A DNA stretch of 64,000 bases from Dehalococcoides mccartyi CG5. GTDB lineage: Bacteria; Chloroflexota; Dehalococcoidia; Dehalococcoidales; Dehalococcoidaceae. Position 1 is the stretch's first letter; each line of letters begins with the position of its first letter. The DNA lies in NCBI RefSeq assembly GCF_000830885.1, contig NZ_CP006951.1:186001-250000 (forward strand), written 5' to 3'. Made by a program: the position numbers and the translations under genes. Positions 1 through 64,000 of this stretch are shown here, one piece after another. Below the pieces are notes generated by a model. The model saw only the letters and a program-made list of their open reading frames with translations, was not told the origin of the DNA and searched no databases.

Positions 1-495
1 AGACAATAGTTTGTTTACATCAATGTCAGGGTTCTCCTGGCTGGATGAAGCGGGATTGCTTGAAATACTGAGAGGTGTTGAAGATGACAAGGTGGTTTCT
101 TTAGTAATATCTTTTATAAAAGTGACACTCAAAATTCCGTTGTCAGCGTTGTCTTTTAAAAGAAAGCCCTCTGATTCTGCCCAGATACATCCGCCGTCTT
201 TTTTAGAGTAGCGTTTAATGATTTTTGAATAACAGTGTTCATCGTCCCAGATTTTCATGGCGTGCTTGTAGCTGATTTCCATATCATCCGGGTGGGTAAT
301 ATCAAACATGGTTTTACCCAGAAGTTCTTTTTTCCTGTATCCGAGCATCTTGCACAAAGCCTGGTTAACTCGGATTATCTGGTGCATCTTCTGATCCACA
401 ATAGTTATTCCTACCAGAGTGTTATGCTGCATTATTTTAACAATCTGGCTGCAATAATCAGCTGTTCCAATCCGTTCTGGTGAAGGCATTTTCAT
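1..495 (-). CDS. PAS-domain sensory protein, C-terminus beyond the window
   Basis: The reverse strand is open from 495 to the left edge (165 codons). The start at 495 is chosen because AAGGAG lies 6 nt upstream; an in-frame ATG at 516 has a poorer ribosome site. Residues about 12-130 form a PAS fold: a VGITIVDQ-type first strand, the VNQALCKMLGYRKKELLGK helix region, a THPDD motif, then a PAC-like tail ending in FIKDITKE. A Ser-rich linker follows. No output domain is visible before the edge, so it may be a histidine kinase or a PAS-linked transcription factor. It is divergent from rdhA1, an arrangement common for regulators of reductive dehalogenase operons, so control of rdhA1 is a reasonable inference. 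PAS call sure; function unproven. Confidence 0.8.
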   Translation of the reverse strand, partial: MKMPSPERIGTADYCSQIVKIMQHNTLVGITIVDQKMHQIIRVNQALCKMLGYRKKELLGKTMFDITHPDDMEISYKHAMKIWDDEHCYSKIIKRYSKKDGGCIWAESEGFLLKDNADNGILSVTFIKDITKETTLSSSTPLSISSNPASSSQENPDIDVNKLLS

Positions 496-630
496 CAGGT
501 GCTCCTTAAATCTCATTTTATACCCCTTATTTTCGAAGGACAATGACTGTTACAAATCTTTACCGCAATTTCATTATTTATAACCGTAAATACATTCTCC
601 TGTTACTGGGGTGTTGGTACACTCCATTGA

Positions 631-686
631 AACGCCTTTTTCCGGCTACTCTCATTATTGGGTTCATTATTTCCGGTAAAGGCGTT
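631..686 (+). promoter_or_regulatory. Inverted repeat in the rdhA1 upstream region
   Basis: AACGCCTTT (631-639) is exactly complementary to AAAGGCGTT (678-686), with a 38-nt loop that itself contains TTCCGG and TTTCCGG copies. It lies about 95 nt before rdhA1. It could be a 5'-UTR hairpin or a pair of operator half-sites. No T-tract follows, so it is not an obvious terminator. No clear -35/-10 pair could be assigned in 496-780. Confidence 0.4.
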
Positions 687-780
687 CAAGTAAATAAAAA
701 TGGGGGTGAGAACGGCATAAAAGATTTTATACCGCTGGGTAAGCCCCAGATATTTATGGTCTTAATATAGGAGAGGGAAA

Positions 781-2325
781 ATGAATAAATTCCATTCAAG
801 CGTAAGCCGCCGGGATTTTATGAAAGGGCTGGGAATAGCCGGGGCAGGATTGGGAGCTGCGGCAGCTACCGTGCCGGTTTTTCATGATTTGGATGAAGCT
901 GTCTCTGCGCCTGTAGCTGGCGGTTTCAGACGCCCGTGGTGGGTTAAGGAACGTGAATATGAAGACCCTACCTGCGAAGTAGACTGGAGCCAGATAGAGC
1001 GTTCGGACAATTCGTGGATTATGCACGGGGTGCGGAACGGGGTAAAGGGCGGTTACCTGTTTGCCGGGCAGAAATACCTTGACTGGCAGAAGGAAGGTTC
1101 TGACCAGGCTTTTAACGGGGTTAAAAACAATGAACCCGGCCTTACTCTTCGGGATATGGCCCTTGAGGGCGGCGCATCTCCATTGCTTATGGGTTTAAAC
1201 AAAGTGGTTAATTTTGTGTTGCCTGAAATTGACCAGGATCAGGTTCTGGCTCAGTTCGGCTTTACCGCTGCTGCTTGGCCCAATGCCTCGTCTTTCTGGG
1301 TGGCATCCGCCCCGCCGGATTTCTGGGGAGTACCGAAGTGGCAGGGCACACCCGAAGAAAATTCTCGCATGCTGCGTTCAGCCATGCGTTTCTTTGGTGC
1401 TTCCGAGGTGCGTTTTGCCGAGTTGAATGAAAAAACCAAGAAACTCATTTTTACCCATCATGTACACAATACACCCATTGTATTTGAAGATGTAGACAAG
1501 GCTTATGAAGTTGCAGGCCAAAAGTTTGTTCTGCCCGACAAGCCGCTTTATATCGTCAGTGTAGCCGTTCAGATGAGCAAGGAAATGTACCGCCAGGGTA
1601 ATGCCGGCATTCGTTTTGCCGCTAATAACATGCGGTACCGCCTTAATAATGTGGTGCAGGTAGCTACCCAGTCATTTTTAAAAGGCATCGGTTATCAGGG
1701 TATCGGATATCCTTCGGAGTCTCTTTTCCATGGTATGATGCCTTCTCAGGCTGATGCCATTCTGACCGGTTTTGCCGAAATGGCAAGGAATAACAACTAC
1801 TGCATAAGCCCGGAATTCGGGACGGTGGCTGGTTATTACAGTATTCTTACAGATCTGCCTCTGGCTCCGGACAAGCCGATAGATGCAGGCTATTTCCGTT
1901 TCTGCCATACCTGCCGGAAATGTGCTGAGGCTTGCCCCTCCCAGGCTATCTCTTTTGACAGCGAACCTACCTGGGATATACCCCCATCTTCAGTAGATCC
2001 TGCCAAGGCAACACTGTACTCCACTCCGGGCAAAAAAGTTTTCCATACAGATTCACCTGCCTGTTATTCAAGATGGATAGGCCTGCATGGCTGTGCCCGC
2101 TGTATGGGTACTTGTGTGTTTAATACCAATAGCAGTGCCATGGTACATGATATGGTTCGGGCTACAATAGGTACTACCGGACTGTTTAACGGCTTCCTTT
2201 GGAATGCAGATAAAGCCTTTGGTTACGGGCTGATACCTCCGGAGAAATGGGAAGAGTGGTGGGACAAGGATTACCCCGTGCTCGGTCAGGATAGCACCAT
2301 TGGTTCTTATTACGGCGGGTATTAA
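781..2325 (+). CDS. rdhA: Reductive dehalogenase catalytic subunit (RdhA)
   Basis: This 514-residue protein is a corrinoid and Fe-S reductive dehalogenase, the terminal reductase of organohalide respiration, placed on the outer face of the membrane. It begins with a Tat leader (SRRDFMK at residues 9-15, then a Gly/Ala-rich hydrophobic stretch). Near the C-terminus are the Fe-S motifs: CHTCRKCAEACP has the standard CxxCxxCxxxCP spacing, and the second cluster is built from CYSRW plus GCARCMGTCVF. The length fits the family. The start has GGAGAGGG about 5 nt upstream. rdhB follows after 23 nt. The halogenated substrate cannot be told from sequence, and it does not obviously match the TceA, VcrA or BvcA sequences I remember, so only the generic symbol is given. 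Confidence 0.97.
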   Translation: MNKFHSSVSRRDFMKGLGIAGAGLGAAAATVPVFHDLDEAVSAPVAGGFRRPWWVKEREYEDPTCEVDWSQIERSDNSWIMHGVRNGVKGGYLFAGQKYLDWQKEGSDQAFNGVKNNEPGLTLRDMALEGGASPLLMGLNKVVNFVLPEIDQDQVLAQFGFTAAAWPNASSFWVASAPPDFWGVPKWQGTPEENSRMLRSAMRFFGASEVRFAELNEKTKKLIFTHHVHNTPIVFEDVDKAYEVAGQKFVLPDKPLYIVSVAVQMSKEMYRQGNAGIRFAANNMRYRLNNVVQVATQSFLKGIGYQGIGYPSESLFHGMMPSQADAILTGFAEMARNNNYCISPEFGTVAGYYSILTDLPLAPDKPIDAGYFRFCHTCRKCAEACPSQAISFDSEPTWDIPPSSVDPAKATLYSTPGKKVFHTDSPACYSRWIGLHGCARCMGTCVFNTNSSAMVHDMVRATIGTTGLFNGFLWNADKAFGYGLIPPEKWEEWWDKDYPVLGQDSTIGSYYGGY

Positions 2326-2348
2326 GCAATACAAAAGGAGATAATAAA

Positions 2349-2621
2349 ATGTGGTTATTATTAGGGATTCTTATAGGTATAATTGCTCTGGGAATAATCT
2401 GGTGGGCCAGAAAGAGTAATACCAGTCTGCAGTGGTACGACTGGGTTATCGGCCTCGCAGGTTTGGCCATGTTGCTTTTTACTGTTCAGAATTATTTTGC
2501 TTCCGTAGCTGAAGGAGAGTCTAAAGCGGCCAGTATGTTCCTTTTGGTTGCCGGACTTCCAGCACTTATTCTGCTGGCGGTGGTCTGGCAGTTAGTTATC
2601 AGGCGCGTAAAGAAAGCTTAA
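2349..2621 (+). CDS. rdhB: Reductive dehalogenase membrane anchor (RdhB)
   Basis: A 90-residue hydrophobic protein with three predicted membrane segments (about 3-20, 32-50 and 60-82), a WYDW motif between the first two and the short acidic EGES loop that is typical of RdhB. RdhB is thought to hold RdhA at the outside of the cytoplasmic membrane. The start follows AAAGGAG. It is 23 nt behind rdhA1 and is followed directly by a strong terminator, so rdhA1-rdhB1 form a two-gene transcript. Confidence 0.95.
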   Translation: MWLLLGILIGIIALGIIWWARKSNTSLQWYDWVIGLAGLAMLLFTVQNYFASVAEGESKAASMFLLVAGLPALILLAVVWQLVIRRVKKA

Positions 2622-2640
2622 ACTGCAAACAATTCAGGGC

Positions 2641-2671
2641 AAAAGAGGGGCATGTTCTATGCCCCTCTTTT
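2641..2671 (+). terminator. Rho-independent terminator after rdhB1
   Basis: A perfect 13-bp stem, AAAAGAGGGGCAT (2641-2653) with ATGCCCCTCTTTT (2659-2671), has a 5-nt loop and ends in T residues. It closes the rdhA1-rdhB1 operon. The 235 nt between it and the response regulator gene contain no gene I can support. Confidence 0.9.
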
Positions 2672-2906
2672 AAATTTAAACCAAAACAGGTTATTAACAA
2701 ACTCCGGTAGATTGAGATTCTTCTCATTAAGTAAATAATTTAGCTATTGTACTCAAGAAGATTGGAATCAGATCAATATAGCACTATATCTTCTTGCAAG
2801 AGGGTGATGATAATCTACTTCAGTAAAAGCAATAGGGATTGAAATATATGTTGATTTATTCGGTCACTCAGTGGATTTAAATTATAAAAGAATGACATGG
2901 GTTATT

Positions 2907-3590
2907 TTAATCAATAGTCTTTAAAATATATCCATGATTAGGACTATTGATCAAAAGCTTTGGATCGGATGCTGTATCTTCGATTTTGTTGCGCAATCTT
3001 AAAATGTGAGTTTTTAAATTACTGCGTGCCTCTGGGTAATAATCTCCCCAAAGTAATTCCGATAAATCTTCATAGCTAACCGTTTTATCATGGTTTTTCA
3101 TGAGCATATAAATAATGCGACCTTCACTTACGGTGAGATTTACCAGTGTGCCATTTATCCATAGTTCTCTAATTGATGAACCAAAATGCATTTTACCACA
3201 AGTGATGGATAGGTCCTCACCGTTTATTTGCTTTTTAGTTAATAATCGCCTGACTCTGGCTAGTAATTCCATTTGGCGGAACGGTTTAATAATATAATCA
3301 TTCGCACCTAAGGTTAAACCTCTGACAACATCACTTTCATCTCCGCGTACTGTCAGGATTATTATTGGTGTATCTGAAAAAGTGCGTATTTGCTTCAGAA
3401 CATCAAAACCATTCATATCGGGTAGCCCCAAATCCAGTAAGATAATATCAGGGTTAGCTGATTCGACTGTTTCTATACCCCTTCTGCCATTTGAGGCAGA
3501 AAGCACGCGTGAATTTGGGCAGCTTATTTGAAATATTGTGCATACCACATCAATTATTTCAGCATCATCCTCAATTAACAACAGTTTCAT
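2907..3590 (-). CDS. OmpR/KdpE-type response regulator
   Basis: A 227-residue two-component regulator. The receiver domain (1-115) has the acidic pair EDD at 7-9, the phospho-acceptor Asp53 (LLDLGLP), Thr80 and Lys102. Residues about 130-225 form an OmpR-type winged helix with the SEGRIIYMLM and TVSYEDLSELLWG elements and a C-terminal GYILK hairpin. The start is preceded by AAGGAAA and overlaps the end of the kinase frame by 20 nt, so the two are translationally coupled. Its position beside rdhA2, pointing away from it, suggests that it controls one of the two rdh operons; no target site was identified. Confidence 0.93.
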   Translation of the reverse strand: MKLLLIEDDAEIIDVVCTIFQISCPNSRVLSASNGRRGIETVESANPDIILLDLGLPDMNGFDVLKQIRTFSDTPIIILTVRGDESDVVRGLTLGANDYIIKPFRQMELLARVRRLLTKKQINGEDLSITCGKMHFGSSIRELWINGTLVNLTVSEGRIIYMLMKNHDKTVSYEDLSELLWGDYYPEARSNLKTHILRLRNKIEDTASDPKLLINSPNHGYILKTID

Positions 3591-4581
3591 ATAACTTTCC
3601 TTTATTCTTAAGGCTGGGTTTGAGGTAAACTGGTTTAACTGAAATTAATATTGGTATAGTGAAGGTAAATATACTGCCATGTTCATTGGCATTTTCTACC
3701 CATATTTTGCCCCCGTGGAGTTCTACAAATCTCTTGGATAATGCTAAGCCTAATCCCATGCCATCAAATCTCTCCCTATCTCTCTCCAATCTGTGATAAG
3801 GTTCGAATAAATAGGCCCTATCTGATGACGATATACCGATACCTGAGTCAATAATCTGGAATACAACATCGGTTAATGTTCTGAAGCATCTAAGCTTTAT
3901 TAGTCCCGGTTCAGGGGTATATTTAATAGCATTGCTTAAAAGATTAAGTAAAACTTGCCTTAATCTATCAGGATCTGCTTCTATAAATATGGTTTTATCG
4001 TCATGTTCAAACACTAACCGGAGATTTGCCTTTCTGACTTTGGCATCAACGTACTGTATAATGTCGGAAGATAATTCGATGCAATCGATGGGGATTTTTT
4101 TAATTTGGAGAACACCTATTTCTCCCCGAGCTAAATCCAGGAGTTCATCAATCCGTTTATTCAGATTAAGCGCTCCCTTATTAATGTTCTGAGCTAAATT
4201 AAGCCAGGGTTCTTGTTTTAAGCCCGAAGAAAGTGTGTCACTGGCCGCCATTATTGGCGTAAGGGGAGTCTTTAATTCATGAACCAGAGCTCTAGTAAAT
4301 TCGATCCGGTTTTGAATTTGGGTTTCCAGTTCATGGCGTAAAGAAGCTTCATTTTGGTACAAGTCTATTAATTGCTGTTCGGTAATCTTCCATTCGGTTA
4401 TATCTTCCAGTCTGCCTGCAAAAGCACCTATGCTGCCATCGGCTTTAAATTGAGGGCTTAGAGTTTCTCTAATCCATCTGCATTCGCCTTTGCCGTTTAT
4501 TATCTGGTATTCAAGCTTTAGCGGGTCTTCAAAGCCCCTTTGTAAACAATCCGCTATAAAATTGGACCGTTTTGATATTAT
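3571..4581 (-). CDS. Sensor histidine kinase, 3' part of an apparently split gene
   Basis: The frame holds the end of a PAS/PAC domain (ECRWIRETLSPQF, GRLEDITEW), a HisKA dimerisation helix with the phospho-acceptor in LVHELKTPLTP, and a complete HATPase domain (NLLSNAIKYTP N-box, DSGIGIS G1, GMGLGLALSK G2). No ATG or GTG occurs between the preceding in-frame TAA (4582-4584) and the HisKA box; the only candidate is TTG at 4362 and it has no ribosome site. The upstream protein ends inside the first half of a PAS fold in the same frame. I infer one ancestral DUF1638-PAS-kinase gene interrupted by a nonsense codon or a paired frameshift. It may be a pseudogene, a readthrough product or a sequencing error. 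Confidence 0.75.
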   Translation of the reverse strand: MISKRSNFIADCLQRGFEDPLKLEYQIINGKGECRWIRETLSPQFKADGSIGAFAGRLEDITEWKITEQQLIDLYQNEASLRHELETQIQNRIEFTRALVHELKTPLTPIMAASDTLSSGLKQEPWLNLAQNINKGALNLNKRIDELLDLARGEIGVLQIKKIPIDCIELSSDIIQYVDAKVRKANLRLVFEHDDKTIFIEADPDRLRQVLLNLLSNAIKYTPEPGLIKLRCFRTLTDVVFQIIDSGIGISSSDRAYLFEPYHRLERDRERFDGMGLGLALSKRFVELHGGKIWVENANEHGSIFTFTIPILISVKPVYLKPSLKNKGKLYETVVN

Positions 4582-5394
4582 TTAGGTTCTTTTTTTGTAT
4601 AAATATCCACCTTTATTTTGGGTTGACAGGAATGTCAGTTTAAATTCTTTAGTAGTTATACTTAGTAATTTCTCAATTATGGGGCTGATAAAAGTCACCT
4701 CTTTGCCTGGCTTGTCGATTATATAGATAATTTCCCTCATGGTTTCAAGCAGCGAGATGGGAATTAACTCTGGTTTGGGAGATAAACCTAAAGTAATCCG
4801 GCTTTCATTTTCAATATGGACTTTGTCAACTGCAGCCTGGATTAAATTCCTCAGATGTTCCAGACTTTCATCATGGATACTGTATGGAAGGCCGGCGCTC
4901 GCGGCTTCTCTTTTTACAATTTTTTCATCTGGTTGGGGGTTTTCGAACCTGAAAACCGTTAACTCTTTGATGCCGCAACTGGATGCAACCTTGCCATTTC
5001 GGGTATCATAACCAAAACTTTCTGAGATCTCTTTGTTCCATTTGGTCAAAAAAGCCTTGTTTCCCAGCCATGAATTTTGGTTAAGATATTTTTCCACCTG
5101 TTCAGGGCCTAATAACATTTCCCAACAATTATTACCCTCAATTTTTCGGATATTGCTATCACAGTACATATCCAGTAATCCGTTCAATTCAGGATGGCAA
5201 GACCCGTATATTATAATAGTAGCCTCATTGGCCAACACTGATTTGTCTACTTGGTTGCGTATTGTGTCGCCACTTATGGCGAACAGACAGCAGGGCAATA
5301 CCGGGTAGATAACAAATTGGTCTTTTGGTATAAGCGGAACAATTTGTCTGACTTGATCCAGCATGGAGGCACAGGTAACCAGACCTATTTTCAT
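4582..5394 (-). CDS. DUF1638-like sensor protein with truncated C-terminal PAS
   Basis: Residues about 1-190 resemble DUF1638: a VTCASM first strand, an IIIYGSCHPELNGL motif, and C-W-EMLLGPEQVEKY followed by AFLTKW, matching the family pattern of YGxC followed by LLGS...Y...FLT. DUF1638 genes in methanogens and acetogens usually lie among corrinoid methyltransferase genes. Residues about 220-271 start a PAS domain (LLETMREIIYIIDKPGKEVTFISP) that stops abruptly at TAA 4582-4584; the rest of the PAS is encoded directly downstream in the same frame. The start at 5394 is chosen because GAGAAGG lies 8 nt upstream; a GTG at 5412 would add six residues. A corrinoid- or methyl-corrinoid-sensing input is inferred from the family's usual context, not shown. 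Confidence 0.7.
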   Translation of the reverse strand: MKIGLVTCASMLDQVRQIVPLIPKDQFVIYPVLPCCLFAISGDTIRNQVDKSVLANEATIIIYGSCHPELNGLLDMYCDSNIRKIEGNNCWEMLLGPEQVEKYLNQNSWLGNKAFLTKWNKEISESFGYDTRNGKVASSCGIKELTVFRFENPQPDEKIVKREAASAGLPYSIHDESLEHLRNLIQAAVDKVHIENESRITLGLSPKPELIPISLLETMREIIYIIDKPGKEVTFISPIIEKLLSITTKEFKLTFLSTQNKGGYLYKKRT

Positions 5395-5395
5395 T

Positions 5396-5998
5396 TTAAA
5401 CCTTCTCTTCACTGGCTGACGAATTTATTTTATTTATCAGCGGAAGAATATCTTTAATATTATTGGGAAATATACAGTTGCTAAAATCAAGTTTCAGGCT
5501 TGGTTTTAAATAGAAAACATTTCCTCCGACTAGGATATTAAGTTTTTTCGCTTGAATGATTTTAAGAAACTCTTTGAAAGAGTTTAGATGATTATACTGC
5601 GGAATCGTGAATATCAGTATCTTATGGTTATCATCAAGTTCCAAATCAAAGTAACCGTCAGATGCTTGGACAATAGGCATTTGGCAGCTTTTTATGCCCT
5701 CAACTGCCAGGAGGATTTGCAGCATGTCTGCTGATTTGGGCACAACATGGGAGAAGTAGCATATCGGAATTTCCCTGTTACTGACATATTTGATATCCGC
5801 TGACGGGATATTGTATTTCATAAAGTTTAAGGCAGCCGTAAGGTCGGCTGCACTTAGACAATTGCCGCGCTCCCAGTTTTCAACTGTTTGGTAAGCAAAA
5901 CTTCGGAGTTCGTCCCAAGATAGCGGCGGCATTGGAGCGTAATCTGCCTCAAGTAGGTTTGAATATATTGGCAGTGAGTTTTTACACATAGCTGGCAT
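5396..5998 (-). CDS. Degenerate B12-binding-fold protein
   Basis: About 200 residues. The N-terminal 75 look helical. Residues about 80-195 follow the Rossmann order of cobalamin-binding domains: a strand, a helix with ADMLQILLAVEGI, a strand, an FKEFLKIIQ helix, the NILVGG strand and loop, then a strand leading into a last helix, NNIKDILPLINKI. The DxHxxG motif that supplies the lower axial histidine is missing; the matching stretch is SHVVPKS. It may bind corrinoid base-on or without a His ligand, or act only as a protein module. The start at 5998 has GAGG 9 nt upstream; a GTG at 6013 is the alternative. The stop nearly abuts the next gene, so this is the first gene of the sensor-kinase-regulator group. 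Confidence 0.6.
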   Translation of the reverse strand: MPAMCKNSLPIYSNLLEADYAPMPPLSWDELRSFAYQTVENWERGNCLSAADLTAALNFMKYNIPSADIKYVSNREIPICYFSHVVPKSADMLQILLAVEGIKSCQMPIVQASDGYFDLELDDNHKILIFTIPQYNHLNSFKEFLKIIQAKKLNILVGGNVFYLKPSLKLDFSNCIFPNNIKDILPLINKINSSASEEKV

Positions 5999-6380
5999 GA
6001 GATCAATCCTCACATGGTTATATTGCCTTTAATAATATCATATGTATGAGTTATTAGTGGTTATATTCGGTAACTGTTTGGTAACTTTCCTGCAAATATT
6101 TTGCCTTTGGTATTTGATTTCGGGCAAATGCAATAGTGGCTTATTTATGCATAGACCGAATTGGTTACAAGATGAATTAGTCAGGGTGATTTTTAACCTT
6201 GATTATATTGAGCTGTAGCTAGCTACATGCAAACTTATCCTGCCATATTCCCCAAATCAAATTGATACCGGCACCACCAAAATCATTACCCATTGTTACC
6301 TGCGTTGAAACCTTGACTTGGTATATTTATATCCAGTATCCGGAATGACGAGCGAACTCCATATTGAACAAAGGAGGACT
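5999..6380. other. Divergent intergenic region between the sensor operon and rdhA2
   Basis: About 380 AT-rich bases with no supportable gene except the leader peptide that starts at 6381. It must carry the promoters of the reverse-strand sensor operon and of rdhA2. TTGACT near 6316 is a possible -35 element for rdhA2, but no convincing -10 was found 16-18 nt downstream. No cobalamin riboswitch core (B12 box) is recognisable. Confidence 0.5.
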
Positions 6381-6413
6381 ATGCTTTTTGGCACCGGGGA
6401 AGACTGGAAATAG
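6381..6413 (+). CDS. Possible 10-residue leader peptide before rdhA2
   Basis: AAAGGAGG ends 3 nt before ATG 6381, giving a very good ribosome site for a ten-codon frame, MLFGTGEDWK, that stops at 6413, 27 nt before rdhA2. The ribosome site is as good as that of rdhA2 itself. It could be a translated leader that couples or attenuates rdhA2 expression, or a chance frame. Confidence 0.35.
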   Translation: MLFGTGEDWK

Positions 6414-6440
6414 ATTTAATATAATTAGGAGGTCGGACAT

Positions 6441-7913
6441 ATGCAAGGATTCCATTCTGCTTTATCAAGACGAGACTTTATGAAGGGTATTGGGTTGACT
6501 GGCGCAGGTTTTGGTATTGCCGCTGCTACAGCTCCGGTATTCAGAGATTTGGATGAAGGTGCTTCCACAGCCGCTAATACTTACAAGAAAAATCCTTGGT
6601 GGGTCAAAGAGCGCAATTATTGTGATCCTACTACCCCTATAGACTGGGATGTATGGAAACCGTTTGATGCTACTACTTATGACTATATCGGCGGGCAGTA
6701 TTCTGATGAATATTTAGCTCAAATTGGTATACCTTCTGTACTTAATGAAAGTGTAGCAAAGAGGCACGAGCGTATAACTTCTCGTTTGGGTAAACCCGGT
6801 TACTCCATGCAGGACTGGGCTTTTTGCCAGGGAGCCAAAAACGTAACCTCTTCTATGTGCTATAACGAATTTGGTCAGGGTCGGTCAATGTTCCTAGGTG
6901 ACAAGAAAATGATGGATTCCATCATGACTCCGGAACAGATCGGCTTGGCCAAGTACGAAGGTACTCCCGAGTACAATGCCCTTATGCTCAAGAGTGCTAT
7001 CCGCTTCTTTGGTGGTACCGATATCCGGTGTTTACCTGTTGATGACAAGACTAAAAGAGTCCTGAATATTGGTGAAAACCAGCACCCTGACCAGCCTTAT
7101 GTCTGGGAAGACGGCATATCCTGGCCGTATGAAACCAGAACAAAGAGGGCTATTCCGAATCAAGGTGCCCATATTTTGGTATTCAGCTACAACGGTTCGT
7201 ATGACGGCACTGTACGCAGCCCGTCCTGGATATCCAACGGCGTAGCTTTCAATCAGTGTCTTTCCGGTGATGCTATTCAGCTTTATCTCCAGCGTTTTGT
7301 AAAGGGACTGGGTTACTGGCTGGTAGGTGGCGATGATTTCCCCGGTATAGCCAGCTACCCCGGCGCAGGCGCTCTATCCGGTTTCGGAGAAATCGGCCGT
7401 ATAGGTCATGCAGTCGGCTGGGACAAATGGATGCGTTGCACCCGCTTGATGATTACCAATCTGCCTTTGCCAGCTGATAATCCTATCGATTTTGGTGTTG
7501 TGTCATTTTGCACTACCAGCTGTAAGAAATGCGCCGAATTCTGCCCTGTTAGCGCTATCAAAATGGATCAAGAGCCCAGCTGGGAATTAGCAACTGATCC
7601 TTCCAACCCATATTTAAAGCCCCAGAACTTCAACAACCCCGGTAGGAAGACTTGGTATCTGAATCAGGCCGGCTGTTTCTCCAACTGGTGTTTGACCGAT
7701 ACTTTCTGCGGTATTTGTATGGGAGAGTGCGTATTTAACAAGCTGGCTGATTCCAGTATCCATGAGATTGTTAAACCGATTATTGCCAATACCACTTTAC
7801 TGGATGGCTTCTTCTTTAATATGGATAAAGCCTTTGGTTATGGTTGCTTGCCGGAAGACAAGTGGGAAGATTGGTGGACCTTGGGCGAAAAGATGCCCAT
7901 ACATGGTATCTAG
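6441..7913 (+). CDS. rdhA: Reductive dehalogenase catalytic subunit (RdhA)
   Basis: A 490-residue RdhA with a Tat leader (SRRDFMK at 9-15) and the conserved post-leader PWWVKERNYCDP. The first Fe-S motif is CTTSCKKCAEFCP: the first two cysteines are three residues apart rather than two, unlike RdhA1 in this window. The second cluster uses CFSNW and FCGICMGECVF. AGGAGG precedes the ATG by 8 nt. rdhB follows after 38 nt, then an RdhC-like flavoprotein and the corrinoid operon, all on the same strand. The substrate is unknown. It is clearly paralogous to RdhA1 but diverged through the middle of the protein. Confidence 0.97.
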   Translation: MQGFHSALSRRDFMKGIGLTGAGFGIAAATAPVFRDLDEGASTAANTYKKNPWWVKERNYCDPTTPIDWDVWKPFDATTYDYIGGQYSDEYLAQIGIPSVLNESVAKRHERITSRLGKPGYSMQDWAFCQGAKNVTSSMCYNEFGQGRSMFLGDKKMMDSIMTPEQIGLAKYEGTPEYNALMLKSAIRFFGGTDIRCLPVDDKTKRVLNIGENQHPDQPYVWEDGISWPYETRTKRAIPNQGAHILVFSYNGSYDGTVRSPSWISNGVAFNQCLSGDAIQLYLQRFVKGLGYWLVGGDDFPGIASYPGAGALSGFGEIGRIGHAVGWDKWMRCTRLMITNLPLPADNPIDFGVVSFCTTSCKKCAEFCPVSAIKMDQEPSWELATDPSNPYLKPQNFNNPGRKTWYLNQAGCFSNWCLTDTFCGICMGECVFNKLADSSIHEIVKPIIANTTLLDGFFFNMDKAFGYGCLPEDKWEDWWTLGEKMPIHGI

Positions 7914-7951
7914 GACCTCTGTGAGACTAATAAGAAAGGATATTAACGTAT

Positions 7952-8230
7952 ATGTTTTGGCCTACAGTTATGGTCATTTTGACAATAGCCATTGGTGCGC
8001 TCCTCCTGTGGGGTAAAAATAAAGGTTTGTCATTTAAACTGTATGAATGGTTGCTTTTCATAGCTGGTGTAGCGTTGTTTATTTTTACCCTGGAGAATAT
8101 TCAAGGTAGCTTCCAGGAAAACGTACCCAAAGCTGTTTTGATGTTTGTACTAGTGACCGGTATTCCTTCGATCATTTTACTGGCGATTCCCATGATAGGT
8201 GTATGGAGACGGGGTTCTAGCCGCACCTAA
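7952..8230 (+). CDS. rdhB: Reductive dehalogenase membrane anchor (RdhB)
   Basis: A 92-residue protein with three hydrophobic segments (about 4-20, 32-48 and 60-82) and the family pattern KLYEW after the first segment and a FTLENIQGSFQEN loop. It is expected to anchor RdhA2. The ribosome site, AAAGGA, is rather far from the ATG (about 13 nt). A 13-bp hairpin lies just downstream of the stop. Confidence 0.93.
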   Translation: MFWPTVMVILTIAIGALLLWGKNKGLSFKLYEWLLFIAGVALFIFTLENIQGSFQENVPKAVLMFVLVTGIPSIILLAIPMIGVWRRGSSRT

Positions 8231-8258
8231 TAGTTGTCTGTTTCCTTATCCTGCGAGT

Positions 8259-8300
8259 CACTTAGAAAGGGGGGTAATAAAATATCTCCCTTTCTAAGTG
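8259..8300 (+). terminator. Hairpin after rdhB2 (attenuator or processing stem)
   Basis: CACTTAGAAAGGG (8259-8271) pairs perfectly with CCCTTTCTAAGTG (8288-8300) around a 16-nt loop. No clean T-tract follows (TGTTTGCCGGG), so it may work as a weak terminator or as an RNA-stability stem that sets rdhAB apart from the downstream flavoprotein. Confidence 0.55.
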
Positions 8301-8414
8301 TGTTTGCCGGGTTTTAAGCAGGTTACTGATAAATTAACCAAGAAACAGATCAGGAGATGTAAATTTCAGGGAATAATTTCCCCGGCGGAGATTTCTTGAT
8401 ACAGGCTTTTACGA

Positions 8415-9638
8415 ATGGGGTCTATGAAAACTACAATTGGAATCAAGCAAATAATAATAGGCATGGCGGTGATAAGTCTTCTAGCGGCCTTTGTTATTGG
8501 GCGATTGCCTAAATCGACCAGCATTGAGTCATATTTGCCGGATACTTCCGATACCGTATGTGCTTATGACCTGGCTAAATTTGAAGCTCCGAGTAATTAC
8601 CTCTTTGAATCCTTGGACACTGCTGGGAATACTGTCGGTTACATAACTCTGACAGAGGGCAGGGGTTATGGCGGTATTTTGCTTGTTGAGATAGTGTGGT
8701 CACTGGACGGGGCAATCTTGTCCATTACTGTTCCCGAGCAACAGGAGGGTAATGCTTGGTGGGCTAAACTGGAAGATCATGATTTCTTTGATCAATACAT
8801 AGGACGGCAGTTTGATACTGGATTGATACTTGGTGATGATATTGATGTGGTTTCCGGAGCTACCATCTCCAGTACAGGCGTAGCTTTGGGAGTATATCAG
8901 GGTAGAGCCTTGTTGGCAGATGAACTGGGCGAGTCATATCCGGCACCTATGGAGATCGTAAAATTTGGTATTGGTGAAATCCTGCTGATATCCGGATTGA
9001 TTATGACTGTATTATTCCGGACTTTTGCTGTTTTTCGAAAGAGGAAATGGCTACGCTATATCACTTTAACTTTGGGGTTGGGAGTTTTGGGATTCTGGTT
9101 ATCCCGTCCATTGAGTCTGACCAATATAGTTGCGTGGTTGATAGGGTCACCACCTAACCTGCCTAATAATCTGTTCTTGTACATACTGGTTTTGGGAGTG
9201 GTAGGCCTGGTTTTATTGACCGGCAAGAATTTTTATTGTTTCTGGCTGTGTCCGTTTTCGGCAGTTCAGGAAGTGACCTATAGAATCGGTGGACAGATTG
9301 GACTCAAACCTAAGCCCAAAACCTACAAGTTCCTCAGGAATATACGCTTCCTGTTGTTATGGGCGGCTCTGATGCTGGTTTTCTGGTTTACCAATCCCTC
9401 GCTGGCTGTTTTTGAACCTTGGGGTACATTATTTAGCCAGGTAGGGGGAATAGATCAGTGGTTACTTCTTATTCTTACTATAACCTTTAGCTTCTTTATT
9501 TTCAGTCCATGGTGCTTCTACATCTGCCCGGTGGGGGCATTTCTGGATATTGTCATCAAAGTACGCAAGGGAGGAATCAGTCTGTGGAAAAAGCTCAAAG
9601 TATTCCGGGTAAAGAGGTTGGCAGAGGACAAAGCATAG
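8415..9638 (+). CDS. FMN-binding NosR/RdhC-like membrane protein
   Basis: A 407-residue integral membrane protein. One N-terminal membrane helix (about 12-27) leads to an extracytoplasmic FMN-bind domain (about 50-175) whose VVSGATISSTG is the usual covalent-flavin attachment site (second Thr of SGAT-type motifs). At least four more membrane helices follow. Two short cysteine motifs, WLCPFSAVQE and YICPVGAFLD, resemble the CxxxCP elements of NosR/NirI. The C-terminal ferredoxin clusters of full NosR proteins are absent. In rdh operons this family is called RdhC and has been proposed to act in electron transfer or maturation. It lies 184 nt after rdhB2. The start is not certain: ATG 8424 is an alternative. 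Confidence 0.85.
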   Translation: MGSMKTTIGIKQIIIGMAVISLLAAFVIGRLPKSTSIESYLPDTSDTVCAYDLAKFEAPSNYLFESLDTAGNTVGYITLTEGRGYGGILLVEIVWSLDGAILSITVPEQQEGNAWWAKLEDHDFFDQYIGRQFDTGLILGDDIDVVSGATISSTGVALGVYQGRALLADELGESYPAPMEIVKFGIGEILLISGLIMTVLFRTFAVFRKRKWLRYITLTLGLGVLGFWLSRPLSLTNIVAWLIGSPPNLPNNLFLYILVLGVVGLVLLTGKNFYCFWLCPFSAVQEVTYRIGGQIGLKPKPKTYKFLRNIRFLLLWAALMLVFWFTNPSLAVFEPWGTLFSQVGGIDQWLLLILTITFSFFIFSPWCFYICPVGAFLDIVIKVRKGGISLWKKLKVFRVKRLAEDKA

Positions 9639-9640
9639 TT

Positions 9641-9718
9641 GTGACCATAATGATAACCCTTATAGCTTTGTTGAGTATGGTAGTGATATTCATGAAGATA
9701 GCAGGTATTGAGATTTAG
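9641..9718 (+). CDS. Possible 25-residue single-helix membrane peptide
   Basis: A GTG at 9641, two bases after the stop of the RdhC-like gene, opens a 25-codon frame that is almost entirely hydrophobic (TLIALLSMVVIFMK core), enough for one membrane helix. The possible ribosome site (GCAGAGG) is about 13 nt upstream, so support is weak. It could be a small subunit of the flavoprotein or chance. Confidence 0.3.
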   Translation: MTIMITLIALLSMVVIFMKIAGIEI

Positions 9719-9770
9719 CATTGTTGGTTGTAAATCATTTTCAATAACTCATTTGCGGAAGGAGGATTAG

Positions 9771-10526
9771 ATGAAAAAGGCCTTTGTATCCTGGAGTGGA
9801 GGCAAGGACTGTTCATTATCGTTACTAAGGGCGCTGAGGGACGGCTACGAGGTGCAGTGTTTAGCCAGTATGTTTACCGAAGGGACGGGCAGGCTTTACC
9901 CTCATCATTTCACGCCTCAATTACTTGAGAGCCAGGCGGAAGCCATTGGCATACCGCTGGAAATAACCTGGACAAACGGACAGGAGTATACCAGTAACTA
10001 TATCAAGATGCTAAAGCGTTTTAGGGAAGAGGGCATCACGGTTGCCGTGTTCGGGGATGTGAGTGTGGGTAACCCGGACGCTCTGGAGCACCGGATGTGG
10101 GTGGAAAGGGTTTGCCAGGCCGCTGATATGGAAGTACTGCTGCCCTTATGGGATGAAGACCGCGAATCCATAATCGGTGACCTTATAGATTCGGGATTTG
10201 AAACCCTTATTGTAGCCGCCGATGACAGTAAATTAGGCAGGAGCTGGTTGGGCAGGAAACTTGATTATACACTCTTTAATGAACTCAAATCCCTGCACAC
10301 AACTTCACCTGACGGCAAGATAGGGCTTTATCATACCCTGACGGTGGATGGGCCTATCTTCAAAAAGAAGCTGGAGATAGCTGACCGGAAGACCGTTTAC
10401 AAGGAATGCGGCCTATATGACGGCAAACCCACTATAGCTCCGTTCTGGTATCTGGAACTCAGTGATTGTTTTCTGGTTGAGAAGCCGTTGCTGGTTGCAG
10501 AAGATATCGGGGTAGAAACGTCATGA
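9771..10526 (+). CDS. PP-loop ATPase, Dph6/MJ0570-like putative amidoligase
   Basis: A 251-residue protein with the adenine-nucleotide alpha-hydrolase signature SWSGGKD at 8-14. The rest follows the Dph6/MJ0570 family: VFGDVSVGN, HRMWVERVC, LLPLWDEDRE, SWLGRKLD and LYHTLTVDGPIF. Family members adenylate a carboxylate and amidate it with ammonia (diphthine-ammonia ligase in eukaryotes and archaea). Bacteria lack diphthamide, so the target must be different. As first gene of the corrinoid operon, amidation of a corrin side-chain carboxylate is a possible role; this is inference. GGAAGGAGG precedes the ATG, and its stop overlaps the next start (ATGA). Confidence 0.85.
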   Translation: MKKAFVSWSGGKDCSLSLLRALRDGYEVQCLASMFTEGTGRLYPHHFTPQLLESQAEAIGIPLEITWTNGQEYTSNYIKMLKRFREEGITVAVFGDVSVGNPDALEHRMWVERVCQAADMEVLLPLWDEDRESIIGDLIDSGFETLIVAADDSKLGRSWLGRKLDYTLFNELKSLHTTSPDGKIGLYHTLTVDGPIFKKKLEIADRKTVYKECGLYDGKPTIAPFWYLELSDCFLVEKPLLVAEDIGVETS

Positions 10527-11269
10527 AAACTAACATTTACCACATCACCCATACCCCGACTACCGGGAGTGTATCCCTGCGTTTCTGGGGTTGCAACATG
10601 AGTTGTCACGGGTGCCTGTGTAAAGAGGGGATTTATGACCACCTTCTTAAAGAGAACAGGTTCGATAAATTGCTTCAAGCGAAAAATACATCCAAGCCCG
10701 GACGCCTCCTGGAACTGGATGAAGTACTGGCCAGACTGGATGAACTGCAACCCAAAAAGATATTCCTGACCGGAGAAGAGGCCTCTCTTGACCCGAATTA
10801 TGCCGCTATCACCAAAGCGTTCCACCAGCGTTTTAACTGTGAAAATGTTTTGTATACCAATGGCTTTAAGATACCTGAAATTGAAGATACGGATGCAGTT
10901 GAAGTAGGAATCAAGGCTATTTCCGAGGAACTGCACCAGTGGTATACCGAGCGCTCGGTTGAGCCGATAAAACAAAATTTCATCCGCTATGCCCACTCAG
11001 AGGTTAAGCTTACGGCAGCCTCTATACTTATACCCGGTCTGGTAGAAATTGAAGAAATTGAGCGGATAGCTCAATTCATCGCCAGCGTCAACCCGGATAT
11101 TCCTTACTTTGTTTTGCCATACTTTCCGGCCGGTGATAATAACTGGCGCAAGACCAGGCCGGAAGAGGTTGCTGAAGCGGTTGAAAGAGTAAGCCGCTAT
11201 CTGACTAACGTATCCGGCTGCCGGGGTGTTGAACAGGAAATACTCTATGAAGTGGAACGGGTGGTTTAA
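10523..11269 (+). CDS. Radical SAM protein, corrinoid-operon paralogue 1
   Basis: A 248-residue protein with the radical SAM cluster motif WGCNMSCHGC (CxxxCxxC, at about 30-37). It is small and has no SPASM or auxiliary cluster domain, so it is closest in size to pyruvate-formate-lyase-activating enzymes. The usual GGEP strand is replaced by GEEASLDP, a variant shared with two paralogues in this operon (12011 and 13651). LYTNG then marks the next strand. Start and stop overlap or nearly abut both neighbours. The substrate is unknown; the setting implies corrinoid or lower-ligand chemistry, or activation of a glycyl-radical partner that is not seen here. Confidence 0.88.
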   Translation: MKTNIYHITHTPTTGSVSLRFWGCNMSCHGCLCKEGIYDHLLKENRFDKLLQAKNTSKPGRLLELDEVLARLDELQPKKIFLTGEEASLDPNYAAITKAFHQRFNCENVLYTNGFKIPEIEDTDAVEVGIKAISEELHQWYTERSVEPIKQNFIRYAHSEVKLTAASILIPGLVEIEEIERIAQFIASVNPDIPYFVLPYFPAGDNNWRKTRPEEVAEAVERVSRYLTNVSGCRGVEQEILYEVERVV

Positions 11270-11273
11270 AGCC

Positions 11274-11987
11274 ATGACCGGAGCTATTTCCAGAATATAT
11301 TATCCCAAAGTATTCATTACCGGTGTCGGAGCCGGTGGCAGGGCCTTCCTGACACCGGTGGCTGAGGCGGCTGTAAGACGCTGCGGCATTATAACCGCCT
11401 GGGCAGAAGTGATAAAAAGTTTGGGGTTTAGTCTGGAAGGCAAGCTGGTTTTGGAACAAAACTGCACTAACTATCAAGAAGTACTTGTTAAGGCGGCAAA
11501 GCTGGCTCGAACTAAGGGGGAAGACATTGCCCTTTTAGTAAAGGATGACCCTCTGGTGTATTCAGCCGGCCTTGACAGCTACAAAGAGGTTTTTAAAGAC
11601 TTCCGGATTGAATTTATACCGGCTGTTTCCAGTTTGCAGTTGCTGGCGGCCGCTACCCGGGTTTCACTGGAAGATTGCCTGCTGGTAGTCTATAAACCGG
11701 ATGCCGCCGGCAATATTGACCAATCTGATTTAGTCGTAAAGCGGGAGCGTATGTTAAAGGCTTACAAAGCCGGTTACAACCTGATTATCTTGAATGACCT
11801 GGAACAAACTCTGGCCCAGACCGCCGGTTTTTTGATTGAGAGAGGGATACCGGCAGATACAAAGATAATAGTTGGCGAACAGATGGGCACTGAAAGCCAG
11901 AAAATAACCGGAAAAAGTATCTCTGAAGTATCCCGGGGTACCAGCCACTGGATGTCCTGTATGGCGGTAAAACAGCCGGAGTACTAA
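11274..11987 (+). CDS. CbiE-like tetrapyrrole methylase, orphan
   Basis: About 237 residues. KVFITGVGAGGRAFLTP near the N-terminus is the SAM-binding GxGxGG element of the tetrapyrrole methylase family, and the order of strands (LLVKDDPLVY, FIPAVSSLQLLAAA, LIILNDL) fits CbiE, the precorrin-6/cobalt-precorrin-7 C5 methyltransferase. The usual GPG is GAG and several family residues differ. No de novo corrin ring genes (cbiC, D, F, G, H, J, L) occur in the window, so ring methylation by a normal pathway is doubtful. A second CbiE-like domain is fused to a BtuF domain at 19918. The start is ambiguous: ATG 11247 with AGGA upstream is possible. Confidence 0.75.
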   Translation: MTGAISRIYYPKVFITGVGAGGRAFLTPVAEAAVRRCGIITAWAEVIKSLGFSLEGKLVLEQNCTNYQEVLVKAAKLARTKGEDIALLVKDDPLVYSAGLDSYKEVFKDFRIEFIPAVSSLQLLAAATRVSLEDCLLVVYKPDAAGNIDQSDLVVKRERMLKAYKAGYNLIILNDLEQTLAQTAGFLIERGIPADTKIIVGEQMGTESQKITGKSISEVSRGTSHWMSCMAVKQPEY

Positions 11988-12010
11988 AACAGTAAATTGT
12001 GAGGAAAGAT

Positions 12011-12835
12011 ATGACCATCTCCAATCTTAAATATCAGGCTGATTCAACGCCTTGCGGAGATAAGGCAGATATGCAGACCAATGTTTACCACGTTGCCTAT
12101 GCCCCGGCTATCAAAAAGGCTTACCTTTTCCACTGGGGATGCAATCTGGAATGCAAGGGTTGCCTGTGCAAGAAGGAAATAAACTGCATGGCACTGGAGG
12201 AAAATCTGGACGTGGTCTTCCGCGACCCCCGTTTCTGCCCGCCTCAGACACCTTCTGCTACGCTTTCCTTCGGAAAACTTGTTTCCCTGCTGGAGAATAT
12301 AGAGCTTACCGAGGTGGCCTTTGAAGGGCAGGAAGCCTCTCTGGACCCGATGTTGCCGGATATCTGCCGGTGGCTAAAAGACAGAGGCTGCAAGGTTATT
12401 CTGCATACCAACGGGGTGGCCATGGCAGATGCCAGCCATATTGATGACGTGATTGTCAGCCTGAAAGCTATTACTCCTGAACTCTATGCCGGGTACACCT
12501 GCCGTTCCAATGCCAGCCTGCTGGACAACTTTCGGAAATACTACGAATCCGGGGTTAACCTGAAAGCCGAAAGTGTATATATACCGGACTATATAGGTCT
12601 TGAAGAAACCGAAAAAATTGCCAAGTTTATTGCTTCGGTGGATACAAATATTCCCTACCGGATGGATGCCTATTTTGCATCCGGTGACAACCCCTGGCGG
12701 CCGCCTACGCCTGAGGAGATGCAGATTGCTCTGGCGGTTGCCCGCAAGCACCTGAAGAATGTCTACTGCACCCAGCAGACCAAGAAGGACCTAAGCAAAG
12801 CAGACCTGCTGTACGAAGTGGTGCGGCTGTATTAG
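12011..12835 (+). CDS. Radical SAM protein, corrinoid-operon paralogue 2
   Basis: A protein of about 274 residues with WGCNLECKGC (CxxxCxxC), then GQEASLDP and LHTNGV, the same layout as the paralogues at 10523 and 13651. The chosen ATG has GAGGAAAG about 3 nt upstream; ATG 12071 would line up with the N-termini of the paralogues and has AAGG nearby, so the first 20 residues are uncertain. It sits between the CbiE-like gene and CbiZ. The C-terminal half (a conserved ASGDNPWRPPTPEE stretch) matches paralogue 1 (AGDNNWRKTRPEE), so the three came from duplication. Confidence 0.87.
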   Translation: MTISNLKYQADSTPCGDKADMQTNVYHVAYAPAIKKAYLFHWGCNLECKGCLCKKEINCMALEENLDVVFRDPRFCPPQTPSATLSFGKLVSLLENIELTEVAFEGQEASLDPMLPDICRWLKDRGCKVILHTNGVAMADASHIDDVIVSLKAITPELYAGYTCRSNASLLDNFRKYYESGVNLKAESVYIPDYIGLEETEKIAKFIASVDTNIPYRMDAYFASGDNPWRPPTPEEMQIALAVARKHLKNVYCTQQTKKDLSKADLLYEVVRLY

Positions 12836-12865
12836 ATAGCAATATGGAGTAAGGAGATCAAAAAC

Positions 12866-13645
12866 TTGACTACTAAAAGTGAACTTAAAAAAATATCACT
12901 GGGTTCGTTTGAAGGCTTTACTGCCGATACGGTTTATTATACAGCTATTGGGTATCCTAATAATGTTTTTGCCCTTCGGTTTGATGAAATGCGGGATGTC
13001 ATAAGCAGCCGCCACGGTATTATGAAGTCTGATTTTTTAACTATCTGCCATATACCGGACGAGCTGGGTCTTTATATGCATGACCAGAGCAAGAGCCATT
13101 TCTATTATTATGGGCAGCTGCTGGCAGATGTACTGAAAGAATATGACATTGAAATTGAAAACACCGCCTTCCTCTCCACCGGTGTTCAGATGCGTAACCT
13201 GGCCTTTGCGGTGGAAAAGTATGAAGAACTCTGGGTGGCTTGTTTTACCACCGCCGGCGTTCGCCACAATGCAGTTCGGATAGGCAAAGATGCGGCGGTG
13301 GGTATTGAACGCAACGGTGAATTCAAGGGTTTCGGGACTATCTGCCACGTGGTGATTACCAATGCTTCTTTTGACCACGGAGCTTTGGTTTCATCGGTCA
13401 TAACCGTTACCGAGGCCAAAAATGTAGCCCTTCAGGAGATGGATATAAGGAGTTCCCATAATCCGGATTGGCTGGCCACCGGCACCGGGACTGACCAGGT
13501 GATTGTAGCTTCAGGCTTCGGAGAGAAGTGCAAGTATGTGCAGGGGCATACCGTAATAGGCAAGATGATGGCAGATGCGGTTATAAAATCTACCAAAGAA
13601 GCGGTGGCCAACTGTATCCGGGACACGGCCGGCCAGCCTGACTAG
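12866..13645 (+). CDS. cbiZ: Adenosylcobinamide amidohydrolase, CbiZ family (copy 1)
   Basis: A 259-residue protein with family signatures LSTGVQMRNLAF, FTTAGVRHNAVRIG, ITVTEAKNVALQEMDI and ATGTGTDQVIVASG. CbiZ cleaves the aminopropanol side chain of adenosylcobinamide or of complete cobamides to give adenosylcobyric acid, letting the cell replace the lower ligand. That fits a bacterium whose dehalogenases need particular cobamides. The start is TTG with AAGGAG 9 nt upstream. The neighbouring cobA and cbiB would process the product. The copy at 19139 is clearly different in sequence, so the two may prefer different corrinoids. Confidence 0.88.
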   Translation: MTTKSELKKISLGSFEGFTADTVYYTAIGYPNNVFALRFDEMRDVISSRHGIMKSDFLTICHIPDELGLYMHDQSKSHFYYYGQLLADVLKEYDIEIENTAFLSTGVQMRNLAFAVEKYEELWVACFTTAGVRHNAVRIGKDAAVGIERNGEFKGFGTICHVVITNASFDHGALVSSVITVTEAKNVALQEMDIRSSHNPDWLATGTGTDQVIVASGFGEKCKYVQGHTVIGKMMADAVIKSTKEAVANCIRDTAGQPD

Positions 13646-13650
13646 GTAAG

Positions 13651-14391
13651 ATGAATATTTACCAGATTACCTATGAACCGAATTACCGGGTGCTGGGGCT
13701 CCATTTCTGGGGTTGCAACCTTTTTTGCCGCGGCTGTTATAAAAACTACTGGACTGACGACCTTAGTCTGCCCGGCAGTTCGGTAGAACAGCTTAAAGAT
13801 GCCCCCAGAGCGAAAACCCCTGCCATATTTTTAACCCTTGAAGAGGTGCTTGAAAAGACCGAAGGCCTTGCCCCCCGAGATATATTCTTTATGGGCAAGG
13901 AAGCCTCGCTTGACCCCGAACTGCCTCTGCTTGCAGCGAGGCTTCATGCCCGGCACAAAGGTTTTCATACCCTGCTTACCAATGGCGTCAAGCTAACTGA
14001 CCTTTCAGATATAGACGAAGCGGTTTTTGGTTTTAAATCTGCCAGCGAATCTGTCCATCGGGAATATACCGGGTTGTCCAACCTGGGCATAATGAACAAT
14101 TTCAAGAAGGTTTATCAGAACGGTAAAAAACTGCAGGCCGAAATAGCCTTCATTCCCAATCTGGTAGAGGAAGAGGAGATTGGGGCGTTAGCTAAGACTA
14201 TTTCTGAAATAGACCGCAAGATTCTTTTCCGGGTTACCTCGTATTTTGCGGTTCCGGGCGCCCCATGGCCAGCTGCTTCGCGGGAACAGGTGGAAGATGC
14301 GGCAGCGTTTGCCCGCAAATACCTTGATGACGTGGTTACCATGGCTTCAGACAGCCGGGATAACAGCTGGAAGCCGGAAGTAATCTTATAG
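13651..14391 (+). CDS. Radical SAM protein, corrinoid-operon paralogue 3
   Basis: A 246-residue radical SAM protein with WGCNLFCRGC (CxxxCxxC), GKEASLDP and LLTNGV. It lacks the second CxC-type residues (CLCK) that follow the cluster in paralogues 1 and 2; here the sequence is CYKN. It begins 5 nt after the cbiZ stop and ends 8 nt before the RNR-like gene. Repeating radical SAM genes between CbiE-like, CbiZ and RNR-like genes suggests that each works with its neighbour, but the substrates are unknown. Confidence 0.87.
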   Translation: MNIYQITYEPNYRVLGLHFWGCNLFCRGCYKNYWTDDLSLPGSSVEQLKDAPRAKTPAIFLTLEEVLEKTEGLAPRDIFFMGKEASLDPELPLLAARLHARHKGFHTLLTNGVKLTDLSDIDEAVFGFKSASESVHREYTGLSNLGIMNNFKKVYQNGKKLQAEIAFIPNLVEEEEIGALAKTISEIDRKILFRVTSYFAVPGAPWPAASREQVEDAAAFARKYLDDVVTMASDSRDNSWKPEVIL

Positions 14392-14399
14392 GAATAAAT

Positions 14400-16157
14400 A
14401 TGAAACTAAGCGGGAACGCCAAAATAGTACTTGAAAAACGCTACCTGAAACGGGACGGAGACGGGAGTATTACCGAATCCCCGGAGGATATGTTCCGCAG
14501 GGTAGCGGATGCAGTGGCGGCGGCTGAAAATGCTTATAACCAGCAGGGTAAAGCCGCCTGCTGGGCGGACGAATTTTACCGTATGATGACCGGTCTTGAA
14601 TTCCTGCCTAATTCGCCTACCCTCCTTAATGCCGGGCGCGAACTGGGGCTTTTGTCATCCTGCTTTGTTTTACCGGTGGAAGACTCTGTTGAGGGTATCG
14701 CTAAAGCCATCGGTGAAGCTATGATTATCCATCAGTACGGGGGCGGCACCGGCTTTGCCTTTGATACTATAAGACCGGAAGATACCCCGATTAAAAGCGG
14801 ACATAACGTAGCCGGCGGACCGGTCAGACTGGTGGGGGTTTTTTCGGAGGCGGCCAACTATATCAAACAGGCAGGGGTTCGCTGTGGCTGCAATTCGGCC
14901 AGTTTGCCGGTAAATCATCCGGACATCCTGAAATTTATCCGGGCTAAAGATGAGGGTAATCACTCGGCCAATTTTGGCATTAATATAGCCCTGACTGACA
15001 GCTTTATCCAAAAGGTTAGACGCGGGGAGGATTATGAACTGATTAACCCGCGTACAGGGGAAGTTACCGGCAGTTTATCTGCCTCAGACGTTTTTTACCG
15101 CATCGCCCAAAGCGCCTGGGAAACAGGCGACCCGGGTATAATGTTTATTGACCGGATAAATAAAGATAATCCCACCCCGCAGCTTGGGGAATTTGTAACT
15201 ACCGACCCCTGCGGCGGTCAGCCATTACTCCCGTATGAATCAGCTACCTTGGGGACTATAAACCTGTCCCTTATGGCATTGAAAGAGGGTAACTGCTTCG
15301 GGGTAGATTACCTGCGGCTTGGCAAGCTTATTGCCAAAGCTATCCGTTTTCTGGATGACGTGCTGGAAGTAAACCGTTATCCGATACCGGAAGTTGAAAG
15401 AGCGGCTAAAGCCACCCGCAAAATCGGCCTTGGGTTCATGGGCTTTGCTGAAATGCTGATAAAGCTGGGTATCCGCTATGATTCAGAGCAGGCGGTATCT
15501 CTGGCAGATAGGCTTATGACCTTTGTAAATGAAACAGTTAATAAAGCCAGTGAAGAACTGGCACTGGAACGGGGGTCTTTCCCGGCCTTTGCGGGCAATA
15601 TATATGCTAAAAGCGGGGCTAAACCCAGACGAAATGCCACCTGCCTTACATTTACCAATACCGGTACCACCAGTATCATTGCCGATACCTCGGTAGGTAT
15701 CCACCCTATATATTCACTGGTTATGGTGCGCAATATACTGGACGGGCAGCGTCTGCTGGATATCAACCATACTTTTGAAGAAACAGCCCGGGAAAGGGGT
15801 TTTTTCAACCCGGTGCTTATAGAAAAACTGCTGACGGGTGAAAGCCCTCAAAATTGCCCGGAGATACCCCGGGATTACCGCAGGTTGCTGGTTACCGCCC
15901 GGGATATTCAGCCGGAGTGGTGTATAAGGGTACAGGCAGCTTTCCAGAAACATACGGACAACGCTATTTCCCAGACGGTCAATTTTCCTAAATCTGCCAC
16001 GGTTGAGGATATAGCAGAGTTATTCCTGAAATCCCATGAATTGGGACTTAAAGGGGTTACGGCTTATCGGGACAGCAGCCGGGACGTGCAGGTACTCTGC
16101 ACCGGAACAGACTGCCGGGATATAGCCAAACAGTATTTTGAGGATTGCCATGTTTGA
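14400..16157 (+). CDS. Class II ribonucleotide reductase paralogue with altered active site
   Basis: A 585-residue homologue of B12-dependent NrdJ; compare the canonical copy at 44671. The fold is intact: SPTLLNAGRELG, LPVEDSVEGI, GGGTGFAFD, KIGLGFMGFAEML. The active site is not. Canonical NPCGE (Asn393-Cys395-Glu397 in NrdJ here) is DPCGG (Asp269-Cys271-Gly273). The redox cysteine of ESCNLGS is Ala282 (ESATLGT). The phosphate loop IAPTGT is FTNTGT, and RRGANM is RCGCNS. The C-terminal TSCPD domain and zinc ribbon are absent. Ribonucleotide reduction is unlikely. A role as cobamide-binding sensor, carrier or chaperone, or in a new adenosylcobamide reaction, is inferred from the operon. It overlaps cobA. 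Confidence 0.85.
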   Translation: MKLSGNAKIVLEKRYLKRDGDGSITESPEDMFRRVADAVAAAENAYNQQGKAACWADEFYRMMTGLEFLPNSPTLLNAGRELGLLSSCFVLPVEDSVEGIAKAIGEAMIIHQYGGGTGFAFDTIRPEDTPIKSGHNVAGGPVRLVGVFSEAANYIKQAGVRCGCNSASLPVNHPDILKFIRAKDEGNHSANFGINIALTDSFIQKVRRGEDYELINPRTGEVTGSLSASDVFYRIAQSAWETGDPGIMFIDRINKDNPTPQLGEFVTTDPCGGQPLLPYESATLGTINLSLMALKEGNCFGVDYLRLGKLIAKAIRFLDDVLEVNRYPIPEVERAAKATRKIGLGFMGFAEMLIKLGIRYDSEQAVSLADRLMTFVNETVNKASEELALERGSFPAFAGNIYAKSGAKPRRNATCLTFTNTGTTSIIADTSVGIHPIYSLVMVRNILDGQRLLDINHTFEETARERGFFNPVLIEKLLTGESPQNCPEIPRDYRRLLVTARDIQPEWCIRVQAAFQKHTDNAISQTVNFPKSATVEDIAELFLKSHELGLKGVTAYRDSSRDVQVLCTGTDCRDIAKQYFEDCHV

Positions 16158-16689
16158 TATATCGGTTCAAACACAAACCGGTCTGGTACAGGTTTTTTAT
16201 GGTGACGGCCGGGGCAAGACTTCGGCGGCTATGGGTGAGGTCTGGCAGGCAGTTTCGCAGGGTCTTAAAGTCTGTGCGGTTTTCTTTATGAAGGGTAAAC
16301 GCAGGGAGGCGGAATATAATATTCTTGAAAAACTGCAGGTGGAATACACAGTCTTTGGCCGAAGCGGTTTCCTGAGCAGTGCGGATACCCAAGCCGAGGA
16401 TTCTAAACTTTGCCGCCAGGCTTTGGAATTTGCCGAAGGGCAAATACGTTCGGGCAAATGGGATTTGGTGGTGCTGGATGAAATTAACAATGCCCAGTAT
16501 TACGGTTTTATACAAGCTAGAGATATCTTAAAACTTTTATCTGCCAAGCCTGTTGGCACCTCGCTTATCCTTACCGGAAAAGTGGTGGACAAAGCGGTAG
16601 CAGAGGAAGTAAATCTGATAGATGAATGCTGCAAGGTCAAACACCCGTATGACCGGGGTATTCTGGCCCGGCAGGGTATAGACTTTTGA
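16150..16689 (+). CDS. cobA: Corrinoid adenosyltransferase, CobA/CobO/BtuR family
   Basis: A protein of about 179 residues with the P-loop YGDGRGKTSAAMG near the N-terminus and VVLDEINNA (Walker B region), both typical of the BtuR/CobO family. It transfers the adenosyl group of ATP to cob(I)alamin or cobinamide, giving the upper ligand needed by NrdJ and by CbiZ/CbiB substrates. The start at 16150 has GAGG 6 nt upstream and overlaps the RNR-like stop (ATGTTTGA). The length matches the family. Confidence 0.92.
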   Translation: MFDISVQTQTGLVQVFYGDGRGKTSAAMGEVWQAVSQGLKVCAVFFMKGKRREAEYNILEKLQVEYTVFGRSGFLSSADTQAEDSKLCRQALEFAEGQIRSGKWDLVVLDEINNAQYYGFIQARDILKLLSAKPVGTSLILTGKVVDKAVAEEVNLIDECCKVKHPYDRGILARQGIDF

Positions 16690-16705
16690 AGATGAGTAAA
16701 AGCAG

Positions 16706-17662
16706 ATGAACGAATATATTTTGATTTTAGTTCTGGCCGTCCTCTGGGACTTGGCTCTGGCCGAGCCTCCGGCGGCTATTCACCTGACTGTCTGGATAGG
16801 GCGGGTGATTTCGGTGGTAGAGAAAACCGGGCTTAAGATGCGCAGTCACGCCTTGCAGTATATCTTCGGCATGCTGGCCTCGCTCTTCCTGATAGCCCTC
16901 TTCGGCTGGCTTAGCTACTGGCTGCTTGCTTATCTGGGCGGTATCAGTTTTGTACTATACATAATAGCGGCCTTCTTACTGCTTAAGCCTACCTTTTGTT
17001 TTAAATTTAATGCCCGTATGTCTCTGTTGGTGGAAAAGTATCTGAAGGGCGGAGACTACCGGATAGAAAGTGCTGACAAGGAAATCCGCTATCTTTTGAC
17101 AACAGTTGAACGCGAAAAAGGGGATGAGTTTGCCCCGCCCATGATATCCTCTACCATTCGTTCACTCTCGGAAAACGCCTCGGATTTTCTGGTTGCCCCC
17201 CTTTTCTACTTCCTGATTTTGGGTGTACCGGGGGCGGTAGCCTACCGGGTTTCCAATACCCTGGACGGTATGCTGGGGCACAGGGGAGAGTACGAGTATT
17301 TGGGTAAATTTGCCGCCTGCCTGGATGATATACTTAATTACATACCGGCAAGGCTGACCGGACTGATGTTTGTGCTCTCGGCCTTTGTTTCCGGTCTGGA
17401 TGGTAAAAATGCCTGGAAGATGGCACTCAGAGACCAGTCCAAAACTGAAAGCCCCAATGCCGGCTGGCCGATGGCAGCTACCGCCGGTGCTTTGGGAGTC
17501 AGACTTGAGCGGGCCGGCCACTATGCTCTGGGAGACGCTGATAAACCCCTTACAGCAGGTCATATAGGCCAGGCCGTCAGGCTTTTTAGAGTAATGTCCG
17601 CTATTGATATTATTGGCAGTATCGGCATATTGTTTCTGCTATCTTGGGTGAGCCTAAATTAA
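16706..17662 (+). CDS. cbiB: Adenosylcobinamide-phosphate synthase CbiB
   Basis: A 318-residue membrane protein with the family N-terminus (LALAEPPAAIHLTVWIGRVI), several membrane helices (about 5-20, 48-70, 75-95, 160-185 and 295-315) and the SENASDFLVAPLFY and NAGWPMAATAGALGV motifs. CbiB/CobD joins adenosylcobyric acid to aminopropanol phosphate. With CbiZ it forms the hydrolyse-and-rebuild cycle used for cobamide remodelling. It begins 16 nt after cobA. Confidence 0.93.
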   Translation: MNEYILILVLAVLWDLALAEPPAAIHLTVWIGRVISVVEKTGLKMRSHALQYIFGMLASLFLIALFGWLSYWLLAYLGGISFVLYIIAAFLLLKPTFCFKFNARMSLLVEKYLKGGDYRIESADKEIRYLLTTVEREKGDEFAPPMISSTIRSLSENASDFLVAPLFYFLILGVPGAVAYRVSNTLDGMLGHRGEYEYLGKFAACLDDILNYIPARLTGLMFVLSAFVSGLDGKNAWKMALRDQSKTESPNAGWPMAATAGALGVRLERAGHYALGDADKPLTAGHIGQAVRLFRVMSAIDIIGSIGILFLLSWVSLN

Positions 17663-17676
17663 TCGGAGGTGGCTGT

Positions 17677-17937
17677 ATGGCCAGAGAAATGACTCATTGT
17701 TACGTTAAAATACCCGTTAAGCCGCTGGATGACGCTGCCTTGGAAAAGGTACGCCAAATGGAACAAAAGTTGGGCTTGCCACTTATAGCTTTCAGCGCCC
17801 GAAATGATGAATATGCTCGTCTGACAGAAGAGCAACTAAAGGAACTGGATAAACTGGGGGAGGAACTGGATGCCTCCATTGTGGCCTATAGCCGGGGCAA
17901 GAGTGCCCGTCCCGGTAGCCAAGCCTGCCGTATATAG
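17677..17937 (+). CDS. Small conserved-looking protein of unknown function
   Basis: An 86-residue soluble protein. GGAGG lies 7 nt before the ATG. It is charged and helical in the second half (LTEEQLKELDKLGEELDAS). I recognise no domain and see no cysteine cluster. It lies between cbiB and the cysteine desulfurase with 14-nt gaps, so it is almost certainly co-transcribed with the corrinoid operon and may be an accessory factor. Confidence 0.6.
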   Translation: MAREMTHCYVKIPVKPLDDAALEKVRQMEQKLGLPLIAFSARNDEYARLTEEQLKELDKLGEELDASIVAYSRGKSARPGSQACRI

Positions 17938-17951
17938 GGCAAAGGAATAAT

Positions 17952-19103
17952 ATGGAAAATATAATTTATCTGGATAATGCCGCCAGTACCTCGGTTGACC
18001 CGCGGGTAGTTGAGGCCATGCTGCCTTATTTTAGTCAATATTACGGCAATCCTTCGGCTATTCACCCCATGGGGCGTCTGGCTGATGAAGCCTTGGAAAC
18101 CGCCCGTGAGCAGGTAGCGAGACTTATTAACTGCCAGCCGGAGGAAATCATCTTTACCAGCGGAGGTACCGAGTCCGACAATCTGGCTATCACCGGGGTC
18201 GCCTCTGCCTGCCGGGGCAATCATATTATTACCTCGGAGATTGAGCATCATGCGGTATTGGAAGCCTGCCATGCCCTTGTAAAAAAAGGCTTTGAGATTA
18301 CCTATCTGCCGGTTGACCGCTCGGGGCAGGTTTCAGCACAGGACTTGCAGGCTGCCATTACGCCCCAAACCGCTCTGGTAAGTATTATGGCAGCCAATAA
18401 TGTAATCGGCACCCTTCAGCCCATAGCTGAGATAGGGGCTATCTGCCGCAAACGGGGTGTATTTTTCCATACCGATGCCGTCCAGATGGCAGGCCACCTA
18501 AGCGTAGATGTAAAGCGGGATAATATAGACCTTTTATCCTTGTCTGGCCACAAGTTTAACGGCCCGAAGGGGGTGGGCATACTTTTTGCCCGAAGTGAAA
18601 TACCTTTGTCACCCCTTATTCTGGGCGGCGGGCAGGAAGCGGGACTGCGCTCGGGTACTGAGAATGTTCCGGGGATTGCGGGATTGGGAGTAGCATCTGA
18701 AATAGCTATGGCTGAAATGGAGTCTGAAGCCAAGCGCCTTTGCAAACTCCGTGATGACCTGATAAACAGGATTCTGGCCGATATTCCAGGCACCTGCCTT
18801 AACGGACACCCGGGAAAGAGATTGCCGAATAATGTGAATATCAGCTTTGAAGGTATAGAGGGCGAATATTTTACCAAAGAGTTGTCCAAACAAGGTATCT
18901 GCGTTTCCACCGGTTCGGCCTGCAGTTCAGAAAGCCACGAAGCACCTTATGTGCTGCTGGCTATCGGACGGGAAAGGAAACTGGCTAACTGTTCAATCCG
19001 CCTGTCTCTGGGGAAGATGACCACTGCTGAGGATGTCAATAAAACAGTGGCTGCTATTTGCTCGGTTGCCGCCAAAATACGCAAGCAAACCAGAGTTTGG
19101 TAA
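17952..19103 (+). CDS. Cysteine desulfurase, NifS/IscS family
   Basis: A 383-residue PLP enzyme that releases sulfur from cysteine. Visible landmarks are IYLDNAASTSVDPRV at the N-terminus, TSGGTESDN, HTDAVQMAG, the PLP-lysine region SLSGHKFNGPKG and the active-site cysteine loop STGSACSS near residue 325. It is the only Fe-S assembly gene seen in the operon. It could supply sulfur for the clusters of the three radical SAM proteins or of RdhA; this is inferred from position. Start AAAGGAATAAT-ATG. Confidence 0.93.
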   Translation: MENIIYLDNAASTSVDPRVVEAMLPYFSQYYGNPSAIHPMGRLADEALETAREQVARLINCQPEEIIFTSGGTESDNLAITGVASACRGNHIITSEIEHHAVLEACHALVKKGFEITYLPVDRSGQVSAQDLQAAITPQTALVSIMAANNVIGTLQPIAEIGAICRKRGVFFHTDAVQMAGHLSVDVKRDNIDLLSLSGHKFNGPKGVGILFARSEIPLSPLILGGGQEAGLRSGTENVPGIAGLGVASEIAMAEMESEAKRLCKLRDDLINRILADIPGTCLNGHPGKRLPNNVNISFEGIEGEYFTKELSKQGICVSTGSACSSESHEAPYVLLAIGRERKLANCSIRLSLGKMTTAEDVNKTVAAICSVAAKIRKQTRVW

Positions 19104-19138
19104 GTATATTTAATTTAAAGCATTTGAGAGATACAAAA

Positions 19139-19921
19139 ATGGCCATCATAAAAGCAAGAGACGTGTGTAAACTGCCCGGGATTAAGGCAGAAGTTCTGGA
19201 TACCCAAGTCTGGGATACCAGAGCCAATGCACTTGTTATACATTTAGACGAATCTCGCCCATGCCTCTCCGGAACTGATGGGTATAATGACATCGGGCTA
19301 ATTTGTAACTGTTACCTGCCCAAAGACCTGTGCGACTATCTCCATTACAGCCACAAAGATTACGGGGATTACTTAAACGACCTGAAGAAAGAAATTGCCT
19401 CATTTTACAGTGTTAATACTAAAGAAATATCCATGATATCCACCGGGGTGGATATGGCTGAACTTAGCTATGCCTTTGAGTCTTATGATAAGCTGTGGGT
19501 GTGTGCTTGGGTTACGGCTGGCTTTAAGCATAATGCCATGCGGATAGGGGTGGATAAGGCTTGCGGGATTGAAATTGAGGGTGAATATCAGCCCTGCGGC
19601 ACTATCAATATAATTGCCGCCAGCAATGCCAAACTTGATTCCGCTACTATGGCCTCAAGCTTTATAACCATAACCGAAGCTAAGATAGTAGCTCTTCAAG
19701 ACCTTGATATCCATAGTTCCTTTAACCCCAAGTTACAGGCAACCGGTACCGGGACTGACCAGATAGTAGTGATTTCCGGTAATGATTTTGTCTGCCGATA
19801 CGCCGGTGGACATACCCGCCTGGGTGAGCTTCTGGCCAAAGCTGTTACCAGTGCCTGCAAAAAAGCCTTTAACCTTCAACTGGCTAAAGACCCCAATTAC
19901 CACTTTGTGAGTGAACAATGA
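19139..19921 (+). CDS. cbiZ: Adenosylcobinamide amidohydrolase, CbiZ family (copy 2)
   Basis: About 260 residues, paralogous to the copy at 12866: ISTGVDMAELSYAF, VTAGFKHNAMRIG, ITITEAKIVALQDLDIHSS and ATGTGTDQIVVISG. The start at 19139 is chosen because upstream codons overlap the nifS-like gene and lack a ribosome site, while GAGAG lies about 9 nt before this ATG. It overlaps the fusion gene at 19918 (ATGA). Two diverged CbiZ copies in one operon suggest that several cobamides are salvaged. Confidence 0.87.
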   Translation: MAIIKARDVCKLPGIKAEVLDTQVWDTRANALVIHLDESRPCLSGTDGYNDIGLICNCYLPKDLCDYLHYSHKDYGDYLNDLKKEIASFYSVNTKEISMISTGVDMAELSYAFESYDKLWVCAWVTAGFKHNAMRIGVDKACGIEIEGEYQPCGTINIIAASNAKLDSATMASSFITITEAKIVALQDLDIHSSFNPKLQATGTGTDQIVVISGNDFVCRYAGGHTRLGELLAKAVTSACKKAFNLQLAKDPNYHFVSEQ

Positions 19922-21477
19922 AGCTAGATTCCAATCAAACCGGCTGCCAGATAACAGACCAAGCCGGACGCAGGATAAACCTTAAAACCATGCCTAAGAG
20001 AATTATTTCTCTGGCACCCAGCTTGACTGAAATTGTTTATGCTATGGGTGCTGACAACCTTCTGTGCGGGGTGACCGAGTACTGTGATTATCCGCCGGAA
20101 GCCCGAAATAAGCCATGGGTAGGCGGTTACAGCACGGTTGACATCGGCCAGATTGGCAAAATACAGCCTGACCTGATACTTACAGGGCAGATACACCTCA
20201 AAGCGGTCATTCCTCAACTGGAGGCACTTGGTTACCCGGTGCTGGTGCTTGAACCAAGTACCATAGAAGGTCTGCTTGCAACTATCCGGATAATCGGGAA
20301 ATGCACGGGTAGACAAGAAGCCGCCGAAGATCTGGTTAGATCACTGCAAAGACGTGCTGGCTTTGTTACTGCCAAAATAGGCTTGTTGCCCACTGAAAGC
20401 CGCCCCAAAGTTTACATACTTCATGAGTGTGAAACGTGGAAAACTTTTGGCTCCGAGACTATCGGTGATACTCTGGTCCATCTGGCCGGGGGGTATAATA
20501 TCGGGCGGGATTTTGGCAGTTATTACCCTTATCCCACTAAAGAGGCTATTAAGCTTAAAAACCCGGAGATTATTATTGCCGAAACCGGTTACGGGGATAA
20601 CCCGCAAGAACCGCTTAGTGTTGCCCTTAATGAACCAGCTTTGGCTCAGGTAACTGCCCGCCAAACAGGGCAGGTCTTCGGTATACATAGCGACCTTGTC
20701 AGCCGGGCAGGCCCCCGAATGGTGGACGGGCTTGAGTGTTTGGCTTGCCTTATTCACCCGGAGTTATTCCCTCAAAAACCGTCCGCTTGCCGTGGCAAGG
20801 TCTACATAGCCGGGGTCGGGCCGGGCTCAGCCGAATGGGTATCTCCCCAAGTTCAAAATCTGGTGGCAAAGGCAGATATACTGGTTGGCTGGGAACAGGA
20901 TTTAAAGCCGGTTCGGAGTTTGATAAAAAACCAAAAGATATTCCTGCAGGAAGCCTGCAACTATCTTGAAATACCCAAGCAGGCGGCAGCTGAGGCTCAG
21001 AAAAACGGGGGCACTGTTGTTGTACTCAAAACCGGTGATCCGCTGGTCGCACCAGCCGGGATTCACGGCATAGCAAATACCTTTGGCGGATTTGAGATGG
21101 AGGTTGTTCCGGGTATAAGCTCGGTTCAGATGGCAGCCGCCAAGGCCTGTTTATCCCTGTATGATGCCGCCGTTATTACCTATCACCCTCTGCCCCATGA
21201 CGGAGGTAAAGACCTGCGCAAGAAACGCAAGCGGATGCTTTCTGCCTTAAGCTGGGGATTGCATCTGATAGTCCTGACCGGCGTCCGCCAGATGCCGGAT
21301 GATACTGCCCTCTATCTGCTTGGCAAAGGCATAGCGGCGGATTCTTCGGTGCTTATTTGTGAAAACCTGACCTACCCCAACGAGAAAATCACTGCATGCT
21401 CTCTGTCCGAAGTAGCTCAAAGGAAGTTTGACTGGCTTTCAGTTATGGTGATTTTTAACAGGTATACTTCGCATTAG
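19918..21477 (+). CDS. BtuF-like corrinoid-binding domain fused to a CbiE-like methylase
   Basis: A 519-residue two-domain protein. Residues about 20-290 resemble the ABC-transporter cobalamin-binding protein BtuF (RIISLAPSLTEIVYAMG, WVGGYSTVDIGQIGKIQPDLI, LGYPVLVLEPSTIEGLL, GPRMVDGLECLA). Residues about 298-519 are a tetrapyrrole methylase of the CbiE type (KVYIAGVGPGSAEW, VVLKTGDPLV, VVPGISSVQMAAA, LIVLTGVRQ). There is no signal peptide or lipobox, so the BtuF domain should be cytoplasmic, unlike normal BtuF. I infer a corrinoid-capturing methylase or a cytosolic corrinoid carrier. It is the last gene of the operon and a strong hairpin follows. Confidence 0.85.
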   Translation: MKLDSNQTGCQITDQAGRRINLKTMPKRIISLAPSLTEIVYAMGADNLLCGVTEYCDYPPEARNKPWVGGYSTVDIGQIGKIQPDLILTGQIHLKAVIPQLEALGYPVLVLEPSTIEGLLATIRIIGKCTGRQEAAEDLVRSLQRRAGFVTAKIGLLPTESRPKVYILHECETWKTFGSETIGDTLVHLAGGYNIGRDFGSYYPYPTKEAIKLKNPEIIIAETGYGDNPQEPLSVALNEPALAQVTARQTGQVFGIHSDLVSRAGPRMVDGLECLACLIHPELFPQKPSACRGKVYIAGVGPGSAEWVSPQVQNLVAKADILVGWEQDLKPVRSLIKNQKIFLQEACNYLEIPKQAAAEAQKNGGTVVVLKTGDPLVAPAGIHGIANTFGGFEMEVVPGISSVQMAAAKACLSLYDAAVITYHPLPHDGGKDLRKKRKRMLSALSWGLHLIVLTGVRQMPDDTALYLLGKGIAADSSVLICENLTYPNEKITACSLSEVAQRKFDWLSVMVIFNRYTSH

Positions 21478-21535
21478 TTAGTGATGCTTAAGTAATCATT
21501 CTGAACATATCAGCTTAGTACTTAGGTATGTTAAC

Positions 21536-21567
21536 AAAGCAGCCAATCTTTAAAGATTGGCTGCTTT
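21536..21567 (+). terminator. Terminator closing the corrinoid operon
   Basis: AAAGCAGCCAATCTTT (21536-21551) followed directly by its exact complement AAAGATTGGCTGCTTT (21552-21567). The inner AT bases would form the loop. It can work in both directions and separates the operon from the reverse-strand genes that follow. Confidence 0.85.
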
Positions 21568-21621
21568 CCAGTTATCTTATGGTAATTGTATTTGCGTAGT
21601 AATTATGAAGAACGATTTGGC

Positions 21622-21804
21622 TTACTTACTTTTCCGGAAATACACAATCAGTAATACTACAGCGATAAAGCCTGATATCGGGTGGAACCAGAGGTTTGCT
21701 GTATACGATTCACCTTTATCTATGAGGGTGATCATTTGACATGCACAACCAATACTCAGAACAGCAAGTATAGCACCCAATATTCCATATAATTTATTGT
21801 TCAC
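21622..21804 (-). CDS. Small two-helix membrane protein
   Basis: About 60 residues with two hydrophobic segments: GILGAILAVLSIGCACQMI and ISGFIAVVLLIVYF. A basic tail (RKSK) suggests that the C-terminus is inside. The GTG start is chosen because AAAGGA lies 6 nt upstream; an ATG at 21828 would add eight residues. I do not recognise a family. Confidence 0.55.
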   Translation of the reverse strand: MNNKLYGILGAILAVLSIGCACQMITLIDKGESYTANLWFHPISGFIAVVLLIVYFRKSK

Positions 21805-21896
21805 GTGATATCCTTTATTCGTCTTCATATTTATCGCTTTTATTCGCTGATACTATCAAGGTGCAGCTGTAACTGATTTCACAACTACCGATTATC

Positions 21897-22316
21897 CTAG
21901 GAAATCAGTTTCCCCTTGTCCTGCGGAGCCTGAGAATAGACGGCATCTACCTTAACTGTACCTACACCGGTAATATCAACACCCATAGCTGCTTTCAATG
22001 CTTTGGCAAATTGCTCAAAGAGGGGGCCGGAGGTGTGGTATTTCAGGAAAGTGCCCTTCACCTGGTAGGTGGTAAAGGGAGGTGCGATCGGGATTTTAAC
22101 GGCTACAATAGCTACTTTCTTAGTTTCCTCAAGATTTTTAAAGGTACGGGTTGTGCGTCCATATAAATCAGCAAACGCCAGGGTTTCTTCATCAACAGCT
22201 GTCATGCTGGTTTTAGGAGTAACATTTAGTACTCCGTTTTTATCTACGGTAGCAACCATTTTGGGTACACCGGCATCCTGAAATAGGCTGATTACTTCTT
22301 TAGACATCTTAGCCAT
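21897..22316 (-). CDS. Pyridoxamine 5'-phosphate oxidase-like flavin split-barrel protein
   Basis: A 139-residue protein of the PNPOx-like FMN-binding split-barrel family. The pattern VPKMVATVDKNGVLNVTPKTS, followed by LAFADLYGRTTRTFKNLEE and KVAIVAVK, matches small members of this fold, which bind FMN or F420-type cofactors. The reductase or oxidase substrate is unknown. It stands alone between short membrane-protein genes. ATCCTTTT (AAAAGGAT on this strand) lies before the ATG. Confidence 0.8.
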   Translation of the reverse strand: MAKMSKEVISLFQDAGVPKMVATVDKNGVLNVTPKTSMTAVDEETLAFADLYGRTTRTFKNLEETKKVAIVAVKIPIAPPFTTYQVKGTFLKYHTSGPLFEQFAKALKAAMGVDITGVGTVKVDAVYSQAPQDKGKLIS

Positions 22317-22541
22317 ATTGATTTACCATCCTTTTATTATTAAAAATATGAGTGTTACTTAGATTAGGCTTAAGCAATTCCTAAGCCATGTAAACTCCTT
22401 TGTATAAATAATATCAATCTCAAGTGTCTATTTTAGGGACCTCAGGTTGAATATTAGTTATTAAGAGTATCAAACGCGAGATCTAAGGTTACCAATGTTT
22501 TTATATTTTCTGAGTTAGTGAATAATACCTATCAGCTTGTG

Positions 22542-22709
22542 CTACTCTAAAAGAGCAATTATGGCTAGGACTATAGCTGTTATACCAAGTAGCAGATGTA
22601 CCCAGAAGAGTTTGATTGTGATAAACCCTTTAAGCGGGTTGTTAGGGGTTTTCAGGGTGAAACCACAGATTCCTGCAGCCATAATGAAGATAAGAGCCCA
22701 AGTAGTCAT
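22542..22709 (-). CDS. Small two-helix membrane protein
   Basis: A 55-residue protein with helices at about 3-18 (WALIFIMAAGICGF) and 32-52 (FWVHLLLGITAIVLAIIAL). The ATG at 22709 has GAAGGAGG 9 nt upstream. It is divergent from the Crp/Fnr gene at 22843. Function unknown. The 225 nt downstream of it, up to 22316, hold nothing I can support. Confidence 0.6.
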   Translation of the reverse strand: MTTWALIFIMAAGICGFTLKTPNNPLKGFITIKLFWVHLLLGITAIVLAIIALLE

Positions 22710-22782
22710 GAATATATCCTCCTTCAATGTTAATAGTAAATATTTGCATAAATATGAACTCTGGTCTGTAAAATTTATTACA

Positions 22783-22810
22783 TTATTGTGGCTAGTTTTT
22801 CGGGTATAAT
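22783..22810 (+). promoter_or_regulatory. Promoter of the Crp/Fnr-type gene
   Basis: TTATTG (22783-22788) and TATAAT (22805-22810) are 16 nt apart; a transcript would start near 22817, leaving about 26 nt before the start codon. GGAGGCCTCC in that leader is self-complementary and covers the ribosome site. Confidence 0.5.
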
Positions 22811-22842
22811 TTAGATGTTACGCAAAGACGTGGAGGCCTCCT

Positions 22843-23586
22843 TTGGAATACTTGAATTGCATGATGGATCTGTGGTTGTTTGAATCTTTGAGCAAGTCTG
22901 AAAAGACCGAAATCAGTCATCTTTTTCGGAGGCCGGAGTATCTGAAAAATGAGCATCTTTTTAGTGAAGGTGAACCTGCGAGTGCCGTATTTGTTGTTAC
23001 CAAGGGGAGGATCAAACTTTTTAAGACATCAGAAAACGGGAGAGAAATTGTCCTGGGATATTTGACCCCTAACCAGCTCTTTGGTGAAGAGATATTGTTT
23101 AATGATGCTATCCGGACTATTGCAGCCGTAGCAGTAGAGGACACCAAGCTGTGTGCTTGTTATAAAAATGACTTTGAAAATCTGCTTTCCCAAAATTCAC
23201 AAATAGCGGTTAAGGTGATAAAGGCCTTGAGCGATAAAATTAACCATATTACTGAAACTTTGGCAGATATGGCCATTTACGATACTCAGGTCAGGCTTGC
23301 GCGCACTTTAGCGAGATTAGCCAAGGAACATGGCGAAGATGTATGTGATGGCCGGCGGTTAAATTTCCGTTTGACTCATGATGATTTGGGTTCTTTGGTT
23401 GGAGCTTCCAGAGTAATGGTAACCAATGTGATGAAGTCCCTCAAAAAATCCGGCATTATCAAAGATGATATCGACCATAAGCTGGTTGTCAGCCAGTGGT
23501 TTTTGAAAGATTATTCTGATGAAAAGCCAACATTTATCAGGAATAATTCAACCAGCTGCGAATGTTTCCCGAAATCTGATGCATAG
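22843..23586 (+). CDS. Crp/Fnr family transcriptional regulator
   Basis: A 247-residue protein. Residues about 12-125 form a cyclic-nucleotide-binding-type beta-barrel (LFSEGEPASAVFVVTKGRIKLFK, LGYLTPNQLFGEEILF). A long dimerisation helix follows, then a Crp-type helix-turn-helix at about 180-215 (LTHDDLGSLVGASRVMVTNVMKSLKKSGII). The classic cAMP-contact residues are not obvious and the effector is unknown. A C-terminal CEC pair might bind metal. The start is TTG 6 nt after GGAGG; Met codons a few residues in are alternatives. Confidence 0.9.
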   Translation: MEYLNCMMDLWLFESLSKSEKTEISHLFRRPEYLKNEHLFSEGEPASAVFVVTKGRIKLFKTSENGREIVLGYLTPNQLFGEEILFNDAIRTIAAVAVEDTKLCACYKNDFENLLSQNSQIAVKVIKALSDKINHITETLADMAIYDTQVRLARTLARLAKEHGEDVCDGRRLNFRLTHDDLGSLVGASRVMVTNVMKSLKKSGIIKDDIDHKLVVSQWFLKDYSDEKPTFIRNNSTSCECFPKSDA

Positions 23587-23801
23587 GTGTGCAACATATA
23601 AGATAGATAGTCTATCGGAAAGAATGAGCAGGCTTTTTATCCTTATATAGCCTGTAAGTTTGGGAGATTCTTAGACTTAAGATGCTAGGTACGGTTCTAC
23701 TTTGAGGTCTTTATCTTAGTGAATAGTATTGTTATCCGGCTTGATTGGATATAATCTCGATTGGGTAAATCAGGGTTTTGCGATTGACATAGGACGCCAG
23801 A

Positions 23802-23877
<76 letters not shown>

Positions 23878-23912
23878 ACGGAGCACCATTATACCAAGTT
23901 TGAGTGAAAGTG

Positions 23913-24740
23913 TTAAATCGGGGGGGCGTAGCTGAATTTTTGAAGCAGCAGGTGTTTTAGATGAGGTACGGCATCAGTTGCCCCCAGCTCTCCCCGCAAG
24001 ACTATTTCCGGGGCTTTCAGGAAATCGCCTGGACCTATTCCTGAGAGGTCAGGCTCAATGGCAATATCGGCGGCCAGCAGATTTTCCTGAGCCATATGTA
24101 TTGACATAATATTTACTATCTGGAAGGCTGTATCAAAGACTGAGGGTTCCGAATCTCTGTTTTGTTTTATATAATCATGGCGGTAAATGGCATTTACCGC
24201 AATTACAAAATCTGCCCCCATGTCACGTACAATCTGAGCTGGAATAGGGGTAATAATGCCGCCATCCACCAGAAAACGGTTTTTGTTTTTCACCGGACGG
24301 AAAATAATGGGCAGGGACATGCTGGCAATTACTCCGTCAATAACAGGACCCTCGTTAAAGATAACTTCTTCGCCGGTTTTAACGTCTGCGGCTACGCAGG
24401 CAAAGGGTTTCTTGAGTTCGGCAAAGGTGATGTCTCCGATAAGCTCTTTTAAATAACTTTTTATCTTTCGGGACGATAGGAAACCGGCTCTGGGGGCGGC
24501 CAAATCCAGAAGGGGCATAAGCTGTTTCCAACTCAGGTTATGTACTATTTCTTTCATTTCCTGCGGTTTATGACCACTGGCATATAGAGCGCCTATAATG
24601 GCACCCATACTGGTTCCGGTGACCAAATCCAGCGGTAAGCCTTCTTTTTCCAGTACTTCAAGCACGCCGATATGGATGATGCCTCTGGCAGCGCCTCCAC
24701 CCAAGGCAATGCCTATTTTAGGCACTTTGGATTTGGGCAT
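23913..24740 (-). CDS. Patatin-like phospholipase (RssA/YchK type)
   Basis: A 275-residue protein with the patatin oxyanion loop GGGAARG, the nucleophile elbow GTSMG (Ser in GxSxG) and the catalytic Asp in VDGGI, the Ser-Asp dyad of this lipase family. The size fits bacterial RssA-like proteins, which act on phospholipids or acyl esters. It overlaps the GNAT gene by 23 nt and is the last protein gene of the nurA-herA transcript, just upstream of tRNA-Ala. Confidence 0.9.
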   Translation of the reverse strand: MPKSKVPKIGIALGGGAARGIIHIGVLEVLEKEGLPLDLVTGTSMGAIIGALYASGHKPQEMKEIVHNLSWKQLMPLLDLAAPRAGFLSSRKIKSYLKELIGDITFAELKKPFACVAADVKTGEEVIFNEGPVIDGVIASMSLPIIFRPVKNKNRFLVDGGIITPIPAQIVRDMGADFVIAVNAIYRHDYIKQNRDSEPSVFDTAFQIVNIMSIHMAQENLLAADIAIEPDLSGIGPGDFLKAPEIVLRGELGATDAVPHLKHLLLQKFSYAPPI

Positions 24741-25353
24741 GAATAACCTCCTCAGTTAGCGGGATATAACGCGCCGGGTTTTGTTCCCATTCTTCTCTGA
24801 GCAGTGACATAAACCAGACATCCGTCCATGTTCCCCTGACCAGTATATCCCGGCGCAGGGTTCCGTCAAGCTGGAAGCCGTTTTTCTCCAAAGTGCGGCG
24901 TGATGGCTGGTTTCCCTTAAAAACTCCGCCGAAAATACGCTCTGCTTTAAGGTGTTTGAAGGCAAAGTGAACACTTAAGCGTATGGCTTCTGTCATATAG
25001 CCTTTAGTCCAGTATTTGTGCCCCAGCCAGTATCCGATAAGGGCTTGCTCTTTATAGCCGATAAGTCTGAAAGCCAGACTGCCTATCAGGCCGGGTTTAT
25101 CCACTCTTTCAATGGCAAAAGAGTAGCGATGACCTGTTTCAAAGTCGGCTGCTTCGTCCTGATATGCCAAGCGGAGTTCATTTATGGTTTTCGGGCCATC
25201 CCACATCAGGTAGCGGGTTACCTCGGGGTCTTTAATCAGGCTGAAGGCTTTATAGGCATCGGCGGCTTGAATTATTCGCAGCCTTAGGTTCTGGCTTTCT
25301 ACAACTGCCTGCTTAAACCCCTGTCCATTCGTGGCCTCAAATATATCTGGCAT
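24718..25353 (-). CDS. GNAT acetyltransferase, RimJ/RimL-like
   Basis: A 211-residue N-acetyltransferase. The acetyl-CoA site is in YWLGHKYWTKGYMTEAIRLSVHFAF, followed by the typical NQPSRRTLEKNGFQLDGTLRRD. The substrate may be a protein N-terminus or a small molecule. It begins 4 nt after the herA stop, so it is co-transcribed with herA. Confidence 0.87.
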   Translation of the reverse strand: MPDIFEATNGQGFKQAVVESQNLRLRIIQAADAYKAFSLIKDPEVTRYLMWDGPKTINELRLAYQDEAADFETGHRYSFAIERVDKPGLIGSLAFRLIGYKEQALIGYWLGHKYWTKGYMTEAIRLSVHFAFKHLKAERIFGGVFKGNQPSRRTLEKNGFQLDGTLRRDILVRGTWTDVWFMSLLREEWEQNPARYIPLTEEVIHAQIQSA

Positions 25354-25357
25354 ATGT

Positions 25358-26950
25358 CTAGAAAAGCTCCTCTATTTCTTCGGAGCTGATTTTTTTCTGG
25401 CTGACTTCGTTATAGATATTTTGGTCGTACTCGCGGGGGACAAAGGCTACCGGCATGGGTACTGCCGCACCGAATATCAGGGCTTGCTGGCGTGAAGCCA
25501 GTTTGGCAAGGACGCCTTTGAGTTCGTTTTTACCGGAAACGCCTGAGAGTACGGCGTCTATATCTTTTTCGTTGTCCAGCAGGGCGGTTATTTTAGTGCC
25601 TAACTGGGACATCACTTCAGGGTCTATGCCCGAAGGCCGCTGGTCTATGATAAGCAGGGTGACATTGTATTTACGCATTTCACGGGCAATAGTGCCGAAG
25701 ATAGTGCGGGAAGCCACTTCCGGGTTTAAAAATTTATGGGCTTCCTCTATGGTAATAACCAGCGGGGTGGGTTTGGAGGCATCTTCGGCCATGGCTTGTT
25801 CCATGTGGTCACGGTAGCTGGTATATATGCGGCGGGTAAGCAGATTGGCTACCAGTATGTAGGCGGTGATGTCTGTATACCGCCCGAATTCCAGTACTAC
25901 GTTTATATTCCGGTTTAGGTATTCAAGCACCCTGTCTACTGCCTTGACCGGGGCATTTTCTACGATAAAGGGCAGGCGGGTAAGGGTATTAAGCCCCCTC
26001 CGCAGGTTCTGGAAAGTGCTTTCATGGATACTTAAAGTGTCCAGCAGTTTTTTATCTTCTTCTTCGTCTCCAATATTATTGGCTTCTTTTATCCAGTTTT
26101 TCTTGAAGTGCTTGCGTAGCTGGTAAACGGCTTCTACCGCCTGTTCGGTCAGATTAAGGGTCTGGCGGAGCAGGCTGATATCTTCCGGCTCTATTTCGTC
26201 GTAGCCTATCTTTACCTCAAAGTCCACGCTGACTTTGCGTTTGCGGGAGCTTTCCCCATCTAAAGTAAATACGGCTACCCTGTCCGGAAAGAGCTGTTTT
26301 AGGGCTTTAACTTTGTGTTTTTTCTCACTGGTGCCTTCCCAGCCGTATTCGGAGTGCATATCAAACACCAGATTTACGCAAGACCCTTTCTGAAGCATGC
26401 CGACCAGCAGGGTGCGGGTGAGGAATGTTTTGCCGGTGCCGCTTTTACCGAAGATGCCGTTTGAACGTTTGACCAGCTCAGGCAGGTTTAGGCAGAGGCG
26501 GGTTTCCATGTCCAGCGGGTTACCCACATAAAAATGGGTGGCGTCTTCCTTGCCGAATACCATCTCTATATCTTCGTTGGAGGCAATATCTACCGGGGCA
26601 TAGTGGCTGGGTATGGTCTTGACCGGCTGAGGGCCATCCAGAAGGCTTTTTTCATCATTGCCCAGTACCAGATAGGGTATAACCTTCAGATCTCCGTAAG
26701 CGGCTGTACCGCTGAGTATTTCGGCCAGAAATTTTTCGTCTGAGGCAGGAGGGGTGAGCATAAGGCGCTGGTCTGTTACTCCCAGAGAAACATCGGTTAT
26801 CATGCCCAGAAAGCGTTTGGTTTTGCCTTGAATGGTGACATAACGCCCAACCGCCATATCTTCTACCAAGGTTTCACCGTTCAGGCGGACATCTACCCCG
26901 CCGGAAAGTGAACCCCCTATTACAATACCCAGTTTGTTTTCAGTTGTCAT
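25358..26950 (-). CDS. herA: HerA-like DNA translocase/ATPase
   Basis: A 530-residue ATPase. Residues about 5-100 form a HAS-barrel. The core has Walker A GKSGTGKTFLTR, Walker B LVITIEEAHKF and a DQRPSGIDPEVMSQLGTK segment typical of HerA/FtsK-type hexameric translocases. In archaea HerA works with the nuclease NurA in DNA end resection. NurA is encoded two genes upstream on the same transcript. The start overlaps the preceding stop (ATGA). Confidence 0.9.
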   Translation of the reverse strand: MTTENKLGIVIGGSLSGGVDVRLNGETLVEDMAVGRYVTIQGKTKRFLGMITDVSLGVTDQRLMLTPPASDEKFLAEILSGTAAYGDLKVIPYLVLGNDEKSLLDGPQPVKTIPSHYAPVDIASNEDIEMVFGKEDATHFYVGNPLDMETRLCLNLPELVKRSNGIFGKSGTGKTFLTRTLLVGMLQKGSCVNLVFDMHSEYGWEGTSEKKHKVKALKQLFPDRVAVFTLDGESSRKRKVSVDFEVKIGYDEIEPEDISLLRQTLNLTEQAVEAVYQLRKHFKKNWIKEANNIGDEEEDKKLLDTLSIHESTFQNLRRGLNTLTRLPFIVENAPVKAVDRVLEYLNRNINVVLEFGRYTDITAYILVANLLTRRIYTSYRDHMEQAMAEDASKPTPLVITIEEAHKFLNPEVASRTIFGTIAREMRKYNVTLLIIDQRPSGIDPEVMSQLGTKITALLDNEKDIDAVLSGVSGKNELKGVLAKLASRQQALIFGAAVPMPVAFVPREYDQNIYNEVSQKKISSEEIEELF

Positions 26951-27546
26951 AGCTGTATCCTCTCCAGGATTACTTTAAGCCGCTGGTACTGCCCTGGCAG
27001 GAGTTTGGCCAGCTCTTTGCCCGCTTTTACCAGAAAGGCTTGCTTGTCCGGGGCGGCGGCGGATAAGTGCCGCAGGCAGGCGGCGGTGACTTCGTCCGGG
27101 GGGACGGGCAGTTCGGAGTTTACCAGTATATTTAAAAAGCCGAATGATTTACAAAATTCAGCCGTTTCTTCCGGGGTGCAACTTTCCGCAAAGCTGTGAA
27201 TATGGGCAGGGCGGGGTGGCAGGTAATGCAGGATTTGCCCTTGTCCCCTGTGCCCCAGTATCAGGCAGGAGAACTCACTTCGGAGGAGTTTACTTAGCTG
27301 GGGGCTTTGGGCATAGATAGCCTCTTCGCTGACTGCGTCCTGTCCGCGGGCAATGGGTTTTCTGCCCGGCTCTATGGATGAGGTGGTGGCATGATAGACG
27401 GCGGCGTAAATAGTATTTTCGCCTTCACCGGTTTTTACCAGTGCCCCCAGAGCGGGCGTGTTGTAAAGCTGGTAACACTGGGCGGTAAAGTCAGTGGTGC
27501 TGGTATCTATAACCTCGCCTATGCGGCTTGTACTTAGGTTGTCCAA
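26947..27546 (-). CDS. HAS-barrel-like partner protein of HerA/NurA
   Basis: About 199 residues. The first 70 (SRIGEVIDTSTTDFTAQCYQL to YHATTSSIEPGRKP) look like a HAS-barrel, the beta domain otherwise found at the N-terminus of HerA and of ATP synthase subunits. The rest is helical and unrecognised. The TTG at 27546 is preferred because GGGGGTGAG lies just upstream; an earlier TTG at 27588 has no ribosome site. It lies between nurA and herA and overlaps herA by 4 nt, which makes a three-component complex likely. Confidence 0.65.
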   Translation of the reverse strand: MDNLSTSRIGEVIDTSTTDFTAQCYQLYNTPALGALVKTGEGENTIYAAVYHATTSSIEPGRKPIARGQDAVSEEAIYAQSPQLSKLLRSEFSCLILGHRGQGQILHYLPPRPAHIHSFAESCTPEETAEFCKSFGFLNILVNSELPVPPDEVTAACLRHLSAAAPDKQAFLVKAGKELAKLLPGQYQRLKVILERIQL

Positions 27547-27615
27547 TTTCTCACCCCCTGCGGTTAATGGTGTATTTATATTTGCCAAATAGACTAACGG
27601 ACTAGTTTACATAAA

Positions 27616-28821
27616 CTATACCCAGCGGGTTTTTTTGCTCAGGCTCTTGGCGGAACTGCTGGGATTTATCTGGCTTGCGGTCAGCATTTCCTCTACCAGC
27701 TGGTTGAAAATACGCCTGTCCTGACCGCTGACTACTGCCTGTTCGTGGGCTTCGGAAAGAGATACGGGGTAGCCGTGTCCCAGACGGCACTGTTCCAGTA
27801 TCAGGCTGTGGCTCAGGTTTAACAGCTCTGCGCAGTGTACTGTCCAGGCGGGCAGTTCCACTCTGGCTATTTCCTCACTGGTTTTCAGGTAGTAAAAATA
27901 TACATGGTGTTCTCCGTAATATTTTTCCAGTATGGAAGATGAGCTGGCAAACAGGGCGGAACGTTCACCCGGTTTCAGTATACGGTCAAAAAGCATGCTG
28001 TCTGTGATGCCTGAGAGTATGTCACAAGGGCGTTTGCCGTTGGCAAGCTGGTCACATTTGCTTATGCAGTTTGCCGGTTCGTACGGGCAGTAAAGCAGGC
28101 GGAGGGTATTAACCACATCTGTGCTTCTGGGGTAACTGATATAGCTGGCCAGAGCCACTTGTCTGTCTTTTGTATTCAGGTTTTTTATTTGCTCCAGATA
28201 TTTCAGATAGCCATCCACCAGCAGGTTTTCAACCACGTATTCGGGAAACTCTTTGGATAAGAGTGACCAGAGTATCAAAGTGCCGTCTCCAAGCGCCAGA
28301 GTGGGGAGGCCGGGTGCGGTGGCATCTGCCATTTCCGAAAGGTGCCGAGTTTCCTCTACGCTTCTTTTTATGCCCAGCAGAGTCCCTTCCACTGCCAGTT
28401 CTTTGCTTCCGCAGGAGATTACCATATCTTCGGGGCGGGCATACAGGACAGGCAGGCTTTCCAAGCTGGCAGACGGGGCTTTGCCGTATTCCAGTTGTAC
28501 CCTGCCTATATTTATAAGGTAACAGCGGCTGAGCTGGTGGCGGTCTACGTCTATTTGTGAGCCGTCTGTAGCTAGTATGCGGTAACTTTGGGGCAAGACA
28601 GGCGGCTGGTGAACGGCATTGGGTATTTCTGCAGGCCGTGCTAAGAGAAAGGTGGTCTTGCTGCGTTCTACTTTGTCCAGCAGGCGCTGGTATTCAGCCG
28701 GAGTCCGCGCCATGCCGTCCAGACAGGCTTGAAGATGTTTTTGATGTTCCAGATCACGGCCTTTCAGCTCTGAGACCATGTCCTGTATTTGAAGGGCGGT
28801 TTTGTCCAGGTTTAAAGACAA
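27616..28821 (-). CDS. nurA: NurA-domain nuclease
   Basis: A 401-residue protein with the NurA signature YRILATDGSQI at about 80-90 (catalytic Asp) and a second acidic motif in LALGDGTLILW. The N-terminal 70 residues are a coiled helix. NurA proteins are 5'-3' nucleases that resect DNA with HerA. The TTG start has AAGGAG 9 nt upstream. It is the first gene of the reverse operon nurA - HAS protein - herA - GNAT - patatin. Confidence 0.85.
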   Translation of the reverse strand: MSLNLDKTALQIQDMVSELKGRDLEHQKHLQACLDGMARTPAEYQRLLDKVERSKTTFLLARPAEIPNAVHQPPVLPQSYRILATDGSQIDVDRHQLSRCYLINIGRVQLEYGKAPSASLESLPVLYARPEDMVISCGSKELAVEGTLLGIKRSVEETRHLSEMADATAPGLPTLALGDGTLILWSLLSKEFPEYVVENLLVDGYLKYLEQIKNLNTKDRQVALASYISYPRSTDVVNTLRLLYCPYEPANCISKCDQLANGKRPCDILSGITDSMLFDRILKPGERSALFASSSSILEKYYGEHHVYFYYLKTSEEIARVELPAWTVHCAELLNLSHSLILEQCRLGHGYPVSLSEAHEQAVVSGQDRRIFNQLVEEMLTASQINPSSSAKSLSKKTRWV

Positions 28822-28918
28822 TACCGTTATCTCCTTGTTTCTGCATTTGTTTCAGTATAAATCAAGATATGTATTCCCACAAGCAAGAAATGGCATTGAT
28901 ACGGGACACGTTTTGGTT

Positions 28919-28947
28919 TTTGCCCGTGCTGATAGAAGTGTTATAAT
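28919..28947 (+). promoter_or_regulatory. Promoter overlapping the LysE-family start codon
   Basis: TTTGCC (28919-28924) and a consensus TATAAT (28942-28947) are 17 nt apart. The -10 overlaps ATG 28946, so transcription would begin near 28954, next to ATG 28955. This suggests a leaderless mRNA. Confidence 0.5.
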
Positions 28948-29569
28948 GACTTTCATGTTAACCACGCTGCTTAGTGTTATGGTTATATCCTTTTCAGGTG
29001 TTCTTATGCCCGGTCCCATGTTTGCGTTGACTCTTTCCCGTAGCTATCATACCCCTTGGGCAGGTGCTCAGATTGTGCTTGGGCATATACTGGTGGAATT
29101 GCCTATTATTCTCCTTATCTATTTTGGTTTTGCCGGTTTTTTTGAGCTTATCTGGGTGCAGATACTGCTCAGTCTGGCCGGTGGAGTTATGATTGTTTAC
29201 ATGGGCTTGGGTATGATAAAAGCCCGGCGTGAAGCCAGCCAGGATAAGGCCTCCTTTAAACACAATACGGTAGTGTCCGGAGCGGCTATGAGCGCCTTAA
29301 ATCCCTTTTTTCTGGTCTGGTGGGCAACTGTAGGGGCGATGCTGGTTATGAAAGTGTCAGACTACGGTCTGGCGGGGTTGGGGGCTTTGGCTGCCACTCA
29401 TTGGCTGGTGGATTTAGCCTGGCTTTGTCTTATTTCATTTATTGTTTACCGCACCCATCGTCTGTGGGGGAGCAGGGTGAGGGAGTTAGTTTTTATAGGC
29501 TGCGGTTTGTTGCTGGTGGTTTTCGGAGTGTATTTTATCATCTCCGGGCTGAAACTGTGGCTTGCTTAA
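28946..29569 (+). CDS. LysE/RhtB family exporter
   Basis: About 207 residues and six hydrophobic segments. SGVLMPGPMFALTLSRS near the N-terminus and ALNPFFLVWWATVGA match the LysE/RhtB amino-acid exporter family. The exported compound is unknown. ATG 28946 overlaps a TATAAT element and has no ribosome site, so the real start may be ATG 28955 on a leaderless transcript. It is divergent from nurA. Confidence 0.85.
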   Translation: MTFMLTTLLSVMVISFSGVLMPGPMFALTLSRSYHTPWAGAQIVLGHILVELPIILLIYFGFAGFFELIWVQILLSLAGGVMIVYMGLGMIKARREASQDKASFKHNTVVSGAAMSALNPFFLVWWATVGAMLVMKVSDYGLAGLGALAATHWLVDLAWLCLISFIVYRTHRLWGSRVRELVFIGCGLLLVVFGVYFIISGLKLWLA

Positions 29570-29595
29570 TATTTTAAACCAGGAAAGGTTCGCTT

Positions 29596-30621
29596 ATGGC
29601 TGTGGGGCTGGTTTATAACCATATATATTTAAATCATGATACAGGTACCCATGTGGAAAATCCTGACCGTTTATTGGCGATTATGGAATATCTGGAGACG
29701 CATGGCCTAAAAGACCGTTTGGTGCATATTGAGCCAAAGCGGGTGGGTATGCGTGAACTGGAGAGTTTTCATAAACGCAGTTATATAAGCCGGGTTGAGG
29801 AAGTGGGTTTCAGCGGAGGCGGCTGGCTGGATCAGGATACGGTTATTTCGTTGGATAGCTACGAAGCCGCTCTGTATGCCGTGGGCGGGGTGATTGAGGG
29901 AGTGGATAAGGTACTTTCAAGAGAACTTGATAGCGCCTTTGTGCTGTGTCGCCCGCCGGGTCACCATGCCTTGCCTGAGGCTTCCATGGGTTTCTGCGTT
30001 TTTAACAATGTGGCTTTAGGAGCCTTGCATGCCCTGAACAAGCATAAACTTAAGCGGGTAGCGGTGGTGGATTTTGATGTTCACCATGGCAATGGCATCC
30101 AGCATGTCTGTCTGAATGACCCCCGTCTAATTTATCTTTCTCTCCATCAGATTCATCATTTTCCTTTTACGGGAGACAGCCGGGAAAATGGTCCGTTTCA
30201 AAATATTTTAAATATCCCCTTGCCTGCGGGCTGCGGAGATAGCCATTATCAAAAGGCATTTGACGAGGTGATTGGTCCGTACCTTCGGAAATTTGCACCC
30301 GAACTGATACTGGTATGCGCCGGATATGATGCCCATTTTGCCGATGATATGGGCGAGATGTGTCTTTCCCAGCAGGGCTTTGCCGGTATAACCCGTGCCA
30401 TAAAGCACGCGGCGGAGGAAGTTTGCGGGGGGAAACTGGTATTCAGTTTGGAGGGGGGTTACCACTACCTTGGTCTGGCCGAAGGAGTGGGGGCTACTCT
30501 GGCGGTTTTGTTAAATGAAGCATTGCCTCCCCCAAATACCAAAGCCCCCGAAGGGGCTGTGGGTAATCCTGATATTGACCTGATGATTAATGATTTACGG
30601 CATATTAACGGTATCAGGTAG
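29596..30621 (+). CDS. Histone-deacetylase-fold protein (AcuC-like)
   Basis: A 341-residue zinc hydrolase of the arginase/deacetylase fold. CRPPGHHALPEASMGFCVFNN and VAVVDFDVHHGNGIQ carry the tandem His and the Asp/His zinc ligands; a further Asp is in CAGYDAHFAD, and SLEGGYH closes the site. Bacterial members deacetylate acetyl-lysine or polyamines. AGGAAAGG precedes the start. Its 3' end overlaps the convergent CDF gene by 27 nt. Confidence 0.92.
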   Translation: MAVGLVYNHIYLNHDTGTHVENPDRLLAIMEYLETHGLKDRLVHIEPKRVGMRELESFHKRSYISRVEEVGFSGGGWLDQDTVISLDSYEAALYAVGGVIEGVDKVLSRELDSAFVLCRPPGHHALPEASMGFCVFNNVALGALHALNKHKLKRVAVVDFDVHHGNGIQHVCLNDPRLIYLSLHQIHHFPFTGDSRENGPFQNILNIPLPAGCGDSHYQKAFDEVIGPYLRKFAPELILVCAGYDAHFADDMGEMCLSQQGFAGITRAIKHAAEEVCGGKLVFSLEGGYHYLGLAEGVGATLAVLLNEALPPPNTKAPEGAVGNPDIDLMINDLRHINGIR

Positions 30622-31530
30622 CTCTGAATGGCGTTTTTTGCAGCTCATCTGGCACTCAGGGCAGTTTTCCTCGGTACAGGGTTCTACGTGGATAGTTACA
30701 TAGTCTACCTTTAGTTTATCCTTCAGGTCCTGTTCCAGATGGTCACATATAGCATGAGATTTTTCCACCGAAAGTGTTTTAGGCATAACCAGATGCAGGT
30801 CTACATAACGGTAACTGCCGGCTTTGCGGGTGCGCAAGTTGTGAAATTCCACCAACTTTGACGTATGTTCGTTTATCAGGCTGGTAATAGCCTCTACCTC
30901 TTCTTTGGGCAGACGGGCATCTACCAGCGCCCCGAAAGATTTGTTGAGTATGTCCCAAGCGGCTTTGATGATGAGCAGTGCAACCAGCAAGGCTACAATG
31001 GGGTCAAGTATTACCCAGCCGGTTATTTTTACCAGAACAAGACCTACCAGCACTCCGGCTGAAGTGATTACATCAGTGGTAAGGTGTGAGGCATCTGCCT
31101 CCAGAGCAACTGAATCAGTCTCGTGGGCTATCTTTTTAAGATAACGCGAGACCAGAGTGTTGGCAACCACGGATATACCCATGATTACTACACCCCATTC
31201 CAGCATTTCCGGGGCAGAGCCTCCTATAAGTCTATTTACTGCTTCGTAGATTATCCATATAGCCGCTACGAATATAAGTACAGCTTCTACTGTACCGCTT
31301 ACATTTTCCCACTTGCCATGCCCGTAAGGATGGTCAATATCTGCCGGTTTGTCAGAGGCTTTGACGCCGAAAAAGGCGATAACTGCGGCTATCAGATCCA
31401 AGGTACTGTGGATAGCCTCTGCCAGAATACTGACGCTACCGGTAACAAAACCAACTACCGTTTTCATAGCTATAAGAGTTGAGTTTGAAGCTATGGAGAA
31501 TGATGCAGCTCTGGTTTTTCTGGTAGCCAT
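30595..31530 (-). CDS. Cation diffusion facilitator transporter
   Basis: A 311-residue CDF (FieF/ZitB-type) exporter of Zn, Fe or a similar divalent metal. Six membrane helices cover about 10-215; metal-site motifs are HSTLDLIAA in helix 2 and ALEADASHLTTDVI in helix 5, and HPYGHGKWE lies in the loop. The cytoplasmic domain ends in a Cys-rich tail (CTEENCPECQMSCKKRH) that may bind metal. The end overlaps the convergent deacetylase gene. Confidence 0.92.
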   Translation of the reverse strand: MATRKTRAASFSIASNSTLIAMKTVVGFVTGSVSILAEAIHSTLDLIAAVIAFFGVKASDKPADIDHPYGHGKWENVSGTVEAVLIFVAAIWIIYEAVNRLIGGSAPEMLEWGVVIMGISVVANTLVSRYLKKIAHETDSVALEADASHLTTDVITSAGVLVGLVLVKITGWVILDPIVALLVALLIIKAAWDILNKSFGALVDARLPKEEVEAITSLINEHTSKLVEFHNLRTRKAGSYRYVDLHLVMPKTLSVEKSHAICDHLEQDLKDKLKVDYVTIHVEPCTEENCPECQMSCKKRHSELPDTVNMP

Positions 31531-31552
31531 TGTTTATCCTTGTATTATTTTA

Positions 31553-32458
31553 TTAAGCTTTTTTAAAGGGTTTAAGCAGTTTGCCCCAGTCACCATTTTC
31601 CCAGGTAACCAGCAGGGAAGGGGCAACAAAAAGTGAGTCATAAGTACCGGCAATAAGACCGATAAGCATAACTATACTTAGGTTCTGGATAGACGCCCCA
31701 AGGAAGAGCATAAGGGCTACTACAGTAATGATAACCGTAAAGCTGGAGTTAATGGAACGGACTATGGTTTCCATAATACTCTGGTTCACCACTACCTCAA
31801 AGCTGGGGTGAATGCCTTTAAGCTGGTTTTCCCGTATGCGGTCAAAGACCACTACGGTGTTGTTGATACTGTAGCCGATAACGGCCATGATACCGATAAT
31901 GAACATAAGGTTTATTTCCCAGCCGAAGATACCCGCCAGCAGGGCGAATATGCCCAGTACCACCAGGGCGTCATGGAAAAGGGCTATGACTGCGCAGGTG
32001 CCGTAATGGAAAGGTTTGGGCATGCGGCGGAAGGCCCAGGTAACATACAGAAGAATGCCCACCAGAGCCGCCCCAATAGCTATCAGCGCCATTTGGGTGG
32101 TCTGCCTGGCAATCATCGGGTCTACATTTTCAAACCCGCGTTCGGTCAGGTTGCCGAATGTTTCTTCCAGAGAAGTTTCCAGAGAGATTTTCTGGCTAAC
32201 ATCAAGCTGGCTGGTGCGGATAAGATAATCTCCGTCACCGGTTACTTGAACAATAGCTTCGTTTTGCCCCAGACTTCTCAGTTCCTGAGTGAGTTCATCA
32301 ATGCTGACTGTTTGGTCAAACTTGACGGTCAGCATTGAGCCGCTGGAAAATTCGATGCCGGGTTTCAGCCCGAATATCAGCAGTGAGGCCAGTCCGGCCA
32401 GTATTATCAGGGCGGATATAAATATAAACAGGGGTCTGTGTTGTATTATCTTATTCAT
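31553..32458 (-). CDS. secF: Protein translocase subunit SecF
   Basis: A 301-residue protein with six membrane helices. The first helix is followed by a periplasmic domain with SGSMLTVKFDQ; family motifs are GILLYVTWAFR, ALFHDALVVLGIFAL and the loop IGYSINNTVVVFDRIREN. SecDF uses the proton gradient to aid late steps of Sec export. It overlaps secD by 8 nt. Confidence 0.95.
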   Translation of the reverse strand: MNKIIQHRPLFIFISALIILAGLASLLIFGLKPGIEFSSGSMLTVKFDQTVSIDELTQELRSLGQNEAIVQVTGDGDYLIRTSQLDVSQKISLETSLEETFGNLTERGFENVDPMIARQTTQMALIAIGAALVGILLYVTWAFRRMPKPFHYGTCAVIALFHDALVVLGIFALLAGIFGWEINLMFIIGIMAVIGYSINNTVVVFDRIRENQLKGIHPSFEVVVNQSIMETIVRSINSSFTVIITVVALMLFLGASIQNLSIVMLIGLIAGTYDSLFVAPSLLVTWENGDWGKLLKPFKKA

Positions 32459-33812
32459 TTTTGCCTCTTGTCTGGGTGGTGAATAGGGCTAGCTTTTTGC
32501 CTGTTTTTGTGCCTACAAAAAGCCTGAGCAGAGTGCGGGTAACAAAAATGGCGGTGAACATGCTGACGGCTACGCCCAAAAACAATGTTACGGCAAAGCC
32601 CTTAACCGGTGCACCGGCCGCAATAGTGCCACCCACCCAGAACAGAATGCCGCAGGCTATAAAAGTGGTAACGTTTGAGTCCCAGATGGCAGACCATGCA
32701 CGTGAAAACCCGGCTTCGACTGCTGCTCCCAGAGTTTTGCCTGAAAGAAGTTCCTCTTTCAAACGGGCAAATATAAGGATATTGGCGTCTACCGCCATAC
32801 CCGCCGATACAATAAAACCGCCTATACCCGCCAGTGTAAGGGTAACAGGCACCAGCTTGAACAGAGCCATTACGATGACCCCGTAGAACACTAAAGCTAT
32901 GCTGGCCAGCAGGCCGGGAAGGCGGTAAAAAGCTATCATAAATATCATAACCAGAATTATGCCTACCAGACCGGCTTTTACGGCCAGATCTACAAAATTT
33001 TGACCCAGAGTGGGTGAAACGGTTTGCTCGTATATAGACTCCAGAGGTACCGGTAGGCGGCCGGCATTCAGCTGGTTGGAAAGCATATCTGCTTCGTTGT
33101 AGCTGAGGCCTTCTATAACGCCGCTGGTTTCAATAACATTATTTATGACGGGGGCGATGGGTACTCCGTCATCACCGGAAAGAGCTTCGTCACCTTCAAA
33201 AATACCCAGCTGCTGGTTTAAAAGGCGGGTGGTTATTTCCTTGGATAATTTAGCACCGGTGGCGTCCCATTCAAACACCAGCAGGATATTTCCGTACTGG
33301 TCACGGTTGACATAAGTGCTGTCTTTAAAATAGGCACTGGTCAGGGCATATTCAACCCCGTCAATAGTAGCGGTGACCGGTTTCCATTTGCCCAGACTGT
33401 TTTCCCATTTATAGTCTTCTCCGTCAGCCGCCAGTTCGCCAAACTCCAGCAGGGCGGTACGGCCGATACGGGCTTTTTGTTCGTCTGTAATATCCAGACC
33501 CGGCAGTTCGACTACTATTCGGTCATCTCCCTGACGCTGGATTAACGCTTCGGTTACACCCAGTGGGTTGATGCGGTTGGATATAACCTCAACCACGCCG
33601 TCCATTACTCCGTCAATGTCACTTTCGTCTACGTTGGACAAGTCAGCCTGGTATACCATGTGCAGGCCTCCTTTTAAGTCCAGACCAAACAGGATTCCCT
33701 TGCCCAGAAGTGTGCCTTTGTCCGTCGGCAGCACTATCGTGAAAGCAAGGATCATGGCGGCCAGTATGGCCAAAAACACGAGCCCGTTTTTCCTTCGCAT
33801 AATTCTCCCCAA
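32451..33812 (-). CDS. secD: Protein translocase subunit SecD
   Basis: A 453-residue protein: N-terminal membrane helix, FGLDLKGGLHMVYQ, a P1 periplasmic region (about 60-270), then five helices with the family segments GIILVMIFMIAFYRLPG, GIGGFIVSAGMAVDANILIFARLKEEL and the AFSRAW-type helix (AGFSRAWSAIWDSNVTT). It is shorter than E. coli SecD, as is common in Gram-positive and Chloroflexota lineages. It lies upstream of and overlaps secF. Confidence 0.95.
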   Translation of the reverse strand: MGRIMRRKNGLVFLAILAAMILAFTIVLPTDKGTLLGKGILFGLDLKGGLHMVYQADLSNVDESDIDGVMDGVVEVISNRINPLGVTEALIQRQGDDRIVVELPGLDITDEQKARIGRTALLEFGELAADGEDYKWENSLGKWKPVTATIDGVEYALTSAYFKDSTYVNRDQYGNILLVFEWDATGAKLSKEITTRLLNQQLGIFEGDEALSGDDGVPIAPVINNVIETSGVIEGLSYNEADMLSNQLNAGRLPVPLESIYEQTVSPTLGQNFVDLAVKAGLVGIILVMIFMIAFYRLPGLLASIALVFYGVIVMALFKLVPVTLTLAGIGGFIVSAGMAVDANILIFARLKEELLSGKTLGAAVEAGFSRAWSAIWDSNVTTFIACGILFWVGGTIAAGAPVKGFAVTLFLGVAVSMFTAIFVTRTLLRLFVGTKTGKKLALFTTQTRGKNE

Positions 33813-33813
33813 G

Positions 33814-35310
33814 CTAATTTAGATTATTTTCTGGCTTGCCCCCAAGCCTTTGGCTGATAAATTTAAAGGCCTCCCGGCGGGTTTTTATTTCACCGGCCGC
33901 CTGGGCCTCGGCAATTTCACCAAGCAGGATTTTTATTCGGGGACCCGGCCTGAGGGCAAAGCGCTCTATCAGGTCGGTACCGGTTATTAAACGTTTTGGA
34001 GTCAGTCTGGTTAGCTGTCTTTTCTGCTCTGATAAAATGTGCGCTACTATATTAACATGTTCTTGCCAATTTGCCACCATCAAATTTGGCCCATCTGTTG
34101 CCAAATGGTCTGCCAGACTTAGGTAAAGGGTGGCAGTGGCGGCTTCCGAAAGGTCACGGAAATAGCGGTAAATAGCTTTTGAAGACGGCAACTGGCCGTC
34201 AGGATTCATCTGTACCGGACGCAGATGGTAGCAGACCATTTTCTCTACCAGTGAGATTTCTTTTTTTGAAAAACGCAGACGGGTGAGTATTTCAGATGTA
34301 ATTCGGCTACCTTCCAGCGGGTGACCGGTAAAACGTACCCGTCCGTCAGGGTCTGTGCTGCGGGTTTGGGGTTTGGCAATATCATGCAGCAGGGCGGCCA
34401 GTTTGGCCAGAGTGCGGATACGGGAAGTACCGCTTATTTGCTGGATGAAATATTTTTCAAAATTACTGTCACGGTAAATTTCACTGGTTATTTCAGGTTT
34501 TTGGTATGGCCAGACAGATTTGCCCAGTATGGCGTCCAATGCGTAAATGGTTTTTATAGAGTGTTCAAGCACATCCCATGTGTGTTCGTAGGGCTGTGGG
34601 TGCCGGTAGCAGGGATCAAGCTCCGTGAATATGCTTAGTAAAAGCCCCAGTTCGAGGCACTTTTCCCAGATGCCTGTCTGGCTGGTTTCAAGGAGTTTTA
34701 GGAGTTCTTCCCGAATTCTTTCGCCGGCAACAGTTGATATCAGGCCGGCGTGGGTTGTAATAAGACTTTGAGTTTGTTCGTCCAGCTCAAAGCCAAGTTC
34801 GGCTGACAAACGTATAGCCCGTATCAACCGGATGGGGTCAGCTCTAAAAACTTCGGATGAGGTTACCCGTATGACCCTGTTTTTAATATCCCTAAGCCCC
34901 TGCATGGGGTCAACAATAGCGTGTATTTGCAGATTGCCGTGATTTAGGGCAGACAAGGGTGCGGCCATGGCGTTAAGGTTGAAATCACGCCGGGCAAGGT
35001 TTGCCGAAATATCTGGCGTGCCGGAAATATCCAGCTGAAAACCGGGCAGCATGACTCTGGTTACGTCATTATCTGCATCAAGTACTATCTGAGTGGCTTT
35101 GAAATGACGGGATATCTTGGAGGCAGCAGAAAAGCCGTTACCTATTACGCACAGGTCAATATCTGCAGTCGGTTTTTTAAGCACAAGGTTACGCAAAAAA
35201 CCGCCCACCAAATAGGTTTCAGTGCCTTCCGCTGAAAGCAAACGGTGGAGGTCTTCAAGCAAGGCAGCGGTTTTTTTATCTGTATGGAGCAGCTGGTTTT
35301 TATTCGTCAC
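33814..35310 (-). CDS. CCA-adding enzyme / poly(A) polymerase family protein with HD domain
   Basis: About 498 residues. The nucleotidyltransferase head has LVGGFLRNLVLKKPTADIDLCVIG (GG and DxD). A head-extension follows (FRADPIRLIRAIRLSAELGF), then an HD domain with ALLHDIAKPQTR. This layout fits bacterial class II CCA-adding enzymes, which build or repair the tRNA 3' CCA end. The start is placed at GTG 35310, because the open frame upstream coincides with a good promoter; GTG 35319 is the alternative. It ends 1 nt before secD. Confidence 0.88.
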   Translation of the reverse strand: MTNKNQLLHTDKKTAALLEDLHRLLSAEGTETYLVGGFLRNLVLKKPTADIDLCVIGNGFSAASKISRHFKATQIVLDADNDVTRVMLPGFQLDISGTPDISANLARRDFNLNAMAAPLSALNHGNLQIHAIVDPMQGLRDIKNRVIRVTSSEVFRADPIRLIRAIRLSAELGFELDEQTQSLITTHAGLISTVAGERIREELLKLLETSQTGIWEKCLELGLLLSIFTELDPCYRHPQPYEHTWDVLEHSIKTIYALDAILGKSVWPYQKPEITSEIYRDSNFEKYFIQQISGTSRIRTLAKLAALLHDIAKPQTRSTDPDGRVRFTGHPLEGSRITSEILTRLRFSKKEISLVEKMVCYHLRPVQMNPDGQLPSSKAIYRYFRDLSEAATATLYLSLADHLATDGPNLMVANWQEHVNIVAHILSEQKRQLTRLTPKRLITGTDLIERFALRPGPRIKILLGEIAEAQAAGEIKTRREAFKFISQRLGGKPENNLN

Positions 35311-35334
35311 GGTTTTCACCCAAAAATCTACTAA

Positions 35335-35364
35335 ACTATACTCCGAACGTATCTTCAATATCAA
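35335..35364 (-). promoter_or_regulatory. Promoter of the CCA enzyme - secDF transcript
   Basis: On the reverse strand TTGATA (35359-35364) and TATAGT (35335-35340) are 18 nt apart. Transcription would begin near 35328, only about 10-18 nt before the candidate GTG starts. It supports the shorter reading of the downstream gene. Confidence 0.6.
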
Positions 35365-35469
35365 GAAAATTACGTTTGATTAGCTTTGGGTGGCAGCCGC
35401 TGAAAAACACACCCCGGTACCTTCCGCAGACGCGGCGGCATTTTTGAAAAGCCTGAAGTACTTATTTTG

Positions 35470-35871
35470 CTAGGTCATAGACTTGGAGATACTTTTCAGC
35501 ATAGCTAGAATAGCAATGACCGCTCTCTGCAGTTCAATAGGCTCTTGTGCCAGCACTTTGGCTACATAAGGGTCAAGCTGTCTGGGGATAGAAGTATATT
35601 CCGCTTCCATCTCCGAGATACTGTCCTTCTGGGGAGTAAGATATCCGGCCAGAGTGAATAACTCATCTTCTTCAAAACCCAAAGGATGAGCAATTCGTTT
35701 GAGTATTCTGGCAGACGGAAAACGCTCGCCGCGCTCAATGCGCCCCAGATGCGAGGGTGAGACGCTGGTCTTGGCGGCCAGCTCTTGCAAGGTAAGCGGT
35801 ATTTTTACCCTTTGCTGACGGATTATCTCTCCAAGGTCTGCCCAGCCATTTGATGATGTGGCTTTACTCAT
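35470..35871 (-). CDS. XRE-family transcriptional regulator
   Basis: A 133-residue protein with a Cro/C1-type helix-turn-helix at about 15-70 (IIRQQRVKIPLTLQELAAKTSVSPSHLGRIERGERFPS, DELFTLAGYL). The C-terminal 60 residues are helical and probably dimerise it. Possible targets are unknown, but a perfect 17-nt palindrome about 50 nt upstream may be its operator. It stands alone between priA and the CCA enzyme. Confidence 0.88.
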   Translation of the reverse strand: MSKATSSNGWADLGEIIRQQRVKIPLTLQELAAKTSVSPSHLGRIERGERFPSARILKRIAHPLGFEEDELFTLAGYLTPQKDSISEMEAEYTSIPRQLDPYVAKVLAQEPIELQRAVIAILAMLKSISKSMT

Positions 35872-35920
35872 GATCTTCCTGCCTTAGATATAATTCGGGT
35901 AAGGACTGAATATGATAAAG

Positions 35921-35937
35921 GTATAATAATATTATAC
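35921..35937. promoter_or_regulatory. 17-nt perfect palindrome, possible XRE operator
   Basis: GTATAATA-A-TATTATAC reads the same on both strands. It lies about 50 nt upstream of the XRE start. A TTGACA on the reverse strand (35962-35967) is followed by TGTTAT at 17-nt spacing, so the palindrome would sit around the transcription start. Autoregulation is inferred. Confidence 0.45.
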
Positions 35938-36130
35938 GATAACAGCAAAGCATATGCCAGATGTCAATGTCTGAGCTTTTTACAATGTATACCACTGAAC
36001 AACAGGTGTCAAAATTAGTATTTTTTGTATACTCATATTTTACAAATGGTATATAGGTAATATTGCCATTTTGGTCCAGCACAGGACAAAAGGCACTTTT
36101 TTAAAACGAAAATTTGAGTATTAAAAGGAT

Positions 36131-38578
36131 CTAGCATAAGCCGTATGGATCAATATCAATACTCCAGCCTTGCCCCAGGTTGATATCCCGGAGGAAATTG
36201 GCCGGGTTTGGTGAGCGCAGGATTATCTGGTATCGGTAACGTCCCCGCAGGCGCTGGATAAAGGCGGGAGCCGGCCCCAGAATCTCCAGCGTGCCTGAAC
36301 CGGTCGAATCAGCCTTTTCCCGAAGCGTTTGTGCCAAAAGTATAGCCTGCTGCTGACAAAAGTCATGGTTCAAATGACTGAAAACCAGACAAGCCAATTT
36401 CTGGAAGGGGGGATTATTCAGTTCTCTGCGGTAGGCTATTTCTTTGGCATAAAAACCCGGATAATCATGGCAAACGGCTGACTGGATAGCGTAATTTTCA
36501 GGTGTGTAGGTCTGGATAACTACTTTGCCGCCTGCCAGACCCCGTCCGGCCCGTCCGGCTACCTGTGCCAGCAGCTGAAAAGTGCGTTCGCCTGCCCGGA
36601 AATCCGGCAGGTTCAGGCTGATATCCGCGTTTATTACCCCCACCAGAGTTACTCCGGGCAGGTCAAGCCCCTTGGCTACCATCTGGGTGCCGATGAGTAT
36701 GTCTGCCTGATGGCGGCTGAATTTGTCCATTATCTGCTGGTGGGAGTCTTTGCCTTTGGTAACATCACTATCCCAGCGAAGCAGTTTTGCCTGAGGAAAA
36801 GCCAGCTCGGTTTCTTCCTCCAGTTTTTGGGTTCCCATGCCAAGATATTTAATCCGGCGGCTTTTGCAGTTCGGGCAGGTGAGGGGATTGGGATAATGCC
36901 TGCCGCACTGATGGCAAACCAGATTTTCCTGGTCAGGGTGGTAAGTAAGCAGTGTATCACAGCTTTTGCACATGGCTACATAGCCGCAGTCACGGCACTG
37001 GATAAAACTGGCACCGCCCCGCCGGTTTATGAAAAGGATGGCCTGCTCATGTTTTGCCAGTACTTTTTCAATCGAAGCATGCAGGTTGCGGGAGAAAATA
37101 CTCCGGTTGCCTTCGGAAAGTTCGGTGCGCATATCTACCAGCTCGGTTTTGGGCAGGGAAGCACCTCTGTAGGGGGTCAGGCGTTCGGGCAGTTCCAGCA
37201 ACTGGTAAAGGCCGTTTTGGGCTTTAAAATAGCTGTCAATATCCGGGGTGGCACTGCCCAGCACCAGAACTGCACCATATTCTTCAGTCATTTTTAGGGC
37301 GACTGTGCGGGTGTGATAACGGGGTTGAGAGTTCTGCTGTTTATATGTCCATTCGTGCTCTTCGTCTATGATGATGATACCCGGTTTATCCAGCGGGGCA
37401 AAAAGGGCACTTCTGGGTCCGATTACTATATCGGCCTGATCGTTTTTTATCCTTTGCCATTCGTCAAACTGTTCACCGAGACTGAGGCGGCTGTGAAGTA
37501 CGGCCACCCTGCCGGGGAAACGCCCGGCAAAACGGGCAATAGTCTGGGGGGTAAGGGATATCTCCGGTACCAGTACAATGGCTTTTTTGCCCAGACGCAG
37601 GGCTTCAGCCAGCGCCTGCAGGTATATTTCGGTTTTACCGCTGCCGGTTATTCCGTGCAATAAAAAGGTACGGGGATTCTGGTCATCTTCGGGCGGAGTA
37701 TTCAGGGAACGGTTGATAGACTCCAGACACTTTTCCTGAGGAGGGCTTAGTTTAAGGTGGGGCAGGGTTTCTATGTGGCTGTAATCTATCGGCTGGCGGA
37801 ATACCTGATGCTCCTCAGTTAGTATTAGCTCTTTCTTCTCCAGAGATTTCAAGATTGCAGCATTATTTTTAACCAGCAAATTCAGACGGCTTTTGGAAAT
37901 GCCTTGCGGGTTTTCCCGGAGGCACTCAAAAACCTCGGTCTGGCGGGGAGATAACTTTGGCAGAGTCTGGTCTTTAATAAATGCCAGTGCCTGCTCACTT
38001 AGGCCGAAATGTTTTTCAAATTTGGTTTGTGTCCGTACCGGGCTTATCTGATAGGTTCGGTTGATAAGCCCCTGATTTATCAGCTTTGGTATGGCGGTTT
38101 GGGTGGTTTTTTTGCCGAATATATTTTCCAGTTCAGTTTGAGGGGTAATATCTCTGGTCTGCAACCAGTCAAATATTTTTTGTAAACTTGGGCTGAGGAT
38201 TGCAGGCGGTTTTTCGCTTTTATTCAATGGTGAGGGCTCAAGGCTGATATAGGCTACGCTGCGGCGTTCAAAAGACGGAGGCAGCATGGGGGAAAGGGCT
38301 TCGTAGATGCTGCATAAATAGGTTTGGCTTATCCATGCGGCTAGGTTAAGCTGATGAAAAGAAAGAAGCGGCGTATCAGAGATAACGCCGCAGATTTCAC
38401 GTGTTTGCCCAAATGCCGGCTGGTCAGATACTTCAAGGACTATGCCCTGAACTATTTTGGGCCCGAAAGGAGCCCAGACCGCCTGGCCGGGTTTGATTTC
38501 TAACCCCAAAGGTATGGAGTAGGAAAAACTGCCCGGTCTAAGTACCGGAGTGTTTACGGCCAGTTCGGCAAAAGCCAA
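36131..38578 (-). CDS. priA: Primosomal protein N' (PriA helicase)
   Basis: An 815-residue replication-restart helicase. It has the 3'-DNA-binding N-terminus (VNTPVLRPGSFSYSIP), Walker A GITGSGKTEIYLQ, DEEH box IIIDEEHEWTYK, a zinc-binding insert with eight cysteines (CRDCGYVAMCKSC, CHQCGRHYP, CPNCKSRRI), and helicase motifs TQMVAKGLDLPGVTLVG and AGRAGR. The length fits the family. It lies 20 nt after rplS. Confidence 0.97.
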   Translation of the reverse strand: MAFAELAVNTPVLRPGSFSYSIPLGLEIKPGQAVWAPFGPKIVQGIVLEVSDQPAFGQTREICGVISDTPLLSFHQLNLAAWISQTYLCSIYEALSPMLPPSFERRSVAYISLEPSPLNKSEKPPAILSPSLQKIFDWLQTRDITPQTELENIFGKKTTQTAIPKLINQGLINRTYQISPVRTQTKFEKHFGLSEQALAFIKDQTLPKLSPRQTEVFECLRENPQGISKSRLNLLVKNNAAILKSLEKKELILTEEHQVFRQPIDYSHIETLPHLKLSPPQEKCLESINRSLNTPPEDDQNPRTFLLHGITGSGKTEIYLQALAEALRLGKKAIVLVPEISLTPQTIARFAGRFPGRVAVLHSRLSLGEQFDEWQRIKNDQADIVIGPRSALFAPLDKPGIIIIDEEHEWTYKQQNSQPRYHTRTVALKMTEEYGAVLVLGSATPDIDSYFKAQNGLYQLLELPERLTPYRGASLPKTELVDMRTELSEGNRSIFSRNLHASIEKVLAKHEQAILFINRRGGASFIQCRDCGYVAMCKSCDTLLTYHPDQENLVCHQCGRHYPNPLTCPNCKSRRIKYLGMGTQKLEEETELAFPQAKLLRWDSDVTKGKDSHQQIMDKFSRHQADILIGTQMVAKGLDLPGVTLVGVINADISLNLPDFRAGERTFQLLAQVAGRAGRGLAGGKVVIQTYTPENYAIQSAVCHDYPGFYAKEIAYRRELNNPPFQKLACLVFSHLNHDFCQQQAILLAQTLREKADSTGSGTLEILGPAPAFIQRLRGRYRYQIILRSPNPANFLRDINLGQGWSIDIDPYGLC

Positions 38579-38598
38579 TCTATACCCCCTAAGAAAGC

Positions 38599-38994
38599 TT
38601 AAGAGGGTGTCTGTTTAACTTCTTTAATGCGGGCTGCTTTTCCAGAAAGCTTGCGCAGGTAGAACAGGCGGGCACGGCGTACTCGGCCCTTCTTCATAAT
38701 CTCAACCTTGGTAACATTGGGTGAGAGGAAGGGGAAGGTGCGTTCAACGCCCACGCCGTAGCTTATACGGCGAACAGTGAAATTGCCGCCGTCAGCGGCC
38801 TGTTTGACCTTCAGGACTACACCCTGGAACATCTGAATGCGTTCTTTGTCGCCTTCTTTAATGCGGGCGTGTACTTTTATAGTATCACCGGGGCCAAAAT
38901 TAGGTAAAACTTTTTCGGCCTTGGTATTTTCTACAGCAACTGTTTCTTCTTCACTGGTTGCAGGGGCTTCCTGATTATTCATAGTCTCTTCCAT
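38599..38994 (-). CDS. rplS: 50S ribosomal protein L19
   Basis: About 131 residues. The conserved body starts at [29 protein letters not shown] and ends [19 protein letters not shown]. The N-terminus carries an acidic extension of about 30 residues ([20 protein letters not shown]) that most L19 proteins lack. The start at 38994 is chosen from AAGGAG about 10 nt upstream. It lies downstream of trmD, a usual pairing. Confidence 0.95.
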
Positions 38995-39117
38995 GGTGGT
39001 AAAAACTCCTTTAAATATCAACGGAATATTAAAACACAAACCCAATTCATAATCAAGTGCGCGGGTTTGGCAGGGGCATAGCGGGGTGTTTGCATACCTT
39101 ATATATAATAGCAGATT

Positions 39118-39864
39118 TTAACCCTGAGCGTTTTCTTCGGCCAGAATCTCGTCTACCAGTTTTCGGTCGGCTTTGGAGAGTGGTATTTTTTCAAACATAT
39201 CCGGGCGTCGTTTCAGGGTACGCCTGAGAGATTCTTTCCGCCGCCAGCGGTTTATCTGGGCATGATTTCCGGAAAGAAGCACGTCCGGTATGCCCCAGCC
39301 CCTGAATACAGGGGGGCGGGTATAGTGGGGGTGTTCCAGCAGGCCGTTTGAGTGGGAATCATCCTGTGAGGATTCGCCTGAACCAAGCACGCCGGGTATC
39401 AGGCGGGAAACAGCATCTATAACTACCATGGCAGCCAGTTCGCCGCCGGTTAGTACAAAATCACCGATGCTTATTTCATCTGTGGCCAGATGTTCACGCA
39501 CCCGTTCGTCAAAGCCTTCGTAATGGCCGCAAATTATAATCAGCCGTTCGTGCTTCGCCAGTTCACGGGCTACTTCCTGATTGAAGGAGCGTCCCTGAGG
39601 GGAGAGCAGGATAACCGGGGCAGGGGTGGGGTCTTCCCTGAGGACGTCTTCTACCGCCTCAAACAGCGGTTCAGGCTTAAGAAGCATGCCGGCACCGCCT
39701 CCGTAAGGGGAGTCATCTACCGCATGATGCTTGTCATGGGCAAAATCCCTGAAGTTATGTATTTCTAACCTTACCAGATTATTGTCTGTTGCCCGCTTGA
39801 AAATGCTTTCTTCAAAAGGGGACTGAAACATCTCAGGGAAAAGGGTTAATACATCTATTTTCAA
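39118..39864 (-). CDS. trmD: tRNA (guanine-37-N1)-methyltransferase TrmD
   Basis: A 248-residue SPOUT methyltransferase that makes m1G37. It has the N-terminal [10 protein letters not shown], the trefoil-knot segments [12 protein letters not shown] and [20 protein letters not shown], and the C-terminal [18 protein letters not shown]. The length is normal. It is divergent from mraZ and followed by rplS, without the rpsP and rimM genes often found upstream. Confidence 0.96.
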
Positions 39865-39901
39865 GCTTTTCTCTCCTATTTTTACCCCTTGACGTTGTTC
39901 T

Positions 39902-39931
39902 ATTTTAGCATACCCTTTTGGCCAGACTCAA
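39902..39931 (-). promoter_or_regulatory. Probable promoter of trmD-rplS
   Basis: On the reverse strand TTGAGT (39926-39931) and TAAAAT (39902-39907) are 18 nt apart, which would put the transcript start about 30 nt before trmD. Confidence 0.45.
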
Positions 39932-39968
39932 AAGCTCAATAGATATATAAAAATATATTTTCAAAGGC

Positions 39969-40020
39969 TTGACAAAGGGGGTGTTCGCTTATAGAATGGG
40001 AAAAAGTGGGGTAATGTGGT
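39969..40020 (+). promoter_or_regulatory. mraZ promoter with three MraZ-box repeats
   Basis: TTGACA (39969-39974) and TAGAAT (39992-39997) are 17 nt apart. Starting within the -10, TGGG (39997), TGGG (40007) and TGGT (40017) repeat every 10 nt. This is the arrangement of MraZ binding sites (TGGGN separated by 5 nt) known from other bacteria, so autorepression of the division cluster is likely. Confidence 0.75.
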
Positions 40021-40046
40021 AAGTCGGGGAGAGAGTACCTAAGAAG

Positions 40047-40475
40047 ATGTTTTTCGGAGAATTTGAGTACAAGCTGGACGAAAAAGGGCGTTTCCCTTTG
40101 CCGCCTGCCATCAGGCCCAGCCTGAAGGACGGTTTGATACTTGCCCCCGGCACCGGTGAGAAATGCATTTATGCTTACCCCCTGTGCGAATGGAAAAAAC
40201 TGGCTGAAAGCTTGAAGAGTACTACGGTTGCTCCCAGCAAGATGCGCCGCCTGAACAGGGCTCTATTCGCTTTGGCTTTTGATGTTAATCTGGATGCTCA
40301 GGGTCGTTTGACCCTGCCTGCACCTTTAAAAACCTATGCTGGGGTTAATATAGAGGTTATTGTGGCAGGTGTCAACAATTATTTGGAGATATGGGACAAG
40401 GAGACTTGGGAGTCTGAAAAGAAGGCCAGCCAAGAGCAGGCCTGGCAAATAATAGAAACGCTTGAGGAGCATTAG
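40047..40475 (+). CDS. mraZ: Transcriptional regulator MraZ
   Basis: A 142-residue protein with two AbrB-like MraZ halves: FGEFEYKLDEKGRFPLPPAIRPSL and the second LDAQGRLTLPAPLKTYAG. MraZ represses its own division and cell-wall cluster by binding TGGGN repeats, which are present upstream here. rsmH follows after 6 nt. Confidence 0.96.
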   Translation: MFFGEFEYKLDEKGRFPLPPAIRPSLKDGLILAPGTGEKCIYAYPLCEWKKLAESLKSTTVAPSKMRRLNRALFALAFDVNLDAQGRLTLPAPLKTYAGVNIEVIVAGVNNYLEIWDKETWESEKKASQEQAWQIIETLEEH

Positions 40476-40481
40476 ACAAAA

Positions 40482-41531
40482 GTGATTGAATATCCTCATA
40501 TACCGGTTATGCTGGAAGAGTCCATACAGGGGCTGGGGGTTATACCCGGAGGCCGTTATGTGGACTGTACTTTGGGGGCAGGTGGCCATTCGGAGGCTAT
40601 TTTAGAGCACAGTTACCCCGGCGGGCAGCTTTTGTCTATAGATGCAGACCCCAGTGCCATAACTCTGGCGGCCGAACGGCTGAAGAGTTTCGGCAGTTCG
40701 GTTTTACTGGTTAATGACAATTTTGCGAATTTGAAAGATATATGCCAGCGGTATGAATATATGCCGGTACATGGTATTTTGTTTGATTTGGGTCTTTCCT
40801 CTATGCAGTTGGACAGGCAAGAATCCGGGTTTAGTTTCCAGACCGAAGCTCCTCTGGATATGCGGTTTTCCCCTGAGCAGGAGCTGACGGCGGCAGATAT
40901 TATTAACGGATACGATGTGACTGAACTTTCCGATCTTATTTGGAAATATGGAGAAGAACCTTTTAGCCGGCGGATTGCCAGAGCTATTGCAGAGAAAAGG
41001 CCGTTTAAAACCACCACCGAACTGGCTGCTGCTATAGAGAGGGCGGTAGGCGGGCGTCATGGACGTATTCATCCGGCCACCCGTACTTTTCAGGCTTTGC
41101 GGATAGCCGTAAATGAAGAGCTTTCTCACCTGGAAAGTGCTCTTTCGCAGGCTCATAGCCTGCTGGGTCATGGCGGGCGGCTGGTGGTGATAAGTTACCA
41201 CTCGCTTGAAGACCGTATTGTGAAGCAGTATTTTCAAAAGGAAGCCAAGGGCTGTATATGCCCTGATGATATTCCCCAGTGTGTTTGTGACCACCAGCCT
41301 TCGCTGAGAATTATAAACCGCAGGGTGATTACCCCTTCGAATGAAGAAATATCCCGAAACCCGCGCAGCCGAAGCGCCAAGATGCGGGTAGCAGAGCGGA
41401 TTATAGAACCCGGCGAGGGGCGTTTTTTTTCCAGCCGGGAAGATGAATTAGTTAATCATGTCAGCAGAACTGGCTCTGTTCAGCATGGACAGGCTAAACA
41501 TAAGGGGGTGGTCCAGAGGGGAGGAAGCTGA
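40482..41531 (+). CDS. rsmH: 16S rRNA m4C1402 methyltransferase RsmH
   Basis: A 349-residue SAM enzyme with [24 protein letters not shown] (SAM loop), [14 protein letters not shown] and RGFSF-like [15 protein letters not shown]. The C-terminal half has [18 protein letters not shown] and [15 protein letters not shown]. It starts with GTG. The C-terminal 40 residues after the core are an extra polar tail. Second gene of the division cluster. Confidence 0.96.
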
Positions 41532-41601
41532 TGTGCGGAAAGGATTAATTTTCCCGTAAGGGATTTTTGAGATACCCGGTTTTGCAAATGGAGGGAGATA
41601 T

Positions 41602-42828
41602 ATGAAAAACAGAATCGTTACAGCGATTGATGTCGGCACTACCAAGATCTGTACTATAATTGCCGAAGTAAATCCTGTGGGCGGTGTCAACGTAGTAGGT
41701 GTTGGCATTGGCCCTTCGCAGGGTTTACATAAAGGTCTGGTAGTAAACATCAATGACGCCCGGGAATCCATCCGTGAGTCCATCCGTAAGGCGGAACAGG
41801 CTTCCGGATACAAGGTTGAATCCGCCTATGTAGGCGTAACCGGCCGCCATGTGACCTCTATGAACAATAAGGGTGTGGTGGCTATTACCAGAAATGACCG
41901 TCTGGTAAGAAGTGATGACCTGAAGCGGGTAATGGCTACCGCTCAGAACATCAGCGTTCCTAATGACCGCAAATTGCTCCACGTTATTCCCAGAACCTAT
42001 GCAGTTGACGGCCAATCCGGGGTAAAAAACCCGGTGGGTATGCATGGTTTCAGGCTGGATGTGGAAACACATATTATTACTGCGGCCGCTACCTCGGTAC
42101 AGAACCTGGTGAAGTGCATTCGGGGGCTGGGCATTGATATTGATGACCTGGTACTCGAACCTATTGCTTCCAGTGAAGCTGTACTGACTGATGACGAAAA
42201 GCAGGTGGGTGTTATTCTGGCCGATATCGGCGGAGGCACCACTGATATCTGCGTCTTCAAAGATGGTAGTATCTGGCACACGGCTATTATCCCGGTGGCT
42301 GGTTATCAGCTGACACGTGATGTGGCTATTGGCCTGGGCCTTCCCTTTGACGTTGCCGAGGAAATGAAGAAACGCTACGGCAGCGTCCTGCCCGTATATG
42401 AAACCAAAATGGAGTCTCCCAGCCCTATCTGCGAAGATGGCCATGGTGTTTCTTATCAGGACCTGTGTGACATTATCCGCGCCCGGGTGGAGGAAGTTCT
42501 GCGCCTTATCATGCTGGAGATACCTAACTCGGACTATGACAGTCTGGTACCGGCTGGCCTGGTACTGACCGGCGGCAGCTCTAATCTGGCGGGTATGGAA
42601 ACTCTGGGACGGGATATCCTGCGCATACCGGTAAGGGTAGGAAACCCTGACAAGGTTTACGGCATTGTGGATTCACTTCATGATCCGGCTTATGCCACCG
42701 GTGTGGGCCTGCTCCTCTGGGGTGCCAAGCATCAGCCTGTTAAAAAATCATGGCTGGATAATATCGGCTTTTTCGGCCGAATGCGTAACTTGCTTAAGGG
42801 TTTTGCCGGTCTGTTTGGAACTAACTAA
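41602..42828 (+). CDS. ftsA: Cell division protein FtsA
   Basis: A 408-residue actin-fold protein: phosphate-1 IDVGTTKICTIIAE, the 1C subdomain, phosphate-2 LADIGGGTTDICVFKDG and adenosine motif VLTGGSSNLAGM. The C-terminal NIGFFGRMRNLLKGFAGLFG can form the membrane-targeting amphipathic helix. FtsA tethers FtsZ to the membrane. It comes directly after rsmH, with no mraY, mur or ftsW genes between. Confidence 0.94.
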   Translation: MKNRIVTAIDVGTTKICTIIAEVNPVGGVNVVGVGIGPSQGLHKGLVVNINDARESIRESIRKAEQASGYKVESAYVGVTGRHVTSMNNKGVVAITRNDRLVRSDDLKRVMATAQNISVPNDRKLLHVIPRTYAVDGQSGVKNPVGMHGFRLDVETHIITAAATSVQNLVKCIRGLGIDIDDLVLEPIASSEAVLTDDEKQVGVILADIGGGTTDICVFKDGSIWHTAIIPVAGYQLTRDVAIGLGLPFDVAEEMKKRYGSVLPVYETKMESPSPICEDGHGVSYQDLCDIIRARVEEVLRLIMLEIPNSDYDSLVPAGLVLTGGSSNLAGMETLGRDILRIPVRVGNPDKVYGIVDSLHDPAYATGVGLLLWGAKHQPVKKSWLDNIGFFGRMRNLLKGFAGLFGTN

Positions 42829-42867
42829 ATAAAGTAAAATTTTAGAACGATATAAGGAGATTATAAA

Positions 42868-43998
42868 ATGGCTAAAACAAGTTTCGTTCCCAATCCCGCC
42901 AGAATTAAAGTATTCGGCTGTGGCGGCGGCGGTTGCAATGCTGTTACCCGCATGGTCCGTGAAGAAATACAGGGTGTTGAATTTATTGCTATCAACACTG
43001 ATGCCCAAGCTTTGGCTATCACTGAAGCTCCTATCCGCCTGCAGATAGGCGAAAGAGTTACCCGCGGTTTGGGTGCCGGCGGCGACCATAATATGGGGCA
43101 GAAAGCGGCTGAAGAGAGCCGCGATGAAATCCGCGAAATAGTTAACGGGGCTGATATGGTTTTCGTTACCGCAGGTATGGGTGGCGGTACCGGTACCGGT
43201 TCTGCTCCCATTGTGGCTGAAGAATCCAAGAAAAGCGGCGCTTTGACTATCGCTGTGGTTACCAAGCCCTTTACTTTTGAAGGTGCTCACCGGGCTTCTA
43301 CTGCCAAAGAAGGCATTAATCGCCTGCTGGGCAAGGTAGATACCCTGATTATCATCCCCAATGACCGCCTGCTGGATTTGTGTGACCAGAAGACCGGCGT
43401 GGATGCCGCTTTCAAGATGGCTGACGATGTACTCCGCCACGGCGTGCAGGCTATTTCCGAGGTTATCACCGTTCCCGGTCTGATTAACCTGGACTTTGCT
43501 GATGTGCGTGCCGTTATGCGGGACGCCGGCCCGGCCTGGATGTCTATTGGTTATGGTTCCGGCAAGAACAGGGCTTCAGATGCCGCCAAGAGCGCTCTGG
43601 CCAGCCCTCTGCTGGATGTTTCCATCACCGGATCCAAGGGTGTTCTCTTTAACATAGTGGGCGGCCCTGACCTGAGCCTGATGGAAGTTAACGAAGCAGC
43701 CGATGTTATTAAACAGGCGGTTGATCCTGATGCCAACATCATCTTTGGTGTGGCTTCGGACGCATCCATGGGTTCAAACGTAAAGATAACCCTGATTGCT
43801 ACCGGCTTTGTTTCCAAGATGGGTATGGCCGAAGAAGAGGGTGATGATGCCATTACCCGCCAGCTGAAGGGTATCAAGACCGAAGACGAACTGGATGTTC
43901 CCTCCTTCTTGCGGAGACCGCTCTTTAATCGGGCCCGTCCGGTTGCCCCTCCGGTGGATACCCGCTCTAATAAGCCTTCTTCCAGGATTTCCTGGTAA
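42868..43998 (+). CDS. ftsZ: Cell division protein FtsZ
   Basis: A 376-residue tubulin homologue with the GTP-binding motif [13 protein letters not shown], the N-terminal [15 protein letters not shown] and the T7 region [13 protein letters not shown]. The usual FtsA-binding tail motif seems to be DVPSFLRRP at about 350, followed by a further 25 basic and Pro-rich residues. AAGGAG precedes the ATG. A strong terminator follows. Confidence 0.97.
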
Positions 43999-44016
43999 GT
44001 CTAATATAGTTGTATA

Positions 44017-44053
44017 ACAGGGCTGCGGTGCTTAACCGCAGCCCTGTTTCTTT
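44017..44053 (+). terminator. Terminator after ftsZ
   Basis: ACAGGGCTGCGGT (44017-44029) and ACCGCAGCCCTGT (44035-44047) form a 13-bp stem with a 5-nt loop, followed by TTCTTTG. It ends the mraZ-rsmH-ftsA-ftsZ transcript. Confidence 0.9.
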
Positions 44054-44076
44054 GTAAAAATAAGACTATTTACGTA

Positions 44077-44130
44077 TTGACTACCACTATCCCTTGTGTT
44101 AATCTATCTGCGCAACACAATATACAGTGT
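44077..44130 (+). promoter_or_regulatory. nrdR-nrdJ promoter with tandem NrdR boxes
   Basis: TTGACT (44077-44082) and TAATCT (44100-44105) are 17 nt apart. CCACTATCCCTTGTGT (44084-44099) fills the spacer and ACACAATATACAGTGT (44115-44130) lies at the transcript start. Both fit the NrdR box (ACACwATATATwGTGT), the second very closely. Their 31-nt centre spacing equals three helical turns, as in known tandem NrdR sites. Confidence 0.85.
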
Positions 44131-44141
44131 TGGAGGGTGAA

Positions 44142-44669
44142 ATGAATTGTCCTTATTGCAGTCACCCGGATTCCAAGGTGATAGACTCCAGAGATGTAGA
44201 TGACGGGGTACGCCGAAGGCGTGAGTGTGTGGTTTGCGGCCAGAGGTTTACTACCTATGAACGTTTTCAGCCAGCCGGTCTCTTTGTGGTTAAGAAAGAC
44301 CAGCGGCGTGAAGAGTTTAACAAGGAAAAGTTGCTGAGCGGTCTCAGACGTGCCTGTGAGAAACGCCCTTTGCCAGCCGGGGCGGTGGACAAGGTGGCGG
44401 GGGATATAGAGGCCGAACTTTACAATATGGGCAAGGCCGAAATACCCAGTACCCTTTTGGGAGATATGGTTATGGAAAGGCTGAAAATGCTGGATAATAT
44501 TGCCTATGTGCGCTTTGCCAGCGTCTACCGTGAGTTTACTGATATTACCCAGCTGAAAAAGGTAGTAGACAATTTGGTAAACGGACAGGACGAGGGCATA
44601 CACAAAGGGCAACTTAGTTTGTTGCCTGAAGATAAGGCGGTCCCCAAGACCAGATACCAAAGGAGATAA
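44142..44669 (+). CDS. nrdR: Transcriptional repressor NrdR
   Basis: About 175 residues: N-terminal zinc finger MNCPYCSHPDSKVIDSR...RRRRECVVCGQRFTTYE, then an ATP-cone (about 50-140, VVKKDQRREEFNKEKLLSGL). NrdR senses dATP/ATP and represses ribonucleotide reductase genes. The ATG at 44142 has GGAGGG 4 nt upstream. It lies one base before nrdJ, and NrdR boxes precede it, so the pair is autoregulated. Confidence 0.96.
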   Translation: MNCPYCSHPDSKVIDSRDVDDGVRRRRECVVCGQRFTTYERFQPAGLFVVKKDQRREEFNKEKLLSGLRRACEKRPLPAGAVDKVAGDIEAELYNMGKAEIPSTLLGDMVMERLKMLDNIAYVRFASVYREFTDITQLKKVVDNLVNGQDEGIHKGQLSLLPEDKAVPKTRYQRR

Positions 44670-44670
44670 C

Positions 44671-47271
44671 ATGGTAAATCACGTAAGCGGTAAGAAACCA
44701 ACTCCGGTTAATCGCAACCGCGTGGCCAGGGCTATGTTTGTAGCTGCGGCCTCAATGGGTATTTCTGATAGAGTCCAGATAGAAACACTTATCAGCCAGC
44801 TTATAAAAAGGCTGGAAAAGCCGGTAGGATTGCCTGGCATGGAAGATTTGTTGCCCAGTGATTTAAAAGCCCCTGCGGTACTGGCCACAGATGATGAGAT
44901 AGATATAATGGTCAAAGAGGTGCTGGACGCAGGTAACAAGGACAAGCAAAATCAAATTGAGACCCAAGCCAAGGAGGAAGAACCGATGCCGGTAAAAGTA
45001 CAAGTTAAATCTGAAATGAAGGCAGATGCCAGAACTGAGGGGCTGAAGCTTACAGATAATGCCATGTGCGTGCTGGAACGCCGCTATCTGAAAAAAGACA
45101 AGCAGGGCAAATCTACCGAAACAGTTGAGGATATGTTTCGCCGGGTTGCCCGCACTATTGCCATGGGGGAGCTTATTTATAACCCCAAGGCAGACGTAAG
45201 AAGCCGTGAAGACGAGTTTTTTAACCTGATGACTCGTCTGGAGTTTCTGCCCAATTCGCCCACCCTTATGAATGCCGGACGTGAGCTAGGGCAGCTTTCA
45301 GCCTGTTTCGTACTGCCGGTAGATGATTCGATAGAGTCTATTTTTGATGCCGTGAAGCACACCGCCATGATACATAAGAGCGGCGGCGGCACCGGTTTCT
45401 CATTCTCCCGCCTGCGTCCAGAACAAGACCGGGTGGGTACTACCGGAGGGGTTGCCAGCGGGCCTGTATCCTTCATGCGTGCCTTTGATGTGGCAACTGA
45501 TGTTATCAAGCAGGGTGGAACCAGAAGGGGCGCCAATATGGCTATCCTGAGTATTGACCACCCTGATATTATGAAATTTGTCCATGCCAAGGATAAAGCC
45601 GGAGTGCTGACTAACTTTAATTTGTCGGTAGCCATTACCGATAAATTTATGCAGGCGGTAAAAGACGGGGTTGATTATGATTTGTTAAACCCCCATAACG
45701 GCGAAGTTGTTTCCAGTCTGAATGCTTCCGAAGTGTTTAACAAGATTGTTCATATGGCTTGGAAGACTGGTGATCCGGGTATTGTCTTTATTGACCGCAT
45801 AAATGCTTACAATCCCACTCCCCAGCTGGGGCGGATTGAAAGCACCAATCCTTGCGGTGAACAGCCTTTGCTGCCTTATGAATCCTGCAACTTGGGGTCA
45901 ATAAACCTGTCACGTATGGTGACTGTAAGCGGAGGCCAAAATACCGTTGATTATAAAAAGCTGAGCCGGGTTATAAAGAGTGCCGTTCGTTTTCTGGATA
46001 ATGTCATAGACGTAAATAAATTCCCCCTGCCTCAGATTGATGAGATGACCAAGAAGAGCCGCAAGATTGGTCTGGGAGTGATGGGTTTTGCGGATATGCT
46101 TTTGGAACTGGGTGTGCCGTACAATTCGGAAAACTCAATAAAGCTGGCAGAGGAGATAATGTGCTTTGTAAATGACGAAGCCCACAAATTCTCGTCAGAA
46201 CTGGCGGTGGAGAGGGGCGTTTTCCCGGCCTATCGCGGGAGTATTTATGAGAAGAGCGGTCGCCCTATGCGGAACGCTTCCTGTACCACCATTGCACCCA
46301 CCGGTACTTTGTCTATTATTGCGGGATGTTCTTCAGGTATTGAACCCCATTTTGCCTTGTGCTTTACCCGCAATATTCTGGACGGAACTAAGCTGATAGA
46401 GGTTAACCCTTATTTTGAGAGGGCGGCTAAAGAAGGCGGATATTATTCCGAGGAGCTTATTAAATCTTTGGCGGAAGGGGCGCATCTGGATGAGGTTGAT
46501 GTGCCGCAGGACGCCAAAGACCTGTTCGTAACCGCCCACCAGATTGTGCCGGAGTGGCATGTGCGCATACAGGCGGCTTTCCAGAAATGCACTGATAACG
46601 CCGTTTCCAAAACAGTAAACTTTTCCCGTGACGCAGGGGAATGTGATGTGGCTGAGGTCTACAAAATGGCTCATGCCCGCAATTTGAAGGGTATTACTAT
46701 CTATCGTGACGGCAGCCGCGAAGACCAGCCTATGTCTACCGGCAAGGCTGAAAATAAAATTGAAACTCCGGCTGTTGCTGTAAACCCGAATTTGATGCCC
46801 CGTAAACGTTCCAAAGTAACCCAGGGTATTACCGAAAGGGTTACTACGGGTTGCGGATATATTTACGTTACTGTAAACTCTGACGAGCATGGAATTTGTG
46901 AGGTGTTTTCCTCACTGGGCAAGGCCGGAGGTTGTGCTTCCGCCCAACTTGAATCCACCTGCCGGCTTATTTCGCTGGCCTTGCGCTCTGGTATGGAAGT
47001 AGCTTCGGTGGTTAAACAGCTTAGAGGTATTCGCTGCCCTTCCATTGCATGGGATGACAGCAAAGCTGTATTAAGCTGTGCTGATGCGATTGCCAGTGTG
47101 CTGGAGAAACATGTAAACGGTTACAGTCAGCCAGTGGCGGCTTCAGCCAAAACCGGGAGTGTAAGCGGGCTGGTCAGGAACATAGCAGGGCAATGCCCTG
47201 AATGCGGCAGTATTCTGGTTTATCAGGAAGGGTGCTTCATTTGCCCCGGTTGCGGTTATACTAAATGTTAA
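44671..47271 (+). CDS. nrdJ: Adenosylcobalamin-dependent class II ribonucleotide reductase
   Basis: An 866-residue enzyme that reduces ribonucleotides using adenosylcobalamin. After about 130 N-terminal residues comes the barrel with SPTLMNAGRELGQLSACFVLP, the catalytic TNPCGEQPL (Asn393, Cys395, Glu397), redox Cys406 in ESCNLGS and the IAPTGTLS loop. Residues about 715-820 match the TSCPD domain, and the end is a zinc ribbon (CPECGSILVYQEGCFICPGCGY). No class I or III enzyme is seen in the window, so B12 supply is essential for dNTP synthesis. Start AAGGAG-ATAAC-ATG. Confidence 0.97.
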   Translation: MVNHVSGKKPTPVNRNRVARAMFVAAASMGISDRVQIETLISQLIKRLEKPVGLPGMEDLLPSDLKAPAVLATDDEIDIMVKEVLDAGNKDKQNQIETQAKEEEPMPVKVQVKSEMKADARTEGLKLTDNAMCVLERRYLKKDKQGKSTETVEDMFRRVARTIAMGELIYNPKADVRSREDEFFNLMTRLEFLPNSPTLMNAGRELGQLSACFVLPVDDSIESIFDAVKHTAMIHKSGGGTGFSFSRLRPEQDRVGTTGGVASGPVSFMRAFDVATDVIKQGGTRRGANMAILSIDHPDIMKFVHAKDKAGVLTNFNLSVAITDKFMQAVKDGVDYDLLNPHNGEVVSSLNASEVFNKIVHMAWKTGDPGIVFIDRINAYNPTPQLGRIESTNPCGEQPLLPYESCNLGSINLSRMVTVSGGQNTVDYKKLSRVIKSAVRFLDNVIDVNKFPLPQIDEMTKKSRKIGLGVMGFADMLLELGVPYNSENSIKLAEEIMCFVNDEAHKFSSELAVERGVFPAYRGSIYEKSGRPMRNASCTTIAPTGTLSIIAGCSSGIEPHFALCFTRNILDGTKLIEVNPYFERAAKEGGYYSEELIKSLAEGAHLDEVDVPQDAKDLFVTAHQIVPEWHVRIQAAFQKCTDNAVSKTVNFSRDAGECDVAEVYKMAHARNLKGITIYRDGSREDQPMSTGKAENKIETPAVAVNPNLMPRKRSKVTQGITERVTTGCGYIYVTVNSDEHGICEVFSSLGKAGGCASAQLESTCRLISLALRSGMEVASVVKQLRGIRCPSIAWDDSKAVLSCADAIASVLEKHVNGYSQPVAASAKTGSVSGLVRNIAGQCPECGSILVYQEGCFICPGCGYTKC

Positions 47272-47291
47272 AAAATATTGGAGGATATAAA

Positions 47292-47384
47292 ATGGAAAAC
47301 ACTAAGGATATGCTGGCTCTGGTACTGGTTGCTGCTGGCTTCATGTATCTCATGATAGTCACTGTGGCTGGCTTGATCGCCTAG
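47292..47384 (+). CDS. 30-residue membrane peptide after nrdJ
   Basis: TTGGAGG lies 7 nt before ATG 47292. The 30-codon frame has a short polar start (MENTKDM) and one hydrophobic helix (LALVLVAAGFMYLMIVTVAG). A terminator follows after 25 nt, so it would be the last gene of the nrdR-nrdJ transcript. Ribosome site, clean helix and placement make a real small protein plausible; its function is unknown. Confidence 0.55.
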   Translation: MENTKDMLALVLVAAGFMYLMIVTVAGLIA

Positions 47385-47408
47385 CCGTATTCTAATTAGA
47401 TTAGGTAT

Positions 47409-47451
47409 AAAAACACCTTTCCTGCCTTAAAAACAGGATAGGTGTTTTTTT
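47409..47451 (+). terminator. Terminator after nrdJ and the small peptide
   Basis: AAAAACACCTTTCCTG (47409-47424) pairs, with one mismatch, with CAGGATAGGTGTTTTTTT (47434-47451) around CCTTAAAAA. The 3' arm ends in a run of seven T. Confidence 0.88.
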
Positions 47452-47500
47452 ATCTCAAATAATATATTATAGAATCAAGTCTATACATGAGTGGTGATTG

Positions 47501-48085
47501 ATGACGGATACACTTGAAAGGGTGATGATATTTATAGATGGTAGTAACATGTACCACTATCTCAAATCCCATTTTCAAAGAACTGATATAGATTTTGGTT
47601 GTTTTTGCTCCAAGATTGCCGGACACAGGCGTTTAGTCCGTATTTATTATTACAATGCCGAGGTAGGCCGCAAGGAAGAGCCGGAGCGTTTTAATGACCA
47701 GAAAAAGTTTTTTACCAGTCTGGAAAAAATACCCTATATGGAGCTTCGGCTGGGAAGGTTGGTATATTCAGGTTGGCCTGCTACACCCCCATATGAAAAA
47801 GGGGTAGATGTATTGCTGTCTACCGATATGCTCAGCCATGGATTCAAGAATAATTTTGATACAGCCATACTGGTTGCTGGGGACAGTGATTTTGTGAGTG
47901 CCCTTCAGGCAGTCAAGGATAATGGCAAAAACGTGGAGGTAGCCCTTTTCGGCAAGGAAAGTACCTCTGTGGAACTTCGTAAAGTGGCGGACAAGATTAT
48001 TGCGGTAGACGGGCGTCTGCTGCGTAACTGCTGGAAACAGCAAAGAAACAATTATGGCACGCAAAGACCGCCTCAAGAATCGTAA
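47501..48085 (+). CDS. NYN-domain protein (PIN-like nuclease, LabA/DUF88 type)
   Basis: About 194 residues. MIFIDGSNMYHYL carries the first catalytic Asp; KGVDVLLSTDMLSH and LVAGDSDFVSALQAVKDNGKNVEV carry the others. NYN domains are PIN-like ribonucleases, often with RNA-processing roles. The basic, glutamine-rich tail may bind RNA. ATG 47501 is chosen over TTG 47498. It overlaps the next gene by 32 nt, suggesting coupled expression. Confidence 0.85.
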   Translation: MTDTLERVMIFIDGSNMYHYLKSHFQRTDIDFGCFCSKIAGHRRLVRIYYYNAEVGRKEEPERFNDQKKFFTSLEKIPYMELRLGRLVYSGWPATPPYEKGVDVLLSTDMLSHGFKNNFDTAILVAGDSDFVSALQAVKDNGKNVEVALFGKESTSVELRKVADKIIAVDGRLLRNCWKQQRNNYGTQRPPQES

Positions 48086-49688
48086 AGAGCTTTCACGCAC
48101 ACGGGTTTCATATGCCTCTTCCCAGAGGGTAGCCGGTGAAAGCGGAGTTGTTATTAAGGACTGGGGCGGCAGATTGCCTCTGGCGGTTGCATATCCCAAT
48201 TCTTACTACGTGGGCATGTCAAATCTGGGACTTCATACCCTTTACCGCCTGATAAATAACTATCCGGAATATCTGGCCGAGAGATTTTTCTGGGAAGGCG
48301 GCACCGCCAAAGGCCGCCCGACTCTGAGTGTAGAATCACGCCGCCCTCTTACTGATTATGTAGCTCTCTTGTTTACTCTTTCCTACGAACTGGACTTTCT
48401 GAATATCCCCTCTATGCTGGCGGATTGCGGCATGCCGCTTTACGCCCGTGAACGGGACGAGGCTTTTCCGCTGGTTATCGGCGGAGGTGCCTGCATAATG
48501 TCTAACCCCGCACCGGCAGCTGATTTTTTTGACGTGTTTTGCATAGGTGAGGCAGAGGCTATTTTACCCGAGCTTCTGGCGGTGCTTTCCGAAACGGCAG
48601 GCGAATCTAAAGGTTTGATTCTGGAACGTTTGGCTAAAATACCCGGTTTGTATGTGCCGTCTATACCGCCAGAACAGCCGGTTGAAAGGGTATTTCCGTC
48701 TGAACTTACTCAGGGGGTGGGAACGGCGGTCTTCAGTACAGCTACCGAACTGGGCGAGATGTATCTGATGGAAGTGGAACGCGGCTGCGGACACCAGTGC
48801 CGTTTTTGCTTAGTAGCAGGGGTGTTTTGCCCTCTGCGTTACCACCCTTTGGAACTGCTGTTAAAACAGGCTGAAGAGGGAATGCTGAAACGCAAGAGGA
48901 TAGGTCTGGTGGGACCGGTGGTTAGTGACCATCCCCAGGTGACTGAACTTGTCTCCCGCTTGAGGAATATGGATTTTGGCTTAAGTGTAAGTTCGCTCAG
49001 GATAAAACCGCTGTCTGAAAAAATGCTGGACGAACTGGCACTTTCAGGTGTTTCCAGTTTGGCTATGGCACCAGAAGCCGGTTCTGAGAGGCTGAGACGG
49101 ATTATCCGCAAGGGTATAACCGAAGATGACATAATACGGGCAGCCGCTCTGGTGGCTGAAAAGGGTTTCCGCCAGCTAAAATTTTATTTCATGCTGGGGT
49201 TGCCGGGTGAGGCTGACGAAGATGTGGAAGAAATGATAGTACTGGCTGAAAAGGCTCAGCAGGCCATGTCTTCCAAGGGGCGTGGGGTAAGGCTTAGCCT
49301 GAATATTGCTCCCTTTGTGCCCAAACCTGCCACTCCTTTTCAGTGGCTGGGTATGGAAGATGCTGCCCTCATAAAGCGGCGGCTGGATACAATACGCTTA
49401 CGTCTGGAAGGGCAGGGGATAGAGGTTCGGGCTGAAAGCCCTGAAATGTCTCAGATTCAGGCGGTGCTTTCCAGAGGTGATTCAAGTCTTTCAAACCTGC
49501 TGGCAACGGCGGGAGGTGATTCACTGGCTTGCTGGAAGCGGGCAGCCAAATCACTTGAGATAGACAGCCAGTCTCTGGCTAAAACCCGGTTTGATTTGGC
49601 AGATGAACTGCCATGGCACATGCTGGAAAACCCGAAACAGCGGCAAAAACTGGAAACTGAATATAAAGCCGCTTTCAAAGAAATATAA
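48054..49688 (+). CDS. B12-binding-type radical SAM protein (TIGR03960-like)
   Basis: A 544-residue protein. The N-terminal 200 residues look like a degenerate B12-binding Rossmann fold (LPLAVAYPNSYYVGMSNLGLHTLY, FPLVIGGGACIMSNPAPAADFFDVFCIGEAE). The radical SAM barrel follows with EVERGCGHQCRFCLV (CxxxCxxC) and SLAMAPEAGSERLR. It resembles the uncharacterised TIGR03960 family, often encoded near ribosomal protein L21 in other bacteria but not here. The reaction is unknown; methylthiotransferase-like relatives act on RNA or protein. It ends inside a hairpin shared with the convergent yqeY operon. Confidence 0.85.
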   Translation: MARKDRLKNRKELSRTRVSYASSQRVAGESGVVIKDWGGRLPLAVAYPNSYYVGMSNLGLHTLYRLINNYPEYLAERFFWEGGTAKGRPTLSVESRRPLTDYVALLFTLSYELDFLNIPSMLADCGMPLYARERDEAFPLVIGGGACIMSNPAPAADFFDVFCIGEAEAILPELLAVLSETAGESKGLILERLAKIPGLYVPSIPPEQPVERVFPSELTQGVGTAVFSTATELGEMYLMEVERGCGHQCRFCLVAGVFCPLRYHPLELLLKQAEEGMLKRKRIGLVGPVVSDHPQVTELVSRLRNMDFGLSVSSLRIKPLSEKMLDELALSGVSSLAMAPEAGSERLRRIIRKGITEDDIIRAAALVAEKGFRQLKFYFMLGLPGEADEDVEEMIVLAEKAQQAMSSKGRGVRLSLNIAPFVPKPATPFQWLGMEDAALIKRRLDTIRLRLEGQGIEVRAESPEMSQIQAVLSRGDSSLSNLLATAGGDSLACWKRAAKSLEIDSQSLAKTRFDLADELPWHMLENPKQRQKLETEYKAAFKEI

Positions 49689-49689
49689 A

Positions 49690-49716
49690 AAGGGAGACTT
49701 TTTAAAGGTCTCCCTT
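49690..49716 (-). terminator. Terminator of rpsU-yqeY (reverse strand)
   Basis: AAGGGAGAC (49690-49698) pairs with GTCTCCCTT (49708-49716). On the reverse strand the stem is followed by TTTTTATATTT; on the forward strand there is no T-tract, so it serves mainly the reverse genes. Confidence 0.8.
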
Positions 49717-49736
49717 CCGGTTTAAGGTAATTAAAT

Positions 49737-50186
49737 TTAGTTATTCAGAAGTGCGGTTACGATGGCATTAACCATCTGTCCGTCGGCTTTGCCTTTTACC
49801 AGAGGCATTAACTTGCCCATTACTTTTCCCTTATCCTGAGGGGTGCTGGCACCTGTTTCCGAGATTACTTTTTTAATAATCAGGGTCAGTTCGGCTTCGC
49901 CCATCTGTTCCGGCATATAGGACTGGAGGATTTCCATTTCCTGCTGTTCTTTTTCAACCAGCTCAGGTCTGTTTGCCTGCTTATAGGCGTCTATGCTTTC
50001 GCGCCTTTGCTTTATCTCCTTGGCTATTACCCCGATGATTTCCTCATCTGTAAAGGTTTTCTGCTTGGCTATTTCAGCATAACTGATGGCTGAAACCAGC
50101 ATACGGAGTACAGAACACTTCAGTTTTTCACCTTGTCGCAGAGAAAGTTTGACCTCTTCGCCAAACTTTTCTTTCAAAGTTGGCAT
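49737..50186 (-). CDS. GatB/YqeY domain protein
   Basis: A 149-residue YqeY-like protein: LKEKFGEEVKLSLRQGEKLKCSVLRMLVSAI, a helical middle and the C-terminal GKVMGKLMPLVKGKADGQMVNAIV, related to the tail domain of the amidotransferase subunit GatB and thought to bind tRNA. It starts 1 nt after rpsU, a common pairing. Confidence 0.93.
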   Translation of the reverse strand: MPTLKEKFGEEVKLSLRQGEKLKCSVLRMLVSAISYAEIAKQKTFTDEEIIGVIAKEIKQRRESIDAYKQANRPELVEKEQQEMEILQSYMPEQMGEAELTLIIKKVISETGASTPQDKGKVMGKLMPLVKGKADGQMVNAIVTALLNN

Positions 50187-50187
50187 T

Positions 50188-50382
50188 TTAGGTGGCCTTT
50201 CTGGCGGCTTTTATTGCCAAACGCCTTTTTGCGGCGTCCTTACGCTTGCGGCGGGTCGGGGGGCGTTCAAAGCGGGTGCGGCGACGTGCTTCGGAAAGAA
50301 TGCCGTCCTGCTGGACCTTGCGGTTAAAACGTTTGAGCATGCTTTCAAAGCTCTCGTTATTTTCGGGTCTAACGTCTGCCAT
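50188..50382 (-). CDS. rpsU: 30S ribosomal protein S21
   Basis: A 64-residue protein: ENNESFESMLKRFNRKVQQDGILSEARRR is the S21 core, followed by a very basic tail (PPTRRKRKDAAKRR). AAGGGGGTGAT precedes the ATG. Directly upstream of yqeY. Confidence 0.95.
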   Translation of the reverse strand: MADVRPENNESFESMLKRFNRKVQQDGILSEARRRTRFERPPTRRKRKDAAKRRLAIKAARKAT

Positions 50383-50497
50383 TTGTATATCACCCCCTTA
50401 CTTTGAAAAAAATGACCTAGAGAATCATTGTACTTGGATAGGGGGCTTAAGTCAAGATGTTCAAGCTAACTGGCTTTGGAAAATGCCCGGCAAAGAA

Positions 50498-50527
50498 GAA
50501 GCCCTCTCTTTTCAGGGAGAGGGCTTC
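50498..50527 (-). terminator. Terminator after the TIG-repeat surface protein
   Basis: GAAGCCCTCTC (50498-50508) and GAGAGGGCTTC (50517-50527) form an 11-bp stem with an 8-nt loop. Read on the reverse strand it is followed by TTCTTTG. Confidence 0.75.
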
Positions 50528-50554
50528 CAATAATACGTTTAATTCAGGAATTTT

Positions 50555-52321
50555 TTAGTAATCAGCGTTGCGGCGGCCGAGCCAGAAACCCAAAGCTAGC
50601 AACAAAAGACCACCGATACCAATCAGGACATAGGTAGCCCATGCGGGCAGGTCCAGGCTGAAGCCAACTGTGAAACTACCAGCGCCGGTATAAGCACTTG
50701 CGTTTCCAGCACCGTCCACAGCCTTGACTCTCCACCAGTAGGGGCTGTCTGAAGAAACACTCTCCAGCTTCTGGGCCTCAGTCATGGTGTAGGTGGAGTC
50801 GGTGAGATCTTTTATCTGGTAAAGAATGGTAGCAAAGTTTTCATCAGTGGCAATTTCCAGTACATAAGTAACACCACTGGGGTCAGTAACATCTTCCCAG
50901 TCAAAGACAACGGGCTGTTTAGCCTTAAGTCCCATCTCCGGGGTGAGAGGAGCAGGAGTGGCCGGAGCAGTGCCTTCAACAAAGAAGGTGAAGGCACTGC
51001 TGGTAGTGCCGGAGATAACGGTAATGGTGTGAGGTCCGGCAGTGGTAGCAGGAATTTTAAATATAAGGCTAAAACCGCCATTGCTATCAACTATGGGGCT
51101 GGGAGTAATAGTGAGTTGGGCACTGTCAAAGGTAACCAGTACGGTGTCATTGGCCTTAAGGCCTGAACCGGTTAGGGTAATTTCCTGTCCCACGCTACCG
51201 GGAGTGGAGGCGTTGTTGGTGGGGGACATGGTGATATTGGTGGTAACTGTAAGGGTGGTGGTAGCTATAACGCTGCCGTCTGTGGCAGATAGTGTGTAAA
51301 CTCCGGCTTGAACACCGGGTATTACAAAGGTAGTAGTAAAAGTGCCGCTAGTCAGGGCCACAGTAACACTCTGGCCGAAGTAGGTCAGGGTGACTGAACC
51401 GGTAGTATTAAAACCGCTGCCCTTTACGGTGATGCTCGTGCCCACCGTGCCGCTGGTGGGGGTTACCGATATTTTCTGGGCTATATCAAAAGTGGCCTGA
51501 GCGGATTTATTCCAGGCATCGTTAGCTGTAAGCGTATGGATGCCACGGGTCAGTGCCGGGATTGTGAAAGTGGTGCTGAAGCTGCCGTTTGAACCCACAG
51601 ATACACCTGCATTAGCAGCAGTGCCCGAATCTACGCTAATCTGGATGATACCTTCATAAAAACCGCTGCCGGTTACAGTTATGCTGTCACCTACCCCGGG
51701 GTTATCTGTTGAAAGGGTTATTTTGGGGTTAATAGTGAAATTAACCGGAGCAGTGCCGGGAGTGCCGCTATCATTGGCGGTGATGCTTAGTACCCCTTGT
51801 TTGGCCGGGGGTATGGTAATAGTACCGGATACAGTACCGGTACTGGAAGAGTTCAGGTGGGCAAAAGCAGTGGTACTGCCTGACAGGTAAAAATTGACTG
51901 TCGTGCTGGGGGCAAAACCGCTGCCGGTTACGGCTACACTATCACCCACGTAACCGGTGGCACTGGCCAGAGTTATGCTGGGAGTGACAGTAAAAGTGGC
52001 ACTGGCTACACTCTCCAGCCCGAGGGTGGAAACGGTATATGCGCCCCGTGTGACTGTAGTTGGAACAGTAAAACTACCGCTGGCACTGCCGCCACTTACG
52101 GTAGCAGTTGTGATTTGGGTTCCTCCAAATAATATCCAAGCAGTTGTGCCGTTTGTAGCAGTAGTTGCAATGCTAAAATTTACCAGACTTCCGGCCGGAC
52201 CGGAATTTGGATACAAAGTAATGCTGGCCGCTGCCGAAACCGGAGAAAGCGGCAAGGCTACAATCAGCAAGGCCAAGGTGGAAAACACCCCTAATACGCG
52301 AAGTAAAAATTTGTGTTTCAT
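50555..52321 (-). CDS. Cell-surface protein with IPT/TIG repeats and C-terminal anchor
   Basis: A 588-residue secreted protein. A signal peptide (about 1-30, ending SPVSAAA) is followed by about five Ig-like IPT/TIG repeats, each with a GxVGDSVAVTGSGF-type motif (four end in TGSGF, KGSGF or TGSGL). A fibronectin-III-like domain (about 440-540, WWRVKAVDGAGN) precedes a C-terminal membrane helix (about 556-578, YVLIGIGGLLLLALGFWLG) and a short RRNADY tail. It is strongly Ser/Thr/Gly-rich. It should be membrane-anchored on the outside and may belong to the S-layer-like coat of a bacterium without a murein wall. Confidence 0.85.
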   Translation of the reverse strand: MKHKFLLRVLGVFSTLALLIVALPLSPVSAAASITLYPNSGPAGSLVNFSIATTATNGTTAWILFGGTQITTATVSGGSASGSFTVPTTVTRGAYTVSTLGLESVASATFTVTPSITLASATGYVGDSVAVTGSGFAPSTTVNFYLSGSTTAFAHLNSSSTGTVSGTITIPPAKQGVLSITANDSGTPGTAPVNFTINPKITLSTDNPGVGDSITVTGSGFYEGIIQISVDSGTAANAGVSVGSNGSFSTTFTIPALTRGIHTLTANDAWNKSAQATFDIAQKISVTPTSGTVGTSITVKGSGFNTTGSVTLTYFGQSVTVALTSGTFTTTFVIPGVQAGVYTLSATDGSVIATTTLTVTTNITMSPTNNASTPGSVGQEITLTGSGLKANDTVLVTFDSAQLTITPSPIVDSNGGFSLIFKIPATTAGPHTITVISGTTSSAFTFFVEGTAPATPAPLTPEMGLKAKQPVVFDWEDVTDPSGVTYVLEIATDENFATILYQIKDLTDSTYTMTEAQKLESVSSDSPYWWRVKAVDGAGNASAYTGAGSFTVGFSLDLPAWATYVLIGIGGLLLLALGFWLGRRNADY

Positions 52322-52528
52322 TATCTGAGTTCTTTCAAGCCTCCTTATTTGAAAATAACATACCCTCTAAACTTGGGGCAATTATACCACAGAAGCCCTC
52401 CTATTCAAATAATTTACAAGCTGATTATGTCTATTTAATAAAACGACAAAATAGTCTTGAAGATATTAGAACATATGTGCTAAATTTAACCACTGCAAGC
52501 ACAGATTTTATTAAGAAGGATTGGAGAG

Positions 52529-52757
52529 ATGACCTTATTAGAGAATGATTTGAGAATAGAAGAAGCGGATTTGCTGCCTGAACTTACCTCATACCCTGAC
52601 CAGGGTTGTGAGTTTTCAAAAACTTGTTTGGGTTGTCCTTTGCCGGTGTGTATTTTTGACCAGCCGCGCGGCCGCCAGAGATGGCTGAAAAGGCAAAGGG
52701 ATAAGGAAATAGTAAGTTTATTTCAGCACGGGCAGTCTGAAAGGGAACTGGCAGAAT
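52529..52757 (+). pseudogene. Truncated phage-type HTH protein
   Basis: The first 76 codons from ATG 52529 make sense as a small regulator: CEFSKTCLGCPLPVCIFD (possible metal site) and then a basic helix with KEIVSLFQHGQSERELAE, the first half of a helix-turn-helix. From about 52757 the frame runs antisense through the terminase gene and its residues have no pattern, although it stays open to 52924. A deletion has joined this gene tail-to-tail with the terminase. Confidence 0.6.
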
Positions 52758-53846
52758 ACGGCTGCCCAGTGATTCCCGCAGGAACGAGGCTACCGGCTGT
52801 CCCAAACCGGTGGCATCCACTGCTACCTTGCGGCATTTCCAAACTTTACCCAGCAGTTCCACCAGCTTTTCATAGAGAAGGGCATGACGTGTTCCCTGCC
52901 AGCTGTAATGGCAGACCAGCCTGACCTGAGGCAGGTTGTAGGGGGCTTTGGCAAAGGTATAATCCAGCTGCGCAATAGTAAGCACGCTTGAGTCCCGCCG
53001 TAAGTTTACAGTTGTCGGGGAGATGCCGCCCGTTTGACTGTCTTCGCCTGCCAGATCAAGACCAGCCACATATACCTTGCCCTTTTCGGGGTAGACTTGA
53101 CAGGGGTGATTTCCTTTAAGCAAATCAAGCTGTTCGTTACTGAACATGCCGCCGCCACCGCTTACCGGAAGTAAGCGGTACTGGGCCAGGAATAAAGGGT
53201 GGTTTTTCCCCAGTCTCTCTTTTTCAGACAGGGCATATGCCAGATAAGTCGGGTTGTGGGCGGCTACTGCCTCCCAGTCATACCGGAAATGCCGTTTCAG
53301 CCCGTCTTTTTGCTCTTTTTCTATATTTTGTTCTTTTATCTCTTCAAGAAGGCTGAAACTGTCCCAGGTAGTGCCGTAAAGAACGGTGGTAACATTGGTG
53401 GTGGCGCCCATGGGTTTAAATTCCTTGCTGTACTTTTCCTTGTTCACGTCTTGGGCTTCATCTACCTCCAGTAGCAGGTGGGCGGTATTGCCCACCACGC
53501 TGGCACTTGGTTCGGCTGACAGAAAAACGGCTCTGGCCTGATTGAGCCTGATAATATACCCGCCTTCGGTGTGGTATATATCCGTAAAACCGGCCTCATT
53601 CAGGCGGTCTTTCAGCCTCATCATGGAGATATTCAGCTGGGGTTTGAAGGTAGGGGCGCATTTAACCAGATTTTTAGGCTCAAACATGTAAAGAGTAAGA
53701 AGCAGGAGCTCCAGCTGGAATGAAAGTTCATTTTTCCCGCCCTGCCGGGCTATTTCTACGCTGAAGGTCTGCCCCTGCTGGTTAAATATACTTCGTAACA
53801 CCGCCCTGGCAACATCCTGCTGGTAAGGGCGAAGTTTATTTATCAA
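52584..53846 (-). pseudogene. Phage terminase large subunit, 3'-truncated
   Basis: The 420-codon frame carries the terminase ATPase (IARQGGKNE as Walker A-like, LLLEVDEAQD as Walker B with catalytic Glu, LYGTTWD) and part of the nuclease domain (VAGLDLAGEDSQ, VAVDATGLGQPVASFLRE). Homology stops near SRILPV (about 52755); the last 55 residues are antisense to the HTH gene and should be non-native. The end of the nuclease domain is therefore missing. No portal, capsid or other phage genes remain nearby. Confidence 0.75.
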
Positions 53847-54198
53847 AGGTAGCCTTTATAATGCCCAGCGGCACAGCCACGTCTCTGAGGACGTTGAAAA
53901 TAGCCTCTTTCAATCCGCCTTTGTCCTGACGGCTGATGTTGTAACGGGCAGAAAGCAGGCGTGACAGGGTGGTTACGGCCTGCATTAGCAGTTTCAGATT
54001 GTCTGGGTCATGGCGGAGGACGGATTTGATTTTTACCCTGAGCAGGGCAATTTCTTCGTCAATACCTTCCGTCAGGGTTGCCTGTTCATAGTCCTCCAGT
54101 TCATCAGTATCCAGTACGCGGGAATAGAAGCCGTGTTTGCGGGCATTCTGGTTGCCGTAGGGAGCGCCTTTTTTTCTTTCAATAAATTCTTGTGTCAT
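53836..54198 (-). CDS. Phage-like small protein, probable terminase small subunit
   Basis: About 120 residues. The N-terminus GAPYGNQNARKHGFYSR is typical of small phage proteins encoded just before the large terminase, and the helical rest suits a small-subunit DNA-binding oligomer. It overlaps the terminase frame by 11 nt, the usual phage order. The ATG has no ribosome site; a TATTAT element about 14 nt upstream suggests a leaderless transcript. It is part of the prophage remnant. Confidence 0.6.
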   Translation of the reverse strand: MTQEFIERKKGAPYGNQNARKHGFYSRVLDTDELEDYEQATLTEGIDEEIALLRVKIKSVLRHDPDNLKLLMQAVTTLSRLLSARYNISRQDKGGLKEAIFNVLRDVAVPLGIIKATFDK

Positions 54199-54265
54199 AG
54201 TGGTAGAATAATAGCACAAATGTTCTAATATCAGCTATAATCATCTGTCACTCTTTAGATAGTTA

Positions 54266-54294
54266 TTGCTAAAGTGTGATGCAGGACTTACAAT
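54266..54294 (+). promoter_or_regulatory. Promoter of the zinc-ribbon gene
   Basis: TTGCTA (54266-54271) and TACAAT (54289-54294) are exactly 17 nt apart. Transcription should begin near 54301, about 5 nt before ATG 54306, leaving no room for a ribosome site. Confidence 0.6.
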
Positions 54295-54305
54295 AGTGGG
54301 CAAGT

Positions 54306-55001
54306 ATGCAACTAGCAAAAGAGCTTTATCAACTGCAAGAACTGGAACTGGATTTGGAGTCTCACCTGATGCAGGCCTCCAAATTACAGGCAATCCTGCA
54401 GGATGACTCTGCTCTCAGGCAGGCCGAAAATAATCTGGTGGAAGCGGCCAGCCATCTGAAAGAACAGCAGGCTTCTCTGCGTGAACTTGAAAGTCAGTCT
54501 GCTGATTTGGATGCCAAGATAAACGAAATTAAGAAAAGCCTGTATTCAGGACGGATTAATAATCCCAAAGAGCTTTCTAATCTGAGTAAGGAACAGGAAA
54601 TCCTTGAAGCAAAGCGTACCCAGATAGATGATCAAGCGCTTGCCGGCATGGACCGTCTGGAAGAGTTGCAGACTAATTGCAATCAGGTAATGGAGGGGCT
54701 GGAAACTGCCCGCTCGGAATGGCAGCAAGACCAGACCCAAAATACCCAGTCACTGAACCTGATACATTTAGAGATAGAAAAGCTTAAAAACGAACGTCAT
54801 GAGTTTATGTCCCGTTTTGAACAGCCGGATTTGGTACTTTTCCAGACTCTGCGTAAAAGCAAGGGCAAAGCTGTTTCAAAGGTAGAACAAGGGAATTGCC
54901 GTGGTTGCGGTTTGAAATTAACAGCGGCTTGGATGCAGCGTGCCAGAGCCGGTACTCTGGTGCAGTGCAGCGGTTGCCAGCGAATATTATATCTGGATTG
55001 A
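54306..55001 (+). CDS. Coiled-coil zinc-ribbon protein (CT398-like)
   Basis: A 231-residue protein: a long antiparallel coiled coil (about 1-180, rich in Leu, Glu, Gln and Lys), then a C-terminal C4 zinc ribbon (NCRGCGLKLTAAWMQRARAG, VQCSGCQRILYLD). It matches the widespread CT398/DUF164-type family, thought to bind nucleic acid and often encoded beside RNase HI, as here. No ribosome site precedes the ATG, consistent with a leaderless mRNA. Confidence 0.87.
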   Translation: MQLAKELYQLQELELDLESHLMQASKLQAILQDDSALRQAENNLVEAASHLKEQQASLRELESQSADLDAKINEIKKSLYSGRINNPKELSNLSKEQEILEAKRTQIDDQALAGMDRLEELQTNCNQVMEGLETARSEWQQDQTQNTQSLNLIHLEIEKLKNERHEFMSRFEQPDLVLFQTLRKSKGKAVSKVEQGNCRGCGLKLTAAWMQRARAGTLVQCSGCQRILYLD

Positions 55002-55019
55002 AAGAAAGGTATCTAAAAG

Positions 55020-55424
55020 ATTAGCAAGATTATTATAAACACAGACGGGGCATCAAGGGGTAATCCCGGCCCGGCCTCCATTGGCGTAACCCTCAAGGAC
55101 GGAAAAAACAATCTGGTTGCCTGTATTTCCAAAGCTATTGGTCATGCCACCAACAACCAAGCCGAATATCAGGCTCTGCTAGCAGGGCTAGAAAAAGCCG
55201 CTTCTCTGGGTGCAAAGGAACTGGAAATTCGCTCGGATTCAGAGCTTCTGGTAAAACAGATAAAGGGCGAATACCGAATGAAAAACGAGGGGCTTAAACC
55301 CCTGTTCAGCAAATCTGTTTCACTGTTGGGGCGTTTTGAACGCTACCAAATAAAGTACATACCCCGCGCCCAAAACTCTGAGGCAGACGCTCTGGCTAAC
55401 AAAGCTTTGGATGGCGGAAGCTGA
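55020..55424 (+). CDS. Ribonuclease HI family protein, apparent ATT start
   Basis: The frame from 55020 encodes 134 residues of an RNase HI-like protein: IIINTDGASRGNPGPASIG (first Asp), NNQAEYQALLAGLEKA (Glu), IRSDSELLVKQIKGEY (Asp) and RAQNSEADALANKAL (last Asp), so all catalytic acids are present. TAA at 55014 closes the frame upstream, and no ATG, GTG or TTG lies before the catalytic DGAS. The best start is ATT 55020, with GAAAGG about 10 nt upstream. ATT is a rare but known start codon (infC, pcnB). It follows the zinc-ribbon gene by 18 nt. Confidence 0.8.
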   Translation: MSKIIINTDGASRGNPGPASIGVTLKDGKNNLVACISKAIGHATNNQAEYQALLAGLEKAASLGAKELEIRSDSELLVKQIKGEYRMKNEGLKPLFSKSVSLLGRFERYQIKYIPRAQNSEADALANKALDGGS

Positions 55425-55517
55425 GACTCCTGTTTAAGCTAAAAGGGTGGCTATCCGCTTTTTGTTTTTAGAGTACTTTTTATGCGGGTAGAACATATCT
55501 CTGCTATACTAAAGCTT

Positions 55518-55872
55518 GCCAAGTAGACCGGGTGGCCGCCCGCCTTTAAAGCGGGAGGAAAGTCCGAGCTCCTCCAGACAGGATGCTGGGTAACACCCAG
55601 GGGGGGCGACCCTACGGAAAGTGCAACAGAAACATACCGCCTGTGAAAACAGGTAAGGGCGAAATGGTGAGGTAAGAGCTCACCGGCAGTCCGGGTGACC
55701 GGCTGGCCGGGTAAACCCCGTCCGGAGCAAGGCCAAATAGGGGAACGCAAGGACGTCTGGCCTGTTCCCGGGTTGGCCGCATGAACCAGACGGTAACGTC
55801 TGGTCTAGATAGATGGTCATCACCTTTGCTTTCGGGCAAGGGTACAGAACTCGGCTTACAGGTCTGCTTGGC
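55518..55872 (+). ncRNA. rnpB: RNase P RNA (bacterial type A)
   Basis: The ends pair over 12 bp (GCCAAGTAGACC with GGTCTGCTTGGC) as helix P1. Inside are the conserved GAGGAAAGTCC (CR-I), CAGAAACATACCGC, GAGGTAAGAGCTCACC and the 3' AGAACTCGGCTTACA (CR-V). The 355-nt length is typical. A TATACT -10 element lies at 55505-55510; no good -35 was found. Confidence 0.95.
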
Positions 55873-55887
55873 TTAATTTATTTCAGT

Positions 55888-55917
55888 AAACCACCCCTTT
55901 TGAGGGGTGGTTTTTCT
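55888..55917 (+). terminator. Terminator of rnpB
   Basis: AAACCACCCC (55888-55897), loop TTTTGA, then GGGGTGGTTTTT: a strong GC-rich stem with a T-tract. Confidence 0.9.
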
Positions 55918-55965
55918 ATTTAGTAAATATCCGGGCTGGATTTTTAATTCGGGTTTGGCCTGATT

Positions 55966-56625
55966 TTAGTTTGACAGTTTTAGGTGGGTGTTAAACTGGT
56001 AAAAAAGAATAAAACTGCCTCCGCTTGCGGCGATTACTGTTGCCACTGTAAATATGTTGGCTACGGATTCCCTTGATGAATAAGAATCAGACAGTGCAAA
56101 TGGTGAGATTTGAGGGAAAACAAACAATGTAACCGCCAGTAGACAGAGTATCCACCAGAATTTGAATAGCAAATTTATTTTGTATTCTGGCAGGGCGGTT
56201 TGAGTTTCTAGAGGCTGTTTGCTTAGTTGCCATGTTTCAGCCGTAAATAACAGCGGAAATACCAAATTGATTACGGGTATCAAGAACCCCGGAAATACCC
56301 GGCGGGATTTGTAGCGGGGAGTGATGCGGTGCAGGTTCACATAAAATGCGTGGCTCAAGTACAGGTAAAACATGCCGCTGACAAAGCTAACGGCAAGCAG
56401 TATATTCAAGCCCAGAGTCGCTTGGTCTACTGCCTCTTCGCAAAGATGGGGGTAAGACGGGATAACAAAATTGGTCTGGCTGGTAGTGTTCAGGAAGGCG
56501 CTCAGGTGAGATTGCTGGACAGCCAGATATATGCCGCTTAACATAGACAGCCCCAGCAGTACCAGCAAAAGCCGGCCAAGCATTTTTAATCCTGAAATGT
56601 TCCTGTTTTGGTTGGTATTCCGCAA
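55966..56625 (-). CDS. DUF4328-like membrane protein
   Basis: A 219-residue protein with four hydrophobic segments (about 17-34, 73-93, 112-128 and 150-168) and a fifth near 190-208. The segment RRVFPGFLIPVINLVFPLLFTAETWQLSK resembles the core of DUF4328 membrane proteins. Function unknown. It stands alone and faces rnpB. Confidence 0.65.
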   Translation of the reverse strand: MRNTNQNRNISGLKMLGRLLLVLLGLSMLSGIYLAVQQSHLSAFLNTTSQTNFVIPSYPHLCEEAVDQATLGLNILLAVSFVSGMFYLYLSHAFYVNLHRITPRYKSRRVFPGFLIPVINLVFPLLFTAETWQLSKQPLETQTALPEYKINLLFKFWWILCLLAVTLFVFPQISPFALSDSYSSRESVANIFTVATVIAASGGSFILFYQFNTHLKLSN

Positions 56626-56684
56626 GTTAGCCCCTGTTTTCTATGGAAATATATATATAAATGTATACTAGTAAGACTATAATG

Positions 56685-56716
56685 GCAAGTGATGTCTACT
56701 ATTGCAAGTGATGTCT
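56685..56716 (+). repeat. Two 13-nt direct repeats downstream of a TATAAT
   Basis: GCAAGTGATGTCT occurs at 56685-56697 and 56704-56716 (19-nt period). TATAAT lies at 56678-56683. The 301-nt gap 56626-56926 holds no other gene I can support; the repeats could be regulator half-sites spaced about two helical turns apart, or a local duplication. Confidence 0.4.
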
Positions 56717-56926
56717 GCCGGCGGATGGTTTTCCCAAATAATAAAATCAGGCACTCTTGATGCTTCAAACAGGCTGGATTTCAAGGCTTAATATGCTCAA
56801 AATACAAAGATACCAGCCATTAGTGAGGTTGACCAGAGGGTTTGACTGGTTATAAATTATGCTCCGCAACTCTCCTCAGGTGGTTTGCTGCTTGCTAGGT
56901 GGTGATGGGTTATAATGAGGGCAATT

Positions 56927-57157
56927 ATGGAAGACCTGAATATCTCTGCTCTGGATTTTGTCCAATTCTGCCACCGCCGTTGCGGGCAGGAATGGCCTGA
57001 ACTGTATGACGAAATGTGCAGGGTAGCCGGACGGCGGCTCTACCGGGGGATGGGTTATTACGAACTGAATAATCTGGGTATTCCTCTGGATCTGGCTAAT
57101 CTGGACAGCACCTTGGCTCTGGTGGACCAATTCAAATCAAATCAGAAGTGTTCTTAG
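56927..57157 (+). CDS. Small protein of unknown function
   Basis: About 76 residues: soluble, with three cysteines near the N-terminus and in the middle (FCHRRCGQEW, EMCRVAG) and a helical C-terminal half. GAGGG lies 5 nt before the ATG, and TATAAT (56911-56916) 10 nt upstream, so the leader is nearly absent. I recognise no family. A terminator follows. Confidence 0.55.
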   Translation: MEDLNISALDFVQFCHRRCGQEWPELYDEMCRVAGRRLYRGMGYYELNNLGIPLDLANLDSTLALVDQFKSNQKCS

Positions 57158-57183
57158 CGGTACTTTACAGTAATTGTTAGCTT

Positions 57184-57220
57184 AAGGCTCGGGAGTAGTA
57201 CTTCCGGGCCTTTTGTTTTA
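57184..57220 (+). terminator. Terminator before ctpA
   Basis: AAGGCTCGGGAGT (57184 on) and ACTTCCGGGCCTT form a stem with a bulge and a short AGT loop, followed by TTGTTTTA. Confidence 0.75.
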
Positions 57221-57254
57221 TGATTAGAACAGGATATTTTACAGGGAGACGTCT

Positions 57255-58388
57255 ATGACTTTTAGAATAAAAGTATTGCTGGGCACTATTCTGTCCATGG
57301 TTGGTTTGCTGGGGTCTTTCGCCCTGGGTTATTTTAGCGGCGGCGTGTCCGCTTTAAACAGTGACGAAAACCTGTCCAGTATTGTAACTGCCTGGCAGAT
57401 TATTACTACTGAATACGTAGAGCCGGATATTATAGATCAGGCGGCTCTGGCTGAAGCGGCTATAAAGGGTATGATGGATGAGCTGAATGACCCCCATTCC
57501 GTTTATCTGAATGCCGAAGACTATCAGGCCAGTCTAGAGTACGATGACGGCCAATATGTAGGGATAGGTGCCACTGTCCAGATAGAAGACGGGGTGATTA
57601 CCCTGATTCCTTATGAGGGTTCTCCGGCAGCTTTGGCCGGTATAAAGGCCGGCGATATTTTACTGGAAGTGGACGGGCAGTCCGTTGACGGATTTAGTTT
57701 GGCAGACCTGTCTCCGCTGGTCAGGGGCGAAAAGGGGACTTTGATAACGCTAAAGGTAGAAAGAAGCACCTCTGCCCAGCCACTGCTGTTTAACGTTACC
57801 CGTGATGAAATACTTATTCCCAGCGTTTCCTCTGAAATGATGGGAGATATAGCTTATATCCGTCTCAGCCGTTTTAGCGAAAGGACAGACGCAGAGCTGG
57901 AGCAGGTGCTCAAAAATCTGGGTGATGCCAAAGGGATAGTGCTGGATTTAAGGGGCAATCCCGGTGGTCTGGTAAGTTCGGTTATAAATGTAACCAGCCG
58001 TTTTGTAAGCAGCGGGGTGGTTTTAACCACTGTTGACAATGCCGGAAACTCGGAGGAATACAAAATAGTCCCCAAGGCTGTAACTACCAGTTTGCCCATG
58101 GTAGTATTGGTAGACCAGTACAGTGCCAGCGGTTCCGAAGCCCTTTCAGGTGCTTTGCAGGACTATGGGCGGGCAACTATTGTGGGTAAGACTACTTATG
58201 GCAAGGGTAGTGTAAACCGCACCTTTGATGTGACCGGGAACACCGGTATCTACTTGACTATAGGCCGCTGGTATACACCTAACGGGCGGATGATAGAAGG
58301 TCAGGGTATTACCCCGGATATCGAACTGGAGTTGGCAGGTGACGAAGCTGTTAAATGGGCGCTAAATTTTATGCATGGGGAAGCCTAA
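57255..58388 (+). CDS. C-terminal processing protease (S41, CtpA family)
   Basis: A 377-residue serine protease, anchored outside by an N-terminal helix (about 7-27). A helical NTD is followed by a PDZ domain (about 95-175, GIGATVQIEDGVITLIPYEGSPAALAGIKAGDILLEVDG) and the S41 core with the catalytic Ser in DQYSASGSEALSG and Lys in GKTTYGKGS. These enzymes trim exported proteins near their C-termini. AGGGAGA precedes the ATG. Confidence 0.94.
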   Translation: MTFRIKVLLGTILSMVGLLGSFALGYFSGGVSALNSDENLSSIVTAWQIITTEYVEPDIIDQAALAEAAIKGMMDELNDPHSVYLNAEDYQASLEYDDGQYVGIGATVQIEDGVITLIPYEGSPAALAGIKAGDILLEVDGQSVDGFSLADLSPLVRGEKGTLITLKVERSTSAQPLLFNVTRDEILIPSVSSEMMGDIAYIRLSRFSERTDAELEQVLKNLGDAKGIVLDLRGNPGGLVSSVINVTSRFVSSGVVLTTVDNAGNSEEYKIVPKAVTTSLPMVVLVDQYSASGSEALSGALQDYGRATIVGKTTYGKGSVNRTFDVTGNTGIYLTIGRWYTPNGRMIEGQGITPDIELELAGDEAVKWALNFMHGEA

Positions 58389-58444
58389 ATAGCCTGAAAG
58401 CAGGCTGTTTAGGACGGACAAACCTGACATAATGTTGGGCTGTG

Positions 58445-58473
58445 TTGACCATTCAAAGCTAATAGCATATAAT
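58445..58473 (+). promoter_or_regulatory. pheS-pheT promoter
   Basis: TTGACC (58445-58450) and consensus TATAAT (58468-58473) are 17 nt apart, giving a transcript start near 58480 and a leader of about 24 nt. There is no room for a T-box or attenuator. Confidence 0.8.
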
Positions 58474-58503
58474 TTTTACAAAATTTTGATGTGAAGCTGG
58501 GCT

Positions 58504-59544
58504 ATGGAAGAAATTAAAAATATCACTGACATTACCCAAAGCGCCCTTGCCGAACTGGAAGCCATAACAGATCTCAAGGATCTTGAAGCGTGGCGTGTCC
58601 GGTATTTAGGCAAGAAAAGCCTGCTGACCGGAGCACTCCGGAATCTGGCCAGTTTGCCCATAGAAGAACGTAAAGCAGCCGGAGCGGCAGCTAATGAAGC
58701 CAAAGCCGCACTTGAGGCCGCTTTTTTGCAAAAAGAGCAGATATCTAAAGAAAAACAGTTTGCCAGCCGTAATGAAGGGCTAGATATTACTCTGCCCGGC
58801 AGACCCTGGCCTATCGGACGTATCCACCCCCTGACGCAGGTAACCAATGAGGTTACTACTATTTTTTCAAGTCTGGGTTTTTCAGTCGTGGAAGGGCCGG
58901 AAATAGAAGATGATTACCATAATTTTGAGGCTTTGAATATTCCTGAAGATCATCCCGCCCGGGAAAATATGCAGACCTTTTGGATAGACAGGCCTAATGA
59001 CAACGGCAGGCTGGATACCCTGCTTCGCACCCATACCTCTCCCATGCAGGTACGTTATATGGAGAAAAACAAACCTCCTATACGGATAGTAGTACCGGGA
59101 AAGGTTTATCGTTACGAAGCAACCGATGCCACCCACATTCCCATGTTTACCCAGGTGGAGGGTCTGGTGGTGGACAGGGGTATTTCCATGGCCCATCTTA
59201 AAGGCACTTTGATGGAGTTTTGCCGCCGTTTCTTCGGGGCTAACCGCAAGGTTCGTTTCCGCTGTGACTATTTCCCCTTTGTAGAGCCGGGTGTAGAAGT
59301 AGCGGTAAGCTGTACCTGCGGCGGTAAAAAAGAATGCAGTGTTTGCCACGGTTCCGGCTGGCTGGAGATTTTGGGTGCGGGCATGGTGCACCCTAAGGTG
59401 CTGGAGAGGGTAGGCATAGATTCAGAACAATATACCGGCTTTGCCTTCGGCATGGGGCTGGAAAGATTGCCTATGCTGAGGTACGGTATTGATGATATCC
59501 GTCTCTTCTACTCTAACGATACTAGATTCTTGAGGCAGTTTTAA
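58504..59544 (+). CDS. pheS: Phenylalanyl-tRNA synthetase alpha subunit
   Basis: A 346-residue class II synthetase subunit: N-terminal coiled coil (about 1-85), motif 1 region [14 protein letters not shown], motif 2 [19 protein letters not shown], and motif 3 [18 protein letters not shown]. The [17 protein letters not shown] insert is a likely zinc knuckle common in Gram-positive type PheS. It is followed 1 nt later by pheT. Confidence 0.97.
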
Positions 59545-59545
59545 T

Positions 59546-61975
59546 ATGAAAATACCTTTGAAGTGGCTTAAAGAATACCTTCCAACTGATATACAGCCTG
59601 CCGAACTGGCCGAACGGATGACTATGGCCGGTACTGAGGTGGCAGTATTAAATTCCCATAAAGACAAATGGCCAAACGTATATGTAGGCCAGATTATGGA
59701 AGTAAACCGCCACCCCAACGCTGACCGCCTGGTGCTGGTAAAGGTGGATTGGGGGCAGGGGCAGGAAACAGTGGTTACCGGCGCACCTAACTGCAAAGTC
59801 GGTGACAAGGTGGTTTTTGCCCGTACGGGTGCAGTCTTGATAGACGGTCACAACGGTAAGGAAATTGTGCTGAAGCCGGCTGTTTTGCGGGGAGTGGAAT
59901 CCTGCGGAATGGTTTGTTCCGAACGGGAACTGGGGTTGTCAGATGAACATGAGGGTATTTTGGTATTGCCGGCGGATGCGCCTGTTGGCATGCTGGCCAG
60001 CGAATATCTGGGTGAGATAATATTTGATCTGGAGCTTACCCCTAACCGGGGTGATTTGATGTGTGTAACCGGCGTAGCCAGAGAACTGGGCGCACTGATA
60101 GACCGTTTGCCTGCTATCAGCGACCCGGATTTTAAAGCAACCGGCCCGGATATAAAAGAAAAAATAGAAATTGAAATAAATAACAGCAAACTCTGTACCC
60201 GTTATACCGCCAGCCTGATAGAAGGAATCAAACTTGAGGAATCGCCAGATTGGCTTAAAGAACGGCTGATTGCCTGCGGTATGCGCCCTATAAATAACGT
60301 AGTAGATGCTACCAACTACGTCATGCTGGAATTTGGCCAGCCACTGCATGCCTTTGACTACGACCAGATAAAATCACGGCATATTATTGTCCGCCCCGCG
60401 GCAGAGGGTGAAGTTTTAACTACTCTGGACGGGGTTGAACGGAAACTTAGCCCGGATATGCTGCTTATTACCGAACCTGACAGGATAATTGCCTTGGCGG
60501 GGGTGATGGGTGGTGAAAATACCGAGGTAACTGAAAAAACCTCCCGCATACTTTTGGAATCGGCCACCTTTGATAAGCAAAGCATCCGTAAGACCGCCAG
60601 AGGTTTAAAACTCCAGAGTGAGGCTTCTGCCCGTTTTGAAAAGGGGCTTAGCTACGAACTCGCTCCTATTGCTCTGAAACGCGCCACCCAGCTGATACTT
60701 GAAATAGCCGGTGGACAGGCAGCTTCAGGGTTGATAGATGTTTTGCCTAATAAAAAGGAAAGAAACGGTATTGTGCTCTCACTGGCAAAGGTTAATCAGA
60801 TATTAGGCTATGAGAAAGAACCGCCTGATGCCTGTAAAATAGCCAAAAGGCTGGGTTTTATCTGGCTTCCCGAATATGTACCCGGCATGGAAGAATTCGG
60901 TTACGGTGCGACTGAGGATATGGTGCGTATTTATCCGGGATATTGGCGGATGGATATTGAAACCGACATTGATATGATTGAAGAAGTGGCCAGAATAGCG
61001 GGCTACCATACCATACCCTGCCTGCCTCTGGATAAAGCTATACCCAAAATAGAAACGCCCCCGTTGCCCGGCATGAAGCGTTTCCTAAGGCAAATACTCT
61101 CAGGTTATGGTTTTCAGGAACTTATTTCATATTCATTTACCAGCCGTGAAATGCTTTCCCGTGTTTCATCAGGTGCTGAGCCCGAATTTCTGGCTATCAG
61201 CAACCCCATGAGCAGTGAGCAAGAGGTTATGCGCACCAGTTTGCGTCCCAGCTTGTATGCTTCTCTGGCGGCAAACCGCCGCTTTGAAAAAGACGGTCTC
61301 AGGCTTTATGAGCTTGGGCGTGTTTACCTGCCGAAAGAGAATAAAAAACAGGAAGAACCTGAGATGCTGTGTGCTGTTATAGCGGGTGGTTCGTCTCAAT
61401 CCCGGTGGCAGAGAAATACCGCCGGTTTTGACTTTTTTGATGTTAAGGGCATTGTGGAATCTATGGTAAGCCGTTTGGGGCTTTCAGCTGATTTTGTGGT
61501 ATCTGACGAACATGGCTTGTCCCATGGGTATCAGGCCGGTATTCTGGTAGGGGATATGCCGGTGGGTATTTTGGGGCAGGTAAGCCCTCAAACTGCAGAT
61601 AAATTTGACATAACAGAGCCGGTATATATGTTTGAAATCAATCTGTCAAAACTTATTACCAGAGCTATAGTTCGCCGCAAATTTAATCCTATTAACCGTT
61701 TCCCGGCAGTTGAACGGGATTTGGCTTTGGTGATTGACAGGCATATCACTAATCGGCAGGTTATAGACATACTCTCAGAATACGATTTGGTAAAAAATGC
61801 GGAACTGTTTGATATGTATCAGGGCAAACAGATAGCCGAGAATAAAAAATCACTGGCCTACCATCTTCTTTTCCAATCTGATACCCATACCCTGAAAGAT
61901 GAGGAAGTGGACGGAGTGATGAGCCAGATACTTGGACGGCTGAATACTGAAACGGGAGCAGTTTTGCGTTCCTAA
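59546..61975 (+). CDS. pheT: Phenylalanyl-tRNA synthetase beta subunit
   Basis: An 809-residue subunit: N-terminal tRNA-binding domain (about 40-150, VNRHPNADRLVLVKVDWG), the B3/B4 editing region, B5, a catalytic-like core, and the C-terminal anticodon-binding FDX-ACB domain (FPAVERDLALVIDRHITNRQVIDIL). The length is normal. It pairs with pheS on one transcript and ends at a terminator. Confidence 0.97.
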   Translation: MKIPLKWLKEYLPTDIQPAELAERMTMAGTEVAVLNSHKDKWPNVYVGQIMEVNRHPNADRLVLVKVDWGQGQETVVTGAPNCKVGDKVVFARTGAVLIDGHNGKEIVLKPAVLRGVESCGMVCSERELGLSDEHEGILVLPADAPVGMLASEYLGEIIFDLELTPNRGDLMCVTGVARELGALIDRLPAISDPDFKATGPDIKEKIEIEINNSKLCTRYTASLIEGIKLEESPDWLKERLIACGMRPINNVVDATNYVMLEFGQPLHAFDYDQIKSRHIIVRPAAEGEVLTTLDGVERKLSPDMLLITEPDRIIALAGVMGGENTEVTEKTSRILLESATFDKQSIRKTARGLKLQSEASARFEKGLSYELAPIALKRATQLILEIAGGQAASGLIDVLPNKKERNGIVLSLAKVNQILGYEKEPPDACKIAKRLGFIWLPEYVPGMEEFGYGATEDMVRIYPGYWRMDIETDIDMIEEVARIAGYHTIPCLPLDKAIPKIETPPLPGMKRFLRQILSGYGFQELISYSFTSREMLSRVSSGAEPEFLAISNPMSSEQEVMRTSLRPSLYASLAANRRFEKDGLRLYELGRVYLPKENKKQEEPEMLCAVIAGGSSQSRWQRNTAGFDFFDVKGIVESMVSRLGLSADFVVSDEHGLSHGYQAGILVGDMPVGILGQVSPQTADKFDITEPVYMFEINLSKLITRAIVRRKFNPINRFPAVERDLALVIDRHITNRQVIDILSEYDLVKNAELFDMYQGKQIAENKKSLAYHLLFQSDTHTLKDEEVDGVMSQILGRLNTETGAVLRS

Positions 61976-61994
61976 CGGGTTTATCCGGTAATTT

Positions 61995-62028
61995 AAAGGG
62001 GCTTTTTAAAAAGCCCCTTTTGGTTTTT
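61995..62028 (+). terminator. Terminator after pheT
   Basis: AAAGGGGCTTTTT and AAAAAGCCCCTTT (61995-62020) form a perfect stem, followed by TGGTTTTTT. Confidence 0.88.
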
Positions 62029-62064
62029 TCAGCCTGAATAAGGTATTATAAACACGGAGGAAAA

Positions 62065-62700
62065 ATGTTAAGCGATAGTTCAAAGAAAATTAAAAAAGAA
62101 GTTGAAGCCATAAACTCTGAGTTCAAGACAATAGTTGGTTGTGGTGAAGCAAAATGCCCTAAACTGAAAAGATTGAGACTGGCAAGTACGCCGGATATTA
62201 CTCTGACGGTTATGATAGAAATACCCAAGGGTAGCCGGAATAAATATGAATATGATAAAGAACGCAAGGTAATCAAGTTTGACCGTATGCTTTTCTCGGC
62301 TGTCCATTATCCCAGTGATTACGGTTTCATTGTGGATACTTTGGCCGAAGACGGGGACCCCCTTGATGCCTTGGTTTTAGTTTGGGAGCCTACCTTTCCC
62401 GGTTGTATGATAGAAACTAAACCGGTGGGGCTTTTCAAAATGTACGATGAAAAAGGCCCGGATGCCAAGTTATTGTGCGTACCCATTGGTGACCCGCACT
62501 TTAACTTCATTCGTGACCTTTCGGATGTGCCTCCCCACCTGCTGAAGGAAATATTCCATTTCTTTAACATATATAAAGAGCTGGAATCCAAAAAGACAGG
62601 TGTTGAAGGTTGGGAAGACCGCGAATCAGCCATTAAGACTTACTGGGAGTCTCACCAGAGGTATCTGGATACACTTAAAGACACAAAAAAAGTGAAATAA
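62065..62700 (+). CDS. ppa: Inorganic pyrophosphatase, family I
   Basis: A 211-residue soluble pyrophosphatase: MIEIPKGSRNKYEYDKE, VHYPSDYGFI, and the metal-binding EDGDPLDALVLV. The first 48 residues precede the usual start of the family and include CGEAKCP; the upstream ATG has GGAGG, so this extension seems real. TATTAT about 12 nt before GGAGG suggests a short leader. It converges on proS across a shared terminator. Confidence 0.94.
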   Translation: MLSDSSKKIKKEVEAINSEFKTIVGCGEAKCPKLKRLRLASTPDITLTVMIEIPKGSRNKYEYDKERKVIKFDRMLFSAVHYPSDYGFIVDTLAEDGDPLDALVLVWEPTFPGCMIETKPVGLFKMYDEKGPDAKLLCVPIGDPHFNFIRDLSDVPPHLLKEIFHFFNIYKELESKKTGVEGWEDRESAIKTYWESHQRYLDTLKDTKKVK

Positions 62701-62704
62701 TAAA

Positions 62705-62730
62705 AAGGGGCTTTTAAAGCCCCTTAAATT
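62705..62730. terminator. Bidirectional terminator between ppa and proS
   Basis: AAGGGGCTTT and AAAGCCCCTT (62705-62725) form the stem. The reverse strand continues TTTTTATTA and the forward strand AAATTTTAT, so it can serve both convergent genes. Confidence 0.82.
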
Positions 62731-62765
62731 TTATCTGTTATATAGATTTATACCGGTCAGAGGGG

Positions 62766-64000
62766 TTATAAATCACTCTCTGATTTGATGGTGGCTATTA
62801 CCCTTTCCACTATACTATCCAGCGGAACAAGCTCGGATTCCTTGTTTCGGCGGAGTTTAAATTCCACCCCGCCCTTATCCAGATTGCGGGGGCTGATAGT
62901 CAGCCTGAGGGGTATGCCCAGCAGGTCTGCATCGTTAAATTTAACCCCGGCTGTAAGCTCACGGTCATCAAACAGCACTTCAATGCTTTTGGCTTCCAGT
63001 TCTTTATATATTTTTTCAGCGCTTTCGCGGACAACGGGGTTATCCAGAAAAAGCCCGCAGATATACACCTGATACGGGGCAATTGGCATAGGCCAGATAA
63101 TACCTTTTTCGTCATGGTTTTGCTCTATGGCGGCGGCCAGCAGCCGTCCTACCCCCATACCGTAGCAACCCATAATAATGGGGTGGCTGACACCCTCTGC
63201 GTCAGTGAAGTTTGCCCCGAAACGTTCGGAAAGGAATGTCCCCAGTTTGAAAATATGCCCCACTTCCACCCCCCGTTTGGAGGCGAAAGTACCGTCACAG
63301 AAGGGGCAGGCCGAGCCTTCGGCAGCCAGAGCAATATCCGCCATTTTATCCGCCCTGAAATCCCGCCCGCAGTTGACGTTTTTCAGGTGAAAGCCGTCTT
63401 TATTGGCACCGGCTACGAAGTTAGAGCCGTTTTCAACAGAGTCATCTGCAACTATCAGGATATTTTTTAAGCCTACCGGTGATGCCGAACCTGCCACTAC
63501 TCCGGCGGCCTTGACTTCACCGTCTTCCGCCAGACGCAGGTCATTGCACTTAAGCAGGTTTTTAAGCTTTACCTCGTTTATATCCAAATCTCCCCGAATA
63601 ACAGCCATTACAAACTTGCCGTCTGCCATATAGAAGACCGCTTTGAGGGTGTTTTCAGGTTTGACCGCAAGAAAACGGGCTACGTCTGAAATAGCTTTCT
63701 GTCCGGGAGTGGCTACTTCTTCCAAATCTTTCAGGGTTTCTTTGGGCAGGGTTTTCTTTTTGAATACAGCTTTTTCGGCATTGGCGGCGTAGCTGCATTT
63801 CGGGCAGTAGATGATACTGTCTTCACCGCTTTCAGCTACAATCATAAACTCATGTGAGGCCTTGCCGCCTATAGCTCCGCTGTCCGCGTCTATCACCATA
63901 GATTCCAGACCGCAACGGCGGTAAACACTTTCGTAGGCCTGTTTCATGGTCTGATAGCTGTCATCCAACCCTTCGGGGCTGGCGTCAAAGCTGTACATAT
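62766..64000 (-). CDS. proS: Prolyl-tRNA synthetase, N-terminus beyond the window
   Basis: The reverse frame is open to the right edge (411 codons). It shows MYSFDASPEGLDDSY (motif 2 region), the YbaK-like editing insert (about 85-215, AVKPENTLKAVFYMADG, GVVAGSASPVGL), motif 3 CYGMGVGRLLAAAIEQ and the anticodon-binding domain (ELTAGVKFNDADLLGIPLRLTIS). This is the bacterial type with INS editing domain. About 150 N-terminal residues, including motif 1, lie outside. Two cysteine pairs (CPKCSY, CPFCDG) flank the insert. Confidence 0.96.
   Translation of the reverse strand, partial: MYSFDASPEGLDDSYQTMKQAYESVYRRCGLESMVIDADSGAIGGKASHEFMIVAESGEDSIIYCPKCSYAANAEKAVFKKKTLPKETLKDLEEVATPGQKAISDVARFLAVKPENTLKAVFYMADGKFVMAVIRGDLDINEVKLKNLLKCNDLRLAEDGEVKAAGVVAGSASPVGLKNILIVADDSVENGSNFVAGANKDGFHLKNVNCGRDFRADKMADIALAAEGSACPFCDGTFASKRGVEVGHIFKLGTFLSERFGANFTDAEGVSHPIIMGCYGMGVGRLLAAAIEQNHDEKGIIWPMPIAPYQVYICGLFLDNPVVRESAEKIYKELEAKSIEVLFDDRELTAGVKFNDADLLGIPLRLTISPRNLDKGGVEFKLRRNKESELVPLDSIVERVIATIKSESDL

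Follow-up and report, generated by a model that had tools for sequence, protein, structure and literature searches.

Class II ribonucleotide reductases (RNRs) are regarded as DNA-precursor enzymes. Classes O, I and II of the RNRs share the motif NXCXE (PMC9669993), whose Asn, together with the Glu, contacts the substrate in class I and II enzymes (PMC4493059). Class II enzymes use a Cys-rich tail for turnover (PMC5704485), and the beta-hairpin and the betaJ pocket are tied to the cofactor (PMC9531940). RNR mutants without the second redox Cys have been described, in work cited in PMC4493059, as releasing the free base from the nucleotide. With respect to cobamide salvage, the DUF71 family has a predicted B12-salvage branch, and bacterial DUF71-B12 and CbiZ proteins are reported to be anti-correlated; the word ribonucleotide is absent from the paper that describes these modules (PMC3541065). 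A 2026 study of the dcpA island labels an RNR-like gene of the type treated here as an RNR and groups it with replication functions. In the library searched, no paper was found that treats these genes as anything other than RNR genes, or that describes such a family.

The gene considered here is from Dehalococcoides mccartyi CG5 and lies in a stretch of 64,000 nucleotides, termed the window (Table 1). A first-pass annotation had described it as a class II RNR paralogue with a dismantled active site in a corrinoid operon. That description proved too modest: the gene belongs, as a single branch, to a large family with ties to reductive dehalogenases and to a radical SAM partner.

Table 1. Genes of the window discussed in the text (positions within the window)
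Feature	Position	Strand	Basis
Reductive dehalogenase RdhA, upstream of the operon	6441..7913	+	PF13486
RdhB-like membrane anchor	7952..8230	+	inferred from position and hydrophobicity
DUF71/Dph6-like PP-loop ATPase	9771..10526	+	profile search
Radical SAM protein, second of the same family	10523..11269	+	
CbiE-like tetrapyrrole methylase, under the CbiE equivalog cut-off	11226..11987	+	
Radical SAM protein, third of the same family	11999..12835	+	
CbiZ-family adenosylcobinamide amidohydrolase	12866..13645	+	
Radical SAM protein (CX3CX2C), directly upstream of the RNR-like gene	13651..14391	+	
Group A class II RNR-like protein, 585 aa	14400..16157	+	ORF call, Pfam, alignment
CobA/CobO ATP:corrinoid adenosyltransferase, 20 bp overlap with the RNR-like gene	16138..16689	+	
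CobD/CbiB-like protein	16706..17662	+	family assigned from sequence, inference
NifS-like cysteine desulfurase	17952..19103	+	assigned from sequence, inference
Second CbiZ-family protein	19058..19921	+	
BtuF-like corrinoid-binding protein fused to a CbiE-like domain	19918..21477	+	assigned from sequence, inference
Canonical NrdJ, 866 aa, reference; presumably the genome's working RNR	44671..47271	+	

The home operon

The RNR-like gene is part of a tight, co-directional run of genes (9771–21477) with gaps of at most 30 bp and an rdhA–rdhB pair upstream. The order is that of Table 1, with a small ORF between the CobD/CbiB-like and NifS-like genes. The gene is placed between a radical SAM gene and cobA, as the first reading had it, and its ATG is 8 bp past the end of the radical SAM ORF. 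DUF71 and CbiZ genes are found together in this run, an apparent exception to the reported anti-correlation. CbiE-like methylase domains persist at two places in the salvage operon, and one appears to be fused to a BtuF-like domain. There is no Rfam cobalamin riboswitch match at gathering score in the window or in 13 related loci, and none at a relaxed threshold between positions 5000 and 22500. Matches in a promoter and terminator consensus scan were not above those in shuffles.

The radical SAM protein encoded directly upstream has a weak profile match to pyruvate formate-lyase activase (E 4e-6), its nearest solved relative, and scores far below cut-off with all NCBIfam activase profiles. 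In a PADLOC search for an anti-phage link, the RNR-like protein had no match and the radical SAM gene gave a marginal viperin-like score only.

Sequence and structure of the group A protein

The product of the RNR-like gene, here assigned to group A, is about half identical to the canonical NrdJ of the same window. Pfam detects the RNR all-alpha and barrel domains only (PF00317, PF02867). The canonical protein displays in addition a TSCPD domain and a weak zinc-ribbon match, and its gene is directly preceded by an nrdR-like gene (44127–44669). The barrel and the N-terminal helical domain are also evident from structure matching. An AlphaFold2 model (pLDDT 88.8, pTM 0.92) has Thermotoga maritima NrdJ as its best PDB match (Z 47, 2.0 Å), and the matches to this enzyme, which include adenosylcobalamin complexes, have Z values of 44–47 and deviations of 1.7–2.4 Å over ∼540 residues. 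Thus, the claims of the first-pass annotation that the class II fold is kept and that the TSCPD and zinc-ribbon domains are absent both hold.

The active site is extensively altered, and all substitutions originally claimed relative to the canonical gene are present in the alignment. In the finger loop, NPCGE is changed to D269-P-C271-G-G273, and the protein therefore carries DPCGG where NXCXE is expected. Cys271, the radical (thiyl) Cys of class II RNRs, is kept, also as claimed. The sequence ESCNLGS around the second redox Cys reads ESA282TLGT, with Ala at position 282 in all group A members; the redox Cys pair of betaA and betaF is thus incomplete, the first Cys (C88) being retained. The distal phosphate loop APTGT is changed to T419-N-T-G-T. 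Loop 2 reads KQAGVRCGC in place of the canonical KQGGTRRGA, which replaces an Arg by C162 and an Ala by C164, and C508 is found where canonical NrdJ has an invariant His. Altogether, group A differs in 37 of the 157 columns that are invariant among 18 canonical NrdJ proteins.

At the C-terminus, the Cys-rich/TSCPD domain is missing and a C567-X4-C572 motif is conserved within group A. The tail sequence, LCTGTDCRDIAKQYFEDCHV, has no glycyl radical motif; a tail Gly present in group B is Cys in group A and Ala in most of group C. Profile scores are divided. The group A protein is above cut-off with the TIGR02504 NrdJ profile, and scores 775.6 with the NCBIfam equivalog for B12-dependent RNR (PRK08665, cut-off 961), compared with 1297.8 for the canonical NrdJ of the same genome.

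A family of short NrdJ paralogues

The CG5 genome (1.36 Mb, one contig) has three RNR barrel genes: canonical nrdJ, the group A gene and a paralogue of 599 aa with an SGCGE motif, located at 475.4–477.1 kb just behind a radical SAM gene. A class-wide search, combined with the signature pattern [KR]Q[AG]G[VI]RxGC[NS]-x7-HPDI, reveals short paralogues in 11 of 11 Dehalococcoidaceae genomes, with 1–9 per genome; together with those of a few other Dehalococcoidales, the family has more than 40 members. The pattern, which misses divergent members such as L116–L118, also detects short paralogues in three other Dehalococcoidales genomes, and four more genomes with an RNR-like gene were found via the radical SAM gene. 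When 84,980 species genomes were scanned with the signature, near genomes being left out, there were two further matches, both in Dehalococcoidia MAGs; the family is therefore not a general RNR variant. Canonical NrdJ is present in each Dehalococcoidaceae genome where examined.

The paralogues fall into groups by finger loop: A has DPCGG, B1 mostly TGCGE, B2 SGCGE, C TGCAE and D SGCGEQPLLPNEF, and group E is divergent. Certain changes are common to the whole family. The Asn of NXCXE is replaced by D, T, S or C, and the loop-2 Ala by Cys, in 42 of 42 paralogues and in none of 22 canonical NrdJ proteins; the radical Cys is kept in all 42. Other losses are scattered, and none is seen in the 22 canonical proteins. 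The Glu of NXCXE is lost in group A alone, the first redox Cys in group D, and the second in group A and some members of B1, D and E. Nearly every member still has the PNSP loop, which binds diphosphate, and group A is the only group in which APTGT is not retained. In the beta-hairpin and betaJ segments, similarity to NrdJ is about that found among the canonical enzymes; the finger loop and loop 2 are remodelled.

All short paralogues form one clade beside the Dehalococcoidales NrdJ (SH-aLRT 99), in which group A is the most derived branch, on a long stem; the trees are from quick searches without bootstrap. The same substitutions are shared by four of four distinct group A orthologues (67–87% identity). 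The dN/dS of the group A gene relative to a sister species is 0.11 and that of other members 0.04–0.10, with 0.04 for nrdJ as measured on another genome pair. The shared changes, together with the dN/dS of 0.11, indicate that the substitutions did not arise by chance. Two group B copies have a single in-frame stop each (L060, just before position 7607; L045, just above 7353), one in place of a conserved Trp and one in place of a conserved Tyr; these are either recent pseudogenes or sequencing errors.

A decaying nrdJ duplicate might be suspected from these stops and from the lost catalytic residues, but this is scarcely credible and is ruled out by the dN/dS value and by motif conservation: the motif is identical in all orthologues, the radical Cys and Cys164 are invariant, and no sister homologue with intact NPCGE and second Cys was found.

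Genomic neighbourhoods

The surroundings of the group A gene are conserved, with a radical SAM gene directly upstream in five of five group A loci. Across the 42 paralogues, the gene directly upstream encodes a radical SAM protein in 11 cases, a DUF71 gene adjoins in seven, and an rdhA gene is found within three genes downstream in 16. Group D members are in cbiZ–cobD–cobA operons. Group B2 genes follow a radical SAM gene and have btuFCD as neighbours in some genomes; group C genes mostly follow DUF71. For the most part, group B1 genes precede rdhA, and a small DUF2795 protein is often encoded with them. An nrdR motif accompanies canonical nrdJ in 7/8 loci and RNR-like genes in 0/46.

Dehalococcoidaceae genomes have many rdhA genes, and adjacency to RNR-like genes is therefore partly expected. 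Among the rdhA matches listed, at least 11 of 39 RNR-like copies are within 5 kb of rdhA, compared with 2.9 expected, and none of 20,000 random draws was as high; within 3 kb, at least five are found among these matches versus 1.9 expected, a modest excess. RNR-like genes co-occur with rdhA in 17 of 18 genomes, compared with 17 of the 138 genomes without an RNR-like gene, and in 6/7 versus 17/138 when the home family is excluded (p 5e-5); these counts ignore kinship.

The radical SAM gene is directly upstream in groups A and B2 and in the divergent relatives. As a query on its own, the radical SAM protein is found in 23 of 156 genomes of the order, including all 14 with the signature. Among the nine further genomes, four (L116, L117, L118, L120) have a divergent RNR-like gene directly downstream, and two of these loci are rdhA–rdhB–radical SAM–RNR-like operons; in one genome (G216), the rdhA of this operon is the only rdhA detected. 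In L119 and L122 the contigs end directly after the radical SAM gene, and in L121, L123 and L124/L125 the gene is in btu or other cobamide/radical SAM clusters with no RNR-like gene. The radical SAM family is present in 18/18 genomes with an RNR-like gene and in 5/138 without, counts which ignore kinship and in which 4 of the 18 were found via the radical SAM protein itself.

Several loci point to mobility. Two genomes (G068, G223) have a group B1 gene directly upstream of an rdhA of 1,449 bp, a length reported for dcpA (2026 study), and a third such RNR-like gene precedes an rdhA of 482 aa (G178). If the two genomes are strains IP3-3 and NSZ-14, their B1 genes would sit inside the mobile dcpA island as delimited by its published coordinates. 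Two other genomes, of different species (G189, G049), share an RNR-like/rdhA locus with 98% identity over 13 kb; an RNR-like gene and rdhA can thus move together. Loci L042 and L113 of G068 and G223, which are Dehalogenimonas-like species, have 100% identity over 15.1 kb that comprise the whole group A cobamide-salvage region. This suggests a recent transfer of the salvage operon itself, like that of the dcpA island.

Other genes recur in these clusters. Small DUF2795 proteins of two flavours are found around RNR-like genes upstream of rdhA, sometimes on both sides (L040, L043, L047, L057, L059, L109). Near RNR-like genes in L040 (12–1523), L045, L049, L053 and L112 there is a radical SAM protein that ends in a PqqD (peptide-recognition) domain, which hints that peptide modification may take place in some of these clusters. 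Divergent to a dcpA-linked RNR-like gene (L044, 9450–11820) are a histidine kinase whose N-terminal part resembles DUF1638 and, next to it, a small protein that has no Pfam match and looks like a B12-binding fold. The two are a possible candidate for a corrinoid sensor pair.

Proposed role and alternatives

A role other than that of an RNR, and a link to the cobamide/dehalogenase system, are both well supported. The RNR-like proteins are very probably not RNRs, and it is probable that they serve the cobamide/dehalogenase system. That they retain radical chemistry is slightly favoured, judging from the residues conserved. The reading preferred here, to which about an even chance is given, is that Dehalococcoidales have a family of RNR-derived barrel proteins, with the group A gene as its most derived branch, that are non-reducing and serve the cobamide/reductive-dehalogenase system.

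The barrel would still bind adenosylcobamide, and a thiyl radical would be generated on Cys271. The loss of the Asn and of the C-terminal reductase domain throughout the family, and of the Glu or one or both redox Cys in several branches, points to redox-neutral work and not reduction; the scattered pattern of the latter losses argues that two-electron reduction is no longer the task. The fixed radical Cys argues against mere cobamide binding. Together, the conserved cofactor segments, the remodelled substrate-side loops and the motif losses favour an adenosylcobamide-dependent radical role. The redox-neutral work may be cleavage of the Co–C bond to give an upper-ligand-free cobamide or, alternatively, the rearrangement or cleavage of a nucleotide-like portion of some cobamide precursor. 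Reductive dehalogenases would be the next to receive the cofactor, and the activase-like radical SAM protein is a likely ancestral partner. By analogy with the RNR mutants in which loss of the second redox Cys leads to release of free base, group A might also cleave a nucleotide or ribazole. Two features speak against the preferred reading: PNSP is retained in nearly all members and APTGT outside group A, so that nucleotide binding may persist, and group A has the CX4C pair in its tail.

A more ambitious proposal, possible but given clearly less than an even chance, is that the RNR-like and radical SAM proteins make up a cofactor maturation system hitherto missing for the reductive dehalogenases of Dehalococcoidia, with dedicated copies for single dehalogenases. 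In this proposal, a lineage of B12-dependent reductases would have become a radical enzyme that no longer reduces and whose task is to prepare the cobamide or insert it. Removal of the upper ligand before cobamide insertion, as the specific step, is a more doubtful suggestion still.

The radical might have another origin. The radical SAM protein could make the Cys271 thiyl radical from S-adenosylmethionine, sparing scarce adenosylcobamide, and the pair would then catalyse a novel radical reaction, for instance one that modifies RdhA or a cobamide precursor. This suggestion is unlikely. The upstream position of the radical SAM gene in basal lineages and in groups A and B2, its presence in all 18 genomes with an RNR-like gene, and the relatedness to pyruvate formate-lyase activase, whose target has a related barrel fold, are consistent with a cofactor swap. 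However, the tail is not of the glycyl-radical type, the cofactor-linked class II segments are kept and, for most rdhA-linked B1 copies, the gene directly upstream is not a radical SAM gene. Radical SAM genes that stand in cobamide operons lacking an RNR-like gene (L121, L123, L126–L131) count against both the cofactor swap and the preferred reading. A glycyl radical enzyme as such is ruled out, there being no glycyl motif.

The first-pass annotation had suggested a cobamide sensor or carrier as well as a new radical reaction, and the latter has fared better. Retention of the radical Cys in every paralogue, though binding would not need it, and the lack of any fused DNA-binding or signalling domain in Pfam searches make it improbable that the protein is a non-catalytic carrier, chaperone or sensor that keeps the cofactor pocket only and regulates or feeds the linked rdhA and salvage genes, even if salvage, transport and two-component genes are nearby and the RNR catalytic residues are lost.

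There is very little likelihood that the protein is a still functional, unusual RNR or a back-up copy with altered use of reductant. The PNSP loop, the CX4C tail of group A, the TIGR02504 score and the replication-associated label of the 2026 study are in its favour. Against these are the family-wide loss of the Asn and, in group A, of the Glu and second Cys; the missing Cys-rich reductase domain and the low PRK08665 score; and the absence of nrdR nearby, with canonical NrdJ kept where examined.

Significance

A large clade that is under purifying selection with its RNR chemistry lost and its radical Cys intact would demonstrate recruitment of the RNR barrel to a different radical function. 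The genes are also a directly testable candidate for how the reductive dehalogenases of Dehalococcoidia obtain their cobamide, since they travel with dcpA and other rdhA genes under the label 'RNR, DNA replication'. The question of cobamide supply bears on the making of pollutant-degrading dehalogenases in other hosts. RNR copy counts in these genomes are probably affected by misannotation.

Comparison with known systems

Dimeric class II NrdJ, represented by the T. maritima enzyme (1XJE, 3O0O) and by the canonical NrdJ of the window, has in common with group A the barrel, the N-terminal helical domain, the radical Cys, the first redox Cys, the PNSP loop and the beta-hairpin. In contrast to these enzymes, group A has neither the Asn and Glu of NXCXE, nor the second redox Cys, nor the TSCPD and zinc-ribbon tail; its phosphate loop and loop 2 are changed, and its gene has no nrdR neighbour and is in a cobamide/dehalogenase operon. 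As both the finger-loop motif and the redox pair depart from those of class II RNRs, the protein should not be annotated as an RNR.

The DUF71-B12 and CbiZ salvage modules are found in the same operons as group A, and DUF71-type genes also adjoin group C, but their proteins are unrelated to the RNR-like protein. Glycyl radical enzymes and class III RNRs (pyruvate formate-lyase and its activase; NrdD/NrdG) are alike in having a related barrel, a radical Cys and an activase-like radical SAM neighbour, and formate-type NrdD likewise keeps the betaA Cys alone of the redox pair and has no Glu. Group A differs from them in its lack of a glycyl motif, in a finger loop that is not MGCR or MCCR, and in its class II descent. 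On these sequence comparisons, the closest functional parallel to the group A protein would appear to be a radical barrel enzyme that has an activase-like protein encoded next to it.
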